In this document: in pieces, positions 1-64,000 of the stretch
Layout of the letters: each line of letters opens with the position of its first letter
How positions within the stretch are numbered: the stretch's first letter is position 1
Source of the DNA: Desulfurobacterium thermolithotrophum DSM 11699
Lineage (GTDB): Bacteria > Aquificota > Aquificia > Desulfurobacteriales > Desulfurobacteriaceae
NCBI RefSeq assembly: GCF_000191045.1
Contig: NC_015185.1
Location: forward strand, 310,001 to 374,000
Length of the DNA: 64,000 nucleotides
Direction of reading: 5' to 3'
The notes under the pieces: model-generated
What the model was told of the DNA's origin: nothing
The model's database searches: none
Seen by the model: the letters and a program-made list of their open reading frames with translations, nothing else
Position numbers and translations under genes: made by a program

Positions 1-626
1 CAGGGTTCTCAAAAGACACGGACTAATAGAAAGAACCTGGAAACTAAAAAGTACCTACAAGAGGAAGAAACAGAAAGGGAAAAAGAACCGCACCAGAAAA
101 GGACTAAGAGCAGACAAACCAGGAACAATCCTCATGGACGTTAAATACCTCTACTGGTGCGGTAAAACCTTTTACCAGTTCACGGCAATAGACAAGTTCA
201 CCCGAATAGCATTTGCCAAGGTTTATTCTACAAAAAGCAGCAGGAGCGGAAGAAGGTTTTTTGAAGAACTTGAAAAATTTCTTCCCTTCAAGATAGAGAA
301 AGTTCAAACGGATAACGGGAGCGAATTTTTAGGGGAGTTAGACGAATATCTTAAAAGAAAAGGGATAGAACACTACTTTAGTTATCCGAAATCTCCCAAG
401 ACTAATGCGCATGTAGAAAGGTTTATTCAAACGACAGAAAGTGAACTATGGATGATAGAAGGAACAGAACCGACTGTTGATGAGATGAATAAAAAACTTT
501 TTGAGTATTTAAAGATTTACAACTTTCTTAGACCCCATCACTCTTTAAATTACAAGACTCCCGCTGAGAAGTTTGAGGACTATATTAGAAGTCATCAAGG
601 TGTCCACCATGTATTGAACTCGAACA
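1..626 (+). mobile_element. IS481-like insertion sequence, right part (left end outside window)
   Basis: Bases 1-626 match 41240-41865, the right part of the complete copy at 40741-41865, by direct comparison. The element ends at the terminal inverted repeat around 606-626 (GGTGTCCACC, then a TTGAACTCGAACA-type end). The -35 box of the first tRNA operon begins only six bases further on. The left end lies outside the window. Confidence 0.9.
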
Positions 627-649
627 CATGGCTTGACATCTTTTTCTAG
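1..649 (+). CDS. IS481-family transposase, C-terminal part (5' end outside window)
   Basis: DDE/integrase-fold transposase that moves the IS. The frame opens at base 2 and corresponds to the second half of the complete transposase at 40809-41939. Integrase-core residues are visible: Asp in MDVKYLYW, Asp in TDNGSEF and Glu in HVERFIQT. The frame does not stop inside the element. It reads through the right inverted repeat and ends in flanking DNA at 647-649, within the -35/-10 region of the tRNA operon, adding the residues TWLDIFF. The ATG at 134 is internal, not the real start. Confidence 0.88.
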   Translation, partial: RVLKRHGLIERTWKLKSTYKRKKQKGKKNRTRKGLRADKPGTILMDVKYLYWCGKTFYQFTAIDKFTRIAFAKVYSTKSSRSGRRFFEELEKFLPFKIEKVQTDNGSEFLGELDEYLKRKGIEHYFSYPKSPKTNAHVERFIQTTESELWMIEGTEPTVDEMNKKLFEYLKIYNFLRPHHSLNYKTPAEKFEDYIRSHQGVHHVLNSNTWLDIFF

Positions 650-660
650 CTGCCTATATT
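633..660 (+). promoter_or_regulatory. promoter of tRNA operon 1
   Basis: TTGACA at 633-638 and TATATT at 655-660 are separated by 16 bases, about 19 bases before the first tRNA. The other tRNA operon has the same -35, the same -10 and the same 16-base spacing at 41871-41898. The IS481-like element ends 6 bases upstream. Confidence 0.75.
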
Positions 661-678
661 ATCCTTCGTCTTAAAAGT

Positions 679-754
<76 letters not shown>

Positions 755-763
755 CTTAAATGC

Positions 764-841
<78 letters not shown>

Positions 842-851
842 TTACTATTTT

Positions 852-927
852 GGGGCCGTAGCTCAGCTGGGAGAGCGTCAGGCTGGCAGTCTGAAGGTCG
901 TGGGTTCAAGTCCCACCGGCTCCACCA
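852..927 (+). tRNA. tRNA-Ala (GGC)
   Basis: Acceptor stem GGGGCCG/CGGCTCC, anticodon stem TCAGG/TCTGA with loop CTGGCAG giving anticodon GGC, T-loop GTTCAAG and encoded CCA. Confidence 0.93.
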
Positions 928-943
928 GAGTAGATGATAAAAG

Positions 944-1020
944 GGGCCTGTAGCTCAGTTGGTTAGAGCATCCGGCTCATAACCGGACGGTCGGAGGTTC
1001 GAGTCCTCCCGGGCCCACCA
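944..1020 (+). tRNA. tRNA with CAT anticodon (elongator Met or Ile2)
   Basis: Acceptor stem GGGCCTG/CGGGCCC, anticodon loop CTCATAA and encoded CCA. The body resembles bacterial Ile tRNAs (GGGCCTGTAGCTCAG start), so it may be the Ile2 tRNA whose C34 becomes lysidine rather than elongator Met. It is not the initiator, which is at 42174. The dapE-like start codon follows after 19 bases with no visible terminator, so the tRNAs and that gene may share a transcript. Confidence 0.9.
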
Positions 1021-1039
1021 TTTTTATAAAGAGGTTATT

Positions 1040-2101
1040 ATGCCAGTCTCTCTCCTCCAAAAGCTTATATCTATCCCTTCTGTTTATGGAAACGAAAAGG
1101 AAATTGCTGATTTCGTTGAAAATTTTATAAAAGAAAAAAATTCTAAGCTTTCAGTAATTAGGGAAAATAACACCATAGTAGCTTACACTCATTTTGAATC
1201 TAAAAAGAAAACGATTGCTCTTGTAGGACATCTTGACACAGTTCCAGGAGAAAATGACTACACAGGGCAAATAATTAATGGAAAACTTTACGGTCTTGGC
1301 ACCAGTGATATGAAAGCTGGTGACGCAGTTATGCTTAAATTGATTGAGGACTTTGCATTTAAAAGTTCAAAGTACAATCTTTTTTTTATTTTTTACGAAA
1401 AGGAAGAGGGACCTTATCTTGATAATGGTCTAAGACAAATATTTGATAGATACCTTGATCTCTTAAAGAAAATAGACTTTGCCTTTGTCCTTGAGCCTAC
1501 CGATAATGTCGTCCAGGTTGGGTGCCTTGGGGTAATTCACGCCTGGTTCAAATTCAAAGGTAAGAGAGCTCATTCTGCAAGACCCTGGGAAGGGCATAAT
1601 GCTATTCACAAAGGTTGGAAGCTTTTAAAGTTCCTTAATGAACTTGAACCTGTTGAGTACAAAGTTGGAAAGCTTTCCTACTTTGAAGTTCTCAATGCAA
1701 CAATGACCGAGTTTAAAGGGGGAAGAAACATAATTCCAGAAGAATTTAAGGTTAATCTTAACTACAGATTTTCTCCAACAAAAACATTAGAAGAAGCTAA
1801 AGAGGATCTACTTAAAATAAAAGAACAGATTGAAGCAGATGAAATTGAATTTACCGATCTCTCTCCTGCTGCAAGACCTTGCATAGATAATCCAATTTTA
1901 GTTGAGTTTCTCAAGAGGTTTAATCTTCCTATTGAGCCAAAACAAGCTTGGACAGATGTTGCACAGTTTTCCTATCACGGAATAGATGCTGTTAACTTTG
2001 GTCCCGGTCAACCACACCAAGCCCACCAAAAAAACGAATATGTTGAAATAGAAAAAGTTAAAGAATGTTATGAGATGTTGTATGCGTTTCTGAAAGATTA
2101 A
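1040..2101 (+). CDS. dapE: M20 peptidase, probable succinyl-diaminopimelate desuccinylase
   Basis: Zinc-dependent M20-family hydrolase of 353 aa. The best fit is the desuccinylase of lysine/diaminopimelate synthesis. Metal-site motifs are present: HLDTVPG (His64, Asp66), the bridging Asp of GTSDMKAGD (Asp90), the EEGP pair near 122-123 and a C-terminal QAHQKNE histidine. A dimerisation (lid) domain sits between about 165 and 270. The ATG is preceded by an AGAGG Shine-Dalgarno and lies directly after the tRNA cluster. The 3' end overlaps the convergent nadB by four bases. Other M20 deacylases (acetylornithine, N-acyl-lysine) cannot be excluded by sequence reading alone. Confidence 0.75.
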   Translation: MPVSLLQKLISIPSVYGNEKEIADFVENFIKEKNSKLSVIRENNTIVAYTHFESKKKTIALVGHLDTVPGENDYTGQIINGKLYGLGTSDMKAGDAVMLKLIEDFAFKSSKYNLFFIFYEKEEGPYLDNGLRQIFDRYLDLLKKIDFAFVLEPTDNVVQVGCLGVIHAWFKFKGKRAHSARPWEGHNAIHKGWKLLKFLNELEPVEYKVGKLSYFEVLNATMTEFKGGRNIIPEEFKVNLNYRFSPTKTLEEAKEDLLKIKEQIEADEIEFTDLSPAARPCIDNPILVEFLKRFNLPIEPKQAWTDVAQFSYHGIDAVNFGPGQPHQAHQKNEYVEIEKVKECYEMLYAFLKD

Positions 2102-3657
2102 ATCAATCTCTCAAGGTCGCTTAGCGTGAAAGTGCTGTGTTTTCTGAACTCTTCTCTTTCATAAGGAAAATCGCTTCTATAGTGTCCTCCTCGGCTTTCT
2201 TCTCTTCTCATTGCACTTATTGTAATTGCAAGACCTAAAACAGCTCCATTTCTAACTTGCCAGTCAGAATTTGAGTTAGCAATTTCAGAAAGTTTGTCTA
2301 TTGCTTTTGTAAGAGATTCAGCACTTCTTACAATTCCAACATTTTTCCACATTATCTCCTGAACTTCTTTTAAAGAAAATTTATTGTTACTTAACACAGA
2401 TTTTTGATTTAGTTTTATTCCTATAGGTGAAAAATCTTGTCTTAAATATCTCCAATCTCTATACATTCCATAGGCAGTTCTCTCCCCAAAGACAAGACAT
2501 TCAAGTAGTGAGTTGCTGGCAAGTCTGTTTGCTCCATGAACTCCTGTACATGAAGCTTCACCAACGGCAAATAATCCTTCTATAGAACTCCTTCCGAAAC
2601 TATCTACTGCTATTCCACCTATATAGTAATGAGCAACAGGTGTAATTGGAATAAGGTCTTTTTTGGGATTCAATCCTTTCTCGAAGAGTTTTGATGTAAT
2701 TGTTGGAAATCTCTTGAATATGTCTATTCCTTTCTTTTCAATCGGTCTAAAGTCAAGATAAACGTTTCCTCCGCATATCTTCTTTTGGCACTCTATTGCT
2801 CTTGTTACAACATCTCTTGGTGCAAGTTCCCAAAGATGATGATAGTCTCCCATAAACCTTCTTCCCTGTTCATCAACGATAATAGCTCCCTCTCCTCTTA
2901 CAGCTTCAGATATGAGAAAGCATTCAGAATCATCACAAAATGCTGTTGGATGAAATTGGACAAATTCTAAATCCTGAAGTTTAGCTCCGTATCTAAGAGC
3001 AATTGCTATTCCATCACCGGTAGAGGTTGGAGGGTTTGTGTTTTTCAGGTAGATTCCAGCTGCTCCTCCGGTAGCAATAGCTGTGACAGGAGCATATATG
3101 GCATTTATTTTCCCGTCTTTTTCGTAGATAACACCATAACATCTATTATTCTTAACTATAAGTTCTTTAACCTCTGCAAACTCAATGATGTCCCCTCGAT
3201 AACTATCAAGTAATGCTCTTTCAACTTCTTCACCTGTTTTATCTTTATAGTAAACTATTCTTGCTACAGAATGTGCAGCTTCTTTTGTAAACTTCAACAA
3301 TCCTTTTTCGTTAGTTTCAAAGTTTGCTCCCATTCTTATGAGATCTATGACTCTTTTGACGCCTTCTTCTGTTAGAATTCTTGCCATTTTTGTTTTTACA
3401 AGTCCGGCTCCTGCTTTGAGAGTATCATTAAAGTGTAAATCCGGACTGTCTTCTTTTGAAAGGGCTGCTGCTATTCCTCCTTGTGCAAGTTTTGTAGAAC
3501 CAACATCTGCAGCATCTTTTGTTAGAACACATACCTTTAGACCAAGAGATGAAAGTTTTGTAGCACAAAAGAGACCTGCAGCACCACTTCCAACAACTAT
3601 AGCATCATACTCTTTATGAGAAATAGTTGCTGTATCAACAGAAAGAAAACTTTTCAC
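2098..3657 (-). CDS. nadB: L-aspartate oxidase
   Basis: FAD enzyme that oxidises L-aspartate to iminoaspartate, the first step of NAD synthesis. In anaerobes fumarate is the usual acceptor. It has 519 aa, normal for NadB. Visible features are the N-terminal dinucleotide-binding motif VVGSGAAGLFCATKL, the STKLAQGGIAAAL segment, active-site-region sequences QFHPTAF and SEAVRGEGA, and the C-terminal FAD motif GVHGANRLASNSLLECLVFG. The succinate dehydrogenase flavoprotein is the close relative. The N-terminal form and the lone gene context favour NadB. No nadA or nadC is adjacent. Confidence 0.9.
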   Translation of the reverse strand: MKSFLSVDTATISHKEYDAIVVGSGAAGLFCATKLSSLGLKVCVLTKDAADVGSTKLAQGGIAAALSKEDSPDLHFNDTLKAGAGLVKTKMARILTEEGVKRVIDLIRMGANFETNEKGLLKFTKEAAHSVARIVYYKDKTGEEVERALLDSYRGDIIEFAEVKELIVKNNRCYGVIYEKDGKINAIYAPVTAIATGGAAGIYLKNTNPPTSTGDGIAIALRYGAKLQDLEFVQFHPTAFCDDSECFLISEAVRGEGAIIVDEQGRRFMGDYHHLWELAPRDVVTRAIECQKKICGGNVYLDFRPIEKKGIDIFKRFPTITSKLFEKGLNPKKDLIPITPVAHYYIGGIAVDSFGRSSIEGLFAVGEASCTGVHGANRLASNSLLECLVFGERTAYGMYRDWRYLRQDFSPIGIKLNQKSVLSNNKFSLKEVQEIMWKNVGIVRSAESLTKAIDKLSEIANSNSDWQVRNGAVLGLAITISAMRREESRGGHYRSDFPYEREEFRKHSTFTLSDLERLI

Positions 3658-3679
3658 GTTTCCTCCGGTAGAGTTTAAA

Positions 3680-4390
3680 CTAATATCTAATTATAAAGGA
3701 ATCTTTAATACCAATATTTCTTAATTTTTTCTTGAACTCTTTAGCTTTTTTGTAAGTGTATGTAGGACCAGCAAGAACTCTATAATAATTGTCTAATTTT
3801 ACAACTTTGGCCTTAATACCAAACTTTTTGTAGATTCTATTTTTGAATTTATAAGCATTTAGTTTGTTCTTAAAAGCTCCAACTTGTATGTAGAATCTTC
3901 CTTTTTTAATTTCTACGGGTATATACTTATGATTAACTCTTTTTCCTAAAGCAATTATTTTTACTTTTGCAGTACCTTTTTTTAACATTCTTATTTTCTT
4001 AGCAGCAGCATACGAAAGATCTATGATTCTTCCTCTTACAAAAGGACCACGGTCGTTTATTTTAACGATAACACTTCTTCCATTTTCTAAATTTATGACT
4101 TTTACATAAGTTCCAAGTGGAAGAGTTTTATGAGCAGCTGTTAGCTTGTACATATTATAGATTTCTCCGCTTGCGGTTCGTCTGCCGTGAAATCCTGGAC
4201 CATACCAAGAAGCAATTCCGTATTCAACGTAACCATCTGCCTTTTTTCTTACACAGTAAGTTCTTCCGTTAACTTTATATGTATACTTACAATTAGATTT
4301 TGTAACTGGAAAATTCCAATAAATTCTTTTTTGTTCTCCACAGCTTAGGAAGAAAAAACTAAGTAACATTAATAACCAAATTTTTCTCAT
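3680..4390 (-). CDS. rlpA: RlpA-like septal-ring lipoprotein (DPBB + SPOR domains)
   Basis: Envelope protein related to RlpA, a lytic transglycosylase acting on peptidoglycan stripped of its peptides. Starting at the ATG at 4390 gives 236 aa with a lipoprotein signal ([17 protein letters not shown], lipobox FLSC). The frame is open for 63 more codons upstream, but that part has no signal peptide and overlaps the divergent aldolase start. A double-psi beta-barrel follows ([19 protein letters not shown] ... [14 protein letters not shown]). A C-terminal SPOR domain ([16 protein letters not shown] ... YYRVLAGP) binds septal glycan. The Shine-Dalgarno is weak. Confidence 0.85.
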
Positions 4391-4489
4391 AACCAAATTT
4401 CTCAAAAGTGACATATAACACTGAAATTTTACATTACAAACAAAGTTTATCGTAAAATTTTGTAAACAAATTTTAAGGAGGGAACCATT

Positions 4490-5872
4490 ATGGAAAAATT
4501 TACCTGTGATGAGCTTAAAGATGCTTTGAAAGGTATTATTGAAGTTGGAGAAGATAGAGTAAAAGTCCTTGACGAACAAAAAGTAAGAAACGAGCTAATA
4601 GATAGGCTCATTTACACAGCAGTTTTTGGGGATGAGGGAAAGGAAAAAGAATGCAGCAGATGGCTTATTAGAGCAATAGCTCTTGAATTAGATATTGTCC
4701 CAGCATCTATACACGATCTTTACGTACAGGGAATGGCCAATGGAGAAATAGACCAGTGGTTTACAGTTCCTGCAATGAATATTAGGGGAATGACTTACGA
4801 TGTCATGAGACAGATTTTTAAAATTGCAGTTGAGAAAGAAATTGGAGCTTTTATTCTTGAAATTGCAAAGTCTGAGATTGGTTATACAGAGCAAAGACCA
4901 GCTGAATATACAGCTTGTGCACTTGCTGCTGCTATAAAGGAAGGATATAAAGGTCCTGTTTTTATTCAAGGAGACCACTTCCAGTTTAATGCCAAAAAGT
5001 ACGCTGAGGATCCAGAAAAGGAACTTGAAAATATAAAAGCTCTTACAAAAGAAGCTATTGAAGCTGACTTTTACAACATTGATATTGATCCATCAACACT
5101 TGTTGATTATAGTAAGCCTACTCTTAAAGAACAGCAGTATTTTAACTACTTAAACACTGCAAAAATGACAGCTTTTATTAGAGAAATAGAACCTCAGGGA
5201 ATTACAGTTTCTGTTGGTGGAGAAATTGGACACATCGGTGGTAAGAATTCAACACCGGAAGAATTTGAAGCTTTTATGGAAGGATATCTTGAAAGTCTTA
5301 AAAAATATGGAAAAAATATTCCAGGTATTAGTAAGATAAGCGTTCAGACAGGAACTGAACACGGTGGTGTTCCACTCCCAGATGGAAAAATAGCTGAAGT
5401 TAAGCTTGACTTTTCTGTTCTTGAGAAGATCGGAGAAGTTGCAAGAAAGAAATACTCAATGGCTGGTGCTGTTCAGCATGGTGCTTCAACGCTTCCAGAT
5501 GAGCTATTCCACAAGTTCCCTGAAGTAAAAACAGCCGAAATCCATCTCGCGACAGGATTCCAGAATATCATTTATGATCACCTTCCAGAAGATTTTAAAC
5601 AAGAAATTTATAGCTGGCTCAAGACTGAACTTAAAAACGAGTGGAAAGAGGGCTGGACAGAGGAGCAATTCATCTACAAGACAAGAAAGAAGGCCTTTGG
5701 ACCATTCAAGAAGAAATTCTGGGATCTACCACAGGACGTGAAAGAGAAGATAATGGCTGAACTTGAAAAGAAGTTTAGGTTCCTCTTTGAACAGTTAAAC
5801 GTCTATGGAACTAAAAAGTATATTGATAAGTACATTAAGCCTGTTAAGATCTACAAAAGAAGACCTTATTAA
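4490..5872 (+). CDS. fba: class II fructose-bisphosphate aldolase family protein (long form)
   Basis: Predicted zinc-dependent aldolase interconverting fructose-1,6-bisphosphate and two trioses, used for gluconeogenesis in autotrophs. Likely metal and substrate motifs are [25 protein letters not shown] and VQHGAST. At 460 aa it is longer than the usual 300-360 aa. The excess is an N-terminal helical section of about 90 aa and a charged C-terminal extension of about 100 aa. The start ATG is preceded by a strong AAGGAGGG. A GC-rich terminator follows at 5878. The tagatose-bisphosphate aldolase (GatY/KbaY) branch is an alternative. Confidence 0.68.
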
Positions 5873-5877
5873 TTTTT

Positions 5878-5900
5878 GCCCCCTTTGGGGGCTTAAAATA
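5878..5900 (+). terminator. rho-independent terminator after the aldolase gene
   Basis: GCCCCC (5878-5883), loop TTT, GGGGGC (5887-5892), then a short AT-rich tail. It lies six bases past the aldolase stop. Confidence 0.7.
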
Positions 5901-6022
5901 ATTTTCAGGAAGGGGATTTAATCTGGACTTTTACTGTCTTCCTTTTACACGAATTTTTCATTTCAAATGTTTTTATTACAATTTTTCTTAATGAAGGCTA
6001 AAAAAGGAGGTTATCTTACTTT

Positions 6023-6907
6023 ATGGTAGAAGGAATAGTTATTGAAAGAGCAGGACAAAAAATAACAGTTTTTGTTCCTGAGAAAAATAAATCTTACAGG
6101 GGAATTCCTCTTGGTAAGGTAAAGAAAAAGGATAAAGTTTATGCTGGAGATAAAGTAAAAGGAAGAATTGTTGATAGCGAAAGTTTTGCAATTGAAGTAA
6201 TTGAGGAAAGGAAAAATCTTCTTATAAGACCACCAATTGCTAATGTAGAAAAAGTAGTTATTGTTGCAACGATTCAAAATCCTCCTTTTCAAAGTTTTTT
6301 AATGGATAATTTGCTCGTTGTATATAGCTACTTAGGTCTTGATACGGTTATTGTTTTCAACAAGATTGATCTTCTTGATGAAGTTGGAAAAGAGGAGCTC
6401 CAACGCTGGTACACGATTTATAAAAATGCAGGATACAAAGTTATAAAGACAAGTGCAGAAACTAAAGAGGGTATAGAGGAGTTAAGAAGAGAACTTTTAG
6501 GAGCGATTTCTATTTTTGCAGGACCATCTGGAGTTGGAAAGAGCTCTCTAATTTCGAAACTAACAGGAAAAGAGCTGAGAATTGGTGAGGTAAGCAGGAA
6601 GACAGAAAGAGGAAAACATACAACAAGAGAGGTAAGATTGATTCCGTTTGAAGGCAGTTTCATTGGAGATGCTCCAGGATTTTCAAGGGTTGAAGCACTT
6701 AACTTCATGGAGAAAGAAGAAGTTAGATTTTACTTTCCTGAGTTCTTAAGATATCAATGTAAATACTCAGATTGTCTTCATTTAAACGAAGAGGGCTGTG
6801 AGGTCAGGGAAGCGCTAAAAAAAGGTGAAATTTCCTGTGAGAGATACAAGAATTATTTAAAGATGACAAAAGAGTTTGTACCTTGGCTTAAGGAGGTTTG
6901 CGATTAA
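6023..6907 (+). CDS. rsgA: ribosome small-subunit-dependent GTPase A
   Basis: Circularly permuted GTPase that helps late 30S maturation. It has 294 aa with an N-terminal OB-fold. The G motifs appear in permuted order: NKID (113-116), then the P-loop GPSGVGKSS (about 167-175), then DAPGFS. A C-terminal zinc-binding segment follows ([14 protein letters not shown], with the CxH and Cys pattern). A strong AAGGAGG precedes the start. It is first of a tight operon, sharing one base with panB. Confidence 0.93.
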
Positions 6908-7698
6908 TGGCTATAACTACTGCAACATTTTTGGAAAAAAAGAAGAGAGGAGAAAAAATAACGGTTTTGACTGCTTACGATTATTTAACTGCAAAGATTG
7001 TTGATAGTGCTGGAGTTGATGCAATTTTGGTAGGAGATTCTCTTGGAATGGTAGCTCTTGGGTATTCATCTACTATTCCTGTAACAATGGAGGAGATGAT
7101 TCATCATACAAAAGCTGTTGTTAGAGGTAGGAAAAATGCAATGGTTATCTTTGATATGCCGTTCCTTTCTTATCAAACAGGAGTAAAAGATGCTATTTTA
7201 AACGCAGGAAGAGCTCTAAAAGAAACAGGATGCGATGCTGTGAAGATTGAAGGCGGAGTTACTCAAAAGGAAGTAATTAGAGCTCTTGTAGATTCCGGAA
7301 TTCCTGTTATGGGACACATTGGGCTTCAACCTCAAAGTGTTAACGTTTATGGTGGTTACAAACTAAGAGGTAAGGGAGAAGAAAGAGAAAAAATCATAGA
7401 AGATGCTAAAGCCGTTGAGGAAGCTGGAGCTTTTGCAGTTGTTCTTGAGAAAATACCTCAGAGTCTGTCAAAAGAGATAACAGAAAGCCTTTCAATCCCA
7501 ACTATTGGAATTGGAGCTGGAAAGTACTGTGATGGGCAGGTTCTTGTTTTTCATGATATGGTTGGTCTTTTTGAAGAGTTCAAGCCAAAGTTTGTAAAGC
7601 GTTACGCAGAGCTCGGAAAACTTGCAAGAGAAGCCGTTAAACAGTACATTGAAGAAGTAAAGTCTGGAAAGTTTCCAGGCAGGGAGCATTCTTATTGA
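6907..7698 (+). CDS. panB: 3-methyl-2-oxobutanoate hydroxymethyltransferase
   Basis: Makes ketopantoate from alpha-ketoisovalerate and methylene-THF, the first committed step of pantothenate/CoA synthesis. It has 263 aa, normal length. Family motifs are [30 protein letters not shown], the metal ligands near [21 protein letters not shown] and GIGAG. The ATG at 6907 overlaps the rsgA stop as TAATG, with GGAGG ten bases upstream. An upstream in-frame start at 6898 would add three residues and has poorer spacing. Confidence 0.95.
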
Positions 7699-8654
7699 TG
7701 ATTCTTGAAATCAAAGAAGTTTTCAAATCTTTTCCCGTAAAGAAGAGTTTTTTCGGAAAAGTTGAAAAAGTCATAAATGCTCTTAACGGTATTTCTCTTT
7801 CCATTTTTCCAAAAGAAACTGTTGGAGTAATTGGAGAAAGTGGTTGTGGAAAGTCGACTCTTGGAAAGGTAATTCTTGATCTTGAAAGACCTGATAAAGG
7901 GAAAGTTCTTTACAAAGGAAAAGAAATTCAAACTCTAAGTAAAGAAGGCTATAAAATTTATAGAAAAAACGTTCAAGCGATATTTCAAAATCCTCAAAAT
8001 TCTCTAAATCCAAGAATGAAAATTTGGGAGATAGTTACAGAGGGATTGAAAATAAATTATGACCTTTCACAGAAAGAGTTAGAGGAAAAAGCAAAAGAGC
8101 TCCTTTCTACAGTTGGACTATCGTCTTCTTATCTTAATAGATATCCTCATCAGCTTTCAGGAGGCCAAAAGCAACGAATAGCTATTGCAAGAGCAATAGC
8201 ACTTAACCCTGAACTTATAGTTGCAGATGAACCAACTTCTGCTCTTGATGTTTCGGTTCAAGCTCAGGTAGTAAATCTTCTTGTAGATATTCAAGAAAGG
8301 CAAGGGGTTTCTTACTTTTTTATTTCTCATTCTCTTCCTGTTGTGGAAGCTATTAGCGATAGAGTAATAGTTATGTACAAAGGATATATAGTTGAAGAAG
8401 GTACTTCAAAGGAAGTATTTTCAGATACCAAACACCCTTATACAAAAGTCTTAATATCGTCTGTTCCCGTTCCAGATCCAATCAAAAAGAGAAAAGTTTT
8501 AAAACTTCCAGATATTGACACAGAAGAAACAATAAAGACGGGCTGTCCTTTCTATCCAAGATGTCCAAAAAGAAATAAAGATTGTTTAACTTACGATATG
8601 AAACCTATAGAGATTTCTCTAACTCACAAAGTTAGTTGCCTTTTGTATACTTAA
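7698..8654 (+). CDS. oligopeptide/dipeptide-type ABC transporter ATP-binding protein
   Basis: ATPase of the DppF/OppF class, which powers uptake of peptides or, in some systems, nickel. It has 318 aa. Walker A is GESGCGKST, the Q-loop region QAIFQNPQNSLNPR, the signature LSGGQKQRIAIARA, Walker B ELIVADEPTSALD, with the switch His in FFISHSL. A C-terminal oligo_HPY segment carries CPFYPRCP plus Cys near the end, typical of peptide transporters. It overlaps the panB stop as ATGA. No permease, binding protein or partner ATPase is adjacent, so its transporter must be encoded elsewhere. Confidence 0.85.
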   Translation: MILEIKEVFKSFPVKKSFFGKVEKVINALNGISLSIFPKETVGVIGESGCGKSTLGKVILDLERPDKGKVLYKGKEIQTLSKEGYKIYRKNVQAIFQNPQNSLNPRMKIWEIVTEGLKINYDLSQKELEEKAKELLSTVGLSSSYLNRYPHQLSGGQKQRIAIARAIALNPELIVADEPTSALDVSVQAQVVNLLVDIQERQGVSYFFISHSLPVVEAISDRVIVMYKGYIVEEGTSKEVFSDTKHPYTKVLISSVPVPDPIKKRKVLKLPDIDTEETIKTGCPFYPRCPKRNKDCLTYDMKPIEISLTHKVSCLLYT

Positions 8655-9388
8655 ATACTCCTTGCAACGCTATAAACAAAAACCTTAGAAGCTCCGTTTT
8701 CTTTTAAAACCCTTGATATTTCATTAACTGTAGAGCCAGTTGTAAAAACATCATCAAACAGCAAAATTCTTTTTCCCCATACTTTTTCAACAACCTCGAA
8801 AATCCCTTTTATATTTTCTACCCTCTTTTCTAAGGGAAGAGAAGACTGTCTTTCTACTTTATAAGCTTTTTTAATACCTCTAACAAAAGAAATTTCAGCT
8901 CCTTTTAAAATTTCTTCACACTGGTTAAATCCCCTTTCTTTTAATTCTTCTTTATGTAAAGGTACAGGAATTACGCAATCTACTTTAGTTTGATATATGT
9001 ACTTTTGAATGTGTTCTTTTATTGTTTCTCCTATTTTCCAGCCTACTGGAAGTTTTTTTTCAAACTTTAAGGTTTTTATTGCTAAATCTATTAAATCACT
9101 GTAGATTCCAAAGTACTCTACACCATCAAAAGAAAAGCTTCTTCCTGTTTCAAGGCAATCTCTACAAGAGTAGGCTGTTCCTGGTTTTAGCTTTAATGGA
9201 TAACCACAAGTAGAACACTTTTTACCTTTGAACTCTTTGAAATAACTTTCCCAGCAGTTATTGCAGGCTATGTAGGAATGATCTAAAAAGAGAAAAGAGC
9301 CACAGACAAGACAGTATTCTGGAAAAAGCAAATCAAGAATGAAATTTCTTAAAAACTTTCCTGCAGATACTTTTCTATTTCCTCCCAA
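8651..9388 (-). CDS. comF: ComF-family phosphoribosyltransferase-like protein
   Basis: Member of the ComF/GntX family, linked to natural DNA uptake in competent bacteria; its biochemical role is unclear. It has 245 aa. Two N-terminal zinc-ribbon pairs (YCLVCG ... CNNC, then CSTCG ... CRDC) precede a phosphoribosyltransferase fold with the PRPP-loop motif LLFDDVFTTGSTVNE. The 5' end overlaps the upstream Mre11-like gene by 40 bases, so the true start may lie a little downstream. The 3' end overlaps the convergent ABC gene by four bases. Confidence 0.85.
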   Translation of the reverse strand: MGGNRKVSAGKFLRNFILDLLFPEYCLVCGSFLFLDHSYIACNNCWESYFKEFKGKKCSTCGYPLKLKPGTAYSCRDCLETGRSFSFDGVEYFGIYSDLIDLAIKTLKFEKKLPVGWKIGETIKEHIQKYIYQTKVDCVIPVPLHKEELKERGFNQCEEILKGAEISFVRGIKKAYKVERQSSLPLEKRVENIKGIFEVVEKVWGKRILLFDDVFTTGSTVNEISRVLKENGASKVFVYSVARSI

Positions 9389-10512
9389 TCTTTTCCGACT
9401 TCCTTCTTAACATAATCTTTTAATATGTCTTCAACATGTTCAGTTTGAGACTCGATAACTTCTTCGGCCAATTTAATAACCGTTTCTCCATAATTTTTTT
9501 CCTTTAAGAAATCAGTCAAAAACTCTGAAAAAGATTTTCCCTTTTCACTTTCAATTTCAATTGTTTCTTCGGTAACCCTTTTTTTGTTTATCTTAAGGTA
9601 GAGAGCTCTCCTTTCTATTTCTTGAAAGATTACCTTAAAAACCTCAGGTTCAGTGGTTTTGTATACGTAATCGATTAAAACAACAGGTGGAATTTCATAG
9701 CATTCTATTCGTTGGGACAATTCTTTCAATTTTTCTTTTATATCATCTTTATCTTCAGAAACTTTAAGGAGTTCAAACGACCTTAATCCTTCTATTTCGA
9801 TACGTTTGAGTTCATTTGTTTTAAAATCAAAAATGTTGAAGCCTCTCCTTCCTGAAAGAACTTCCTTTTTTGAACGAAATTCTGTAGAACCTGCATAACT
9901 AAAAATTCCATTGTATAGCTTTTCCTTTACAAAAACATGAATATGTCCACCAGCATAGTATTTAAAACCTTGTGGTAAGTCAAAAATTTCCATTTCAAAG
10001 CTTTCTTCATGAGGAAGATACTGCCCAATTCCCTGATGGAACATTAATATAGAGTACTTGCTTTTATCTACTTCTTCTTGTAATTTTTCAAAAAAAGAAG
10101 CTTTAAGTTGTTGAATCATTCTTTTAGGAAGATATCTAAAACCAGCAATAAAAAGATCTCCCATTTTTAGTACACCATAAGGATCTACAAGTTTTAAAAG
10201 ACCAAGCTCTTCTAAAATTTTATGTGGTGGAATGGTTCCTTTTCTTAAAACTCTGTCATGGTTTCCGGTAATTGTTATAAACTCTATTCCTGCATTTTTG
10301 AGTTTTTGAAGAATACCAATACACTGAGATAAAGTCACCATATCAGGCTGATGGGTTTCAAAAAGGTCACCAGTATGAATAACTATATCAATTCTTTCTT
10401 CAATAATTCTGTCTACAGCTTTTTCAAATGCTAAAAAGAAATCTTTTTTTCTTTCAGATAGTCTATACTGAGTATAGCCAAGATGGGTATCTGAAATGTG
10501 AGCTATTTTCAA
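9349..10512 (-). CDS. Mre11/SbcD-type DNA repair nuclease
   Basis: Calcineurin-like metallophosphoesterase that with a Rad50/SbcC ATPase would process DNA double-strand ends. It has 387 aa. The five phosphoesterase motifs appear in order: ISDTHLGY, HTGDLFE, TGNHD, FHQGIGQ and GGHIH. The C-terminal third is charged and helical, as in Mre11 capping and Rad50-binding regions. No SbcC/Rad50 gene is adjacent in the window. It follows the small lipoprotein gene on the same strand and overlaps comF. Confidence 0.85.
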   Translation of the reverse strand: MKIAHISDTHLGYTQYRLSERKKDFFLAFEKAVDRIIEERIDIVIHTGDLFETHQPDMVTLSQCIGILQKLKNAGIEFITITGNHDRVLRKGTIPPHKILEELGLLKLVDPYGVLKMGDLFIAGFRYLPKRMIQQLKASFFEKLQEEVDKSKYSILMFHQGIGQYLPHEESFEMEIFDLPQGFKYYAGGHIHVFVKEKLYNGIFSYAGSTEFRSKKEVLSGRRGFNIFDFKTNELKRIEIEGLRSFELLKVSEDKDDIKEKLKELSQRIECYEIPPVVLIDYVYKTTEPEVFKVIFQEIERRALYLKINKKRVTEETIEIESEKGKSFSEFLTDFLKEKNYGETVIKLAEEVIESQTEHVEDILKDYVKKEVGKDWEEIEKYLQESF

Positions 10513-10524
10513 TCTTTACTCCCT

Positions 10525-10818
10525 TTATTGGTAGTCAACGATTACTACTCCACCGAATCCACCTACTCTAATTATATGTCCTCTTTCATCCTTAAAGGTG
10601 ACAACTCCTGTGTGTCTGCCATTTTTATCCATTTCAAACCAAACATATCCTTTGCCTTCATAAGTAGCAATGAGTTTTCCTCCATTGTAAACCTTAACTG
10701 TAAATTCTCCTCCAGTAACTTTAAGTACTTCCTTTTCCATTTTTGTTTGCCACTTACAAGAACAGGAAGAAAAGGAAAAAATAAGCGACAAAGTCGCAAG
10801 AAGCATTAGCTTTTTCAT
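10525..10818 (-). CDS. small predicted lipoprotein, unknown function
   Basis: 97 aa, not recognised. A short lipoprotein signal peptide (MKKLMLLATLSLIFSFSSC) is followed by a small mostly beta region (VTGGEFTVKVYNGGKLIAT ... GYVWFEMDKNG ... VVIVDYQ). Its start overlaps the hisC stop, so it is probably translated from the hisC transcript. A shadow frame of similar length at 10572 lacks a signal and was discarded. No function is proposed. Confidence 0.75.
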   Translation of the reverse strand: MKKLMLLATLSLIFSFSSCSCKWQTKMEKEVLKVTGGEFTVKVYNGGKLIATYEGKGYVWFEMDKNGRHTGVVTFKDERGHIIRVGGFGGVVIVDYQ

Positions 10819-11927
10819 AGTGATTCGTCCTTTAATTCTTCTAAAACTTCTTTTAGTTTATTTATAAAGATTATATTTTCCCTCATCGTTCCTACAGTAA
10901 CTCTAATGTGGTCATTAAAACCATAACCATCCATTGCTCTAACTATTACACCTTTTTGAAGGAGCCTTTTAAAGACTTCTCTACTTGGAAATCCAACTTT
11001 AACAAGTATAAAGTTTGCATAGGTCGGAACATAAGGAAGACCGAGTTTTTCAAATTGCTCGTAAAGGTATTTTTTGCCCTCTTCGTTTACAACTTGAGAA
11101 TGTTTAATGAACATTTTATCTTCAAGTGCCGCAACTCCTCCAACTTGAGCAGGTCTTGTAACGTTAAATGGTTGTCTTATTCTGTTCATGTCGTCGATTA
11201 TTTCTTTTTTGGCAACTGCGTATCCAAGTCTTAGTCCAGCAAGTCCATAGATTTTTGAAAAAGTTCTTGTTACAACAATATTTTTTTCGTGTATGTATTC
11301 AACGCCGTTTTCTATATCAAAACCTGCTCCTACTGCATATTCATAGTAGGCTTCATCTAATACTAAAAGAACATTGTCTGGAAAGTCTTTTAGAAAGGTT
11401 TCAAATTCGGTTCTTGAAAATGCGGTTCCGGTTGGGTTATTCGGATTTGCAAGAAAAACAACTGCAGTGTTTTCGTCAATTGCATCTAAATGAGCTTTTA
11501 AATCCATATAGTAGTTATCCTTTACTTTTACTACTTTATGCTCGGCACCTGCAAGTTGAACAACTATTGGATAAACAGCAAAAGATTTTTCACTGTAAAC
11601 AGCGTTAAGACCTGGTCTAAGGTAAGCTCTGGAGATTATGTCCAAAGCTTCATTTGAACCAAGACCAACAAAGAGGTTTTCAATTCCGACTCCAAGATGC
11701 TTTGCAAGAGCTCTTTTTAAATAATAAGAGTTCCCATCAGGATATCTATTTAAGTTTTTTAAATCCTCAATTATTGCCCTTACTGCTGCGGGAGATGGTC
11801 CTAAAGGATTTTCGTTTGAAGCTAACTTAACTATTTCTCTTAGTCCTAATTCCCTTTTAAGTTCATCTTCAGGTTTTCCTGGTTCGTAAACGTGAACTTT
11901 TTTTATATGTTCTGGAAGAGAAAACAT
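10815..11927 (-). CDS. hisC: histidinol-phosphate aminotransferase
   Basis: PLP enzyme converting imidazole-acetol phosphate to histidinol phosphate. It has 370 aa. Family motifs are LASNENPLGPSP, RYPDGNSYYLK, GSNEALD, FLANPNNPTGT and VLDEAYYEY. The PLP lysine is in RTFSKIYGLAGLRLGY, with a C-terminal RVTVGTMREN. A good AAAGGAGG Shine-Dalgarno lies just before the ATG. It leads a minus-strand operon with the small lipoprotein, mre11-like gene and comF. In some thermophiles HisC also transaminates aromatic amino acids. Confidence 0.93.
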   Translation of the reverse strand: MFSLPEHIKKVHVYEPGKPEDELKRELGLREIVKLASNENPLGPSPAAVRAIIEDLKNLNRYPDGNSYYLKRALAKHLGVGIENLFVGLGSNEALDIISRAYLRPGLNAVYSEKSFAVYPIVVQLAGAEHKVVKVKDNYYMDLKAHLDAIDENTAVVFLANPNNPTGTAFSRTEFETFLKDFPDNVLLVLDEAYYEYAVGAGFDIENGVEYIHEKNIVVTRTFSKIYGLAGLRLGYAVAKKEIIDDMNRIRQPFNVTRPAQVGGVAALEDKMFIKHSQVVNEEGKKYLYEQFEKLGLPYVPTYANFILVKVGFPSREVFKRLLQKGVIVRAMDGYGFNDHIRVTVGTMRENIIFINKLKEVLEELKDESL

Positions 11928-11990
11928 CTTTCCTCCTTTAAAATGGTAAGATAATTAGAGTTAAGATTATAACCTGTTTGGGAGATTGAA

Positions 11991-12488
11991 ATGAAACCAG
12001 AAGTTGAACTTAAAGAGCTCCTTTTGAAAAAAAGACTAAAGCTTTCAACTGCTGAAAGCTGCACTGGAGGGCTTGTAGCAGCAAGGATTGTAAATGTACC
12101 GGGGAGCTCTGAATACTTTATGGGTGGTGTAGTTGCCTACGATAATTCAATAAAGATGAAGGTTTTAAACGTCAGCCCAGAAACGCTTTTAAAGTTTGGT
12201 GCAGTTAGTGAAGAGACTGCAAAGGAAATGGTTTTAGGGGTTAAAAAGCTCATGAACACAGAATGTGCTATTTCAACTACTGGAATTGCAGGACCTACGG
12301 GAGAAACTCCCGAAAAGCCGGTGGGACTCACATACATTGGAGTTTCTGTTGGAGACAGAGTGGAAGTTTTTAAATTTATCTTTGAAGATAAGGATCCAGA
12401 TGAAGTTGCAAGGAGAAATAACAGGCGAAGGAAAACTGCAAAGAAAGCTCTCAAACTTCTTGTTCAAATGCTAAAAGAGGAAAAATGA
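11991..12488 (+). CDS. pncC: CinA C-terminal-domain protein / nicotinamide-nucleotide amidase
   Basis: Deamidates NMN back to nicotinic acid mononucleotide in the pyridine nucleotide cycle. It has 165 aa, only the CinA C-terminal domain; the N-terminal MoCF-like domain of full CinA is absent. Motifs are [39 protein letters not shown] and [18 protein letters not shown]. It overlaps folK by four bases. Confidence 0.9.
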
Positions 12489-12880
12489 AAGTAGTTTTAA
12501 TACTTGGAACAAATCTTGGTAATAGATTAGATAATCTTAAAAGAGCTGAAGAACTTATAGAGAAGTTTGTTGGCAGAATTTTAAGGAAAACTGAAATAAT
12601 TGAAACGGCCCCTTTTGGTGTTGTCAATCAACCCTCTTTTCTTAACTATGGTCTTCTTATAGATACCTATCATCCTCCTTCTGAACTTCTGAAACTCCTT
12701 AAGTGGATAGAGAAAAGAGTAGGAAGATATAAAACTTTTAGATGGGGTCCAAGAGTTGTAGATATAGATATTATTAAGTATGAAAACCTTTTTATTAATA
12801 CTAAATCGTTAAAAATTCCTCATCCAGGTCTCCAACATAGAGCATTTTTTGTTAAGATTTATAAATGTTTATCAATTTGA
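12485..12880 (+). CDS. folK: 6-hydroxymethyl-7,8-dihydropterin pyrophosphokinase
   Basis: Transfers pyrophosphate from ATP to the pterin in folate synthesis. It has 131 aa, rather short. Motifs are [27 protein letters not shown] and [12 protein letters not shown], the last carrying the two metal aspartates, followed by [12 protein letters not shown]. It overlaps pncC and is followed after 15 bases by the HD-GYP gene. Confidence 0.92.
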
Positions 12881-12895
12881 ATTTAAGAGGAAACC

Positions 12896-14116
12896 ATGTT
12901 AGAACCTACTTTGGATATATCTAAGCTTTTACTTGCAGTTTCTTCTTTAAATAGCTTGGCTAATCCTATCTTAAATAATCATAACTATAAAGTGGCCTTT
13001 ATTTCTTATCTTATAGCGCGAGAAATAAGTTATTCAAGTGAGTTTCTTTATAACATCTTAGTGGCTGGACTTTTTCATGATATAGGTCTTTTAATGGTAC
13101 ATTCAAAAGATGACATTGCTTCAGTTAGTAATCTTGAATTGGAGGAAGAGCAACGATTACATATTCATTCAGAGGTTGGATACCAACTCTTAAAGAAGTT
13201 TCCCTATTTTTCTAAAATAGCTAAAATAGTAAAATATCATCACTATCCTTATAAAGAGTCTTTTAGAAAAGAAGTTCCTTATAGTTCTTCTATTATATAC
13301 TTAGCCGATAGAATAGACGTTTTTATCGCTTCAAAAATTAAGAATGAAAATCCTTATTCCAAGATTTCCTTATTTCTTCCACAATTGGAAGATTATCTTT
13401 TAAGGTATAAAGGGAAAAAACTAGATCCTAAACTTGTTGATCTTTTCTTAAAGAAAATATGTCCAAAGGAAGCTTTTTGGTATGAAATTTTAAATAGAAG
13501 TTGTTTAGAAGAGACTTTGGAAAAACTGTTAAAAAACTTTGAAAATCGCCTACCAACAGAAGCATTTTACGATTTTACACAACTATTAGCTTATCTTATA
13601 GACTTTAAAAGTCCTTTTACTGCTACTCATTCTTCTGGAGTTGCACAGACTGCATTGGCGTTAGCAAATCTTTTTAACTTTACCTATCCGGATTTAATGA
13701 AAATGCACATTGCTGGTCTTCTTCATGATATAGGAAAAATAGCTATTCCTTCTACTATTTTAGAAAAACCCGATAGATTAACTGAAGAAGAGTATAATGT
13801 AATGAAATCTCATGTTTTCTTCAGCTATAAGATTATATCTAAGCTGGAAGTTGAAAAGGATATAGTTGAATGGGCATCTTATCATCATGAAACTTTAGAT
13901 GGAAGTGGTTATCCATTTAAACTTAGAGAAGAAGATTTATCATTAGGTTCCAGAATTATGGCTGTTGCTGACATTTTTACAGCTCTCATGGAAGACCGTC
14001 CTTATAAAAAAGGATTACCTATAAAAAAAGCAATGGCAATAATTGATATGTTAGCAAATAAAAATAAGCTAGATAAAAACGTGGTTTATGTATTGAAAAA
14101 AATCTTGAGAAAGTAA
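12896..14116 (+). CDS. tandem HD / HD-GYP domain phosphodiesterase-like protein
   Basis: 406 aa with two HD modules. The N-terminal one has FHDIG near residue 60 and YHHY. The C-terminal one is a good HD-GYP: HSSGV, LLHDIGKIAIP, YHHETLDGSGYP, and AVADIFTALMEDRPY. HD-GYP enzymes commonly hydrolyse cyclic-di-GMP. The frame ends at 14116, but one extra A in the seven-A run near 14090-14102 would extend it by about 27 residues to a stop at 14191-14193, just short of the convergent der gene. Those residues form a charged helix (NTERKQAQEKARKLYNSLRE), suggesting a frameshift or slippage site. Confidence 0.82.
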   Translation: MLEPTLDISKLLLAVSSLNSLANPILNNHNYKVAFISYLIAREISYSSEFLYNILVAGLFHDIGLLMVHSKDDIASVSNLELEEEQRLHIHSEVGYQLLKKFPYFSKIAKIVKYHHYPYKESFRKEVPYSSSIIYLADRIDVFIASKIKNENPYSKISLFLPQLEDYLLRYKGKKLDPKLVDLFLKKICPKEAFWYEILNRSCLEETLEKLLKNFENRLPTEAFYDFTQLLAYLIDFKSPFTATHSSGVAQTALALANLFNFTYPDLMKMHIAGLLHDIGKIAIPSTILEKPDRLTEEEYNVMKSHVFFSYKIISKLEVEKDIVEWASYHHETLDGSGYPFKLREEDLSLGSRIMAVADIFTALMEDRPYKKGLPIKKAMAIIDMLANKNKLDKNVVYVLKKILRK

Positions 14117-14195
14117 ATACAGAAAGAAAGCAAGCTCAAGAGAAAGCAAGAAAACTTTACAATTCTCTTAGAGAACTTGCAATTAGTCTTTAGGT

Positions 14196-15632
14196 TTATC
14201 TTTTTTTAAATACAATTCTTATTGGTATCTTGTTGAATCCAAACTTTTCTCTAAGTCTGTTTTCTAAAAATCTCCTAAAGGATTTTGGAATGCCTTCAGG
14301 GTAGTTTGAGAAAAGAAGAAAAGTAGGAGGTTTAGTTTTTACTTGGGTTCCATAATAAATTTTTACAACTTTATTCTTATAAACAGGTGGTTGATGAATT
14401 TCCATGAGCTCTTTTAGAGCCCTGTTGAATTCTCCCGTTCTTACTTTCTTTGTGTACTGTTTATAAACGTCTTTTATCTGTTTAATTAGTTCTTCAAGAC
14501 CTTTCTTTTCTTTGGCAGATATAAAAACTCTCGGAGCATAAGGAATAAAGTCAAAGTTAAGATCGAGTTCTCTATGGAGCCTTTCCCATTCTTTTTGGTT
14601 TTGAAGTTTGTCTATCTTGTTAACAGCAATAATTATTGGTTTAAATTTATCAAGAGCAATCCCTGAAATTTTCGTATCCCTATCTGTTGGTCCTTCTTCT
14701 GCATCTACTAAAAGAACTACTACATCTGCTCTATCTATTGCATCAAGAGCTCGTAAGTAAGAGTAATATTCAATATCCTTTATCTTTCCCCGTCTCCTTA
14801 TTCCAGCAGTATCTATAAAGATAAACTCATCATCTCCAATTTTTGCGTAAGTGTCTATTGCATCTCTTGTTGTTCCAGGAATGTCGCTAACTATTGCTCT
14901 TTCTTCTCCAACAAGAGCGTTGAGAAGAGTAGATTTTCCCATATTAGGACGTCCAACTATTGCAACCTTTATCGGTTCTTTTTCTACATCTTCTTCTATT
15001 ATGTAATCTTTTCCTCCTTCAAGTGTATCAATGAGTTCTTCAAGCTCTTCTCTACTTTCTCCAGAAATAAGTTTTTCTGCTTTTTTTCTCTTTTCTTCTT
15101 TTTCAAAAGTTTCTTTTGCACTTTCTCTGAGTTCTTGAGGTAAAAGTTCTAAGATTCTTTCTTTTAATGTTGGAATTCCAATCTTGTGAATAGTTGAAAT
15201 AGGAATTACTTCAGGAAATCCAAGCCTATATGCATCGTAGATTAGATCTTCCATGTAAGGTTCATCTATCTTATTAACAGCAACAATGATTGGTTTTTTC
15301 CACTTTCTTAAGATTTTTGCTACTTCTTCATCTAAGGGGGTAATACCTTCTTTTCCGTCAACAACAAACACAATAATATCGGCTTCTTCCATTGCTCTCT
15401 TTGCTTGTTCTGTTGTTTCTTTTGCAAAACCTTCACCAGAAGTATCAACTCCACCAGTATCAACAAGAATAACTTTATGGTCATCTATATCTGCTTCTTG
15501 AACTATTCTATCTCTTGTAACTCCTGGAGTATCGTCAATGATTGCAACCTTTTTTTCAAGAAGTCTATTAAATAAGGAAGATTTCCCAACGTTTGGTCTT
15601 CCGACTATAGAGATAACAGGTAATCTTTTCAT
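14196..15632 (-). CDS. der: ribosome biogenesis GTPase Der (EngA)
   Basis: Essential double GTPase for 50S assembly. It has 478 aa. Domain 1 has GRPNVGKSSLF, DTPGVTRD, DTGG and NKID. Domain 2 has GRPNMGKSTLLN, DTAGIRRR and NKIDK. A KH-like C-terminal domain ends the protein. The frame is open upstream to give 15 more residues (MQPLCWGLTSFIGGE), but these come from the end of the IS110 element. The start is therefore placed at the ATG at 15632, with GGAGGAG just before it. The IS110 insertion lies in this Shine-Dalgarno and has separated der from its native promoter. Confidence 0.95.
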   Translation of the reverse strand: MKRLPVISIVGRPNVGKSSLFNRLLEKKVAIIDDTPGVTRDRIVQEADIDDHKVILVDTGGVDTSGEGFAKETTEQAKRAMEEADIIVFVVDGKEGITPLDEEVAKILRKWKKPIIVAVNKIDEPYMEDLIYDAYRLGFPEVIPISTIHKIGIPTLKERILELLPQELRESAKETFEKEEKRKKAEKLISGESREELEELIDTLEGGKDYIIEEDVEKEPIKVAIVGRPNMGKSTLLNALVGEERAIVSDIPGTTRDAIDTYAKIGDDEFIFIDTAGIRRRGKIKDIEYYSYLRALDAIDRADVVVLLVDAEEGPTDRDTKISGIALDKFKPIIIAVNKIDKLQNQKEWERLHRELDLNFDFIPYAPRVFISAKEKKGLEELIKQIKDVYKQYTKKVRTGEFNRALKELMEIHQPPVYKNKVVKIYYGTQVKTKPPTFLLFSNYPEGIPKSFRRFLENRLREKFGFNKIPIRIVFKKR

Positions 15633-15652
15633 TTCTCCTCCTATGAAAGATG

Positions 15653-16753
15653 TCAACCCCCAACACAGAGGTTGCATTTATTTTCAACAAAATCCATAAA
15701 TTGCCTTCTCTCTCTCAAAACTGCGAACATTACTTTAACCAATTTCCTCGCCGCAGCTATCAGCGCTTTCTTCTTCTCTAAACCTTTTTTAACTAACCCT
15801 TCGTAAAATCTTTTAACTGAATTGTCTAACTTGCTGTTCAATAACGCTCTCGTAGCCTGGATAATCTTGTTCCTCGTTCTGCTGTCCCCTTTCTTTGTTA
15901 TCCTTCCATTTCTAACTTCGTCTCCACTGCTATTAATACGAGGAACAAGTCCAAAATAAGCCGCTACCTTGTCTCCGTTTTCAAACCTCTCTTCGTTACA
16001 TACGGCAGATATAAAGGCTATAGCTACTATATCTCCTACTCCAGGTATGCTTTTTAGAAGTTCTACTTTTCCCTTAAGCTCCTCATCTTCTCCTATAAAA
16101 CTCTTGATATCTTCTTCTGTCTCTCTTATCTTATCTGTTAAGTATTCTATTGTTTCTATTTGCCTCCATATCGTTTCTCGTAATGACGGAGGCACTTTCT
16201 TCTTCGTTTCTTCCTTTATCCTTTCCATCCCTTTCTTCGTGGTGAGTTCTCTCTTGTTTGTCTTTATCCCATATTCAAGCAATAGGCTATGAAGTCTGTT
16301 AATTACCCCTTTTCTCATATCTACAAAGCTATCTCTCTCTTTCATCTTTATCCTTAGCTCTTTTTCTTTTCTCGTCGGGACGTAAACTGTCGGAAGTAAG
16401 CCCATTTCATAGTAAATGGCTATCGTTTCTGCATCTATCCTGTCGTTTTTAGCACTGTTAACACCTTTTAGAATGTTCTTAAATTTGTTAGTGTTAACGT
16501 AAGTTATTTCATCAACGCAGTTCCTTATCTCCTCCGTAAAAAATGTTACTCCTGTTAAGGTTTCTACCGCAACTTTTACTGAATATCCTTTTTTCCTAAA
16601 AGTTGTTAGGTGATTTTTAAATTTCTCTAACTCTTCTGCTTCGTACTTCTTGGTATTAAGTATCCCTGTCAGACAATCTAAATAAGCTGCTGTAAAGCTG
16701 TTTTTGTGGTAGTCCACTCCGACATACAGTGTTTTCTCTACCTTCTCCTTCAT
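15653..16753 (-). CDS. IS110-family transposase (DEDD/serine recombinase)
   Basis: 366 aa from the ATG at 16753; an upstream extension to 16960 would run through the noncoding left end. The N-terminal RuvC-like DEDD domain begins YVGVDYHKNSF and includes NDRIDAETIA. The C-terminal transposase-20 domain has SIPGVGDIVA, AYFGLVPRINSSGDEV (with the catalytic-type serine) and KKGDSRTR. IS110 enzymes are guided by an RNA encoded in the element. The 220-base leader upstream fits that arrangement. Confidence 0.9.
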   Translation of the reverse strand: MKEKVEKTLYVGVDYHKNSFTAAYLDCLTGILNTKKYEAEELEKFKNHLTTFRKKGYSVKVAVETLTGVTFFTEEIRNCVDEITYVNTNKFKNILKGVNSAKNDRIDAETIAIYYEMGLLPTVYVPTRKEKELRIKMKERDSFVDMRKGVINRLHSLLLEYGIKTNKRELTTKKGMERIKEETKKKVPPSLRETIWRQIETIEYLTDKIRETEEDIKSFIGEDEELKGKVELLKSIPGVGDIVAIAFISAVCNEERFENGDKVAAYFGLVPRINSSGDEVRNGRITKKGDSRTRNKIIQATRALLNSKLDNSVKRFYEGLVKKGLEKKKALIAAARKLVKVMFAVLRERRQFMDFVENKCNLCVGG

Positions 16754-16845
16754 CTCTACCCCCTGATATGTTTTGTGTTTTGCAACCTCTGCTTCGGAAC
16801 TATTCCCATACTCCAATACGGCGCTTCCCGCCACTATAATTAGCC

Positions 16846-16912
16846 GGCAGGAGGCATCGGCTAATCTCCACGCACGGGGCTTATTCCCCAGGGAAAAATC
16901 CAGCCTCCTGCC
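16846..16912 (-). ncRNA. candidate IS110 bridge RNA stem-loop (target-loop candidate)
   Basis: In the left noncoding end, on the transposase strand, GGCAGGAGGC (16912-16903) pairs perfectly with GCCTCCTGCC (16855-16846). The loop holds a small GGGG/CCCC hairpin flanked by ATTTTTCC on one side and GTGGAG on the other. These two strands resemble the CTCC/GGAG target core and its flank, as expected for the two guide segments of a bridge RNA target loop. A second hairpin (GGCG/CGCC near 16820) lies between it and the transposase start. The identity is inferred from position and shape, not demonstrated. Confidence 0.5.
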
Positions 16913-17011
16913 TTTAAAGGTTGCCTCTTTACTATAGTCCCGAATTTCAGGGGGTGACATCTTTTATATCATCTCCAGAAATTATTTAATAAGTGCAGTC
17001 TATAAGGTATT

Positions 17012-17073
17012 CCTTTTGACTACCAGATGTACTAAAACGTGGTTAAATTACCACATGACTGGTAGTCAAAAGG
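17012..17073. repeat. 62-bp perfect-arm palindrome at 3' end of tnpB
   Basis: CCTTTTGACTACCAG (17012-17026) is the exact inverse complement of 17059-17073. Inside is a second hairpin, GTGG(T)TAAATTACCAC-like. The tnpB stop is in the loop. It could be the right-end hairpin recognised for transposition, a scaffold of the omega RNA, or a terminator. Confidence 0.8.
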
Positions 17074-18624
17074 ACTCAACCCTGCATTATGCGAACTACT
17101 ACCTGCTCCCTTACGGGTACCGCAGGATACTTTGTAGAAAAATTCTATGAGTCTAAACTTGACAGGATTACAGAGCTTAACAAATAAAAGCTTTAAGTCT
17201 TCAATCAATCTAAGGGAGTTCTCTCCCACTCTCAATATGTTGTATGCTCCCACAAGGTCTGCATTGAAAAAAGCTCCTGAAACTTTATCCTTTAGCAGTC
17301 CTCTGAACTTCCTTATCGCTTTCCGTAAACTTTTCAGTTGATTTAAAAGCTCTTGAAGTAAAGTTTTATCCTCTTTCTCCTTTGCTTTTAAATACTTTTT
17401 CCCTATCTTTCTGACTTCAAGTATGTCTGCAAACGGTGAAGTCTTTGACGTAAACGCTTCCTCTACTTCAAGAGCTTTTATCCCTACTTCCTCTGCTTTG
17501 TATTTGATTAGTCCTATCAGTCTCCTGAATGGAACTGAAACAAAGTGTTGGTTGTTCTTCTTCCCTATGTTTATTCCATCCTTGCTCTCTGTTGCTCCCT
17601 TCCCTATGTAAAGCTTTTTGTGGTCAGTTGCTTTCAGAATGTCAACCACTTTTCTGCTTATCTTGTGAAAGTCGTTGTCTATCCTTCTTTTTCTGTATGC
17701 TGACAGCTCTTTGAGTATTATGAGCTTCTCTGTAAGAAGCTGTTTTAGGTTCTGTGTTTCTTCCTCTTCTTCTATTTGTGAAAGTTTGTTCCTGATAGTG
17801 TCTATCTCTGACTGGAGCTTAGCTTTTTCTTTGTTGAACCACTGATTGAATGCTTTTATCTCTTTTCCTGAAACTATGAGACTCTCTAAATTCGGATTCG
17901 TGGAAACTAAAGCTATCAGGTTGTTAAGTCCTAAATCTATCCCTGCTGTGTATTCTCCTGTTGTTCTTAATTCCAAAGTTTCTACTTTGTAAACAACGTC
18001 TGCATAAACGTCTGTTCCAAATAGTTTCAGTCTTATGCTCTTAATTTCAAAGTTAAAGTTTTTCGGTAGTTTCACTTTCAGAAATTCCTTGCTGTTAATT
18101 CTGAGTTTTATCAGAATACTATCCTCTAACCGCTCAAATGTGTTTACGTTTAGCTCTACCGAGAAGTTCATTAAAAACTTCAGCTTTTTTGATTTTGGAG
18201 GTTTCGGAGTCCCTTTAAACTTCTTGGGATTCTTCTGATACTCCTTGTATGCTTTCCTGTAATCGTTAAAGCTTTTTACCACACTCCTTATTACCTGCTG
18301 GAGCAGATAGTTGTTGTCAACTTTCCTTTTCTGTTCTTTTAAAGCTTTCAGGAGTCCTGTCAGTTCTTCATCTTTTAAAATGTTTTCCCTCACTTCTTTA
18401 AACTTCCTGAGCTTTCCTTCTTTTTTTGATGAGTATTCTTTATCTGCTATGAGTCCGTAGAGTATTGACTGGTCAGTCGAATAGTATCCGTAAAGCTCTT
18501 TGTATCTCCTGATTAAAATTATCCAGAGGTTTTTAAAGTGTGCAAGGTCAAATAATAGTTTCCTGACTTTCTCTTTTCTATCTTTTCCTGAAATTCTTAT
18601 GCTTAATACTCTACTTGAGAGCAT
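17032..18624 (-). CDS. tnpB: TnpB-like RNA-guided nuclease of IS605 type, zinc-finger-less
   Basis: 530 aa, related to the OrfB/TnpB ancestors of Cas12. RuvC-like motifs are visible: GIDLGLNNLIALVS (RuvC-I Asp, near residue 230), VEEAFTSKTSPFAD (RuvC-II Glu) and FNADLVGAYNIL (RuvC-III Asp). The CxxC...CxxC zinc ribbon normally between RuvC-II and III is missing; that 75-residue stretch has no cysteine and is Lys/Leu-rich. The stop codon lies inside the 62-base palindrome at the 3' end, where TnpB guide (omega) RNAs are usually encoded. Confidence 0.8.
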   Translation of the reverse strand: MLSSRVLSIRISGKDRKEKVRKLLFDLAHFKNLWIILIRRYKELYGYYSTDQSILYGLIADKEYSSKKEGKLRKFKEVRENILKDEELTGLLKALKEQKRKVDNNYLLQQVIRSVVKSFNDYRKAYKEYQKNPKKFKGTPKPPKSKKLKFLMNFSVELNVNTFERLEDSILIKLRINSKEFLKVKLPKNFNFEIKSIRLKLFGTDVYADVVYKVETLELRTTGEYTAGIDLGLNNLIALVSTNPNLESLIVSGKEIKAFNQWFNKEKAKLQSEIDTIRNKLSQIEEEEETQNLKQLLTEKLIILKELSAYRKRRIDNDFHKISRKVVDILKATDHKKLYIGKGATESKDGINIGKKNNQHFVSVPFRRLIGLIKYKAEEVGIKALEVEEAFTSKTSPFADILEVRKIGKKYLKAKEKEDKTLLQELLNQLKSLRKAIRKFRGLLKDKVSGAFFNADLVGAYNILRVGENSLRLIEDLKLLFVKLCNPVKFRLIEFFYKVSCGTRKGAGSSSHNAGLSPFDYQSCGNLTTF

Positions 18625-18666
18625 TTTTTAAAATCTTCCTGATGATTTTCTTACGGCTATAAAAGT

Positions 18667-18693
18667 ATATTGAAAACGGGTGTAGTTCAATAT
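18667..18693. repeat. left-end palindrome of the TnpB element
   Basis: ATATTGAA (18667-18674) and TTCAATAT (18686-18693) are exact inverse complements around an 11-base loop, about 45 bases upstream of the tnpB start. This matches the subterminal hairpins of IS200/IS605 elements. Confidence 0.6.
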
Positions 18694-18781
18694 TTCTATT
18701 ACTTCTCTTGCTTTTATATCCTGAAACATAGTATTTTTGATACATATTATCAAGAGCAACAAAAAAAAATGTGGTTATATG

Positions 18782-20947
18782 TTAATTTAGTTTCAAAAAG
18801 GTTCCTTTTTCTTTTATATTTTCTATAAATCTTTTATAGACTTCATGATTTGAAAGTGTTTCTGCGTTTCCTATAGCTATAAGTTTTCTTTTTGGTCTCG
18901 TTATAGCAACGTTTAATCTTCTTAAATCTTTTAGAAAACCTATCTCTCCTTCATCATTTGATCGAACAAAAGAAATAATGATTACTTCTTTTTCTCTTCC
19001 CTGAAATCCATCCACAGAGTTTACTTCTACTTTTAAATCTTTTTCCAATAAAAGCTGCTTTATAAGCTTTACCTGAGCGGCATAGGGTGTGATTATTCCA
19101 ATGTCTTTTTTGTCAACGCCTATTTTGCAGAGTTCCTCAGCTATTGAAATGGCTATCTTTGCCTCTTCGTAGTTTTCGTATGAGGTAGAACCTTCTGGTT
19201 GAAATTCATAAGCGTTTATATCTGAAGTATCAAGAAAAGCAAGTGGCTCTGAAGGATTAAGTATTTCCTTAAATTTTTCGGGTTCTTTTAGGTCAAAGTC
19301 GGCAAGAGTGTGGTTTTTTACTATTTCTGCTGCTCTTAGTTTCCCTTCGTAAAATTCTCTGTTTGGAAACTCCATTATTTTCTCATTCATTCTGTACTGA
19401 ACCTGAAGCATGGAGGAAAGCTCTGAATGGCTATTTATAAGCCTTTCAAATAAGGTTTTCTCAAGTTCTTTTGCTTCTTCGCTTGTTACAGTTGGTGGAA
19501 GTTGTTTGTGATCTCCAGCAATGTAGAATTTGTCTGCCTTCATTATTGGAATTAGAGTAGAAGGTTCTACTTGTTGACTTCCTTCATCTATAACCGCAAC
19601 ATCAAAATGAAACCCTTCAAGGAGCTCTGATTTAACCATTGAATTTGTTGATATTACAACATCAGCACTTGCAATTATTTGGCGTAAGACAATTGATTCC
19701 ATCTCTTTTAATGCTTTTATTCTAACATCAATTTCATAGTTTGTTAGAATCCAGTTTGCCATAGAACGCATAGTCTTTTTTGGAATTCCCCTAAAGCTTT
19801 TTCCTTTTCTACCAAAGAAAACTATCTCGTCGTCACTCATGCCTCTTCTAAGATGGGGAAGAGGTTTTGTAAATTGTTCTCTCTTTTCTATTAGTTCCCT
19901 TACTCTTTCCCAACCTTCTTTTATTTTCTGTGTCTTTTCATGTTCTTCGTAAAGAGTATAAATAGAAAACTTTTCAAGTTCTTCTAAGACTCTTGCAGGA
20001 TGGCCGATTCTTACAAGTTTTAGTTCTGAATACTTTGAAAGGTTAAGTAAAATGTTGTCTGCTGCGATGTTTGAATCAGCGGTTGCGAGAACTTTGTTTC
20101 CTCTTTTTACAAGCTGAACTATTAGTTCTGTAATAGTACTTGTTTTTCCAGTTCCAGGAGGACCGTGAATAAGGTAAAAGTCTTTAGCTCCAAGTGCCTG
20201 TTTTACAGCATTTATTTGAGTTTTGTTAAGCCTTTTGTCAACAACTTCAAATTCTTCTTTTTCTACTTTTTCAGGCTCTTTAAGCCCAATAATGATGTTT
20301 CTAATTTCTCTTTGTCTTTTTGTGGCGTGACGAAAAGCTTCTAAATTTTCTTCCATTCTTTTAAATGTTACATCGTTTACGTATAGATCAACCCTTACTC
20401 CTTTTTTATAAACCCAATTAGGAGGTCTGTTTTCAAAAGCAACTGTCATTGTTTTTTCAGTAACTCTTACAACTGTTCCAAGAAGTTCACTTTTTAAGGG
20501 ATTTCCTTTACTAACAAGAACTATGTCACCTGTCCCTATCTCCGTTTCTATTGGCTTTTCTCTCCAAAATCTAACAAGATGGAGATGAAACTTAGTTCCT
20601 GCCTTTGTACCTTTTAAGTCAAGAATGGCTCTTCCAAGGAGCTCTCTTTCTCTTCCAGAAAGCTTTCTAATTTCTGCTTCCTGAGCTTCAATTTCTGCTA
20701 TTCTTTCTATATCGATTAAATACTTAAACTTTTCAACATAATTATGGACTGTAACGATTTCTTTTATAGTTTCTTGATTAGGTATTAGTTCTTCGTAAAC
20801 TTTACAAAGTGATTCGTCTTTCAAAAAGACTAAAGTGGATCCGTTTGCAATGTAAACTGACTTTACGTCGTGTTTTCTTAAACCAAGATGTTTTAATTCC
20901 CTTTGAAGTCTTTTTCCTTCAAGGACACCTTCAAGAAGAATTGGCAT
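18782..20947 (-). CDS. superfamily 1B (Upf1/IGHMBP2-like) helicase
   Basis: 721 aa ATP-dependent nucleic-acid helicase. An N-terminal beta-barrel-type accessory region (about 100-200) precedes RecA domain 1, with Walker A GPPGTGKTS at 262-270. Walker B is AVIDEGSQQVEPSTL, followed by AGDHKQLPPTV. RecA domain 2 has VQYRMNEKIMEFPNREFYEGKL, VNSVDGFQGREKEVIIISFVRSN and RRLNVAITRPKRKLIAIGN. Bacterial members are poorly studied. It stands alone and is divergent from murC, with about 80 bases between them. Confidence 0.88.
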   Translation of the reverse strand: MPILLEGVLEGKRLQRELKHLGLRKHDVKSVYIANGSTLVFLKDESLCKVYEELIPNQETIKEIVTVHNYVEKFKYLIDIERIAEIEAQEAEIRKLSGRERELLGRAILDLKGTKAGTKFHLHLVRFWREKPIETEIGTGDIVLVSKGNPLKSELLGTVVRVTEKTMTVAFENRPPNWVYKKGVRVDLYVNDVTFKRMEENLEAFRHATKRQREIRNIIIGLKEPEKVEKEEFEVVDKRLNKTQINAVKQALGAKDFYLIHGPPGTGKTSTITELIVQLVKRGNKVLATADSNIAADNILLNLSKYSELKLVRIGHPARVLEELEKFSIYTLYEEHEKTQKIKEGWERVRELIEKREQFTKPLPHLRRGMSDDEIVFFGRKGKSFRGIPKKTMRSMANWILTNYEIDVRIKALKEMESIVLRQIIASADVVISTNSMVKSELLEGFHFDVAVIDEGSQQVEPSTLIPIMKADKFYIAGDHKQLPPTVTSEEAKELEKTLFERLINSHSELSSMLQVQYRMNEKIMEFPNREFYEGKLRAAEIVKNHTLADFDLKEPEKFKEILNPSEPLAFLDTSDINAYEFQPEGSTSYENYEEAKIAISIAEELCKIGVDKKDIGIITPYAAQVKLIKQLLLEKDLKVEVNSVDGFQGREKEVIIISFVRSNDEGEIGFLKDLRRLNVAITRPKRKLIAIGNAETLSNHEVYKRFIENIKEKGTFLKLN

Positions 20948-21030
20948 AATTTACCCCTAAGTATTTTCTTAACTTGAAAATGTAGGTTTCAATTTCTAAG
21001 ACTGCAATCAAATTTCTTGGAGGCTGGAGC

Positions 21031-22407
21031 TTGATAGGAAAACTAAAAATTCATATTGTTGGAATTGGTGGAATAGGAATGTCAGGGATTGCTCTTATTT
21101 TGAAAGGGCAAGGTTATGAAGTTCAAGGTTCTGATATTAAAGAAAGTTCTATGGTTAAAAAGCTCAGAGAAGAGGGAATAAGAGTTTTTATAGGTCACAA
21201 AGCTGAAAACGTTCACGGTGCAAATTTAGTTATTCACTCTTCGGCAGTAAAGTTTGATAATGTAGAGCTCCAAGAAGCTAAAAATTTGGGAATTCCGGTT
21301 ATTCCAAGAGCAGATATTTTGTCTGACATAATGCGTTTTAAAGAAGGAGTAGCAGTAGCAGGAACTCATGGAAAAACCACTACCAGTTCAATGATAGCAA
21401 CTATCTTTCATATAGCTGGTCTCAAACCTACCATTTTGGTTGGAGGAAGACTTTCTATTCTTGGTGGAGTCAATGCTCAAAGTGGAGATGGAAATTGGCT
21501 TGTGGCAGAAGCTGACGAAAGTGATGGAACTTTCTTAAAACTTACACCTACCTTTTCTGTTATTACGAACATAGATGCTGATCATGTTGACTATTACGGT
21601 TCTTTTGAGAATTTAAAGGAAGCTTTTTTAGACTTTGCTAATAGAGTTTCATTTTATGGAAAAGTTTTTCTTTGTGGAGAATGCCAAAATGTTAAGGAGA
21701 TTGTTGGTAGTATTTACAAAAGAAAATTGATTTATGGATTTAGTGAAAAGTTTGATCTTTATGCAAAAGAAATAGTTCCTGTAGGACTTGGTACGATATT
21801 TGATGTTTACTATAAAAGCAAGAAGCTTGGAAGAGTAAAGCTAAATGTTCCGGGAAAACACAATATTTTGAATGCTCTTGGTGCTATTGGTGTTTCCCTT
21901 GAGGTAGGAGTTTCCTTTAATCAAATTGCAGAAAGTTTAGAGATGTTTAGAAATGCTAATAGAAGAATGGAATTAAAAGGAACGGTCAATGGAATAACCT
22001 TTATTGATGATTATGCACATCATCCTACGGAAATAGAAACTTCTTACAAAGCTTTAAAAAGCTCCTTTCCAGATAGAAGAATTGTTGTTTTATTCCAACC
22101 TCACAGATTTTCAAGAACAAATCTTTTGTGGAAAGAATTTGTTAAAGTTTTAAAGGAAATAGATAATCTTTTCATTTCGGACATCTATCCTGCCGGTGAA
22201 AAACCTATTAAGGGTATTAATGCTAAAAACCTTGCCAGAGAATGCGGTGCTGTTTATTGTGGCTCCCTAAAAAAAGCTTGCAGAACCATTAAATTAGAAC
22301 TAAAACCTGGAGATGTTTTTCTCTCAATGGGTGCTGGAGATGTAACAAAAGCTTTTGAATTAATCACAGGAGAAAAAGATGAGCAAGAAGACTATTTATC
22401 TTTTTGA
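21031..22407 (+). CDS. murC: UDP-N-acetylmuramate--L-alanine ligase
   Basis: Adds L-Ala to UDP-MurNAc in peptidoglycan synthesis. It has 458 aa. An N-terminal Rossmann motif HIVGIGGIGMSGIA is followed by the ATP loop GTHGKTTTSSMIA, EADESDGTFL, NIDADHVDYYG and the C-terminal DDYAHHPTEI. The start codon is TTG at 21031, with GGAGG upstream; no ATG fits the N-terminal Rossmann motif. It overlaps polA by 29 bases, so the two are translationally linked. Confidence 0.95.
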   Translation: MIGKLKIHIVGIGGIGMSGIALILKGQGYEVQGSDIKESSMVKKLREEGIRVFIGHKAENVHGANLVIHSSAVKFDNVELQEAKNLGIPVIPRADILSDIMRFKEGVAVAGTHGKTTTSSMIATIFHIAGLKPTILVGGRLSILGGVNAQSGDGNWLVAEADESDGTFLKLTPTFSVITNIDADHVDYYGSFENLKEAFLDFANRVSFYGKVFLCGECQNVKEIVGSIYKRKLIYGFSEKFDLYAKEIVPVGLGTIFDVYYKSKKLGRVKLNVPGKHNILNALGAIGVSLEVGVSFNQIAESLEMFRNANRRMELKGTVNGITFIDDYAHHPTEIETSYKALKSSFPDRRIVVLFQPHRFSRTNLLWKEFVKVLKEIDNLFISDIYPAGEKPIKGINAKNLARECGAVYCGSLKKACRTIKLELKPGDVFLSMGAGDVTKAFELITGEKDEQEDYLSF

Positions 22408-24895
22408 TGGAACAAGTCTTGCCTATAGAGCTTACTACGCAATAAAGGATCTTACCACAAGCAAAGGCTTTCCTACAAATGCTATATATGGTTTTATAAG
22501 GATGTTCCTAAAACTTTATAAGGATTTTAAACCTAATTATATTGCTGTAGCTTTTGATGTTGGAAAAAAAACATTTAGAAGTAAACTCCTAAAGGAATAC
22601 AAGGCAAATAGAAAACCAACACCAGATAGTTTTAAATTACAACTTCCCTACATAAAAAAATTTTTAGAATGCTTGGGAATAACGATTCTTGAAAAAGAAG
22701 GTTTTGAGGCAGACGATATTCTTGGAACTGCTGCCAAAAAGTTTGCTTCTGAAGGGTATAGAGTTTTTGTGGTTACTCCCGATAAGGATATGAGACAGCT
22801 TATAGATGGAAAAATTTCAGTAATTGCAATAAATAAGACTGGACAAAAAGAAATTTACGATCTTGTAAGTTTTAAGGAAAAGTATGGTATTGAACCTGAA
22901 CAAATTCCAGATTTCTTTGGTCTTGTAGGAGACTCCGTTGATAATATTCCTGGAGTTCCGAGTATAGGGGAAAAGACTGCGCAGAAATTAATTGCAGAGT
23001 TTGGTAATCTTGAAAACTTATATAAAAACCTTTCTAAGTTAACTTCTAAAAGAAGAGAAGTCCTTGAAAAGTTTAAGGAACAAGCTTTCTTAAGCAGAGA
23101 ACTTGCAAAAATAAAAAAGAACGTTCCAATAGAAATTTCCCTTGAAAACCTAAAAGTAAAAGAGCCTCAAGGCAAGTGCCTTGGAGAATTTCTAAAGGAA
23201 CTTGAAATGAGAAGTATAGTTAGCGAGTTAAAGAAACTTTTTCCAAGTATAGATTTTGGGGAATTTGATAAGTTTAAAAAGAGCAAAAAACTTTCAAAGG
23301 AAGAGTTTAAAAGAAAAATCCAGCCAGCTGATTTATTCTCAACTCCAGAAGTTGCTGTTATCCACGATTTTGAAAGAGTTATTGCGATTAATGAAGGATA
23401 TGTAGAAGTAGATTTTAAAGAGATAGAGGAATTTTTACCAGAAAAAGGAAAAATTTATACATTTGATCTAAAATCGCTCTATCACAAAGTTGGAGAAAAA
23501 TTAAGAAACTTTTCATTTATAGATCTTTCAGTTTGTGAATATCTTCTAAATCCTCTTCAAAAAGATTACTCTTCAAAAGATATTCTCAAAAAAAGACTAG
23601 GAGTTGTTAGTCTTGAAGAAGTCAAAGACTATGTTCACTATACATTGGATATTGGAAAGGAAATCCTAAATGAACTTAAAAAAGAAGGTCTTGAAAACCT
23701 TTATGAGTCTATAGAACATCCTTTGACTTTTGTTCTTTACAAAATGGAAAAAAGAGGTGTACTTTTTGATAAAGAGTATTTAGAAAACTTTGGTAAAGAG
23801 CTTGATAGAAAAAGTAAGGAAATAGAAAAGAAAATTTTTGAAATAGCAGGAGAGAAGTTTAACCTTAACTCTCCTAAGCAGCTTTCTAAAATTCTTTTTG
23901 AAAAGCTGAAACTCAAACCTCTTAAAAAAACGAAAAGTGGATATTCAACAGATGTTGAGACGCTTACTGCTTTAGCTTTAAAAGGACACAAAATTGCTGA
24001 ACTTCTTCTTGAATATAGAAAACTAACAAAACTGAACAGTACCTTTGTAAAAGGAATTCTTAAACATATGGATGAAGACGGAAGAGTTCGTACGACTTTC
24101 ATTCAGACTGGAACAGCAACTGGTAGACTCTCAAGTGCAGAACCTAATCTTCAAAACCTTCCTGTTTCAGATGAAATTTCAAAAAAAATTAGATACGCTG
24201 TAACTGCACCTGCTGGATATAACCTTGTCTGGGCTGATTACTCACAAATCGAACTAAGAATTCTAGCTCACCTTTCTCAAGATGAAAAACTTCTTGAAGC
24301 TTATAGAAAAGGTAGGGATATACACACTGAAACTGCTTCTTATCTTTTTGGAATTTCAGCTGAAGAAGTTGACGAAAGACTTAGAAGAATTGCAAAAACT
24401 GTCAACTTTGGAATTATTTACGGAATGAGTCCTCACGGTTTATCAGAACGTCTTGGAATTTCGGTAGAAGAAGCAGAAAAGTACATAGATCGTTACTTTG
24501 AAAAGTTTCCAAAAGTTAAAGAATACATAGAAAATACTTTAAGAGAAGCTTATGAGAAAGGATACGTTAAAACTATCTTTGGCAGGAAAAGACCACTTCC
24601 AGAACTAAAGTCTTCAAACAAAAATATTAGAAGCTTTGGAGAAAGAGCTGCGGTAAATGCAACTATTCAGGGAACAGCTGCTGACATAATGAAACTGGCA
24701 ATGGTAAAGCTTTATAAAAAGCTAGAAAAGCTTGGAGCTTATATGGTTCTTCAGGTTCATGACGAAATAGTAATTGAAGCTTTGGAAGAGAAAACAGAAG
24801 AAATTATGAAAATTGTTAAGGAAACGATGGAAAATGTTGTAGAGTTCTCAGTTCCTCTAACAGTTGACGTAAAAGTTGGAAAACACTGGAGTTAA
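22379..24895 (+). CDS. polA: DNA polymerase I
   Basis: 838 aa. The N-terminal 5'-3' flap nuclease runs to about 290 (YLFDGTSLAYRAYY, EADDILGT, TPDKDMRQL, GVPSIGEKTAQKLI). The middle domain (about 300-440) has the fold position of the 3'-5' exonuclease, but the DxE and later acidic motifs are not visible, so proofreading is probably lost, as in Taq-type enzymes. Polymerase motifs are ADYSQIELRILAHLS (A), RRIAKTVNFGIIYG (B) and QVHDEIVIE (C). The ATG overlaps murC, with AGGAG before it. Confidence 0.95.
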   Translation: MSKKTIYLFDGTSLAYRAYYAIKDLTTSKGFPTNAIYGFIRMFLKLYKDFKPNYIAVAFDVGKKTFRSKLLKEYKANRKPTPDSFKLQLPYIKKFLECLGITILEKEGFEADDILGTAAKKFASEGYRVFVVTPDKDMRQLIDGKISVIAINKTGQKEIYDLVSFKEKYGIEPEQIPDFFGLVGDSVDNIPGVPSIGEKTAQKLIAEFGNLENLYKNLSKLTSKRREVLEKFKEQAFLSRELAKIKKNVPIEISLENLKVKEPQGKCLGEFLKELEMRSIVSELKKLFPSIDFGEFDKFKKSKKLSKEEFKRKIQPADLFSTPEVAVIHDFERVIAINEGYVEVDFKEIEEFLPEKGKIYTFDLKSLYHKVGEKLRNFSFIDLSVCEYLLNPLQKDYSSKDILKKRLGVVSLEEVKDYVHYTLDIGKEILNELKKEGLENLYESIEHPLTFVLYKMEKRGVLFDKEYLENFGKELDRKSKEIEKKIFEIAGEKFNLNSPKQLSKILFEKLKLKPLKKTKSGYSTDVETLTALALKGHKIAELLLEYRKLTKLNSTFVKGILKHMDEDGRVRTTFIQTGTATGRLSSAEPNLQNLPVSDEISKKIRYAVTAPAGYNLVWADYSQIELRILAHLSQDEKLLEAYRKGRDIHTETASYLFGISAEEVDERLRRIAKTVNFGIIYGMSPHGLSERLGISVEEAEKYIDRYFEKFPKVKEYIENTLREAYEKGYVKTIFGRKRPLPELKSSNKNIRSFGERAAVNATIQGTAADIMKLAMVKLYKKLEKLGAYMVLQVHDEIVIEALEEKTEEIMKIVKETMENVVEFSVPLTVDVKVGKHWS

Positions 24896-24897
24896 AG

Positions 24898-25560
24898 GTG
24901 ACTTTTAAAAGATGGAAAAACTTAAGTGAGATAATTCCTGAGGAGATAGAGATTTTTACAGGCTCTTTCGGAAAGAAAGAGTCCATTCTTTTAGAAATGG
25001 AAATATTTGCTAAGAAAAATAAGATACCTATTCTTCTTCCTTCAGCAGCAATAGTTTTAAGACTTCTTGTTTCTCTTACAAAACCCAAGAGAGTTCTTGA
25101 AATAGGAACAGGAATTGGTTACAGCACTTTAAACATTTACTTTGCCCATCCGGAAGCAAAAATTACAACTGTTGATTCAAACAGAAAAAGGAGTGTAGTT
25201 GCAAAGAAATTTTTTAAAAGGGCAGGAATAGAGATTGAAGTTTTAGAAGCAGATGGATTTAAAGTAATTAGAGATTACCTTGCTGAAAATGAAAAGTTTG
25301 ATTTCATATTTATTGATTCTGTAAAATCGGAATATCCATTTTTTAATTTTAAGTTTCAGGCACTTCTTAAAAGTAAAGGAATTGCTGTTTTTGATAATGT
25401 TCTTTTTCGAGGTTACATTGCAGGAAAGACTTTTCATCCAAGATACACAAGAACGGTGGCTCTTTTGAAAAAGTTTCTTTTAGATGTTAGAAAATATCCG
25501 GGTTTTGAAACTTATTTAGTTCCCGTAGGTGATGGATTATTGATCTCTGTTAAAAGATAA
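24898..25560 (+). CDS. SAM-dependent O-methyltransferase-like protein
   Basis: 220 aa class I methyltransferase of the YrrM/caffeoyl-CoA-like (COG4122) type. Motif I is VLEIGTGIGYSTLNIYF with the acidic TTVDSN end of strand 2. FDFIFIDSVKSEYP and IAVFDNVLFRG are the metal-dependent O-methyltransferase segments. The start is GTG two bases after the polA stop, so it belongs to the murC-polA operon. The substrate is unknown; tRNA hydroxyuridine is one known substrate in the family. Confidence 0.82.
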   Translation: MTFKRWKNLSEIIPEEIEIFTGSFGKKESILLEMEIFAKKNKIPILLPSAAIVLRLLVSLTKPKRVLEIGTGIGYSTLNIYFAHPEAKITTVDSNRKRSVVAKKFFKRAGIEIEVLEADGFKVIRDYLAENEKFDFIFIDSVKSEYPFFNFKFQALLKSKGIAVFDNVLFRGYIAGKTFHPRYTRTVALLKKFLLDVRKYPGFETYLVPVGDGLLISVKR

Positions 25561-25622
25561 ATACACTTTTACTTGATAAGTACAGTTTTTTTACTTATAA
25601 GAACTAAGTAATTGTTTATTAT

Positions 25623-26597
25623 TTAAAGAACTGAGAGTGTTTGAAAAATCATCCAGACAAAGAACAAAACTCCCATGTTAAAGAGGATAAACTTAGCTAA
25701 AACAAACAGTTGAGCTATATGAAAGCTCTTTGTTTTCTCGTAACTTCCAACATCCTGCTTAACTTCTCCAAAAATACTCTCTATCAGTCCTCTAAACCTG
25801 TAAATTTCATCAGATTCTAAAAGCTCTTTGCATTTAAGCCTAATCTCAGATTTAATTCCCTTCCTTAATGTTTCTCTCACCTTTATGTAAGGCTTTAAGC
25901 CTACTAACAGAACAAGCTCAATAAACTTAATGCTGTCATAAGCTTTGTCTCCTAAAAATGGCTTTCCTTTCAAAGCTCTCCATATAAATCCCCTTTCGTT
26001 TAACCACCTAACTATTTTCTCTCCAAGTTTCACTTCCGAAGCGTAACTCTCTCCAGGTAATGCAGTAAGAATGAACCTTTTTCCATCTTTTAGATGAACG
26101 CTTAATACAACAACTTTAACGTGGCTTTTTACCTCCTTTATCTCTTTGCCTCTTAGAATTTTCAATGGATAAATCTCATTGTATTTGAAGCCAGTTCCAT
26201 CTATTATCAGAAATCTTAGTTCTTTATGATACTTCCCTAAGAGTCTTCGAGAGACAAAGTTCAGAAAATCTACAAGGAGAATGGAAGGTAGTTGCTTGAG
26301 TCGGTAATAATAGGTTGAAAAATCAGGAATATTCTCTCTTCCAAATATCTGAACTGCCAAATATTCAAGGTCTCTGAATGATAGGTTCCAGGCTACTTGG
26401 AGGAAAAGAAGGGTAAGAATTATCTCGTCAGGGTATTTCTTGGGTCTTCCTCTTTTGGTTTTAAAAGGATATAAATATACCAGTACAGCCTGTCCTCTCC
26501 GGTTCATGTATGTTTTTGATAGGTTGAGTACTTTGTGGGAATTTAGTCTTTTCGCTTTCATACCGGAGAGGATAGGCTTTTTTCTTAATTTTGGCAA
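25623..26597 (-). CDS. DDE transposase, IS4/IS5 superfamily, copy A
   Basis: 324 aa. The likely DDE triad is Asp in LIIDGTGFKYNE, Asp in FLGDKAYDS and Glu in RFRGLIESIFGEVKQ. It starts with TTG a few bases inside the inverted repeat. The element has no stop codon in this frame; translation reads through the end and stops in the target duplication (final residues SVL). The protein is nearly identical to the copy at 51920-52900. Confidence 0.88.
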   Translation of the reverse strand: MPKLRKKPILSGMKAKRLNSHKVLNLSKTYMNRRGQAVLVYLYPFKTKRGRPKKYPDEIILTLLFLQVAWNLSFRDLEYLAVQIFGRENIPDFSTYYYRLKQLPSILLVDFLNFVSRRLLGKYHKELRFLIIDGTGFKYNEIYPLKILRGKEIKEVKSHVKVVVLSVHLKDGKRFILTALPGESYASEVKLGEKIVRWLNERGFIWRALKGKPFLGDKAYDSIKFIELVLLVGLKPYIKVRETLRKGIKSEIRLKCKELLESDEIYRFRGLIESIFGEVKQDVGSYEKTKSFHIAQLFVLAKFILFNMGVLFFVWMIFQTLSVL

Positions 26598-26612
26598 TTT
26601 TCAAACACCCTC
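25633..26612 (-). mobile_element. IS4/IS5-superfamily insertion sequence, copy A
   Basis: 980 bp with terminal inverted repeats GAG(A/G)GTGTTTGAAAA. It is flanked by an 11-bp direct repeat TTTAAAGAACT at 25622-25632 and 26613-26623, which reads as a target-site duplication. A copy of the same length lies at 51905-52884. The right duplication ends on the first base of the TTGACA box of the cytochrome operon. Confidence 0.88.
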
Positions 26613-26622
26613 TTTAAAGAAC

Positions 26623-26652
26623 TTGACATTGGAATTTTATTTATAGTAATAT
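26623..26652 (+). promoter_or_regulatory. promoter of the multihaem cytochrome operon
   Basis: TTGACA (26623-26628) and TAATAT (26647-26652) with 18 bases between, about 30 bases before the first start codon. The IS copy A target duplication overlaps the first T of the -35 box. The core promoter is therefore intact but everything upstream of it has been replaced by IS sequence. Confidence 0.65.
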
Positions 26653-26683
26653 CCACATACCGTTTTTTAGAGAGGGATAGAAC

Positions 26684-27940
26684 GTGGGGATAGATAAATT
26701 TGCACTCACGTTGGGACTGGGGATAGGGATAGTAACTTCCCAAGCAATAGCTGCAATCTCAGTCCCAGGATACGAAGGGGAATTAAAAACCCAGGTAGAG
26801 TTTAGGGAAGATATTAAAGATAGGAATTCTATCCCTTTTGATACTTACCTAAAGCTTGATATACGTGATTTAAAAGGAAACTCAGACCTTCATTTCTACG
26901 GAAAATTATGGAAAGATTTAGGTTACGGTACTGATTGGAATGCTGATATATATCAGCTTTTTATTGAAGTTCCTTTTGAAAATAAGCAAAGCTTTCTTTC
27001 TATAGGTAGGCAGTTTATTTCTGAAGGTTTTGAAACATATATCGCTGATACTGTTAAGTATACTCATAGACTTAAGAACGGATTGAGATATACTTTTTAT
27101 CTTGGTAAGCCTCGCTTTTTTGAACCTAATACTCCAGATGGAGACGACTTTTTAGCAGGATTTAAGTTTGATTATAAAGGGTATTTCTTTGGATTTGAGC
27201 ACCTTAGAAATGATGGAAGTGTAAAAAAGAGCTCTTTTGTAGTAGGGAACTATAAGTATTTATCAAGAGAAATTTCTTACTATACTCGCTTTGAGATAGA
27301 TGCAGCTCACGGAGAATTTGTAGATGCAAACCTTGGTTTTAACTATTATCCTACGAGAAAGCTAAGAATTAACATAGAGACAGAATACTATGATCCTTCT
27401 TATACTTACGATTCCTTTAAGTTGGAAGATCCTATCTTTTCTCTTTTTTCTTCCGGAAGACAGCTTAGGTTTACTCAAAGCAGTTACTATGATATAACAG
27501 AAAAATGGCAACTTTTTGAAAGCTATACGTTTTCTGATCTTCAGAGATCAGAAAAGGATAACGGACATCTTGCAAAAGCGGGATTTGTTAGAGATACTTG
27601 GTTTGAAAATGGTTTAAGAGTTTATGGAGCTCTTCTTTATGGAAATAGTTGGGTAGGAACTTTAAGGGGACTTGAGTTCGGCTTTACAAAGTGGATTAAT
27701 TCAAAGTTAACCTTTGTAGGAAGCGCCGATATTGCTCGTTACGATAAAATTACTTATGGAAAGCATTGGGCTAATGCCTTTTATCTAAGGGGAATCTATT
27801 CAACCACTGAATTTTCGAATCTTGAGTTTGGTCTTGAAGATAGGACAAACGAGGACTTTAAAAGAGATATGAGAGTAGTCCTTCGCTATAACTACTTCTT
27901 TTTCGGTGGAAAAGATAGAAGTAAAGAGGAAAAGAAATGA
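26684..27940 (+). CDS. predicted outer-membrane beta-barrel protein of the cytochrome operon
   Basis: 418 aa. A signal peptide (about 1-25, cleavage near SQAIAA) is followed by alternating strands rich in Tyr, Phe and Arg throughout (FYGKLWKDLGYGTDW, YYTRFEIDAAHGEF, RVVLRYNYFFFGG), typical of porin-like barrels. It is not clearly any named porin. In porin-cytochrome conduits a barrel holds a multihaem cytochrome through the outer membrane, and its first place in this operon fits that role. The start is GTG. The stop overlaps the next gene as ATGA. Confidence 0.7.
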   Translation: MGIDKFALTLGLGIGIVTSQAIAAISVPGYEGELKTQVEFREDIKDRNSIPFDTYLKLDIRDLKGNSDLHFYGKLWKDLGYGTDWNADIYQLFIEVPFENKQSFLSIGRQFISEGFETYIADTVKYTHRLKNGLRYTFYLGKPRFFEPNTPDGDDFLAGFKFDYKGYFFGFEHLRNDGSVKKSSFVVGNYKYLSREISYYTRFEIDAAHGEFVDANLGFNYYPTRKLRINIETEYYDPSYTYDSFKLEDPIFSLFSSGRQLRFTQSSYYDITEKWQLFESYTFSDLQRSEKDNGHLAKAGFVRDTWFENGLRVYGALLYGNSWVGTLRGLEFGFTKWINSKLTFVGSADIARYDKITYGKHWANAFYLRGIYSTTEFSNLEFGLEDRTNEDFKRDMRVVLRYNYFFFGGKDRSKEEKK

Positions 27941-28542
27941 GAATATTACTTCAGGTCTTAATTTTAGTTATTGCGTCAATGTACGTCTTTTCTTGCGATA
28001 AAGGAGGAAATGTTAACTATAAGAAAGAATTAGGTGCTACTGCCAAGTTTCACCATAAAGATCATAAGCATTTTATAGAAGAACATGGTTGTATTCCTTG
28101 TCATAATATGAACGTTGAAATGAGTTGGAAAGACCTTGAATCAGCAGAGAAAGGCTCAAAAAAGTTAATTATGCCATCAAAGGTTACATGTCATTATTGT
28201 CATAACAATCCCAAGTCTCCTGCTCCAAACGCTCCAAGAAATTGTTATATATGTCACTTTAATATGAAAGAAATTGAACCTGCAGATCACAAAACAGGAA
28301 ATTGGCTTAAAACTCACAAATTTGCTTATGAAGGAGAACCTAAAAGGTGTAGTGAATGCCACAGACAAAAAGACTGTATTGATTGCCATTCACAAAGAGA
28401 TGTTATACAACATCGTGTTCATCCAAGGAACTATGAGTATACTCATGGTATAGAAGCTGCCGCCGATCCTGGAAAATGTAGTAGATGTCATCAAATAGGT
28501 TTTTGTATGGAATGCCATACAAAGGGGACTTGGACAAAATGA
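27937..28542 (+). CDS. seven-haem c-type cytochrome lipoprotein
   Basis: 201 aa with a lipoprotein signal ending in VFSC near residue 20. Seven CxxCH haem sites follow: CIPCH, CHYCH, CYICH, CSECH, CIDCH, CSRCH and CMECH. Many extra His residues could act as second ligands (HHKDHKHF). Lipid anchoring, and the barrel gene overlapping upstream, suggest a periplasm-facing or barrel-embedded electron carrier. It overlaps the next cytochrome gene as ATGA. Confidence 0.88.
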   Translation: MRILLQVLILVIASMYVFSCDKGGNVNYKKELGATAKFHHKDHKHFIEEHGCIPCHNMNVEMSWKDLESAEKGSKKLIMPSKVTCHYCHNNPKSPAPNAPRNCYICHFNMKEIEPADHKTGNWLKTHKFAYEGEPKRCSECHRQKDCIDCHSQRDVIQHRVHPRNYEYTHGIEAAADPGKCSRCHQIGFCMECHTKGTWTK

Positions 28543-29408
28543 AGAAAGCTATATTGCTATTAGGTATAGTATTGAGCTTAAATAGTAATACTTTTGCTTC
28601 TGAATGTGGAGGAAAAGGATACACTGGTAAGGATAGTCGTTACTGTCTTAAGTGTCATTCTGGCTGCCCTATTGTTCATCCTGTAAAAGGAATTCTTGTT
28701 GGGGAGACTGAATGCATAAAAGTACCTTTAGGATTTCCATTGAAGAATAGAAGGTTAACTTGTACAACTTGTCATGATATGAACTCAAATAATAAAGACT
28801 TTCTGAGATCTTCTAAGCCTATAAAGAATAAAATGGATTTTTGTTTCGAGTGTCACAATCCAGCGTGTTATAAGAAATTTAATCCTCACGAAGTTATAGC
28901 TTCAAATCTACCAAAAAAAGAAAAGTTAAAAGCATGTATTTACTGCCATGGCGTTGGTGCAAAGCTTGAAGCTTATAACTCGTGTGTTGGATGTCATACA
29001 AAAACTCCTCATCTTGGAGTTTTAGAGCATATGCTTGCTCCTAGAGAAGAAGTAGAAAAACTTGTTAAGGATAAAAAGAAGGTAATAGACATTGTAAGTA
29101 TAAAAGACTTAGATCCTCGTCTTGATGAAGCAACATTAGAGTTAAGAAAGTCTCATGTTATCCTTGTAAAAGGAAAAATAGAGTGTATAACATGTCATAA
29201 TCCTCATCCTCAGATTGCAATTTCAACTAAAGCGATGGATGAAGTGTGGAGAGAAATAGAAAAAAGAGATATAGAATATAAACTTAAAAAACTTTATGGT
29301 ATTATAAAAGAATACAAAATTAACTTTCAAGGCACAAAATTTATGAGTCAAAGTTTAAGGGGTGGGCAACTATGTCAAAATTGCCACCCCATTAACTTGC
29401 TTAAGTAG
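28539..29408 (+). CDS. seven-haem periplasmic c-type cytochrome
   Basis: 289 aa from the ATG at 28539, which overlaps the previous stop; a longer frame from 28485 would lack a signal peptide. The Sec signal is MKKAILLLGIVLSLNSNTFA. Haem sites are CLKCH, CTTCH, CFECH, CIYCH, CVGCH, CITCH and CQNCH. Pairs spaced with extra His (HPVKG, NPHE, NPHPQ) resemble small tetrahaem modules. It is probably a periplasmic relay between the inner-membrane quinol unit and the outer-membrane conduit. Confidence 0.88.
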   Translation: MKKAILLLGIVLSLNSNTFASECGGKGYTGKDSRYCLKCHSGCPIVHPVKGILVGETECIKVPLGFPLKNRRLTCTTCHDMNSNNKDFLRSSKPIKNKMDFCFECHNPACYKKFNPHEVIASNLPKKEKLKACIYCHGVGAKLEAYNSCVGCHTKTPHLGVLEHMLAPREEVEKLVKDKKKVIDIVSIKDLDPRLDEATLELRKSHVILVKGKIECITCHNPHPQIAISTKAMDEVWREIEKRDIEYKLKKLYGIIKEYKINFQGTKFMSQSLRGGQLCQNCHPINLLK

Positions 29409-29418
29409 GGGGTAGAGA

Positions 29419-30513
29419 GTGAGAGCCTTCATATTAGGAATAGCAGGAGCGATGGCAATTTCAGGAACTGCTTTGGCATCAGGAATAGGTGATGACGGAT
29501 GTCTTGTCTGTCACAGATTGAAAGGTTTGTTTGCTGTAGATAAGAATAATAAAGTAAAGGATTGTAGTATTAACGAAGCACTGTATGCTCATTCTATTCA
29601 CAGAAACATAGGATGTACAGAATGTCATAATAAGATTGAGCAGTATCCTCATAAACCTGGAAATGCTGTAGTAAACTGTGCTAACAGATGTCATGTTATT
29701 GACCCATCAACTAAAAAGCCATTTTCCCATGAAAATGTTTTTAAAACATGGAAAGAAAGTGTTCATGGTAAAAACTTTGAAAAAGCTCCAGATATTTATC
29801 CCTACTGTAGCTATTGTCATACAAACAGATTGCTAGTTGACGTAAAGAAGTTTGAAACACTAGAAGGTAGTTTTAACAGATGTTCAATTTGTCACGAAAA
29901 CAAAGATTGGACATTAGATAGACTAGCTCACGTTGCAAGTAGAGAAGATATTCCAGTTATAAAGAATGGTTATATAAGCCAGTTTGTTAAAACAAGAAGA
30001 GATGGATGGGAGATTGTAGAGCTCTGTGCAAGCTGTCACGAAGATGAGAAAAAAATGGAAAAAGCTTTAGAAATAGAAGGAATACACAATAAGTTTGCAA
30101 AAGAACATGTTTTAACAGCTGTTGAGTCATATAAAGTAACAATGCACTCTAAGATGCTTTACTTAGATAGAAGTGATACAAGAGCTGCAGATTGTCTTGA
30201 TTGTCATACAAACAAAAACGGTAACTTCCATGATATCTTCCATAAAGAAGACCCAAGATCGTCAATAAATGAAAAGAACATAGAGCTTACATGTGGAAGA
30301 GCTACAGAGTGTCATCCACTTGCACCTATAAAGGACATGAAAAAGTTTGCGACTACAAAATGGGTTCATATGCATCCAGTGCCTGACTCTCTTGGACAGA
30401 AAATAGTGAAGATTGTAGAAGAGTTTATGTTCTGGCTTACCACAAGCGTTTTACTCTTTGGGGTAGTTATAATAGGACTTGATCTTCTTAAAAACTTGAG
30501 GAGGAAGCACTAA
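29419..30513 (+). CDS. membrane-anchored multihaem cytochrome c (6 canonical + 2 unusual haem motifs)
   Basis: 364 aa, GTG start, signal peptide (cleaved near ALASG) and a C-terminal membrane helix (FWLTTSVLLFGVVIIGLDLL). Canonical haem sites are CLVCH, CTECH, CSYCH, CSICH, CASCH and CLDCH. Two spaced variants may also bind haem: CANRCH (CX3CH) and CGRATECH (CX5CH). The gene overlaps the cytochrome b gene. The pair resembles a split Cbc-type quinol:cytochrome unit, with the haem domain in the periplasm passing electrons from cytochrome b. Confidence 0.85.
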   Translation: MRAFILGIAGAMAISGTALASGIGDDGCLVCHRLKGLFAVDKNNKVKDCSINEALYAHSIHRNIGCTECHNKIEQYPHKPGNAVVNCANRCHVIDPSTKKPFSHENVFKTWKESVHGKNFEKAPDIYPYCSYCHTNRLLVDVKKFETLEGSFNRCSICHENKDWTLDRLAHVASREDIPVIKNGYISQFVKTRRDGWEIVELCASCHEDEKKMEKALEIEGIHNKFAKEHVLTAVESYKVTMHSKMLYLDRSDTRAADCLDCHTNKNGNFHDIFHKEDPRSSINEKNIELTCGRATECHPLAPIKDMKKFATTKWVHMHPVPDSLGQKIVKIVEEFMFWLTTSVLLFGVVIIGLDLLKNLRRKH

Positions 30514-31445
30514 TGGGTCTCTGGGAAGTAATAAAGAAAAGATTCAGAATAAGACCTGAACAAGATAAGCTACTTATCGTCGACGGTGAAAAGATAATGA
30601 TACAGAAGTTTACTCTGTATCAAAGATTACTTCACGTTGGAATGTTTGCCACCTTCATTTGGCAGGTTATAACTGGATATCCTCTCAAGTTTTATGATAC
30701 TGCATGGGCAAAGCCATTAATAGAGATTCTTGGTGGTGTTTCCGGAGAAATGACAATTCATAGGATTTCTGGTTTTATAATGTTTAGCGATTTCCTTCTT
30801 ACAGTTCTTTACGTAGTACTTCTTTTAATTGTTAACTGGGACTTGGCAAAAAAAGACTTTTTTGGTTACTTTAAGCTAGTGCCTGGACCGGCAGATGTTA
30901 CTTTTATTCATTATGTAAAGTACTTACTTGGTTTTAGGAAGGTTCCGCCAGACTGGGATGAGTATATTTGGGTTGATAAATTTGATTTCTGGGCAGTTGG
31001 TTGGGGTATGCTTGCAATTGGTATCACTGGTTGGATACTCTGGCTTCCAGAAGTATTTACTGGCTACCTTGGATTACCTCCTGAAACAATACAGATAGCT
31101 TATCTCATGCACTCTGATGAGGCTACATTAGCTCTTGGATGGATTGCCCTTGCTCATATGTACATGGTTCACTATGGTCCTAACAAATTCCCAATGGATT
31201 GGATTTGGCTATCCGGAACAGCTTCTGAGATTGAGTGGATAGAGGAAAGACCAAGAAGTTACAGAAGAATCATTAAGGCTGTTGCTGAAAATGAACCACA
31301 TCTTCTTGAAAAGTATCCATTCTTAAAGGAACGTTATCAATTTGTCCTTGAAGTTGAGAAATTGCCTGAAGAAGAGATGATAGAGAAGATGCACGAATAT
31401 GCTCATCATCTCCTAGAGAAGGAAGTTGAAGGGAGGAGTGCATAA
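30513..31445 (+). CDS. cytochrome b (dihaem b-type quinol oxidoreductase subunit)
   Basis: 310 aa integral membrane protein of the cytochrome b561/hydrogenase or formate-dehydrogenase gamma type. Four main helices are visible with likely haem b histidines: LLHVGMFATFIWQV, MTIHRISGFIMFSDFLL, the helix at WGMLAIGITGWILWLPE, and LALGWIALAHMYMVHYG. The charged N- and C-terminal tails are probably cytoplasmic. It overlaps genes on both sides (TAATG). Likely role: oxidise (or reduce) menaquinol and exchange electrons with the preceding anchored cytochrome c. Confidence 0.85.
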   Translation: MGLWEVIKKRFRIRPEQDKLLIVDGEKIMIQKFTLYQRLLHVGMFATFIWQVITGYPLKFYDTAWAKPLIEILGGVSGEMTIHRISGFIMFSDFLLTVLYVVLLLIVNWDLAKKDFFGYFKLVPGPADVTFIHYVKYLLGFRKVPPDWDEYIWVDKFDFWAVGWGMLAIGITGWILWLPEVFTGYLGLPPETIQIAYLMHSDEATLALGWIALAHMYMVHYGPNKFPMDWIWLSGTASEIEWIEERPRSYRRIIKAVAENEPHLLEKYPFLKERYQFVLEVEKLPEEEMIEKMHEYAHHLLEKEVEGRSA

Positions 31446-32164
31446 TGAGAAGATATCTGATAGCTGCTTTTCTAATATCAACAGTGGCGGTGGCTGCTGA
31501 GAATCCTCTTCTTACGGCTCCGTCTAACAATGCTAGTGAATGGAGTAAGAAATTAAAAGATTTTGAAAAGCCAGAAATGCCTGATCTAAAAGAATACCCT
31601 AAGCCTTTTCACTCTCCTAATAGCTATAAATACAGAGTAAATGATGTTTGCGTGGAGTGTCATACATTTGCAGCACATAAAAAAGATGAAAAGTATGCTC
31701 CTTTCTATAATGCTCATTCAACATTTATGAGCTGCAATACTTGTCATTTTGTTAAAGAAGGAGTTACATATAAATGGGCCGAAATAGTAGATGGAAAAGT
31801 TGTTCTAAAAGAAAAAGGTGACTTTTATGGACTTAGATACATTCAGGCTGGTGATAGAGTAATGCTCTCAGGCCAGGACAGCACTGCCAAAATAGTTCCT
31901 GTTTATAAAGGTGTTCCTGTTGAGATTCCTTTAGAAGGAAATGAAAGTTTACTAAAAGATGTTAAAGCTATTGCCAGTATGCATAATGCTCTTTCTAATG
32001 AGCCTCTTAGATGTGATGATTGTCACAGAAGAAATGGAAAAATGGATTTTACAGCTTTATGGTTTAGTCCTGATAGAGTAGATGATCTTGAAAAAAATGA
32101 AGTTGTTGAAGGTTTGAAAGAATACAAAGTAATTCATTTTCCAAAATTCATTTGGCAGGAGTAG
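31445..32164 (+). CDS. three-haem periplasmic c-type cytochrome
   Basis: 239 aa with a signal peptide (MRRYLIAAFLISTVAVAAE) and three CxxCH sites: CVECH, CNTCH and CDDCH. A haem-free section of about 90 residues (KWAEIVDGKVVLKEKG ... VPVEIPLEG) separates the second and third. The layout resembles cytochrome c552/NapC-family-associated small cytochromes, but no named family was recognised. It overlaps the cytochrome b stop and is followed by the propeller gene. Confidence 0.82.
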   Translation: MRRYLIAAFLISTVAVAAENPLLTAPSNNASEWSKKLKDFEKPEMPDLKEYPKPFHSPNSYKYRVNDVCVECHTFAAHKKDEKYAPFYNAHSTFMSCNTCHFVKEGVTYKWAEIVDGKVVLKEKGDFYGLRYIQAGDRVMLSGQDSTAKIVPVYKGVPVEIPLEGNESLLKDVKAIASMHNALSNEPLRCDDCHRRNGKMDFTALWFSPDRVDDLEKNEVVEGLKEYKVIHFPKFIWQE

Positions 32165-32170
32165 AGAGGA

Positions 32171-32971
32171 ATGAGATTTTTAATGTTGTTCTTCATTTTA
32201 ATTTTCTCAGTAGCAGCTTCTGCAGGGGAAATAAAAGGAGATTGGAAGTTTCCTTCCGATATTGCTGTTTCTAGTAACAAGTTATATGTGGTTGACGGTT
32301 TAAATAATAGAATAGCCATCTATAACTTTAATGGAGAACATATATCAGATATAGAAATTGATTCTCCGTTTGGAATTTACGTTGATAAAAAAGGTTTTCT
32401 TTATGTAACAAATCAAAAAGGTATAGTCTACGTTTTGGATAGTCTTGGAAATCTTAAAGAGAAAATTAATGTTAGTGGTAGACCAATAGACATAGTTAAG
32501 ATAGGAAATAGACTCTTTATAACTAATGGAAAAACAAATACTATAGATGTTTATTCAGAAGATGGAAAGTTTATTAAAAGACTGGGAGGAAAAGGATCTG
32601 CACCAGGTTACTTTGTAGGTCCTTTTATGATGGATAGATCAAGGAATCTTATTTATGTGGTTGACTCAATCAACGCAAGAATTCAGGAATTTGATAAAAA
32701 AGGAAATTTTGTTAGATCTTTTGGTGTCTTTGGAGTTGAAGAAGGAAGTTTATTTAGACCTAAAGGAGTAGCTTTTTGTAATGGTAATCTAGTTGTAACT
32801 GATGGTATAACAGGTTCTCTTCAGCTCTTTAATATATATGGTGCTTTTGAAAAAGTTATTACAAAGAATTTATATTATCCAACAGCTGTAGCCTGTTATG
32901 ATAAAACCGTTTTTGTACTGGAACCTCTTAAGAATAAAGTTTCTACATTTAAAATTCAAGGGGTTAAATAA
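32171..32971 (+). CDS. exported NHL-repeat beta-propeller protein
   Basis: 266 aa. A signal peptide (MRFLMLFFILIFSVAASA) is followed by about five or six NHL-like blades, each with a pattern such as FPSDIAVSSNKLYVVDGLNNRIAIYN, SPFGIYVDKKGFLYVTNQ and FVGPFMMDRSRNLIYVVDS. NHL propellers serve as protein-protein scaffolds and recur near multihaem cytochrome genes of metal-reducing bacteria. No haem motif is present. It overlaps the giant cytochrome gene as TAATG. Confidence 0.83.
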   Translation: MRFLMLFFILIFSVAASAGEIKGDWKFPSDIAVSSNKLYVVDGLNNRIAIYNFNGEHISDIEIDSPFGIYVDKKGFLYVTNQKGIVYVLDSLGNLKEKINVSGRPIDIVKIGNRLFITNGKTNTIDVYSEDGKFIKRLGGKGSAPGYFVGPFMMDRSRNLIYVVDSINARIQEFDKKGNFVRSFGVFGVEEGSLFRPKGVAFCNGNLVVTDGITGSLQLFNIYGAFEKVITKNLYYPTAVACYDKTVFVLEPLKNKVSTFKIQGVK

Positions 32972-35900
32972 TGAGGAAAACCTTAGCAGTTCTGCTTAGT
33001 GTTCTTATACTACCTTCTGTTTCTGAAGCTAAGCTCAGTAAGACTATGAGACAGGAATGTCTTGTTTGTCATGAGAATTGGCTTTTAGAAGAAAAAATAG
33101 ATTCGTCTTCTTTGCTTACCACTAACTCTATTCAAGCTGCAGATAAACTAATGTGTCTTTCTTGTCACGATGGTTCACTTGCAGATGATAGGTTAACATT
33201 TATAGGTTTTGGACATTTTTCTCATCCAGTTGATAAGAAAATTCCTAAGGATTTTAAACTACCAAAGGACTTTCCTACAAAAGATGGGAAGCTCTACTGT
33301 GGAACGTGTCATACTCCACATACAAAAGCAGGAAGTGAGAAAAAACTTGACTATACTTTTATGAGAAAACAGAATAAAAATTCTTCTCTTTGCATAGACT
33401 GTCATAAAGAGAATGCTGCTCATGGAATGAACCACCCTATACTTGAAGATACTGCCGGCAAATTAACTTCAACAGAAATTTTGAAAATTAAGAATATTGG
33501 TGGAAAGGTTACCAAAAATAACGAAGTTCAATGTGAATCTTGTCACTCAGCACACAGAGGAAAGGCAAATTATGCTCTTGTTGAACCATTAGCAAATTCT
33601 CAGTTATGTACTGCATGCCATACTCAAGAACTTAACAGTAAAGAGCATGTTAACCCAAGAAACCATAAGATTCACGTAAACATTCCAGAGTATATGACTG
33701 TAACTGAATTTATTAGACAAAGGCTTCCACAAAATACTGTTGAATGTTTTACATGTCATAAAATGCATAAAGAACCTAATCCTAATTTAACAGTTCTTTC
33801 GGCCAATGAACTTTGTTCTTCATGTCATACAGCTGAAAGTCCTGTAGTTCATTCTCCTCATAATAAAGATAATCGCGGTTGTTTAATGTGTCACACTGCA
33901 CATAAAGCAAAGACCGACGAGTACTTATTTGCTGTAGTACCATCTTCAACTGGAGGATATAAGAATTACGATATAAGTAGTAGAGTGTGTGTTTCCTGCC
34001 ATAATGGAGGTATTTCAAAGGTAAAAGTTGGTCCGGCAACTGCATCTCACAGAGGGGAATGTACAGATTGTCATAATCCTCATATTTGGGATCCTAATAA
34101 TCCAAATAAAAAAGTTTCTGTTAATGCAAAAGGAACTCCTCGAAATAGTTTCCTTAAGATCAGTAGTCCTGAACTTTGTATAATGTGTCATGGTAAACGT
34201 AGTGTAGAAGGAACTTTCCATGACTTTTCAGGTAAGAAGATAAAGGTTAAGAATGTTTTAGGAGAAAGAGTATCTCAGGCTGGTCTATGTGAATCATGTC
34301 ATGCTCCTCATAAAGCGGTTGGACCTTATTTATGGGGTGTAAAACTTTCAAGATCTGCAAAGATATATGCTAAAAAGTTAGGCATAAAGGATAGTTACAG
34401 TAAAGCTTGCTTGTCTTGTCACTATCCAGGAGGAATAGGAGAAGATATTGGTAAGATTTCTCATCCTGTAGGTAAGAAACTGCAAGCCAAGACTGATTTA
34501 CCTCTCTCTAAAACAGGAATTATGACATGTAGTACATGTCATGATCCTCACAAGTGGACTTCTATTGAAGGTTCTAAGTCTAAGGCGGCAACCAGCTTCC
34601 TACGCGTTCCAGAATGGAACTTATGTCTTAAGTGTCATTCCAATAAGAGTGGAGTCTTAATAAATGCTCACTCAGATATAAAAGATGTTAACGTCTTAGG
34701 AGAAACTCCTGATAAAGCTGGTGTATGTGCTGCATGTCATGTTCCTCATAGGGCGGTTGGAAGATTCTTAAGAGGTATTGGAGATTTTTCTTCCAAGGAA
34801 AAGGAAGGAGATTTTTGCCTTGAATGTCATGGAAAAGATGGAATAGCTAAAGACAAGGTTATGGGATCTTCTTATCCAGATCATCCTATGAATATTGAAA
34901 ATCCTTCAAAGGAGCTTCCAGGTAAGCTAATTACCTGTTTTACGTGTCATGATGCTCATTCAACGTTAGAGTTTATGCTTAGAAAGTCAGTTGCTAATGA
35001 TTCAGCTCTTTGTCTTACTTGTCATAAAGGCAAAGATACAAAGGGAACTTCTCACGATTTTTTGAAAAAAAAAATTTTGCCCCCTCAGGAAAGGATAAAG
35101 ATAAAGGAGAGAGGTAAGTGTTCTGGTTGTCATACTCCTCATAATCCAAAGTTTAAGCTTTTGTGGAGTAGAGACCTTGGGGAGGGAGAGACCATTAATA
35201 TCAAAATGTGCGGCTCTTGTCATACTAAAGGAGGTATTGCAGGAAATAAGACAGTAGGAGAACATACACATCCAATAGGAAAAAAAGTTAAATCTCCTGA
35301 AAGTATAAAGTTGGTGGAGTATTCAGGATTACCACTTATTGATCAAACAACTGGTTGTCCTGTAAAAAATGGAAAAAGTGGTTTAATGGACTGTGTAACT
35401 TGTCACAATCCGCATAATGGAGCAGATAAAGAAAGATTAATCAGGTATCCGATAGAGGGAGATAGTAAACTTTGTATATCTTGTCATACACAACAAGCAA
35501 GAGTAATAGGTACTGATCACGATATGAGAGTTGTAAATAAGAATTTTAAAAATGTTCTTGGTAAAGATGTCTTAAAGGATGGAGTTTGTTCTGCATGCCA
35601 CGTTCCTCATAGAGCAAAAGATAATTTGCTATGGGCTATAGATGTTAAGAGGATTACAGATAATAAACTTTCTAATTATTGTTTAACTTGTCATTCTGAA
35701 GATGGAATTGCAAAAGAAAAGAGTATCAAGTACTATTTTCATCCTTCAAAGAAAGAAGGTATAGTTATTAGGGATATGGATAGGCCAGGTAGAAGTGGAG
35801 ACTGGCCAATCTATGATGAAAGCGGTAAAAGAGTAAAAGTAGGTGGTCAGATAACTTGTGAAACATGTCATAATCCCCATATATGGAGTAGATGGAGTGA

Positions 35901-36048
35901 TAGAGGACCTGGAAAACCAGTGGAGGGAAATATAACAAATAGCTTTTTAAGAAATGATCAATTAAAGGGAAGTATTTGTGTTGATTGTCATGGAATAGAG
36001 GCTCTTTATAGATACAAGTTCTTCCACTCCAAAAATGTACATCATTAA
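32971..36048 (+). CDS. giant 28-haem c-type cytochrome
   Basis: 1025 aa, signal peptide (cleaved near VSEA), and 28 CxxCH sites counted by eye, about one per 36 residues, spread over the whole chain. Repeating modules have the forms CxxCHxPH...RxSFL and GVCxACHVPHRAxGRFLRG, for example CESCHAPHKAVGPYLWG, CAACHVPHRAVGRFLRG and CSACHVPHRAKDNLLWA. The protein therefore grew by duplication of 4-6-haem units. The PH after CxxCH supplies likely axial ligands. There is no membrane anchor or C-terminal sorting signal. It is probably a secreted or surface electron wire ending the operon's path. Confidence 0.9.
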   Translation: MRKTLAVLLSVLILPSVSEAKLSKTMRQECLVCHENWLLEEKIDSSSLLTTNSIQAADKLMCLSCHDGSLADDRLTFIGFGHFSHPVDKKIPKDFKLPKDFPTKDGKLYCGTCHTPHTKAGSEKKLDYTFMRKQNKNSSLCIDCHKENAAHGMNHPILEDTAGKLTSTEILKIKNIGGKVTKNNEVQCESCHSAHRGKANYALVEPLANSQLCTACHTQELNSKEHVNPRNHKIHVNIPEYMTVTEFIRQRLPQNTVECFTCHKMHKEPNPNLTVLSANELCSSCHTAESPVVHSPHNKDNRGCLMCHTAHKAKTDEYLFAVVPSSTGGYKNYDISSRVCVSCHNGGISKVKVGPATASHRGECTDCHNPHIWDPNNPNKKVSVNAKGTPRNSFLKISSPELCIMCHGKRSVEGTFHDFSGKKIKVKNVLGERVSQAGLCESCHAPHKAVGPYLWGVKLSRSAKIYAKKLGIKDSYSKACLSCHYPGGIGEDIGKISHPVGKKLQAKTDLPLSKTGIMTCSTCHDPHKWTSIEGSKSKAATSFLRVPEWNLCLKCHSNKSGVLINAHSDIKDVNVLGETPDKAGVCAACHVPHRAVGRFLRGIGDFSSKEKEGDFCLECHGKDGIAKDKVMGSSYPDHPMNIENPSKELPGKLITCFTCHDAHSTLEFMLRKSVANDSALCLTCHKGKDTKGTSHDFLKKKILPPQERIKIKERGKCSGCHTPHNPKFKLLWSRDLGEGETINIKMCGSCHTKGGIAGNKTVGEHTHPIGKKVKSPESIKLVEYSGLPLIDQTTGCPVKNGKSGLMDCVTCHNPHNGADKERLIRYPIEGDSKLCISCHTQQARVIGTDHDMRVVNKNFKNVLGKDVLKDGVCSACHVPHRAKDNLLWAIDVKRITDNKLSNYCLTCHSEDGIAKEKSIKYYFHPSKKEGIVIRDMDRPGRSGDWPIYDESGKRVKVGGQITCETCHNPHIWSRWSDRGPGKPVEGNITNSFLRNDQLKGSICVDCHGIEALYRYKFFHSKNVHH

Positions 36049-36075
36049 GCAAATAATAATTAGGAGGTTTAAAAT

Positions 36076-36225
36076 ATGGCAAGAGAGGTTAGTTCCAGAG
36101 ATATAGAAAAAGAAGCATGGATAGTTTTGATAGCTACACTAGCAATTTTACTTTTACCTATTTTAGGAGTTTGGCTTGTTAAATTCGTCCATTGGTATTC
36201 AGAATCTATATTCATGTGGTTCTAA
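36076..36225 (+). CDS. 49-aa single-span membrane protein of the cytochrome operon
   Basis: Starts at the ATG at 36076, with TAGGAGG 9 bases upstream. A charged N-terminus (MAREVSSRDIEKEA) is followed by one hydrophobic span (WIVLIATLAILLLPILGVWLV) and an aromatic end (HWYSESIFMWF). It follows the giant cytochrome by 27 bases and precedes another tiny membrane gene by 10. It is not recognised. The size and position suggest a small subunit of the membrane quinol-cytochrome unit. Confidence 0.65.
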   Translation: MAREVSSRDIEKEAWIVLIATLAILLLPILGVWLVKFVHWYSESIFMWF

Positions 36226-36235
36226 GGAGGAAACT

Positions 36236-36367
36236 ATGGGAAGAGCTCTTAAAAACATATTCTTTTTCAGAAAATGGATATCTGCAGTTGAGTTAGTTCT
36301 TTATATTTTTATGTTGCTTACACTCTTTTTAACTGCTTACAAGCATTTATTTGGAGGTCATCACTAA
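36236..36367 (+). CDS. 43-aa single-span membrane protein of the cytochrome operon
   Basis: ATG at 36236 preceded by AAGGAGG. Sequence pattern: basic N-terminus (MGRALKNIFFFRKW), one hydrophobic span (AVELVLYIFMLLTLFLTAY) and a His-rich end (KHLFGGHH). A longer frame from 36176 has no Shine-Dalgarno and overlaps the previous small gene. It is the last gene before the operon terminator. Function unknown. Confidence 0.6.
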   Translation: MGRALKNIFFFRKWISAVELVLYIFMLLTLFLTAYKHLFGGHH

Positions 36368-36379
36368 TTTACTTATCAG

Positions 36380-36420
36380 CGGGACTTTTTTAAGAGGTCC
36401 CGTTAAAGTTTTCTTTTTTT
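36380..36420 (+). terminator. terminator of the cytochrome operon
   Basis: CGGGAC (36380-36385) and GTCCCG (36397-36402) form a stem. After it comes TTAAAG, then TTTTC and a run of seven T. Confidence 0.75.
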
Positions 36421-36562
36421 ATTCCGCTTTATCTTCCTACCTGATTTCTACCTTTTCTTATCAAAAAGTTCCGCAAATGTGAATTAATTCCATTTTTTCT
36501 TTATTCAGTAAAATTACTACTTAGGAAAATATTTCAAAATTTGAAGAAAATTATTTTAGGAA
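36421..36562. other. intergenic stretch between convergent cytochrome genes
   Basis: AT-rich, no open frame of note, no promoter or repeat recognised. It sits between the two terminators. Confidence 0.6.
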
Positions 36563-36591
36563 GGGAAGAATCCCTAAACGGGATTCTTCCC
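36563..36591. terminator. terminator of the selenocytochrome candidate (may work both ways)
   Basis: Perfect 12-bp stem, GGGAAGAATCCC (36563-36574) with GGGATTCTTCCC (36580-36591), loop TAAAC. It is placed 12 bases beyond the minus-strand stop, with T-rich DNA on both sides. Confidence 0.75.
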
Positions 36592-36602
36592 TTTATTAGA
36601 TT

Positions 36603-39600
36603 TTAGTGTTTCTTTCTTCTAAATCTTAAGCCTAATGCTCCAAGAGCCATTAAGAAAAAGTTAAGAATTCCTGAAATTGGGGATACAGCTGGAGCAATGG
36701 AACATCCACCTCCACCAGTAGCAGTAGTTGTCGTTGTTTGAGGATAACTTTCTGTGGAAGCAGTTCCTACAATAGCAAAATAGCTAAGTGTAGAACGAGA
36801 GAATGTAACGTAAGGATTATTAGAGTCTACATCAAAATCTCCAATCTTAGTCCAAGTTTTTCCATCTTCACTGGTAAATAAGGAAACCTTTCCAGTAACT
36901 TTTGTTGGATCATAAGGAAGTGTTATCTGAATTGGAGAATTAAATCTGTTTGTTTTTGTATGAATATGAAGAATTTCAGAGGCAAGTACAGGAGTTTTTA
37001 TTCCCTCTTTTGATGCTTCTTCTAGCACGGAAGACTGTAATTCTGGAACTTCGGCTTTTTCTACTTTAATTATAGTTGGAACATCTACAGCTCCAGGTGA
37101 TACAGAAATTACTATGCCTTCTTTGGATACTGTTCCTCCTTCTCTTGTAACAAGAGCGAAGGCAGCGTATTCCTTGCTTTCAACTGGAACAGATTCAAAC
37201 TGGGCGAGAGCTCCCTGAGTTAATCCCATTATTTCTCTGCCATCTGGAGTTTTGACAGTAGTAACTCCTTTTGGCACATGCCAACCACCGTAAGCTTTTG
37301 ATTCTTTAATAGCTTTATCTGGAAGAGCAAATGGAACAAGAGTTACAAATCTTCCAGCGTTAAAGTTTCCACTTTTCACAGCTGGACTGTACCTGTTCTT
37401 TGATTCATCTGAATTGTGGCACGCATTACAGGAGAGAGGACCTGACTTTTGAGCTCCAAGACCATATTTAGCTGGAAGAACTCCGTGATCAACACCAAAT
37501 GGAGCTATTCCTAAATATATTACAGGATTATGAGAATGGTTTGGATCTTCCTTGTTGAGAACCTGTGTTAAAGCTTCTTTCATAGCATCGTATTCATAAT
37601 CGCTATCAATTTCTGGCACCATATCTCCGTCGTTATCATAAATAAACTTACCATTTATTAGCTTAACTGCTGCTACCATTCCTGTGTCGTTTCCATTTAA
37701 GTCTTTCATAGATATAGCAGGTTTTCCGGTGTCAGCTTGAGCTTGAGAAACTGGAGCCATAGTTATTGCTGGAACTTCTTTTTGTGGATCTTCAGGGTCA
37801 ACTGTGGAGCGACCAACAGGTTTTCCTGTAGTTGGATCAACTGCTAATCCTTTAACAGCAGCATTAAGTTCTCTAACAAATAAAACTCTTCCTGTAGATG
37901 CATCCATCCAGGTTGCAACTGTAATTGGATTAATTAAACCTGCTTTTACGACATCATTACCATTATCGTCAATTGTATGTCTCCTTACTATTGCCGGTGC
38001 CCATCTCCATGGGAAAAGGAACGGCTTCATTTGCGGATCAGCACCTGTTGCCCACATGCCAAACATAGTGCCGTTATCATTCCATCTCATTAGAGCTCTA
38101 TATGGATCCATATCTATCATTGTCATAGGAACAATTGCATCTCCACCGTCATTAGTCGTCTGAGTAATCGTAAAGGCATAGTTAACACCGTAAGTCGGAG
38201 ATGGAGAGAATGCAGGAATAGCCCATTCAGGTGGGAACTGATACATTGTTACATTTCCATTGTCCACTACAAACTTCATAAATCTATTGTCAAATTGGCT
38301 GGAATAACCTACAAGATCGTTGAAAAATCTAAAGCTCCAGTATGTTTTATAAGGAACATGGCAAACCTGACACATCATAGAGTTTATGTGAACTGAAGCT
38401 GCCGGTCCAAAGTAAGCTTCGTGTTCCTTAGCTGCAGCAGCATCAGAACCCCAGTGACACTTTGTACAGGTCTGAAGTGAAGGATTGTAGTCAAGTGCCG
38501 GCATTACCTCACCTGCAGGATCATTTCCTTTCAAGAAGTTATGAGGATTGTGATGTAATTTTTCTTCATCAGAGAGATTGTCTTGACCGTGACAGGAAAG
38601 ACAAGAAAGGTTTCCTTTATCTGCTGCAAAGTGAACATCATATCCAGAGGGAAGTCCTGCAGTAGCGTTGTTCGGATCAGCTATTGTTCCATCTGGATTC
38701 ACAAATATTGGAGCATCTGTCGTATTACCCTCTGTTTCTCTGCTAAAGACGGCAGCTCTTTTCACAACATCAGCACCCATTCCAATAATTCCACGTCTTA
38801 CGTACCAAGATGGGTGGCTCTTGCCGTTCATATCAAACCATCTGTTGCCCTCATCTGGTATTGCAAAGTGACACTGGGCACACATCAGAGTAAGTTCGTC
38901 ATCTTTCCTATCTGCAGGTAAAGATTTGCTAACTCCAGCTTCTTTTGAACTATCTGCTTTACAGAGAGTATAGTGTCCACTCGTTTCAAGAATTGGCAGC
39001 TTGACACTCGAAAGATCAGCATCCGTTGCATAGTAAGCAACAGCCTTAAACGTTCCATCTTCCTGCTTTTCAAGTTTTACAAAAGCCAGAGGTTTGGAAG
39101 GATCATCGGGATGAGCAACTCCCATTAAAGTTCCAGTGTCAGCCCAACCGAAGAAGAAACCAGCTCTTCCAAGGTTTACGAACGGCTTTGGATTACTTGT
39201 ATCCATTGGATTGTAAGAGAACATGTCGTTTATTGTTGTAGCTCTAAGGAACATACCAGCGCCGACGTATGGTTGACCTTCAACTGTTGATTCAAAGAAA
39301 GCATTTCTCAAGTAATCTCTTGCAGAGAAGTTTGGAGCTCCAGGGTCGATGAAGAAAGTGGAAGTGAAATTACCAAGAGCTGGAGCAGTTGTATTATTCA
39401 TGGTACAGATGGTTGAGTTATCTGCAGGATTCACTATGTTTATGTTGTAATCTGGGCTATAAAGGTCTCCTTTTCTTATGGCTTCTGTTAACTGAGAAAC
39501 TACGATTGTTCTTAATGTCATGTTATCAGCAGCGTTTATATTTTCCAAACAGTTTGTAATCTCTTCGTTATAATAAAGGTTTATTATTCTTTCTAAAGGA

Positions 39601-40595
39601 TTAGAGTAAAACGCCACTGAGTCTATTGTGTAATTATTACTAATTTCGGTGGAATTTAAACTTGGTGGAAAACCAAGTGAAATTTCAACAACTTTTCCTT
39701 CTGCATCTTTCTTTTCAAAAATAAAAACTCTTGGATTAGCAGGTGTAGGATTGTCTGCAGTCCACATACCAGACTGAACAGATTTATTCTGACCTCTATC
39801 AGCATGACATAAGAAACAGTCTGTATCAAGGACTCCGGACTTCTTCCAGTTAAACTTATGGGGTTTACCTAAGTAACCTCTTGAGTATTCATCTGGAGTA
39901 TAAGAAAATGCGTCACCATCCACTTCACTATCGCTGTAAGTTGCATTTGAGAAGAATCCAGTTCCATCTTTAGCATCATCCCAGTCTGATACTTCATCAT
40001 GTCTTTTCCCTGAATCTCTATCAAACTCCATAATTCCACCAGAGTGACAAGAAGCACAGGTAAATACTTTATCCGGTGTTCCCTGATCCATATCGTAAGC
40101 AACATTACCTCTAAAATCTGTTTCGTTATTTACGTCAGGTGCTAAACCTGGATCTTCAGATGGTTTCTTTGCCGCCAACTGGCGGTAAGAAGGTGGTCAC
40201 CATGCTCCATCATCACCAAAAGAGCGAAGGAATTTTCTATAATCTTTTCCTTCCTTAACTCTTTCTGCTCCAAAATTATCTGCTAATTCATTCCATCCAC
40301 GACCTATGTGATAGGCTGCATGAACAGGACCTGGAAAGTGAACTCCACTAGTTACATCTCCCGTTATTTCTTTGTGACAGGCACCGCAAGTTGCTTCCCA
40401 ACTTACAGGTTTTCCCTCGCAGTATTCTTTGTTACCAATTTTTATACACTTGCTTGTGTCGAGGGTAATCGGGTTACCGTCAATATCCTTGAGCGGTACA
40501 GCTGGATGTGGATAAGCTGAAGAGGAATATGCAAGAGTTCCCATTGTAAAAAGGGAAGCTAAGGAAAGAACCTTCCTTAAAGATTTTGAAGCCAT
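36603..40595 (-). CDS. eight-haem surface cytochrome c with in-frame UGA (candidate selenoprotein)
   Basis: One frame of 1331 codons from ATG 40595 to 36603, interrupted only by TGA at 40199-40197 (codon 133). The N-terminal part has a signal peptide and haem site CGACH (70-74), ending GDDGAW. The frame continues PPSYRQLAAKKPSEDP with seven more haem sites: CASCH, CFLCH, CAQCH, CLSCH, CTKCH, CQVCH and CNACH. Just after the UGA is a SECIS-like hairpin. The downstream part alone would start at a TTG with no Shine-Dalgarno and no export signal. A long calcium-like or beta-rich region and a C-terminal tripartite anchor (GGGGCSIAP, hydrophobic span, RFRRKKH) follow. A plain stop or sequencing error is the alternative. 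Confidence 0.78.
40164..40199 (-). promoter_or_regulatory. SECIS-like hairpin directly after the in-frame UGA
   Basis: On the mRNA strand, UGA is followed by CCACC, then UUCUU-A-CCGCC, loop AGUU, then GGCGG-CA-AAGAA. That makes two stacked five-pair stems with a small internal loop. The loop has G as its second base and begins 16 bases after the UGA. As known for bacterial SECIS elements, the apical loop lies about 16-37 bases downstream and carries a G in its first two positions. Confidence 0.62.
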
Positions 40596-40629
40596 AGCAA
40601 ACCTCCTAAAAACTTTTATTCATTTATTT

Positions 40630-40656
40630 ATTATATAGAATTTTAAAAAATCGCAA
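40630..40656 (-). promoter_or_regulatory. possible promoter of the selenocytochrome candidate
   Basis: On the minus strand TTGCGA (40656-40651) and TATAAT (40635-40630) with 15 bases between, about 35 bases before the ATG, which has AGGAGG seven bases upstream. The -10 is strong but the spacing is short. Confidence 0.45.
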
Positions 40657-40740
40657 AGAAGGTAACATCAGCAATACGGAAAACAAAGTAAAAAATCAGA
40701 AAGAAAAAATGTTCATCATGTACTGAATTTATACAAAAAG

Positions 40741-41865
40741 TGTTGAAGTTCAGATAGAAGGTGGACACCCTAAAATAACCTTTGAATCCCAGAAGGAGGT
40801 GTCCACCGATGAAACAATTGAAAAGATTCAAAGGAACATCCCTCCATATATCAAGCACAAATACAGCATTCAAAGAAACCCTGAAAGAAGGAAGAAGAGT
40901 AAAAAAGAAACTTGACCTAACAAAAGACAGAAATGTTAAAAGGAGACTCAAATGGATAGAGTATTACCACAAAACAGGCAACGCCAGAAAAACATGCAGA
41001 TACTTTGGCATCAGTCCAACAACCTTCTACAAGTGGAAAAAAAGATACGACAAGTACGGGATAGAAGGACTCCAAGACAGAAACAAAAGACCTCATAAAG
41101 TAAGACAACCCCAAACAGAACCTGAAATAGAACACATCATCGTCACAATAAGGGAAAAATTCCCAACCTGGAGCAAAGAAAAGATAGCAGCCTTCATGGA
41201 AAGATACCTAAATGTAAAAATATCATCCTCTACAGTTTACAGGGTTCTCAAAAGACACGGACTAATAGAAAGAACCTGGAAACTAAAAAGTACCTACAAG
41301 AGGAAGAAACAGAAAGGGAAAAAGAACCGCACCAGAAAAGGACTAAGAGCAGACAAACCAGGAACAATCCTCATGGACGTTAAATACCTCTACTGGTGCG
41401 GTAAAACCTTTTACCAGTTCACGGCAATAGACAAGTTCACCCGAATAGCATTTGCCAAGGTTTATTCTACAAAAAGCAGCAGGAGCGGAAGAAGGTTTTT
41501 TGAAGAACTTGAAAAATTTCTTCCCTTCAAGATAGAGAAAGTTCAAACGGATAACGGGAGCGAATTTTTAGGGGAGTTAGACGAATATCTTAAAAGAAAA
41601 GGGATAGAACACTACTTTAGTTATCCGAAATCTCCCAAGACTAATGCGCATGTAGAAAGGTTTATTCAAACGACAGAAAGTGAACTATGGATGATAGAAG
41701 GAACAGAACCGACTGTTGATGAGATGAATAAAAAACTTTTTGAGTATTTAAAGATTTACAACTTTCTTAGACCCCATCACTCTTTAAATTACAAGACTCC
41801 CGCTGAGAAGTTTGAGGACTATATTAGAAGTCATCAAGGTGTCCACCATGTATTGAACTCGAACA
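40741..41865 (+). mobile_element. IS481-like insertion sequence, complete copy
   Basis: 1125 bp. The left end TGTTGAAGTTCAGATAGAAG leads into GGTGGACACC. The right end, inverted, reads TGTTCGAGTTCAATACAT and GGTGGACACC, so the inverted repeats are about 28 bases and imperfect. There is no clear target duplication (AAAAG on the left, GATAC on the right). It ends five bases before the -35 box of tRNA operon 2. Confidence 0.9.
40760..40807 (+). promoter_or_regulatory. inverted repeat masking the transposase ribosome-binding site
   Basis: GGTGGACACC (40760-40769) and GGTGTCCACC (40798-40807) are perfect inverse complements. The second arm overlaps the Shine-Dalgarno GGAGG (40795-40799) of the transposase. 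A transcript entering from outside would fold and hide the site. A transcript starting inside the loop would not. Confidence 0.55.
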
Positions 41866-41939
41866 GATACTTGACATTAAAAAATAACTTCCTATATTAT
41901 TCACCGTCCAGTAAGTGCCGGCTTAGCTCAGCTGGCTAG
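40809..41939 (+). CDS. IS481-family transposase (complete)
   Basis: 376 aa from ATG 40809, chosen over a TTG at 40782 because GGAGG sits nine bases before it. An N-terminal helix-turn-helix (KTCRYFGISPTTFYKWKKRY) and a second HTH region (STVYRVLKRHGLIERTW) precede an integrase core with Asp (MDVKYLYW), Asp (TDNGSEF) and Glu (HVERFIQT). The frame lacks a stop within the element. It runs past the right end at 41865 through the tRNA promoter and into tRNA-Thr before stopping, adding about 24 host-derived residues. Confidence 0.9.
   Translation: MKQLKRFKGTSLHISSTNTAFKETLKEGRRVKKKLDLTKDRNVKRRLKWIEYYHKTGNARKTCRYFGISPTTFYKWKKRYDKYGIEGLQDRNKRPHKVRQPQTEPEIEHIIVTIREKFPTWSKEKIAAFMERYLNVKISSSTVYRVLKRHGLIERTWKLKSTYKRKKQKGKKNRTRKGLRADKPGTILMDVKYLYWCGKTFYQFTAIDKFTRIAFAKVYSTKSSRSGRRFFEELEKFLPFKIEKVQTDNGSEFLGELDEYLKRKGIEHYFSYPKSPKTNAHVERFIQTTESELWMIEGTEPTVDEMNKKLFEYLKIYNFLRPHHSLNYKTPAEKFEDYIRSHQGVHHVLNSNRYLTLKNNFLYYSPSSKCRLSSAG
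41871..41898 (+). promoter_or_regulatory. promoter of tRNA operon 2
   Basis: TTGACA (41871-41876), 16-base spacer, TATATT (41893-41898), 18 bases before the first tRNA. It matches the promoter of tRNA operon 1 in both boxes and spacing, and likewise has an IS481-like end immediately upstream. Confidence 0.78.
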
Positions 41940-41993
41940 AGCGGGTGACTTGTAATCACCAGGTCGGGGGTTCGACTCCCTCAGCCGGCACCA
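41917..41993 (+). tRNA. tRNA-Thr (TGT)
   Basis: Acceptor stem GCCGGCT/AGCCGGC, anticodon loop CTTGTAA giving TGT, T-loop GTTCGAC and encoded CCA. First gene of the second tRNA operon. Confidence 0.95.
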
Positions 41994-41997
41994 TACT

Positions 41998-42083
41998 GGA
42001 GGGGTGGCCGAGTGGTCAAAGGCAGCGGACTGTAAATCCGCCGGCTGACGCCTACGCAGGTTCGAATCCTGCCCCCTCCACCA
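41998..42083 (+). tRNA. tRNA-Tyr (GTA)
   Basis: Acceptor stem GGAGGGG/CCCCTCC, long variable arm typical of class II tRNAs, anticodon GTA in CTGTAAA and encoded CCA. Confidence 0.95.
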
Positions 42084-42090
42084 TTAAAGA

Positions 42091-42167
42091 GCGGGCGTAG
42101 CTCAGCTGGCTAGAGCATCAGCCTTCCAAGCTGAGGGTCGCGGGTTCGAATCCCGTCGCCCGCTCCA
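42091..42167 (+). tRNA. tRNA-Gly (TCC)
   Basis: Acceptor stem GCGGGCG/CGCCCGC, discriminator T, anticodon loop CTTCCAA giving TCC and encoded CCA. Confidence 0.94.
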
Positions 42168-42173
42168 TAATAT

Positions 42174-42250
<77 letters not shown>

Positions 42251-42477
42251 ATTTTTTAAAAGTGAACGCAAAAATAAAAATAGTATTTTCTATCCTAGAA
42301 TGCTCTCTTAGATTCCTATAAGCTTTCTTATTTATCACCTTCCTGTTCAAAATTCTTTTGTTTTTATGCCTTCTTCTAACAGAAATCAAAGATAGCAAAA
42401 GGTATCTTACAGCTACTTTAGAATTACTCAAGTTTCCTATGTTATACTTTAGCAAATTTCTAAAAGGGAAGGTTAGA
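42251..42477. other. intergenic stretch between tRNA-fMet and glmS
   Basis: AT-rich, no convincing gene. A weak -10-like TATACT (near 42444) lies about 30 bases before the glmS start. No clear terminator follows the tRNA cluster. Confidence 0.5.
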
Positions 42478-44307
42478 GTGTGTGGGATTGTAGGTTACGT
42501 TGGTAAAGATAATGCAAAAAATGTCGTTTTAGATGGTCTTAAAAGGCTTGAATATAGAGGTTATGATTCCGCAGGTATTGCTTTAATTATAAATAGAAAG
42601 CTTAAAGTATATAAAAAGGAAGGAAAAATACGAAATCTTGAAATAGAACTTAACAAGCTAAATCTTTTTTCCAGCATTGGTATTGGTCATACCAGGTGGG
42701 CAACACACGGCAAGCCTGCAAGTAAAAATGCCCATCCTCATTTTGACTGTTTTCAAAAAATAGCAGTAGTCCATAATGGAATAATAGAAAACTACGTGGA
42801 ACTAAGAAAAGAACTTCAATCTAAAGGACACAAATTCCTTTCAGAAACAGACACAGAAGTAATTGCTCATTTAATAGAAGAAGAATTAAAGGAAACACCT
42901 AACTTTTTTGAAGCTTTTAGAAAAGCCGTTTCTCGTCTTAAAGGCTCTTACGCAATTGGAGTTATTTCTTCTCTTCAGCAGGATAAAATTTTTGTAGCAA
43001 GAAAGGATAGTCCTCTTGTTATTGGACTTGGGGAGGAAGAAAATTTTATAGCTTCTGATGTTCCTGCTTTCTTACCCTATACAAATAAAGCAATTTTTCT
43101 TGATGATTTTGAATTAGCAGTAATTAAAAAGAATAGTGTTGAAATCTTTGACTTCAATGGAGAGAAAAAAGAAAAAGAAGTTCACACTATCCCATGGTCT
43201 ATAGCTCAAGCTGAAAAAGCAGGCTATAAACATTTCATGCTAAAAGAAATTTTTGAACAACCAAGATCAATTGCAGATACGATAAGTGGAAACATGTCAT
43301 GGCTTAAAGGAGATGGTAAACTTGAAGGAGTTGACCCTAAATCCTTTGATAGAATTCAAATCATTGCTTGTGGTACTTCTTATCATGCTGGTCTTATAGG
43401 AAAATTCTACATAGAAAACCTTACCCGTATTCAAGTAGAAGTAGATTATGCATCTGAATATAGATATAGAAATCCAATAGTAAATGAAAAGACATTAGTC
43501 ATTGCTATTACTCAATCGGGAGAAACAGCAGATACACTTGCAGCAATGAAACTAGCAAAAGAGAAAGGAGCAAAAACCCTTGCAATATGCAATGTAATAG
43601 GTTCAACGATCACAAGAGAAGCTGATACTACTATCTACACTTATGCTGGTCCTGAGATAAGCGTAGCATCAACAAAAGCCTTTACGACGCAACTTACAGC
43701 ACTTTTTATACTTGCTCTTTATCTTGGCAAAGAAAGAAAAACCTTAAGTTCTGAAAAGTTAGAAGCTTACTTTAAACTTTTAATGGAAGTACCATCTAAA
43801 ATGGAAGAATTTTTAAATACTGAGAGAAAAGAAGAAATCGTTAAAAAAATTGCACTTGAATTTTATAAAGCTTCTGATGCTCTTTATCTTGGGAGGTATG
43901 TAAACTACCCAATAGCTCTTGAGGGAGCACTAAAGCTAAAGGAGATTTCATATATACACGCAGAAGGATATCCTGCTGGTGAAATGAAGCATGGTCCTAT
44001 AGCATTAATAGATGAAACGATGCCAGTAATAGTTGTTGCAACAAAGAGTAAAGTTTACGAGAAAGTGCTTTCAAATGTTGAAGAAGTTAAAGCAAGAAAG
44101 GGAAGGGTTGTTTCTATAGTTAATAAGGGAGATAAAGCTGTAAAACAACTTTCAGAGTTTTCTATAGAGGTTCCAGAGGTTAATGAGTTTTTATCTCCTA
44201 TTATTAATGTCGTACCTTTGCAGCTTTTTGCTTACTATATCGCAGATTTTTTAGGTTATGATGTTGACCAACCAAGAAATCTTGCTAAGAGCGTTACTGT
44301 GGAGTAA
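42478..44307 (+). CDS. glmS: glutamine--fructose-6-phosphate aminotransferase (isomerising)
   Basis: Makes glucosamine-6-phosphate for peptidoglycan and lipopolysaccharide. It has 609 aa. The start is the GTG at 42478, because maturation must expose the catalytic Cys: the product begins MCGIVGYVG. The N-terminal Ntn glutaminase has RLEYRGYDSAGIA and GHTRWATHGKP. Two SIS domains follow (IACGTSYHAGLIGKF, ITQSGETADTLAAM), with the C-terminal KSVTVE end. No glmS ribozyme-like sequence was recognised upstream. purU follows two bases after the stop. Confidence 0.96.
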   Translation: MCGIVGYVGKDNAKNVVLDGLKRLEYRGYDSAGIALIINRKLKVYKKEGKIRNLEIELNKLNLFSSIGIGHTRWATHGKPASKNAHPHFDCFQKIAVVHNGIIENYVELRKELQSKGHKFLSETDTEVIAHLIEEELKETPNFFEAFRKAVSRLKGSYAIGVISSLQQDKIFVARKDSPLVIGLGEEENFIASDVPAFLPYTNKAIFLDDFELAVIKKNSVEIFDFNGEKKEKEVHTIPWSIAQAEKAGYKHFMLKEIFEQPRSIADTISGNMSWLKGDGKLEGVDPKSFDRIQIIACGTSYHAGLIGKFYIENLTRIQVEVDYASEYRYRNPIVNEKTLVIAITQSGETADTLAAMKLAKEKGAKTLAICNVIGSTITREADTTIYTYAGPEISVASTKAFTTQLTALFILALYLGKERKTLSSEKLEAYFKLLMEVPSKMEEFLNTERKEEIVKKIALEFYKASDALYLGRYVNYPIALEGALKLKEISYIHAEGYPAGEMKHGPIALIDETMPVIVVATKSKVYEKVLSNVEEVKARKGRVVSIVNKGDKAVKQLSEFSIEVPEVNEFLSPIINVVPLQLFAYYIADFLGYDVDQPRNLAKSVTVE

Positions 44308-44309
44308 AG

Positions 44310-45164
44310 ATGAGAGAAACAGCAATACTTTTAATTTCCTGCCCAGATAGAAAAGGAATACTTGCAGAAATTACAGGTTTTATAGCAAAACATGGTGGGA
44401 ACATTCTTCATGCAGATCAACACATTGATTTTCAGAAGGAAATCTTCTTCATGAGAATAGAATGGGATTTAAGCAACTTTGAAATACCGAAAGAAAAATT
44501 ACCTGAATCTTTCCAGCCTATTGCAGAAAAATTTCAGATGGATTACCAAATAAAGTTTAGTTCTGATATTCAAAATGTTGCTATTTTTGTTTCAAAGTAT
44601 GACCACTGCCTTTATGAACTCCTTTATCGATTTAAAGCTGGTGAGCTTAGGGGAAATCTCAAATTTGTAATAAGCAATCATCCAGATCTTAAACCAGTTG
44701 TTGAAATGTATGGAGTTCCTTTCTACCATTTTCCAAAAAGTAAAAAAAATAAGCTTGAAGTTGAAGAAAAAGAAATAGAGCTCCTAAAAAAAGAAAAAAT
44801 TGATCTAATAATTCTTGCAAGGTATATGCAGATATTAAGTGATAGATTCGTCAATGAATTTAGAAACAAGATAATAAACATTCATCACTCTTTCCTTCCA
44901 GCCTTTGTAGGAGCAAAACCTTACCATAGAGCTTATGAAAGAGGAGTGAAAATAATTGGAGCAACAAGTCATTACGTAACGGAAGAGCTTGATCAAGGTC
45001 CAATAATAGAACAGGATGTTGTCAGAGTAAGTCATAGAGACAGTATAGAGGACATGATTAGAAAAGGTAGAGATCTTGAAAAATTAGTCCTTGCAAGAGC
45101 TGTTAGATGGCATCTTGAAAACAAAATACTCGTATATGACAACAAAACGGTAATCTTTGATTAA
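44310..45164 (+). CDS. purU: formyltetrahydrofolate deformylase
   Basis: Hydrolyses 10-formyl-THF to formate and THF, balancing one-carbon pools. It has 284 aa. An N-terminal ACT domain (LLISCPDRKGILAEITGFIAKHGGNILHADQ) is followed by a formyl-transferase catalytic domain. Catalytic Asn-His-Asp positions are seen in NIHHSFLPAFVGAKPYHRAYERGVKIIGATSHYVTEELDQGPII. The ACT-plus-hydrolase layout separates it from GART (PurN). It lies directly after glmS. Confidence 0.92.
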   Translation: MRETAILLISCPDRKGILAEITGFIAKHGGNILHADQHIDFQKEIFFMRIEWDLSNFEIPKEKLPESFQPIAEKFQMDYQIKFSSDIQNVAIFVSKYDHCLYELLYRFKAGELRGNLKFVISNHPDLKPVVEMYGVPFYHFPKSKKNKLEVEEKEIELLKKEKIDLIILARYMQILSDRFVNEFRNKIINIHHSFLPAFVGAKPYHRAYERGVKIIGATSHYVTEELDQGPIIEQDVVRVSHRDSIEDMIRKGRDLEKLVLARAVRWHLENKILVYDNKTVIFD

Positions 45165-45171
45165 TTCATAA

Positions 45172-45807
45172 CTACAAGATAGCTTTAATTTTATCTACTA
45201 TTGGTTTTATGATTGAATACTTGGTTTTAAGGCTTGCCTTGTTTACTATTAATCTTGCTGTTGAGTAAAGAATCGTATCTACCTCTTTTAAGCCATTTGC
45301 ACGAAGTGTTGTTCCAGTTTGAACAAGATCAACAATTCTATCTGAAAGTCCAACAAGAGGAGCTAACTCTACAGAACCATAAAGAACTATAATTTCAGGA
45401 TGAATTCCTTTGCTTCTGAAATACCTATCAGTAATTTTGGGATACTTTGTAGCTACTTTAATAAATGAAAGTTTTTCGATATCGTAAGGTTCTTCTATAT
45501 TTTCAGGCTCTGCAACAGAAAGTCTACAGCCACCAAAACCAAGATCTAAAGGCTCATAAAGATCATATCCTTTTTCTTCAATAACATCTTTTCCAGCAAT
45601 TCCTATGTCTGCTGTCCCATAATAGACATAAGTTGGTACGTCCATAGGTTTTACAAGAATAAACCTATAATTTTCCCATTCAAATATTAGTTTTCTTGTC
45701 TCCTTTAAAGTTTCAGAAGCATCTATCCCTGCCTCTTTAAGAAATTTAACCGCATCTTTTAAAAGCCTACCTTTAGGAAGAGCAATTGTTATTTGGTTGT
45801 AGTTCAT
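45172..45807 (-). CDS. hisG: ATP phosphoribosyltransferase, short form
   Basis: First enzyme of histidine synthesis. It has 211 aa, so it is the short HisG that needs the HisZ regulatory subunit, which is not in the window. Motifs are IALPKGRLLKDAVKFL, GTADIGIAGKDVI and the PRPP-binding DLVQTGTTLRANGL. The start is set at the ATG at 45807. The 16 in-frame residues upstream (MQPLCWGLTSFIG and three more) come from the IS110 end. The insertion splits hisG from murA, which probably preceded it in one operon, and rebuilds AGGAG before hisG. Confidence 0.93.
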   Translation of the reverse strand: MNYNQITIALPKGRLLKDAVKFLKEAGIDASETLKETRKLIFEWENYRFILVKPMDVPTYVYYGTADIGIAGKDVIEEKGYDLYEPLDLGFGGCRLSVAEPENIEEPYDIEKLSFIKVATKYPKITDRYFRSKGIHPEIIVLYGSVELAPLVGLSDRIVDLVQTGTTLRANGLKEVDTILYSTARLIVNKASLKTKYSIIKPIVDKIKAIL

Positions 45808-45830
45808 ATTTCTTTCTCCTATGAAAGATG

Positions 45831-46933
45831 TCAACCCCCAACACAGAGGTTGCATTTATTTTCAACAAAATCCATAAATTGCCTTCTCTCTCTCAAAACT
45901 GCGAACATTACTTTAACCAATTTCCTCGCCGCAGCTATCAGCGCTTTCTTCTTCTCTAAACCTTTCTTAACTAACCCTTCGTAAAATCTTTTAACTGAAT
46001 TGTCTAACTTGCTGTTCAATAACGCTCTCGTAGCCTGGATAATCTTGTTCCTCGTTCTGCTGTCCCCTTTCTTTGTTATCCTTCCATTTCTAACTTCGTC
46101 TCCACTGCTATTAGCACGAGGAACAAGTCCAAAATAAGCCGCTACCTTGTCTCCGTTTTCAAACCTCTCTTCGTTACATACGGCAGATATAAAGGCTATA
46201 GCTACTATATCTCCTACTCCAGGTATGCTTTTTAGAAGTTCTACTTTTCCCTTAAGCTCCTCATCTTCTCCTATAAAACTCTTGATATCTTCTTCTGTCT
46301 CTCTTATCTTATCTGTTAAGTATTCTATTGTTTCTATTTGCCTCCATATCGTTTCTCGTAATGACGGAGGCACTTTCTTCTTCGTTTCTTCCTTTATCCT
46401 TTCCATCCCTTTCTTCGTGGTGAGTTCTCTCTTGTTTGTCTTTATCCCATATTCAAGCAATAGGCTATGAAGTCTGTTAATTACCCCTTTTCTCATATCT
46501 ACAAAGCTATCTCTCTCTTTCATCTTTATCCTTAGCTCTTTTTCTTTTCTCGTCGGGACGTAAACTGTCGGAAGTAAGCCCATTTCATAGTAAATGGCTA
46601 TCGTTTCTGCATCTATCCTGTCGTTTTTAGCACTGTTAACACCTTTTAGAATGTTCTTAAATTTGTTAGTGTTAACGTAAGTTATTTCATCAACGCAGTT
46701 CCTTATCTCCTCCGTAAAAAATGTTACTCCTGTTAAGGTTTCTACCGCAACTTTTACTGAATATCCTTTTTTCCTAAAAGTTGTTAGGTGATTTTTAAAT
46801 TTCTCTAACTCTTCTGCTTCGTACTTCTTGGTATTAAGTATCCCTGTCAGACAATCTAAATAAAGCTGCTGTAAAGCTGTTTTTGTGGTAGTCCCACTCC
46901 GACATACAGTGTTTTCTCTACCTTCTCCTTCAT
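45831..46933 (-). pseudogene. IS110 transposase, frameshifted copy
   Basis: Nearly identical to the intact copy at 15653-16753. Compared with it there is one extra C in the run near 46892-46895 (CCC against CC) and one extra A near 46861-46864 (AATAAAGC against AATAAGC). The net +2 breaks the frame after about YVGV. An in-frame remnant begins at Met near 46583 and reads to the end. One substitution also differs (RANSSG against RINSSG). It is probably inactive unless supplied in trans; both indels are in short homopolymers, so assembly error is possible. Confidence 0.82.
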
Positions 46934-47023
46934 CTCTACCCCCTGATATGTTTTGTGTTTTGCAACCTCTGCTTCGGAACTATTCCCATACTCCAATACG
47001 GCGCTTCCCGCCACTATAATTAG

Positions 47024-47092
47024 CCGGCAGGAGGCATCGGCTAATCTCCACGCACGGGGCTTATTCCCCAGGGAAAAATCCAGCCTCCTGCC
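47024..47092 (-). ncRNA. candidate IS110 bridge RNA stem-loop, copy 2
   Basis: The left noncoding end is identical to that of copy 1 by eye, with the same GGCAGGAGGC/GCCTCCTGCC stem and the same loop strands. A guide RNA from this copy would direct the transposase made by copy 1. Confidence 0.45.
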
Positions 47093-47163
47093 TTTAAAGG
47101 TTGCCTCTTTACTATAGTCCCGAATTTCAGGGGGTGACATCTTTTATATCATCTCCTTTAATC

Positions 47164-48432
47164 TTAGTATGGAAGTTCACTTTTTTCTCTTTTTATATTA
47201 GCTCCGAGAGCTTGGAGCTTTTCTTCCATCCTTTCATATCCTCTATCAAGATGGTAAATTCTATAAACTTCAGTTGTATTTTCTGCAGCAAGTCCTGCTA
47301 TAACAAGAGAAGCACTTGCTCTTAGATCTGTAGCTGTAACTTTAGCTCCAATTAACTTGTCTACTCCCTTTATAACTACTGTGTTTCCATCTATTGAAAT
47401 ATCAGCTCCAAGTCTTTGAAGTTCAAGAACATGCATAAAACGATTCTCAAAGATGGTTTCCTTTATAACAGAAACTCCTTCTGCAAGACACATAGTTGCC
47501 ATGAATTGAGCTTGCATGTCAGTTGGAAATCCAGGATAAGGTTGAGTAATAATGTCTGTACCCTTAAGTTTTCCTACTTTTTTTACTTTTGCTCTGTTTT
47601 TATCCAACTTTTCTATCTTTAGCCCTGCTTCTTCAAATTTTTCTATTACTGCTTTTAAAACTTCAAATGGAAACTCTTCTAATTCTATCTCTCCACCTGC
47701 AAGACCAACTGCTGCAACAAATGTTCCCGCTTCAATCCTATCTGGCATTACTCTATAATCTATTTCTTCAAGTTCAGAAATCCCTGTTATTTCTATAACG
47801 TCTGTTCCTTCTCCTTCTATAATTGCTCCAGCTTTTTTCAAAGCTTTTGCTAAATCAACTATTTCTGGTTCTTTTGCAGCATTTCTTATGATGGTTTTTC
47901 CATCTGCAAGAACTGCAGCCATGAGAACATTTTCCGTTCCCCCTACAGTAGGGAAGTCAAAAGTTATTTCACATCCTTTTAGCCTTCCTTTTACTTCTGC
48001 CGTTATATAACCATGATCTATCCTTATGTCTGCTCCCATTTTTGAAAGAGCTTTAAGATGAAGGTTTACAGGTCTTAAACCTATTGCACAACCACCAGGC
48101 ATAGAAACCTTAGCTTTACCGTATTTTGCAAGAAGAGGTCCCAAGCAAAGGATAGATGCCCTCATAGTTTTAACAAGCTCATAGGGAGCTTCTGTTTTTA
48201 TGACTTTCCCGCTTTCAATCTCAACAACATCTTTATTTTTCTCAATTTCAAATCCCATTTTTTGAAGCAAATAACAAGTAGTTGTTACATCTTTTAAATC
48301 AGGAACATTTGAAAGTTTAAGTCTTCCAGTCAATATAGAAGAAAATAGGATTGGAAGAGATGCATTCTTTGAACCAGATATTCGAATCTTTCCATAAAGC
48401 TTCCTTCCACCTTTTATAACAAACTTTTCCAT
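47164..48432 (-). CDS. murA: UDP-N-acetylglucosamine 1-carboxyvinyltransferase
   Basis: Adds enolpyruvate to UDP-GlcNAc, the first committed step of peptidoglycan. It has 422 aa, normal. Motifs are GGRKLYGKIRISGSKNA, the active-site loop PGGCAIGLRPVNLHL with the fosfomycin-target Cys, GGTENVLMAA, and a C-terminal RGYERMEEKLQALGA. It lies one base after prmC on the same strand, and IS110 copy 2 starts eight bases after its stop. Confidence 0.96.
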   Translation of the reverse strand: MEKFVIKGGRKLYGKIRISGSKNASLPILFSSILTGRLKLSNVPDLKDVTTTCYLLQKMGFEIEKNKDVVEIESGKVIKTEAPYELVKTMRASILCLGPLLAKYGKAKVSMPGGCAIGLRPVNLHLKALSKMGADIRIDHGYITAEVKGRLKGCEITFDFPTVGGTENVLMAAVLADGKTIIRNAAKEPEIVDLAKALKKAGAIIEGEGTDVIEITGISELEEIDYRVMPDRIEAGTFVAAVGLAGGEIELEEFPFEVLKAVIEKFEEAGLKIEKLDKNRAKVKKVGKLKGTDIITQPYPGFPTDMQAQFMATMCLAEGVSVIKETIFENRFMHVLELQRLGADISIDGNTVVIKGVDKLIGAKVTATDLRASASLVIAGLAAENTTEVYRIYHLDRGYERMEEKLQALGANIKREKSELPY

Positions 48433-48433
48433 T

Positions 48434-49282
48434 CTAACCTCTTTCTGCAGAAATAACTCTTTCTACTCCTGCTAAGTCTTTGTGCAACTTAATATTTCTA
48501 AAACCAGCTTTTTCTAAAAGCTTTTTCACCCCTTTTGATTGTCCTTTTCCTATCTCAATAGCAAAAAAACCGTTAGAACTAAGTTTTTTAGCAGATTCTC
48601 CTATTAATCTTTCAACTATCTCTAAACCACTTTTTCCACCAAAAAGTGCAACGGCGGGTTCATATTTTAAAACTTCTTTATCTAACTTTTTGTCTCCAAA
48701 AGGAATGTAAGGAGGATTAGAAACAATAACGTCAACAGGATAGTTAATTTCTTTTAACAAGTCCATCTTTACTATCTCTACGTTATTACAGCCAAGAAGT
48801 TCTTTATTTTCGTTGGCAACTTTTAACGCAATAGAAGATATATCTGTTCCGATATATCTGTGTTTGTCTCCAAGAAGCTTATAAAGAGTTAAAATAATGC
48901 ATCCACTTCCAGTTCCAACATCAACTATAGTCTTATCTTCTTTGTCTTTTAAATAATCGTAAACCACTTCGACAAGGAGCTCTGTCTCAGGCCTTGGAAT
49001 TAAAACACCTTTCTGAACTTTAAATGTGAAACCAAAGAACTCTTTCTCACCTGTGAGGTAGGCAACAGGTTCTCCCTTTGCCCTTCTCTTTATCAGTTGT
49101 CTGTAGTTTTCTACCTCTTCTTCTGTTAGAGGTCTTTCAAACTCTGTGTAAAGCTTAATTCTGTCTTTAAATCCAAGAGAATGGGCAAGGAGCAGCTCAG
49201 CATCGAGTCTTGCTGACTTTATCCCTCTCTCTCTGAGAATTTCTGTTGCTCTTTTGATTAGTTTTCCAACAGTCCATTTCAT
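48434..49282 (-). CDS. prmC: release-factor glutamine methyltransferase
   Basis: Methylates the GGQ glutamine of RF1/RF2. It has 282 aa from the ATG at 49282 (MKWTVGKL); a TTG start ten codons upstream is possible. The N-terminal helical domain is followed by a SAM domain with IPRPETELLV, VDVGTGSGCI and the NPPYIP catalytic motif. On the minus strand TATAAT ends only six bases before this ATG, so if it is the -10 the message would have almost no leader. It leads the prmC-murA-hisG operon, divergent from iorA. Confidence 0.92.
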   Translation of the reverse strand: MKWTVGKLIKRATEILRERGIKSARLDAELLLAHSLGFKDRIKLYTEFERPLTEEEVENYRQLIKRRAKGEPVAYLTGEKEFFGFTFKVQKGVLIPRPETELLVEVVYDYLKDKEDKTIVDVGTGSGCIILTLYKLLGDKHRYIGTDISSIALKVANENKELLGCNNVEIVKMDLLKEINYPVDVIVSNPPYIPFGDKKLDKEVLKYEPAVALFGGKSGLEIVERLIGESAKKLSSNGFFAIEIGKGQSKGVKKLLEKAGFRNIKLHKDLAGVERVISAERG

Positions 49283-49381
49283 GTCAGGAATTATACACAC
49301 AGGAGAGAGCAATTATGTAACGTGATAGAATTAAGATTCATTGTTCAACTAGGAAAGAATATCATCAATAACGAGGAAGAG

Positions 49382-51172
49382 ATGAAAAAGACACTTTTAG
49401 GAAATGAGGCTATAGCCTGGGGATTGCTTTACGCTGGCGTTGATGTTATGGCAGCCTATCCTGGAACTCCGAGTTCGGAAATTTTAGAGACCTACCAGAA
49501 AATTGTCAAGCAAAAGAATCTTTCAGCCTATGCCGAGTGGTCAACTAACGAAAAGGTTGCCTTTGAAACAGCTTATGCTGCTGCGATAACCGGTAAAAGG
49601 GCAGCCTGTGGAATGAAAATGGTCGGTCTCAACGTGGCTTCAGATGCCCTGATGAGTAGTGCTTATATAGGAAATAAGGGTGGTTTCCTCATAATCTCTG
49701 CAGACGACCCAGGATTTTACAGCTCTCAGACAGAACAGGATTCGAGGTACTTTGCAAAGTTTGCAAGAATTCCTGCACTTGATCCTTCAAGTCCAGAAGA
49801 TGCTTTCAGACTGACGGTTATTGGCGTTAACCTCTCTGAAAAGTTTGAAATTCCTGTTATTCTCAGACCCGTTCTTAGGGTATGTCACGGAAGACAGATA
49901 GTTGATATTCCTGACTTTGAGTTTGAGGGAAGAGAAGGAAAGTTTGAAAGAAATATTGAAAGGTGGGCGGCAGTTCCAAGAATCCCTCGATTAAAGCAGG
50001 GGTATGAGCTTCTGGAAAAGCTTCAGAGAATTGCACAGTTCAACTACGATGAGTTCTTGAAGCCCCAAGTTGAAAAGCTTAGAGGAGGAAAACTTCTCAT
50101 TATTGCTTCTGGAACGAGTTACTCTTATGTTCTTGAAGTCCTTGAGGATACAGGATTAAAAGCAGATGTTTTAAAGATTGACATGCCAACTCCTCTTCCT
50201 TCGGGGAGGTTAAGTGATTTAATCTCCTCTTACGAAGAGGTTATAGTCTTTGAGGAGACCTATCCTCTTATAGAGGAACAGATAAAACACCTTGGAAACG
50301 TTAGAGGTAAACTTTCTGGGGATGTTTTCCAGATAGATGAGGTTGCACACGATAGAGTTGCCGATATCCTTTTAAAAAGGGGACACATAAGTAGGAACGT
50401 CTACGTTGGAAAAGAATATGAAGGAGAAGTTCCTCCAAGAGTGCCTGCTCTGTGTCCCGGCTGTCCGCATAGAACAGTTTTCTATGGAATGAAAAAAGTT
50501 TTTGGAAATAAGGCAATTTATCCTTCAGATATCGGTTGTTACACTCTCGGTTTGAATCAAAAAGCTGTTGATACAGTTCTCTGTATGGGAGCTTCTGTTG
50601 GACTCTCCTGTGGCTTCTCAAAATCTGATACTAAAAAGCCAATAGTTGCAACGATTGGAGACTCTACTTTTCTCCATGCAGGCATTCCACCCCTCATTGA
50701 TGCTGTCGCTAACAGGCACAAGTTCGTTCTGGTAATTATGGACAATAGTACCGTTGCCATGACTGGTCTTCAGCCAACTCCGGAGAGAATAGGAAATGTC
50801 AGCATTCCGAAGATTGTTGAAGGGTGTGGAGTAAAACCTTTGATTCTCGATTACGATGGAACCATTAAAACTACAGTTGAGTTTTTCAAGAAGGTAAAAG
50901 AGATATATGAAAAAGCCAACGGACCTGTTGTTGCTATTGTTAATGAGTTCTGCACTTTTGACAAAGAAAAAGTGAAACTGCCTGGAAAGTTTGCAAAAGT
51001 CGATCAGGATAAGTGTACAGGATGCGGACACTGTATAAACGATTTCGGTTGTCCTGCCTTTGAGTGGAACGATGAAGGAAAGGTGGAGGTAAATCCTTAC
51101 TTCTGTGTGGGTTGTGGTGTCTGTCTTTCGGATCTTTGTCCATTTGATGCCTTTGTGGAGGATGTGAGATGA
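49382..51172 (+). CDS. iorA: indolepyruvate ferredoxin oxidoreductase, alpha subunit
   Basis: TPP and Fe-S enzyme oxidising aryl pyruvates from aromatic amino acids to aryl-acetyl-CoA with ferredoxin as acceptor, or the reverse for biosynthesis in autotrophs. It has 596 aa from ATG 49382 with GAGGAAG before it; a frame from 49322 adds 20 unlikely residues. It has a pyrimidine-binding part (AAYPGTPSSEI), CPGCPHR, a TPP motif around ATIGDSTFLHAGIPPLIDAV and MDNSTVAMTG, then two C-terminal ferredoxin-like cluster sites (KCTGCGHC and FCVGCGVC). Confidence 0.93.
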   Translation: MKKTLLGNEAIAWGLLYAGVDVMAAYPGTPSSEILETYQKIVKQKNLSAYAEWSTNEKVAFETAYAAAITGKRAACGMKMVGLNVASDALMSSAYIGNKGGFLIISADDPGFYSSQTEQDSRYFAKFARIPALDPSSPEDAFRLTVIGVNLSEKFEIPVILRPVLRVCHGRQIVDIPDFEFEGREGKFERNIERWAAVPRIPRLKQGYELLEKLQRIAQFNYDEFLKPQVEKLRGGKLLIIASGTSYSYVLEVLEDTGLKADVLKIDMPTPLPSGRLSDLISSYEEVIVFEETYPLIEEQIKHLGNVRGKLSGDVFQIDEVAHDRVADILLKRGHISRNVYVGKEYEGEVPPRVPALCPGCPHRTVFYGMKKVFGNKAIYPSDIGCYTLGLNQKAVDTVLCMGASVGLSCGFSKSDTKKPIVATIGDSTFLHAGIPPLIDAVANRHKFVLVIMDNSTVAMTGLQPTPERIGNVSIPKIVEGCGVKPLILDYDGTIKTTVEFFKKVKEIYEKANGPVVAIVNEFCTFDKEKVKLPGKFAKVDQDKCTGCGHCINDFGCPAFEWNDEGKVEVNPYFCVGCGVCLSDLCPFDAFVEDVR

Positions 51173-51699
51173 GATATCAGATAGTTCTGACAGGAGTTGG
51201 CGGACAGGGAACAATTTTTTTGGTGAAACTCCTTGCCCAGTGTGCTCTGAATAAAGGTATCGATTTTATAGGAACAGAAACTCACGGTATGGCTCAAAAA
51301 GGTGGAACAGTTATCTCATACTTGAAAATTGGGGACTTTAAAGCTCCTCTGGTTGGAGAGGGTCAAGCAGATCTGCTTTTAGGTCTATATCCAACCGAAA
51401 CTTTAAGATTTCTTCACTATTTGAAGCCAGAAGGATACATTGTTACAAATATTGAAGATGATTTCCCGGAGGTTAATGGATTTAACGTTTTTACTGTTAA
51501 GGCTTCAGAGTTAGCTGTAAAGGGGGAGGTAAATCCAAAGTCTCTAAACGTTTTTATCTTAGGCTATGCTTTGAAAGTGATTGAGAATTTTCCTTTTTCA
51601 AAGGAAGAAGTTGAGAAAGCAATTGTTGAATTGAATCCAAAGTTTGCAGATGTGAATATTGAAGCTTTAAATAAAGGTTTTTTGACAGGTTGTAATTGA
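51169..51699 (+). CDS. iorB: indolepyruvate ferredoxin oxidoreductase, beta subunit
   Basis: 176 aa gamma-domain subunit that completes the Ior enzyme. It begins IVLTGVGGQGTIFLVKLLA, the family's glycine-rich motif, with GTETHGMAQKGGTV. It overlaps iorA by four bases. Confidence 0.92.
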   Translation: MRYQIVLTGVGGQGTIFLVKLLAQCALNKGIDFIGTETHGMAQKGGTVISYLKIGDFKAPLVGEGQADLLLGLYPTETLRFLHYLKPEGYIVTNIEDDFPEVNGFNVFTVKASELAVKGEVNPKSLNVFILGYALKVIENFPFSKEEVEKAIVELNPKFADVNIEALNKGFLTGCN

Positions 51700-51745
51700 G
51701 GCAAGAGGCAGTAGGGAAGAGGCAATAGGCAATAGGGAATAAATA
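51700..51745 (+). repeat. short GGCAATAGG-type degenerate repeat
   Basis: Just after iorB: AGGCAAGAGGCAGTAGGG, then AAGAGGCAATAGGCAATAGG. About five degenerate copies of a nine-base AGGCAATAG unit. Purine-rich; role unknown. Confidence 0.55.
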
Positions 51746-51916
51746 ATGGGGTGGAGGGTAGTTTATTTAGATGGAAAAGAGGGAAGACCGTTTGTAGAGT
51801 GTGATACTTGCAGAGAAATAGGACGAAATGTAATAGAGCCAGCTGCTATGTTTGTTAAGACTTCAAAATATAGTATTTTTGAAGAGAAGAAGAAAGAAGC
51901 TGAAGAGGGTGTTTGA
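51746..51916 (+). pseudogene. small ORF (56 aa) cut by IS copy B
   Basis: ATG at 51746 with GGGAATAA upstream rather than a good Shine-Dalgarno. It encodes MGWRVVYLDGKEGRPFVEC followed by DTCREIGRNVIEPAAMFVK and a charged tail, with a CDTC motif. The last four codons come from the IS inverted repeat (51905 on), so the original C-terminus is lost. No continuation is visible beyond the IS at 52885. Not recognised. Confidence 0.5.
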
Positions 51917-52884
51917 AAATTGCCAAAATTAAGAAAAAAGCCTATCCTCTCCGGTATGAAAGCGAAAAGACTAAATTTCCACAAAGTACTCAACCTATCA
52001 AAAACATACATGAACCGGAGAGGACAGGCTGTACTGGTATATTTATATCCTTTTAAAACCAAAAGAGGAAGACCCAAGAAATACCCTGACGAGATAATTC
52101 TTACCCTTCTTTTCCTCCAAGTAGCCTGGAACCTATCATTCAGAGACCTTGAATATTTGGCAGTTCAGATATTTGGAAGAGAGAATATTCCTGATTTTTC
52201 AACCTATTATTACCGACTCAAGCAACTACCTTCCATTCTCCTTGTAGATTTTCTGAACTTTGTCTCTCGAAGACTCTTAGGGAAGTATCATAAAGAACTA
52301 AGATTTCTGATAATAGATGGAACTGGCTTCAAATACAATGAGATTTATCCATTGAAAATTCTAAGAGGCAAAGAGATAAAGGAGGTAAAAAGCCACGTTA
52401 AAGTTGTTGTATTAAGCGTTCATCTAAAAGATGGAAAAAGGTTCATTCTTACTGCATTACCTGGAGAGAGTTACGCTTCGGAAGTGAAACTTGGAGAGAA
52501 AATAGTTAGGTGGTTAAACGAAAGGGGATTTATATGGAGAGCTTTGAAAGGAAAGCCATTTTTAGGAGACAAAGCTTATGACAGCATTAAGTTTATTGAG
52601 CTTGTTCTGTTAGTAGGCTTAAAGCCTTACATAAAGGTGAGAGAAACATTAAGGAAGGGAATTAAATCTGAGATTAGGCTTAAATGCAAAGAGCTTTTAG
52701 AATCTGATGAAATTTACAGGTTTAGAGGACTGATAGAGAGTATTTTTGGAGAAGTTAAGCAGGATGTTGGAAGTTACGAGAAAACAAAGAGCTTTCATAT
52801 AGCTCAACTGTTTGTTTTAGCTAAGTTTATCCTCTTTAACATGGGAGTTTTGTTCTTTGTCTGGATGATTTTTCAAACACTCTC
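51905..52884 (+). mobile_element. IS4/IS5-superfamily insertion sequence, copy B
   Basis: 980 bp with the same ends as copy A (GAGGGTGTTTGAAAA on the left, TTTTCAAACACTCTC on the right). Unlike copy A there is no direct repeat at the flanks (GAAGCTGAA on the left, ATTTAAAAGG on the right), which suggests a later deletion or rearrangement next to it. Confidence 0.87.
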
Positions 52885-52900
52885 ATTTAAAAGGTATTAA
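51920..52900 (+). CDS. DDE transposase, IS4/IS5 superfamily, copy B
   Basis: 326 aa, the same as copy A apart from one early residue and the read-through tail (SFKRY instead of SVL). TTG start inside the inverted repeat. The stop codon is again supplied by host DNA, 16 bases beyond the element and 12 bases before the beta-CASP gene. Transcripts of the transposase would therefore continue into that operon. Confidence 0.88.
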   Translation: MPKLRKKPILSGMKAKRLNFHKVLNLSKTYMNRRGQAVLVYLYPFKTKRGRPKKYPDEIILTLLFLQVAWNLSFRDLEYLAVQIFGRENIPDFSTYYYRLKQLPSILLVDFLNFVSRRLLGKYHKELRFLIIDGTGFKYNEIYPLKILRGKEIKEVKSHVKVVVLSVHLKDGKRFILTALPGESYASEVKLGEKIVRWLNERGFIWRALKGKPFLGDKAYDSIKFIELVLLVGLKPYIKVRETLRKGIKSEIRLKCKELLESDEIYRFRGLIESIFGEVKQDVGSYEKTKSFHIAQLFVLAKFILFNMGVLFFVWMIFQTLSFKRY

Positions 52901-52911
52901 ATTTTCTTTTT

Positions 52912-54168
52912 ATGGAAAACTTTTTAATACCAATTGGTGGTGGAAACGAAATAGGAGCCAGTTCCTATCTGTATGTTTTAGGCGGAGTAAAAATTCTCAT
53001 AGATTCAGGAATAAGATTTAATGCAAAAGAACCTTATCCTGATTTTGAGCTTCTTAAAGTTTTAGCTCCAGAATTGGATGCAATTTTTGTTACACACGCT
53101 CATATTGACCACTGTGGAAGTATTCACATTTTGTCTTCTCTATATCCAGATACACCTATCTACACAACTCATGAAACAGCTCAGCTTCTTTCGCTTATGG
53201 TCGAAGATGCTATAAAGGTTAAGTACATAAAGGAAAAAAGTGAAGATGAATGGAAAGAATATAAGCTCTTAGACGAAACCTTTATGCGATTAGAAAGAAG
53301 GGAATTTTTTGATACTCTTAATATTAAAGATATTGAAGTAAAGTTTTTACCTGCAGGTCATATTCTTGGAGCTGCTGCTTTTCAAATAAACTATGATGAT
53401 TCTAGTTCTATTTATCACACTGGGGATATATCTCTTCAACCTCAAAAAACTGTTGAAGCTGCACATCTTCCATCTTCTTCCGTTAATTTACTTGTTACTG
53501 AAAGCACATACTACTATTCCAATAGGAGCTTTGAAAAAGAAAAAGCAGTTGAAGAGTTTTATCAGACCATAGTAAAAGTTTTTGAAAGAAAGGGAAGAAT
53601 ACTCATTCCTGTCTTTGCTCTTGGAAGAGCTCAAGAAATAATTTTGCTTCTTACTGAAGGAATGAAGGCAGGAAAAATTCCTCCTATGACTGTTTATGTT
53701 GATGGTCTTGCAAGAGAAGTTTCAAATATATACGAAAACTTACTTAACAAAGAGTTCTTTAATTACTATGTCCAACCGGCTCCTACCTATGAAGGCATTG
53801 ACTTTTTAGAAGCCTGCGAGGAAAATTTAAGAGAGGCTAACTGCATTATTTCTACCTCTGGAATGCTTATGGAAAATACACCTTCTTACATTTATGCTTC
53901 CCTTTTATCAAGAAACGAAAGAAACGCAATAATTTTTAGTGGTTATTTAGTTGAAGAAAGCTTTGGATACCGTCTTTTAAATGATAGAGAAATTTTGAAA
54001 AATTTTAAATGTGAAATAAAAAGACATCATTTTTCTGCTCATTCAGATAAAAAAGAGCTCCAAGATTTAATCAACATACTTTCTCCAAGAAAGACAGTAT
54101 TTATTCACGGTTATCCTGGAAAAGAAATTAAATATCATGGTTTTAACAGAGAGGTGATAAAGTTTTGA
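52912..54168 (+). CDS. beta-CASP metallo-beta-lactamase nuclease (CPSF-like)
   Basis: 418 aa RNA-processing nuclease of the CPSF/YsdA-like type rather than RNase J. Zinc-site motifs are THAHIDHCG, AGHILGAAAF and HTGDISL. The beta-CASP domain has TESTYYY and VFALGRAQEIILLL, ISTSGMLMENTP, and the C-terminal FSAHSDKKELQDLI and FIHGYPG. The start lies 27 bases past IS copy B, so the native promoter has probably been displaced. It overlaps the next gene. Confidence 0.85.
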   Translation: MENFLIPIGGGNEIGASSYLYVLGGVKILIDSGIRFNAKEPYPDFELLKVLAPELDAIFVTHAHIDHCGSIHILSSLYPDTPIYTTHETAQLLSLMVEDAIKVKYIKEKSEDEWKEYKLLDETFMRLERREFFDTLNIKDIEVKFLPAGHILGAAAFQINYDDSSSIYHTGDISLQPQKTVEAAHLPSSSVNLLVTESTYYYSNRSFEKEKAVEEFYQTIVKVFERKGRILIPVFALGRAQEIILLLTEGMKAGKIPPMTVYVDGLAREVSNIYENLLNKEFFNYYVQPAPTYEGIDFLEACEENLREANCIISTSGMLMENTPSYIYASLLSRNERNAIIFSGYLVEESFGYRLLNDREILKNFKCEIKRHHFSAHSDKKELQDLINILSPRKTVFIHGYPGKEIKYHGFNREVIKF

Positions 54169-55661
54169 GAATTTATTTTGGTTATCCTGATTCTTTCTTT
54201 AAAGATAAAAACTTTCGTTTAAAAGACCTTTTTTTAAGGGAAATAGGTGTTAAATACGAAACTGTTCCTGTTGAAGTTAGAAGAAAGTTACTTTCTCTTC
54301 TTGATAATCTTGAGCAAAAAAGTTACTTGTACTTAAATGGTATAGTCTATGATGCTATTGATATCCTTGAATTTGCTTTCTTTTCTCTATCAATTGAAGA
54401 CTTACAAGAGATCGTTTTACCTGGTTATCTTTATGGAAAATCGACATTTTTAATAAGAAATCTTTTTGATAACTTACTTGAAAGAAGGGTTTCTGTGTAT
54501 TATGACTTCAACTTTTTCTCACAAAAGACTTTAGTTGTCAATATTGGTTATAAAAAAACTTCTTTATCAATAGGTGGAAAATTAATAACTATACTACCTG
54601 TTGGGGAATATCATTTCGTAGATATCTTAGGAAATTATTTATTTAACAGATTTATTCTTGAAGTAGGAATTTCAAATAGGGATTTAAGAAAAAAAGGAGA
54701 GAGAGGAAAGCTACTTGATAAGTTTAGAAGCTTTGCAGGACAAGTTCTATTTAAAAATAGAAAAGAAATTTTTCTTGAAAATTTTAGATATAAGCGCTCT
54801 ATAGAAAAAGAAGAAGTGAGATTAGCAATATCACCTTATACAGGTTTATGTAACTATGGCGATTTTATTGAAAAGCCTGTAGATATTTCGTCATCCGTTG
54901 TTCTTTCTTTATATAGTTATGAAGAGCTTTTTAGAGAAAGAGCTCCTATAGAAAAAATTATCTTGATTGGAAGACTTACATTTCCCTTTGAAGATGTCTT
55001 AGGTAAGATTTTCCCTATTCCTATTGAAAAGCTTGATGGAAAAGAAATGATAGGCTTATCAGCTGTTAATCCTATCTTTAAAGTTTCCCTTAGGAAAATA
55101 GATTTTCCATTAGATGGTCGTTTCCCGAACTTGAAAATTCCTTCCTTAGATTCTAGTGATGAAATAAACGTTTCTCTTTTAAGAAAGTACTACAATAAGC
55201 AAGATTTAAAAGGAATTTTTTTAATAGAAAAATTAACAGAAAAGCAACTTTCAGACAAAGAAAAAGAGCAGTTCATTTTTGAACTTCTTTCTATTTTGAA
55301 AAGGAGCTCTTACAGAACTAAAGAAAGTATCCTTTACTTAAACTACGCTATATCTGCTCTTTCAAAACTTGATATTCCCGAAAATCTGTTCCAGAAAGTT
55401 TTAGAAGAAATGATAGAAAAAGCTTTTAATTGGTTTTTACCTATTGAAACAAAAATGAACATACTTTATTTTTGTTATAAATTTTCTGATAAACTTAAAG
55501 ACGAAAGATTTAAAATATTTTTACCTCTTCTTCTCACATATATAAGAGACAAAAAGTTAACAGAAGGAGAGAGGAATTTCATTCGAACAGCAGTTGAAAC
55601 AACCTTTAGTAAGATCAAGATTTCTTTAAGAGGACAAGATGAAATTAGCAGAATTTCATAG
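54165..55661 (+). CDS. unrecognised protein, possibly a degenerate actin/Hsp70-fold ATPase
   Basis: 498 aa; no family recognised with confidence. TTG start, overlapping the previous stop, with AGAGGTG upstream. Two stretches resemble actin/Hsp70-fold signatures: VVNIGYKKTSLSIGGKLITILPVGEYHF (phosphate-2/adenosine style) and KIILIGRLTFPFEDVLGKIFP with GKEMIGLSAVNPIF (adenosine motif and the 'DPDEAVA-G-AA' position). Key acidic residues are not obvious, so ATPase activity is doubtful. The C-terminal 180 residues are helical. It overlaps reverse gyrase by 23 bases and so is translated with it. Confidence 0.5.
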   Translation: MRIYFGYPDSFFKDKNFRLKDLFLREIGVKYETVPVEVRRKLLSLLDNLEQKSYLYLNGIVYDAIDILEFAFFSLSIEDLQEIVLPGYLYGKSTFLIRNLFDNLLERRVSVYYDFNFFSQKTLVVNIGYKKTSLSIGGKLITILPVGEYHFVDILGNYLFNRFILEVGISNRDLRKKGERGKLLDKFRSFAGQVLFKNRKEIFLENFRYKRSIEKEEVRLAISPYTGLCNYGDFIEKPVDISSSVVLSLYSYEELFRERAPIEKIILIGRLTFPFEDVLGKIFPIPIEKLDGKEMIGLSAVNPIFKVSLRKIDFPLDGRFPNLKIPSLDSSDEINVSLLRKYYNKQDLKGIFLIEKLTEKQLSDKEKEQFIFELLSILKRSSYRTKESILYLNYAISALSKLDIPENLFQKVLEEMIEKAFNWFLPIETKMNILYFCYKFSDKLKDERFKIFLPLLLTYIRDKKLTEGERNFIRTAVETTFSKIKISLRGQDEISRIS

Positions 55662-58600
55662 AATGTGTCCAAACTGCGGTGGAATAATATCTGATGAAAG
55701 ACTTAAAGCAGGACTTCCATGCGAAAAATGTTTACCAAAGGAGCTTTTCTATACAAATAGAAAAGAAATATGTAATGCTCTTGGGAATAAACTCCAAGAT
55801 TTTAAGAAAATTTGTCTTTTAGATGAATTTACTGAAAATTATGTAAAGTTTTTTAAAGAAAAAACAGGCTTTACTCCTTGGACTCTCCAAGTTATGTGGG
55901 CAAGAAGAGTTGCTCTTAGTAAATCTTTTACGATGATTGCTCCAACTGGTGTTGGAAAAACAACTTGGGGACTTGTCACTTCTGCTTATTTAAGTGGAAA
56001 GGTTTATATACTTGTTCCAACAAAATTACTTGTTCTTCAAACTGTAGAAAAACTTTCAAAGTTAACCAACAAAAAGATAGTTGCTTATACAGGAAAAAAG
56101 TCAGAAAAGGGAACAATACAATCTGGAAATTTTGAAATTTTAGTTACGACAACAAATTTTCTTTACAGAAACTTTGAGATAATTCCTAAACCTTTTGATT
56201 TTGTTTTTGTTGATGATGTGGATTCTCTCTTAAAAAGTGCAAAGAATGTGGACAAAGTTATTCGCCTTTTAGGATTTACAGAAGAAGATATAAGTATTGC
56301 AGAAAAAGTTTTAGAACTTAAATCCTTAGTTGCAAAATTTGGAGAAAAGGTAGATAGAAAGCTTATCGAGAAATTAAAAAAACTTGAAAATTTTCTTGAA
56401 AAAAGAAAAAGCGAAATAAAAAACGTTCTTGTTGTTTCTTCTGCAACTTCTCAACCAAAGTCAAAGAGAGTTAAACTCTTTAGAGAGCTCCTTGGTTTTG
56501 AAGTTGGAAAATCTGCAACTGCACTTAGAAATGTTGAAGATGTCTTAATATATACGGATAAAGATTATCTTGAAGAAACAGTAAAAATCATAAAAAAGTA
56601 CGGAAAAGGAGTTTTTGTCTTTATTTCGGAAGACTTAGGTAAGGATTACGTTGAGGAAGTTGTCAACTTTTTAAATAAGAAAGGTATTTCCACAGTTTCT
56701 TATGAAAACTTTTCATCTGAAAATCAGGGAAACTTTATTGACGGAAAAATTCAGGCAGTTGTTGGAATAGCAAGCTATAGAAATCCTCTTGCAAGAGGAA
56801 TAGATCTTCCTCAAGCAGTTAGATATGCAGTTTTTTTAGGTGTTCCCAAATTAGAGTTTAATTTAAAACTTTCTTTAGCACCGGTTAAACTTTTTGGAAT
56901 TCTTCTTGTTCTAAGGGAATTAATAGAAGACAAAACTAAGGTAATGTCTTATTTAAGCTACTTAAAAAAATATCTAAGTTTAAAGAAAGAACTTCTTGAT
57001 AAATATCCGAAAGTAAAGGAGAAATTAGAAGAAATCAAAGGTTTTCTTGAAAGTTATCTTAGTAACAAAGAGTTTTTAGAAAAGGTTAGAGCGTCTGAAG
57101 ATATATCCTTAAAGGAAAAAAATGGAGAGCTCTTTGTCGTTGTTGGTGATGCTACAGGTTATGTTCAAGCTTCTGGAAGAACGTCAAGAATGTTTGCAGG
57201 AGGGCTTACAAAAGGTGTTAGTCTTATGCTTGTTGATGACTTAAAGGCACTCAATTCTCTAAAAAAAAGACTTTCCATCTTTCTTGAAGATTTAAATTTC
57301 AAAGTCCTTGATTACGATAAAGGAAAAGAGCTTGCAGAAAAGTTTGGTTTTGAATTAATAGATGAAGAAAAACTTAACAAAATTTTTAAAACTGTTGATG
57401 AAGATAGAAAAAGAGTTAAAGAAATATTAGAAGGTAAGATAAAAGCAGAAACAAAAAATCTTGTAAATACTGCTCTTATAGTTGTCGAGTCTCCAAATAA
57501 AGCAAGAACGATAGCTAATTTCTTTGGAAAACCAGTTAGAAGAAAAGTCTTAGATATTGATGTTTATGAAATAAACATAGGAGATAGACTACTCCTTCTA
57601 ACAGCTTCAAAGGGACACGTTTTTGATCTTACGGTTAGGGATGGCTTGTGGGGAGTTAAAGAAGAAGAAAGCAGTTATATTCCAGTCTACGATACTATAA
57701 AGTACTGTACAAAGTGTTTTGAACAAACAACAGAACCTTTTTGTTCAAAGTGTAGTGGAAAACCAGATGTTGATAAGATAACGGTAGTTAGAGCTCTAAG
57801 AGAAGTTGGGCTTGAAATAGACGAAGTTTACATAGCAAGTGATCCTGACACAGAAGGGGAAAAGATAGGGTGGGATATTGGAACAGTAATAAAACCTTTT
57901 CAAAAGAAAGTAAGAAGAATGGAGTTTCATGAAGTTACAAAGTGGGCATTTATGGAAGCTCTCAAAACTCCAAAAGAAATAGATGAAAATCTTGTAAAGG
58001 CACAGATAGTAAGAAGAATTGCTGATAGATGGGTAGGATTTGCACTTAGTCAGCACTTATGGAAAGTATTTAAAAAACACTGGCTTTCTGCAGGAAGAGT
58101 TCAAACGCCTGTTCTTGGTTGGGTTATAAAAAGATATGAGGAAAGCAAGGAAAAGAAAGGAATAATTGTAGTTGAAACTAAAGCAGGTAGTTTTAGGTTT
58201 GAATTTGACAATTTAGAAGAGTTTCAAAAGATAGCTATAGATAAGGTAGAAATTAAAGTTAAAGAAAAATCTATTTTCGAGAAAAATTCTCTTCCACCTT
58301 TTAATACTGGAGAACTTCTTAAAGAAGCATCTAACAATTTAGGCATTTCTGCAGAAGAAACGATGAACATTGCCCAAGCTCTCTTTGAAAGTGGTTTTAT
58401 AACTTATCACAGAACAGATTCAACAAGGGTTTCAACTGCTGGAATGGGAGTTGCAAAAGAGTACATATCTCAAAAATTTGGAGCAGAATTTATAAAGCTG
58501 AGAAGTTGGGGAGATGGTGGAGCTCACGAGTGTATAAGACCTACAAGACCTTTAGATGCTGAAAGCCTAAAAGCTCTTGTCTTAGTTTCGGGTTCAAGTT

Positions 58601-59187
58601 CAAAGATGACAAAGAATCACTTTAGAATATATGATTTGATATTTAAAAGATTCATGGCCTCTCAGATGATACCTACTAAAGTTGAAAAGTGCAAACTTCT
58701 TGTTAAACTTCTTCCTGTAGAAAAAGAAGAAGAAGAAGAAAGAATAGCTAAAATAGTAAAAAACGGATGGAACTTGATACAACCTCTTAATTTAGAACCT
58801 CTTTCTGTAGAGTTAAAAAAGGAAAAAACTTACTATTTTGAAATTATATCCTATGTAAAGAAAAAAGTTCCAAAAGTCTTTCCATATACTCAAGGAGAGC
58901 TCATCGAAGAAATGAGAAAAAAGGAAATTGGAAGACCTTCCACTTATGCAAAAATTGTTCAAACTCTTCTTGACAGAAAGTACATCATAGAAAAGGGGAA
59001 ATTTCTCTATCCTACAAAACTTGGAATAGAAGTTTACAACTATCTTTCAGAAAAGTTTCCCGACTATACTTCTGAAGAATTTACAAGAGAACTTGAAAAT
59101 ATAATGGATAAAGTTGAAAGAGGAGAGGAAGATTACCAAAAAGTAATAGAAAACCTTAAACCTATTTTGGAAATAAGATATTCTTAA
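55639..59187 (+). CDS. rgy: reverse gyrase
   Basis: 1182 aa ATP-dependent type IA topoisomerase that adds positive supercoils, found essentially only in hyper- and extreme thermophiles. An N-terminal zinc finger (Cys10, 13, 28, 31) and a helicase-like module with Walker A APTGVGKTT (101-109), VFVDDVDSL and SGRTSRMFAGG are followed by the topoisomerase part. That has a Toprim domain (LIVVESPNKARTIANFFG, ASDPDTEGEKIGWD), a second zinc finger (CTKC ... CSKC near 690) and a catalytic Tyr in GFITYHRTDSTRVS near 922. The usual length is 1100-1200. Last gene of a three-gene overlapping operon. Confidence 0.97.
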   Translation: MKLAEFHRMCPNCGGIISDERLKAGLPCEKCLPKELFYTNRKEICNALGNKLQDFKKICLLDEFTENYVKFFKEKTGFTPWTLQVMWARRVALSKSFTMIAPTGVGKTTWGLVTSAYLSGKVYILVPTKLLVLQTVEKLSKLTNKKIVAYTGKKSEKGTIQSGNFEILVTTTNFLYRNFEIIPKPFDFVFVDDVDSLLKSAKNVDKVIRLLGFTEEDISIAEKVLELKSLVAKFGEKVDRKLIEKLKKLENFLEKRKSEIKNVLVVSSATSQPKSKRVKLFRELLGFEVGKSATALRNVEDVLIYTDKDYLEETVKIIKKYGKGVFVFISEDLGKDYVEEVVNFLNKKGISTVSYENFSSENQGNFIDGKIQAVVGIASYRNPLARGIDLPQAVRYAVFLGVPKLEFNLKLSLAPVKLFGILLVLRELIEDKTKVMSYLSYLKKYLSLKKELLDKYPKVKEKLEEIKGFLESYLSNKEFLEKVRASEDISLKEKNGELFVVVGDATGYVQASGRTSRMFAGGLTKGVSLMLVDDLKALNSLKKRLSIFLEDLNFKVLDYDKGKELAEKFGFELIDEEKLNKIFKTVDEDRKRVKEILEGKIKAETKNLVNTALIVVESPNKARTIANFFGKPVRRKVLDIDVYEINIGDRLLLLTASKGHVFDLTVRDGLWGVKEEESSYIPVYDTIKYCTKCFEQTTEPFCSKCSGKPDVDKITVVRALREVGLEIDEVYIASDPDTEGEKIGWDIGTVIKPFQKKVRRMEFHEVTKWAFMEALKTPKEIDENLVKAQIVRRIADRWVGFALSQHLWKVFKKHWLSAGRVQTPVLGWVIKRYEESKEKKGIIVVETKAGSFRFEFDNLEEFQKIAIDKVEIKVKEKSIFEKNSLPPFNTGELLKEASNNLGISAEETMNIAQALFESGFITYHRTDSTRVSTAGMGVAKEYISQKFGAEFIKLRSWGDGGAHECIRPTRPLDAESLKALVLVSGSSSKMTKNHFRIYDLIFKRFMASQMIPTKVEKCKLLVKLLPVEKEEEEERIAKIVKNGWNLIQPLNLEPLSVELKKEKTYYFEIISYVKKKVPKVFPYTQGELIEEMRKKEIGRPSTYAKIVQTLLDRKYIIEKGKFLYPTKLGIEVYNYLSEKFPDYTSEEFTRELENIMDKVERGEEDYQKVIENLKPILEIRYS

Positions 59188-59605
59188 CTTTCTCCACAAC
59201 CTTTGGAAAAGCTTTCTTTACTGGTTCAGTTAATTCATTTTTGAACGTTTCCAAGTCTGCCGCTTCTACTCCAATAAATTTTATTTCTCTTGGCATCTTA
59301 TCAGCAAATAAACTGTAACCAACAGTTATAATTTCACTAAGAGAAACAGAATGACTATTTCCCCCATAAAGTTTCTGGTTTTGCCCGGATGTCAAGTCAA
59401 GTTCTACGATTTCTCCAGGTTTAAGACCGAGCTTTACAGCATCTACTATTACTACTTTCTCTTTTCCCAAAAGTGTTTTCACCATATATAAAGAAGGGGA
59501 GAGAAAGTGAACGGCTTGAATCTCCCCGCAAAGAGCTTCCACAGTCCAAAACCCTAAACCATCATCAGAGAAGTTGGGATTGCCTATACCTATTAACAAT
59601 TTCAA
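59162..59605 (-). CDS. [NiFe] hydrogenase maturation protease
   Basis: 147 aa endopeptidase that trims the large-subunit C-terminus after nickel insertion. Family signature IGNPNFSDDGLGFWTVEAL with the nickel-sensing Asp and GIGN start, and IVDAVKLGLKPGE with the second conserved Asp. It lies one base after the large-subunit gene, its presumed substrate, and overlaps convergent reverse gyrase by 26 bases. Confidence 0.9.
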   Translation of the reverse strand: MKLLIGIGNPNFSDDGLGFWTVEALCGEIQAVHFLSPSLYMVKTLLGKEKVVIVDAVKLGLKPGEIVELDLTSGQNQKLYGGNSHSVSLSEIITVGYSLFADKMPREIKFIGVEAADLETFKNELTEPVKKAFPKVVEKVKNILFPK

Positions 59606-59606
59606 C

Positions 59607-61070
59607 TTAAAAGTTCCTCAACTTCTTAATGAGTTTTCCGTTCTTTGTATACACTTCAAGCTGAATTGGAATCTGACCTGGAAAAGCATGAGTAGCACAA
59701 GCTAAACATAAATCATAAGGCCTATGCGCCATTTCTATAAGATTGAGTTTGGCTTCATCAAATTTTCCATCATCAAAGAAAAACTTAGCAGCTTTTTTAA
59801 CAGCGATCTGTATAGAGCCGTTGTTAAACGTAGTTGGAACAATCATGTTAGCGTCAGTTACCATTGCATTTTCGTCAGTCTTGTAGTGGTGTATTAACGT
59901 TCCCCTCGGTGCTTCTATAATTCCAACTCCTTCTCCAGAAACTTTTCCAACGGGATTGCAGGTGTTGGGATTAGTTATTTCTGGATCATTTACAAGCTCT
60001 TTAACTATTTCTGCATGATTGAGTATTTCTATGGCTCTTGCCCAGTGGTAGGCAAATATATTATGAACAGGTTTTCCTCCAAAGAATTCTACCATCTCCT
60101 CATAAGCCTTTTGAGCAAGGGGAGTACTGTAACCATCAGATACGTTAAATCTTGCAAGTGGTCCTACACTACAGAAAGGAGTTCCTTCTCCGTCAATAAA
60201 TCCTTTCCAGCCTACAGATTTAAGGTAAGGGAATTTTGCGTAACTCCACTGTATTGTTCTTTCGGCAAAGTAATCAAGATATTCTTTATCGGTAAAGCTT
60301 CCTATTTCCTGTCCAAAAGGAGATATTATCTTTTGAATACCTTCGTAATAGGCAACTTTATTGTTCTTATCGACTGTTCCCATATAGTTAGTAGCAACGT
60401 TAAAGGTTTCTTCTTTCAATAGTTTAGAATATTCAGGATTTTTTACTACTATTTCTTTAAATAGTTCTACACTTTGTTTGCCTAGTTTTAAACAATCTTC
60501 GGCCAATTTTTGGAGCTCCTTTACCTCATCTTCACTTATGTCTTTAGACCATCCACCTGGTATCGCCGACGCAGGGTGAGTAGTTTTACCTCCCAATATC
60601 TCCACTATTCTAGCTGCAGAAAATCTCTTCTCAAGAATTTCTTTAACGAATTCTTTGCCAAGTTTTTTTGCAACTCCGATTATATTTCTCTCTTCAGGTG
60701 GTGCTGTTGGTCCACATATAAAGTCTGGAAGTCCCATAGCATATAAAATTTCAGTATGATCTTCTATGTAGTGAGCAGAAAGTAACAATTTTCTTAGCTT
60801 TTTAGCTACGGGAGGAGGTTCTACCGAAAATATTTGGTCTCCAGCTTTTAGTGAAGCCATAAAGTGAACAGCCCTACATACTCCACAAATAGTACTTGCT
60901 ATTCTAGGAACCTCTTCTATTGGAACATTTTGGACTAGCTTCTCATATCCCATAAACTCAACCACTTGGAAAAAAACTTCGTCAATCTTTCCGTTGTCAT
61001 TTAAAAAGACGGTAATTTTTCCGTGACCTTCGAGTCTAGTTAGTGGTTCTATCGTAACTTTTTTCATCAT
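59607..61070 (-). CDS. [NiFe] hydrogenase large subunit, group 3 (Mvh-like)
   Basis: 487 aa catalytic subunit for H2 oxidation. L1 motif ICGVCRAVH supplies Cys62 and Cys65. L2 motif DLCLACATH supplies Cys455 and Cys458. After His461 come 26 residues (AFPGQIPI...), the peptide removed on maturation. No signal peptide, so cytoplasmic. Together with the small subunit and HdrA-MvhD the closest fit is the methyl-viologen-reducing (group 3c) type that bifurcates electrons through HdrA. Confidence 0.9.
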   Translation of the reverse strand: MMKKVTIEPLTRLEGHGKITVFLNDNGKIDEVFFQVVEFMGYEKLVQNVPIEEVPRIASTICGVCRAVHFMASLKAGDQIFSVEPPPVAKKLRKLLLSAHYIEDHTEILYAMGLPDFICGPTAPPEERNIIGVAKKLGKEFVKEILEKRFSAARIVEILGGKTTHPASAIPGGWSKDISEDEVKELQKLAEDCLKLGKQSVELFKEIVVKNPEYSKLLKEETFNVATNYMGTVDKNNKVAYYEGIQKIISPFGQEIGSFTDKEYLDYFAERTIQWSYAKFPYLKSVGWKGFIDGEGTPFCSVGPLARFNVSDGYSTPLAQKAYEEMVEFFGGKPVHNIFAYHWARAIEILNHAEIVKELVNDPEITNPNTCNPVGKVSGEGVGIIEAPRGTLIHHYKTDENAMVTDANMIVPTTFNNGSIQIAVKKAAKFFFDDGKFDEAKLNLIEMAHRPYDLCLACATHAFPGQIPIQLEVYTKNGKLIKKLRNF

Positions 61071-61076
61071 TTCCTC

Positions 61077-62027
61077 CTAATCTTTTGATTTGATCAGTTT
61101 AGATTTTGGAAGGCTGTATCTATAAAAAAGCTGAACAGGAGCAGGTATCTCTTTAAGCAGATTTTTATTATCTAAAGTTGTAGCTATGGTGCTTACCGCT
61201 TTAATGGCAAAGTCTGACACTCCTGGGATCGGACCTCCACATCCCCTACAAGGCATATTGGCTTTTAAGCAAGCTGCTCCGCAATCACCTTGAGTAATAG
61301 GGCCTAAACAAAGATATCCAGCTTCTAAAAGACATACGTCCTTTGGTGGCTTTTCTAGTGTTCTTTTTACCTGTGTAGGCTTTTTTTTAATACCACCGTA
61401 GCGTATAGGATTTCTTGGACATGCATCGCAAACAGCTGTTCCCATAGTTAACCAACTACCTTTTGCTGGAAGATCGTTTTTAAGGATGGATTCAAGTATC
61501 CACTTTATGTGGTTGTAATGGGGAGGACATCCACCTACATAGTAATCTACTTTAACAACCTGATCGAGAGCTCTGGCAGGTTTAAGAACAGGAAGATCTA
61601 AAGGGTATTTACCATCTGCTACATATTCTGGCTGAGGAACAATACCTTCAGTGTTGTCAGTTGTTATAGTTTCAATGTAAGCTTTTTTGACAATCTCTTC
61701 TTGCCTGTAAATGTTAACTAAACCTTTGATGCCTCCTAAACTTGCACATATACCAAAAGCAATTAGTGTTTTGCATTTTCTCCTCATAAATTTTGCTATA
61801 TGTTCATGTTCGGAATTTCTTACATTTCCCGTAAAGAAACCTATATCAATTGAGCCGTCTGGGATAGACTCTAGATCTTTATACTTTTTATCTATTAAAG
61901 TGGGAGCAAAAAACATGAGTTCTACGTGGTCAAGAAAATCCATAAGCTTAGTAGCCGTATCTAAAAGAGAGGTCTCACAACCTGCACATCCACCTCCCAA
62001 ATAATAAGCCATTTTAAGCTTTAACAT
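61077..62027 (-). CDS. [NiFe] hydrogenase small subunit (MvhG-like)
   Basis: 316 aa Fe-S subunit relaying electrons from the Ni-Fe site. The proximal cluster motif LGGGCAGCETSLLDT is near the N-terminus, followed by further Cys groups (GICASLGG, VGGCPPHY, CDACPRNP and CLGPITQGDCGAACLKANMPCRGCGGP) for medial and distal clusters. No twin-arginine signal, as expected of cytoplasmic group 3 enzymes. It overlaps the HdrA gene by 14 bases. Confidence 0.9.
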   Translation of the reverse strand: MLKLKMAYYLGGGCAGCETSLLDTATKLMDFLDHVELMFFAPTLIDKKYKDLESIPDGSIDIGFFTGNVRNSEHEHIAKFMRRKCKTLIAFGICASLGGIKGLVNIYRQEEIVKKAYIETITTDNTEGIVPQPEYVADGKYPLDLPVLKPARALDQVVKVDYYVGGCPPHYNHIKWILESILKNDLPAKGSWLTMGTAVCDACPRNPIRYGGIKKKPTQVKRTLEKPPKDVCLLEAGYLCLGPITQGDCGAACLKANMPCRGCGGPIPGVSDFAIKAVSTIATTLDNKNLLKEIPAPVQLFYRYSLPKSKLIKSKD

Positions 62028-64000
62028 AGTTATCCTCCTTCAATTTGGTTAGAACTTCGTTCATTTTCCTTATAGAGTTGGCCAATTTCTTCCAGTTGGG
62101 AACACCTATGTATTCCCATTTCACCAGTTTGTTGTTGACTCCAAGTAACCGCAAACTTTCATTAAGCATTTCTATCCTTCTTTCCTGCATATAGTTACCC
62201 CACACGTGATGACAGTTGTGTTCAGGACATCCTGCTACAATAATTCCGTCTGCCAAATTTCTGCTCAATATTTCGTTAATAACTTCAAGGCTTAAAGAGG
62301 CAGAACATCTTACTCTTATACTTCTAAAGTTTTCAGGAAGTTTTTCTCCATTTACTCCCATTAAATCTGCTGCACCGTAGGCACACCAGTAACAGAGAAA
62401 AGCGAGAATTCTAGGTTTATCTTTTGGAAGATGCTTAAAGGCTACTTCTACCATCTTCAGTATTTGTTCGTCTTCAAGATTAGAGAAATTGATGGCTTTA
62501 GATGGACATGCAGCGTAACAGAGGCCACAACCTCTACACAAATTAGGATCTATTTCTATCCAGTTGTCTTCAGGAGTTTTTCCTTTCTTTACAGAAATTG
62601 CTCCGTGTGGACAACACATAAGACAAGTTTCACACCTAGAACACTTGTCTTGGTCAATCTGGGCATAATATTTCTTTTCTCTTCCCTTTAAATCTTTGTA
62701 AATCTTAGGAGCAACTCCTAAAGCAGATTCTATACTTTCCTGAACGTCTTTGAATCCTTTTGCTGTTCCAATGACGTAGACTCTTTCTACAAAACTTTCA
62801 AGTGGATTAATAACTCTCGGCTGGAATTCAAGCGGAAATCCGTAAATATCTGTATACATATTTAACATTTGAGTTATTCTTGCCTGGGCAGGAACAAGTG
62901 GTTCAGCCAGAACTGCTAAATTAGCTGTAAATTCTCCTTTCTCAGTTTTTATTCTTAATTTTCCTTTTCCTTCTCTTTCTACCTTTTCAACTACTGTTTG
63001 AATGAACTCAACCCCTCCAGCTTCTGCTCTCTTTCTAAATTCTTCAAAGGCGCGTCCTGTTGTTCTTAAACTGCGGTAAAAGATTCTCACTTTAATATCT
63101 GGCATCTGTTTGGCAAGTAAGGCAGCAATCTTTGCAGTCTCAAGGCAACATAATCTTGAACAGTAGCCTTCTTCATCTTTTTTACACAGAATAAAAGCTA
63201 TTTCCTTAGGCTTATTTCCGAAAAAGTTGTTTGCACTATATCTTTGATACTCTGTAAGTGTTATTACTTCTGGAAATTCATAACCTAATTCTCTATATTG
63301 GGATACATCTCCTCCTTTTAATCCTGTTGCGATAACAATTGCACCAACTTCCTCTTCTATCGTTTCACTTTCAGCCTGTAAATTTATTGCCTGAGTTGGA
63401 CAGACCTTTTCACATTCTCCACAAAAGATACATGCAGCTTCATCTATGTGATAGACATCGGGAATGGCTAAAGGAAACGGTTTATAAATAGCTTTTCTCT
63501 TTGTTTTCCCAAGATTGAACTCATTAGGAACTTCAACAGGACATACTTTCTCACATTCTCCACAGGCTATGCACTTATCAGGATTTATCTTTATTGATTT
63601 TCTTCTTATTTTTACTTTAAAGGTTCCACTATCTTTTTCTATGTCTTCTATTTCTGAGTTTGTAAGTACTTTTATTCTGTCTCTCAACATGGTTTCTCTA
63701 CCGACTACAGGTAAAACGCACTGACTGGTACAAACGGAAGGATAACTTTCAGATTGCCAGAGAGCGGGAATAGAGGCTGTCAAACCTCCTAGATAAGGTT
63801 TTTCCTCTACGATAACTGATTCCACGCCTATATCTGCTAAAGCTTGAGCGCATGATTGACCTGCAACCCCTCCCCCAACAATTAAAACTCTTTTCTTAAG
63901 TTTTTCTTTTAGAGCTCCTACATTGGTTTTAAGTTTTTCGTAAGCCATTAGGAGCATATCTTTTGCTTTTGCGTTTATTCCTTCTATGTTGTCGTGAATC
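62014..64000 (-). CDS. hdrA: HdrA-MvhD fusion flavoprotein (5' end outside window)
   Basis: Electron-bifurcating heterodisulfide-reductase-like flavoprotein. At the window edge the frame is still open: 14 codons before the Met at 63957 (IHDNIEGINAKAKD then MLLMAYEK) match the HdrA N-terminal pattern with AT.KAKDL.RMA, so the true start lies beyond 64000. Then come an FAD motif (VLIVGGGVAGQSCAQAL), an active-site-like CTSQCVLPV, and four 4Fe-4S sites (CIACGECEKVC, CIFCGECEKVC, CSRCETCLMCC and CRGCGLCYAAC). A C-terminal MvhD domain has FLCYWCAYGAADL and GCPEHNCHH. No HdrB or HdrC is seen in the window. Confidence 0.88.
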   Translation of the reverse strand, partial: IHDNIEGINAKAKDMLLMAYEKLKTNVGALKEKLKKRVLIVGGGVAGQSCAQALADIGVESVIVEEKPYLGGLTASIPALWQSESYPSVCTSQCVLPVVGRETMLRDRIKVLTNSEIEDIEKDSGTFKVKIRRKSIKINPDKCIACGECEKVCPVEVPNEFNLGKTKRKAIYKPFPLAIPDVYHIDEAACIFCGECEKVCPTQAINLQAESETIEEEVGAIVIATGLKGGDVSQYRELGYEFPEVITLTEYQRYSANNFFGNKPKEIAFILCKKDEEGYCSRLCCLETAKIAALLAKQMPDIKVRIFYRSLRTTGRAFEEFRKRAEAGGVEFIQTVVEKVEREGKGKLRIKTEKGEFTANLAVLAEPLVPAQARITQMLNMYTDIYGFPLEFQPRVINPLESFVERVYVIGTAKGFKDVQESIESALGVAPKIYKDLKGREKKYYAQIDQDKCSRCETCLMCCPHGAISVKKGKTPEDNWIEIDPNLCRGCGLCYAACPSKAINFSNLEDEQILKMVEVAFKHLPKDKPRILAFLCYWCAYGAADLMGVNGEKLPENFRSIRVRCSASLSLEVINEILSRNLADGIIVAGCPEHNCHHVWGNYMQERRIEMLNESLRLLGVNNKLVKWEYIGVPNWKKLANSIRKMNEVLTKLKEDNYVKA

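Follow-up and report, generated by a model that had tools for sequence, protein, structure and literature searches.

Does the single in-frame TGA that interrupts a long cytochrome frame of Desulfurobacterium thermolithotrophum end a small protein, or is it decoded as selenocysteine (Sec) within a large one? In the window, i.e., the whole 64,000-nucleotide stretch of DNA analyzed here, this frame spans 1330 residues on the reverse strand (36603–40595), and its only in-frame TGA is codon 133. An ATG at 40595, preceded by AGGAGGT, opens 132 codons leading to the TGA (40199–40197), beyond which the same frame stays open for 1197 more codons to a TAA at 36603. The original prediction had read this layout as a Sec-containing cytochrome with eight haems, and its coordinates, haem count, loop sequence, and spacing, along with the 132-codon frame and its 1197-codon continuation, were all correct when frame and motifs were re-analyzed. 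In the mechanism that we propose, a SECIS hairpin with its loop 16 nt downstream would direct UGA codon 133 to Sec, and the product would be one 1330-residue, exported, and probably surface-anchored octahaem selenocytochrome.

Gene and protein architecture

The eight CxxCH motifs are distributed on both sides of the UGA, one upstream and seven downstream (Table 1), and third-position G+C is nearly equal in the two parts (26.5% upstream vs 26.4% downstream), so that both look coding. If the UGA were a true stop, the gene would yield a small monohaem protein, and the downstream frame would be a pseudogene or a separately started protein. Standard annotation would indeed split the gene here, and a signal peptide and one haem motif are already contained in the upstream part by itself. 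However, the downstream half keeps its haems and its frame across genera while having no export signal, its only early in-frame start is TTG 40178 (both as originally described), and the sequence PPSYRQLAAK comes directly after the UGA, ahead of any start codon. In addition, the codon is TGA in 27 of 27 homologues and never TAA or TAG, and distant homologues replace the stop by Cys and other residues, which together make termination at this codon extremely improbable. As a control, the window's nine other genes of ≥200 codons that end in TGA were extended past their stops, and these continued in frame for only 0–17 codons.

The C-terminal tail resembles those of surface-sorted proteins, and its layout is common to all full-length homologues of groups A, B, and C (see below), although the matches to CTERM models were below cut-off for the window protein (JDVT-CTERM, 14.3 vs 27 bits; MYXO-CTERM, 14.6 vs 20 bits). 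The export signal and this conserved anchor-like tail suggest that the protein is exported and located on the outer surface.

Table 1 Features of the selenocytochrome locus (window coordinates).
Feature	Coordinates	Strand	Basis
Octahaem selenocytochrome gene, TGA read as Sec (predicted)	36603..40595	-	ATG preceded by AGGAGGT; single in-frame TGA; TAA stop; homologues 61–67% identical along length
N-terminal export signal, about residues 1–31 (MASKSLRKVLSLASLFTMGTLAYSSSAY...)	40503..40595	-	Sequence; homologue N-termini similarly basic-hydrophobic
Haem 1 CGACH, residues 70–74	40374..40388	-	CxxCH motif; invariant in 30-row alignment A5
Sec codon UGA, residue 133 (predicted)	40197..40199	-	TGA in 27/27 spanning family homologues; Cys TGC in one distant homologue (L102)
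SECIS hairpin, core UACCGCC-AGUU-GGCGGCA at 40187–40170	40165..40191	-	Codon invariance of residues 137–141, covariation, fold
Haem 2 CASCH(SGG), residues 180–184, proposed Sec133 partner	40044..40058	-	Both cysteines gone in Asn/Asp branch
Haem 3 CFLCH, residues 260–264	39804..39818	-	CxxCH motif, alignment A5
Haem 4 CAQCH, residues 572–576	38868..38882	-	CxxCH motif
Haem 5 CLSCH, residues 665–669	38589..38603	-	CxxCH motif
Haem 6 CTKCH, residues 710–714	38454..38468	-	CxxCH motif
Haem 7 CQVCH, residues 742–746	38358..38372	-	CxxCH motif
Haem 8 CNACH, residues 1056–1060	37416..37430	-	CxxCH motif
C-terminal GGGGCS + hydrophobic stretch + RFRRKKH	36606..36716	-	Resembles GlyGly/MYXO/JDVT-CTERM surface-sorting tails

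Conservation of the UGA in close homologues

Of the 136 genomes analyzed from the phylum, 17 contain homologues, and all 17 belong to the same family. The homologues form two paralogue groups: group A, which includes the window gene and is 61–67% identical along the length, and group B, at about 38%. All 27 copies that span the site contain exactly one TGA, within a conserved motif, G-[AG]-W-U-PPSYRQLAAK, that was found in every copy covering the site, i.e., the residue aligned with W-U-PPSYRQ is retained as Sec, with Cys in one distant homologue. The occurrence of the same in-frame TGA in paralogues with only ~38% identity is decisive against sequencing error or gene decay. Seven more distant or paralogous genes also have an in-frame UGA, including those of group C, a third paralogue group in the home family with the motif GKL-U-PPAYRQLAP.

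Group C proteins are 819 aa long with eight haems and a predicted Sec in GMYGKL-U-PPAYRQLAP, and a further group in the home family, group D, has eight haems or more, a Ser in place of Sec, and an intact haem 2 (groups C and D loci: L092:7575-10034 (-), L094 near 7367-9706 (-), and L114). A contig scan with the motif back-translated using Cys codons (WCPP) returned 15 confirmed loci, all on Desulfurobacteriaceae contigs and mostly on contigs of TGA copies, which provides a limited negative for close Cys relatives. No homologue was detected in the plasmid collection.

RNA-level constraint on the SECIS hairpin

A hairpin with an AGUU loop, 16 nt from the UGA, had been noted in the original prediction, and our analyses indicate that it is real, conserved, and covarying. 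It lies directly 3′ of the UGA and has the small, G-containing loop looked for in a selenoprotein gene. Folding of the segment from the UGA to +39 yields −12.1 kcal/mol, a value that none of 200 shuffles equalled; however, the folding z-score was just −1.1 when other limits were chosen for the hairpin segment, and because it varies with these limits we rejected folding energy as sole evidence for a SECIS.

We then evaluated codon usage across the 27 genes, in which 228 columns are invariant at the amino acid level, 218 of them degenerate. A single codon is used in all rows at only 7 of these 218 columns, five of which follow one another directly: Y137 TAC, R138 CGC, Q139 CAG, L140 TTG, and A141 GCG. 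Beside this run, the codons for the flanking Pro, Ser, Ala, and Lys differ among rows, and the mean number of codons per invariant column is 2.8 for Arg, 4.9 for Leu, and 3.5 for Ala (means include the SECIS columns). The RNA-level constraint thus falls exactly on the hairpin. Since the TGA and its motif are conserved in 27 of 27 homologues, and no run of invariant codons occurs in the gene other than that of the SECIS, a chance hairpin is excluded.

When hairpins were aligned on their invariant GCC-AGUU-GGC core, four of seven stem pairs had changed on both sides, one of them occurring as C-G, G-C, and U-A, and the covariation score exceeded those of all 500 shuffles and all slid registers. 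This covariation derives from distant members (8 distinct rows), as the stem is invariant across the A and B paralogues.

Sec machinery in the genome and phylum

The original prediction called for a search of the genome for selA, selB, selD, and tRNA-Sec. In the complete, single-contig genome (1,541,968 bp), all four are present above curated cut-offs: tRNA-Sec at 80.2 bits (cut-off 47), SelB at 443 bits, SelA at 637 bits, and SelD at 373 bits. The selD gene has an in-frame TGA itself and encodes a Sec-type SelD; this second selenoprotein of the genome (L047, G000:C1:1530198-1531124) reads ASG-U-GAKLS, followed by a hairpin GAGCCC-GGUC-GGGCUU whose GGUC loop offers an in-genome comparison for the AGUU hairpin. 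Across the phylum, tRNA-Sec was found in 56 of 136 genomes, including relatives without the cytochrome gene, and 15 of the 17 cytochrome-bearing genomes had a match. It was not found in the other two, G120 and G135, probably due to assembly gaps in these multi-contig, MAG-like genomes.

These results also bear on whether the UGA could be read as Trp or Cys by a near-cognate tRNA, or be a sequencing error. UGA readthrough as Trp is known generally, but the TGA is common to independent genomes and phyla, no homologue with Trp at the site was found, and the SECIS constraint and full Sec machinery account for the UGA. Moreover, 9 of the 43 long genes in the window terminate with TGA, indicating that this codon is not reassigned. 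We therefore consider such decoding, or an error, very unlikely. Taken together, the Sec machinery, the universal TGA, the codon constraint and covariation of the SECIS, and the Cys homologue described below support Sec insertion at UGA 133 as originally predicted, with a probability that we estimate at roughly 97%.

Distant homologues and a proposed Sec–haem 2 site

Distant members of the superfamily were recovered when genomes sampled from other phyla were searched with profiles. Sec-type sites were identified in G369 (GAW-U-PPSYRQLAAK, with an identical 17-nt SECIS), in G305 (GRW-U-TPAPIFRQLAKK, in a protein with a C-terminal cytochrome b), and in G309, G527, and G531 (GK[TW]-U-PPS...SQLARK), all of them from phyla other than that of the window. 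The Cys homologue, L102 in G666, has TGC at the Sec position (W-C-SPAPLYRQLAPKK) and CAGCTCG in place of CAGTTGG, with loss of the hairpin. In the tree, L102 is sister to the Sec-bearing G305 protein (support 100/97), and the two represent, as judged from sequence, a classic Cys/Sec pair. We hold with high confidence that a Sec-containing octahaem cytochrome family, whatever its substrate, extends across several bacterial phyla.

Six further homologues have Asn or Asp at the Sec site, each with xxxRHVGGGP in place of the haem-2 motif CxxCHPGGGP. Three of these genes (in G179, G696, and G233) adjoin model-confirmed TIGR04315 octahaem tetrathionate reductases (522–566 bits), while similar eight-haem genes were recognized by eye next to the G681 gene and the second gene of G666; no eight-haem neighbor was seen within the stretch examined for G687. 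A further relative that does not include the Sec/haem-2 region, in G322, also adjoins a TIGR04315 protein. Some of the non-Sec relatives with a lost haem-2 CxxC beside octahaem tetrathionate reductase genes (L093:2757-8629 (-), L103, L105, L106, L109, and L111) are fused to cytochrome b, and at L093 two YeeE/YedE-like transporter genes (identified by eye) come next.

In one branch Sec and both haem-2 cysteines have disappeared together, which suggests that a single active site is probably formed by Sec and haem 2. Sec had originally been placed near haem 1: it does follow haem 1 in the sequence, but this joint loss points to haem 2 rather than haem 1 as its functional partner. Most simply, haem 2 and Sec (or Cys) would act together as a single functional site, dispensable when a neighboring enzyme catalyzes the reaction. 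The coupling is however imperfect, as group D has Ser yet keeps haem 2. On balance, we lean towards Sec133 and haem 2 forming a catalytic site.

Structure prediction did not refine this picture. An AlphaFold model of residues 1–775 (22 rows) reached a pLDDT of 42 and was discarded, and a model of the N-terminal domain (30 diverse rows) reached 69, with low values around Sec; neither was good enough to locate Sec beside a haem. A Foldseek search of the N-terminal domain model against the PDB returned nothing credible, and the profile of this domain had no sequence match in the PDB.

Comparison with known cytochrome and selenoprotein families

No NCBIfam or Pfam model reached its cut-off on the window protein, the best matches being short multihaem stretches. 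NCBIfam release 20 contains no full-length model for this family, which argues against an earlier description of it. The original prediction had stated that no selenocytochrome family was described; one is, namely ExtKL of Geobacter (NF040886, cyt_C_like_Sec), an exported multihaem c-type selenocytochrome with one predicted Sec that is linked to extracellular electron transfer (PMC5877670, PMC13188914), although it is distinct from the family of the window protein. The window protein is likewise an exported multihaem c-type cytochrome with one predicted Sec. However, the Sec of ExtKL lies after the last of five haems, whereas the window protein has eight haems and Sec133 between haem 1 (70) and haem 2 (180), in W-U-PPSYRQLA. 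A genuine ExtKL, identified in G535 (L115, G535:C30; 581 bits to the ExtKL model), has its five haems at 543–744 and then Sec 810 in GHSIPDG-U-PTPNR (read-frame numbering). The ExtKL model (cut-off 250 bits) had no match at E ≤ 1 to the window protein, nor at E ≤ 0.01 to five superfamily members. We therefore rejected ExtKL membership, as the Sec position, its motif, and the size of the protein differ and NF040886 is unmatched.

Membership in TIGR04315 was rejected as well, given a score of 25.2 bits (cut-off 375) for a local match of 99 residues over haems 5–7. Both have eight c-haem motifs, and non-Sec superfamily members are encoded beside true TIGR04315 proteins, but the Sec-bearing N-terminal domain has no match to the model, the window protein is far larger, and haem spacing differs. 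OmcA/MtrC decahaem cytochromes are also surface-exposed multihaem reductases but have ten haems and no Sec; their models matched weakly over haems 5–7 (TIGR03507, 18.2 vs 209 bits; PF22113, 29.5 vs 30 bits), and the TIGR03507 score led us to reject this assignment. Finally, the UshA-like (seleno)protein family NF041198 carries a CxU motif (PMC13188914), unlike the W-U-PPSYRQLA of the window protein, and its model matched only the multihaem part of the G305 protein, weakly (25.6 vs 275 bits), and not the window protein.

A 2026 selenoprotein inventory includes ExtKL, GSU2204, the UshA-like family, and one TIGR04315 record annotated in GenBank as a selenoprotein (PMC13188914). As far as could be tested, none of these four fits the Sec site of the window protein. 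The literature found names ExtKL and one uncharacterized octahaem record as Sec haem proteins, and included no study of the Sec site; two other selenoprotein surveys examined do not mention cytochromes. By its sequence features, the window protein is thus a predicted selenocytochrome of a family separate from ExtKL and without a curated model in the libraries searched.

Gene neighborhood and candidate function

Window positions 26684–36048 (+), convergent to the selenocytochrome gene, hold a cluster that looks like an electron conduit: it encodes five multihaem proteins, of which one has 1025 aa, together with a barrel-like protein, a membrane protein of the cytochrome b561 type, and a protein with NHL repeats. 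Mobile elements are also present. An integrase-type transposase at 40782–41939 (+), with a shorter second copy at 134–649 (+), begins on the opposite strand ~190 bases ahead of the selenocytochrome gene, and may influence the promoter of the latter. Two near-identical IS110-like copies (14196–16960 and 45172–47140, the second split into two frames) each lie just upstream of a housekeeping gene (der-like GTPase and hisG-like), whose predicted N-terminus gains MQPLCWGLTSFIG.

As a tentative but favored function, the protein may be a surface reductase of sulfur compounds. Sulfur–sulfur bonds (polysulfide/S0, thiosulfate, or tetrathionate) would be reduced outside the cell, with the Sec133 selenolate attacking or ligating the substrate, and electrons arriving via the other seven haems with haem 2 as donor. 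Nearly as likely, the protein could instead be a surface conduit to minerals or to metal and metalloid acceptors (Fe/Mn oxides, selenite, or tellurite), in which Sec would serve for binding or redox tuning without S–S chemistry. Exported multihaem proteins often reduce metals, the other selenocytochrome, ExtKL, is linked to selenite and Fe(III) (PMC5877670), and the G369 gene comes after genes for a cytochrome with 12 haems and for a barrel-like protein that matches no Pfam model. On the other hand, proteins of the tetrathionate reductase family are the closest functional association detected, and in three relatives the A or B gene sits among housekeeping genes, outside any conduit operon, with a PpiC-type prolyl isomerase gene close by (B in two, A in one). 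Furthermore, Desulfurobacteriaceae are known as sulfur/thiosulfate or nitrate reducers and are not known as metal reducers. The prolyl isomerase (L079:9775-11067 (+), L076:7407-8672 (-), and L077:8144-9388 (-)) is possibly a folding helper of the selenocytochrome.

Returning to S–S bond reduction, a broader and more doubtful proposal is that these proteins may represent a multi-phylum haem enzyme class, in which Sec at a c-haem (haem 2) would act as nucleophile or iron ligand in the extracellular reduction of S–S bonds or similar acceptors, and the relatives beside octahaem tetrathionate reductase would have lost the active site and become electron donors.

Significance of the family

Sec in a haem protein is very rare, and the recurrence of this site in relatives from several phyla marks an apparently undescribed kind of selenium-containing cytochrome. 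As annotation pipelines probably split such genes at the UGA, these proteins are likely missing or truncated in databases. At a single position, the family provides a natural comparative set (Sec, Cys, Ser, or Asn/Asp, in forms that have or lack haem 2), which makes the role of selenium beside a haem directly testable. If its members respire sulfur compounds at the cell surface, they would represent a previously unknown terminal reductase for hydrothermal-vent chemolithotrophs.
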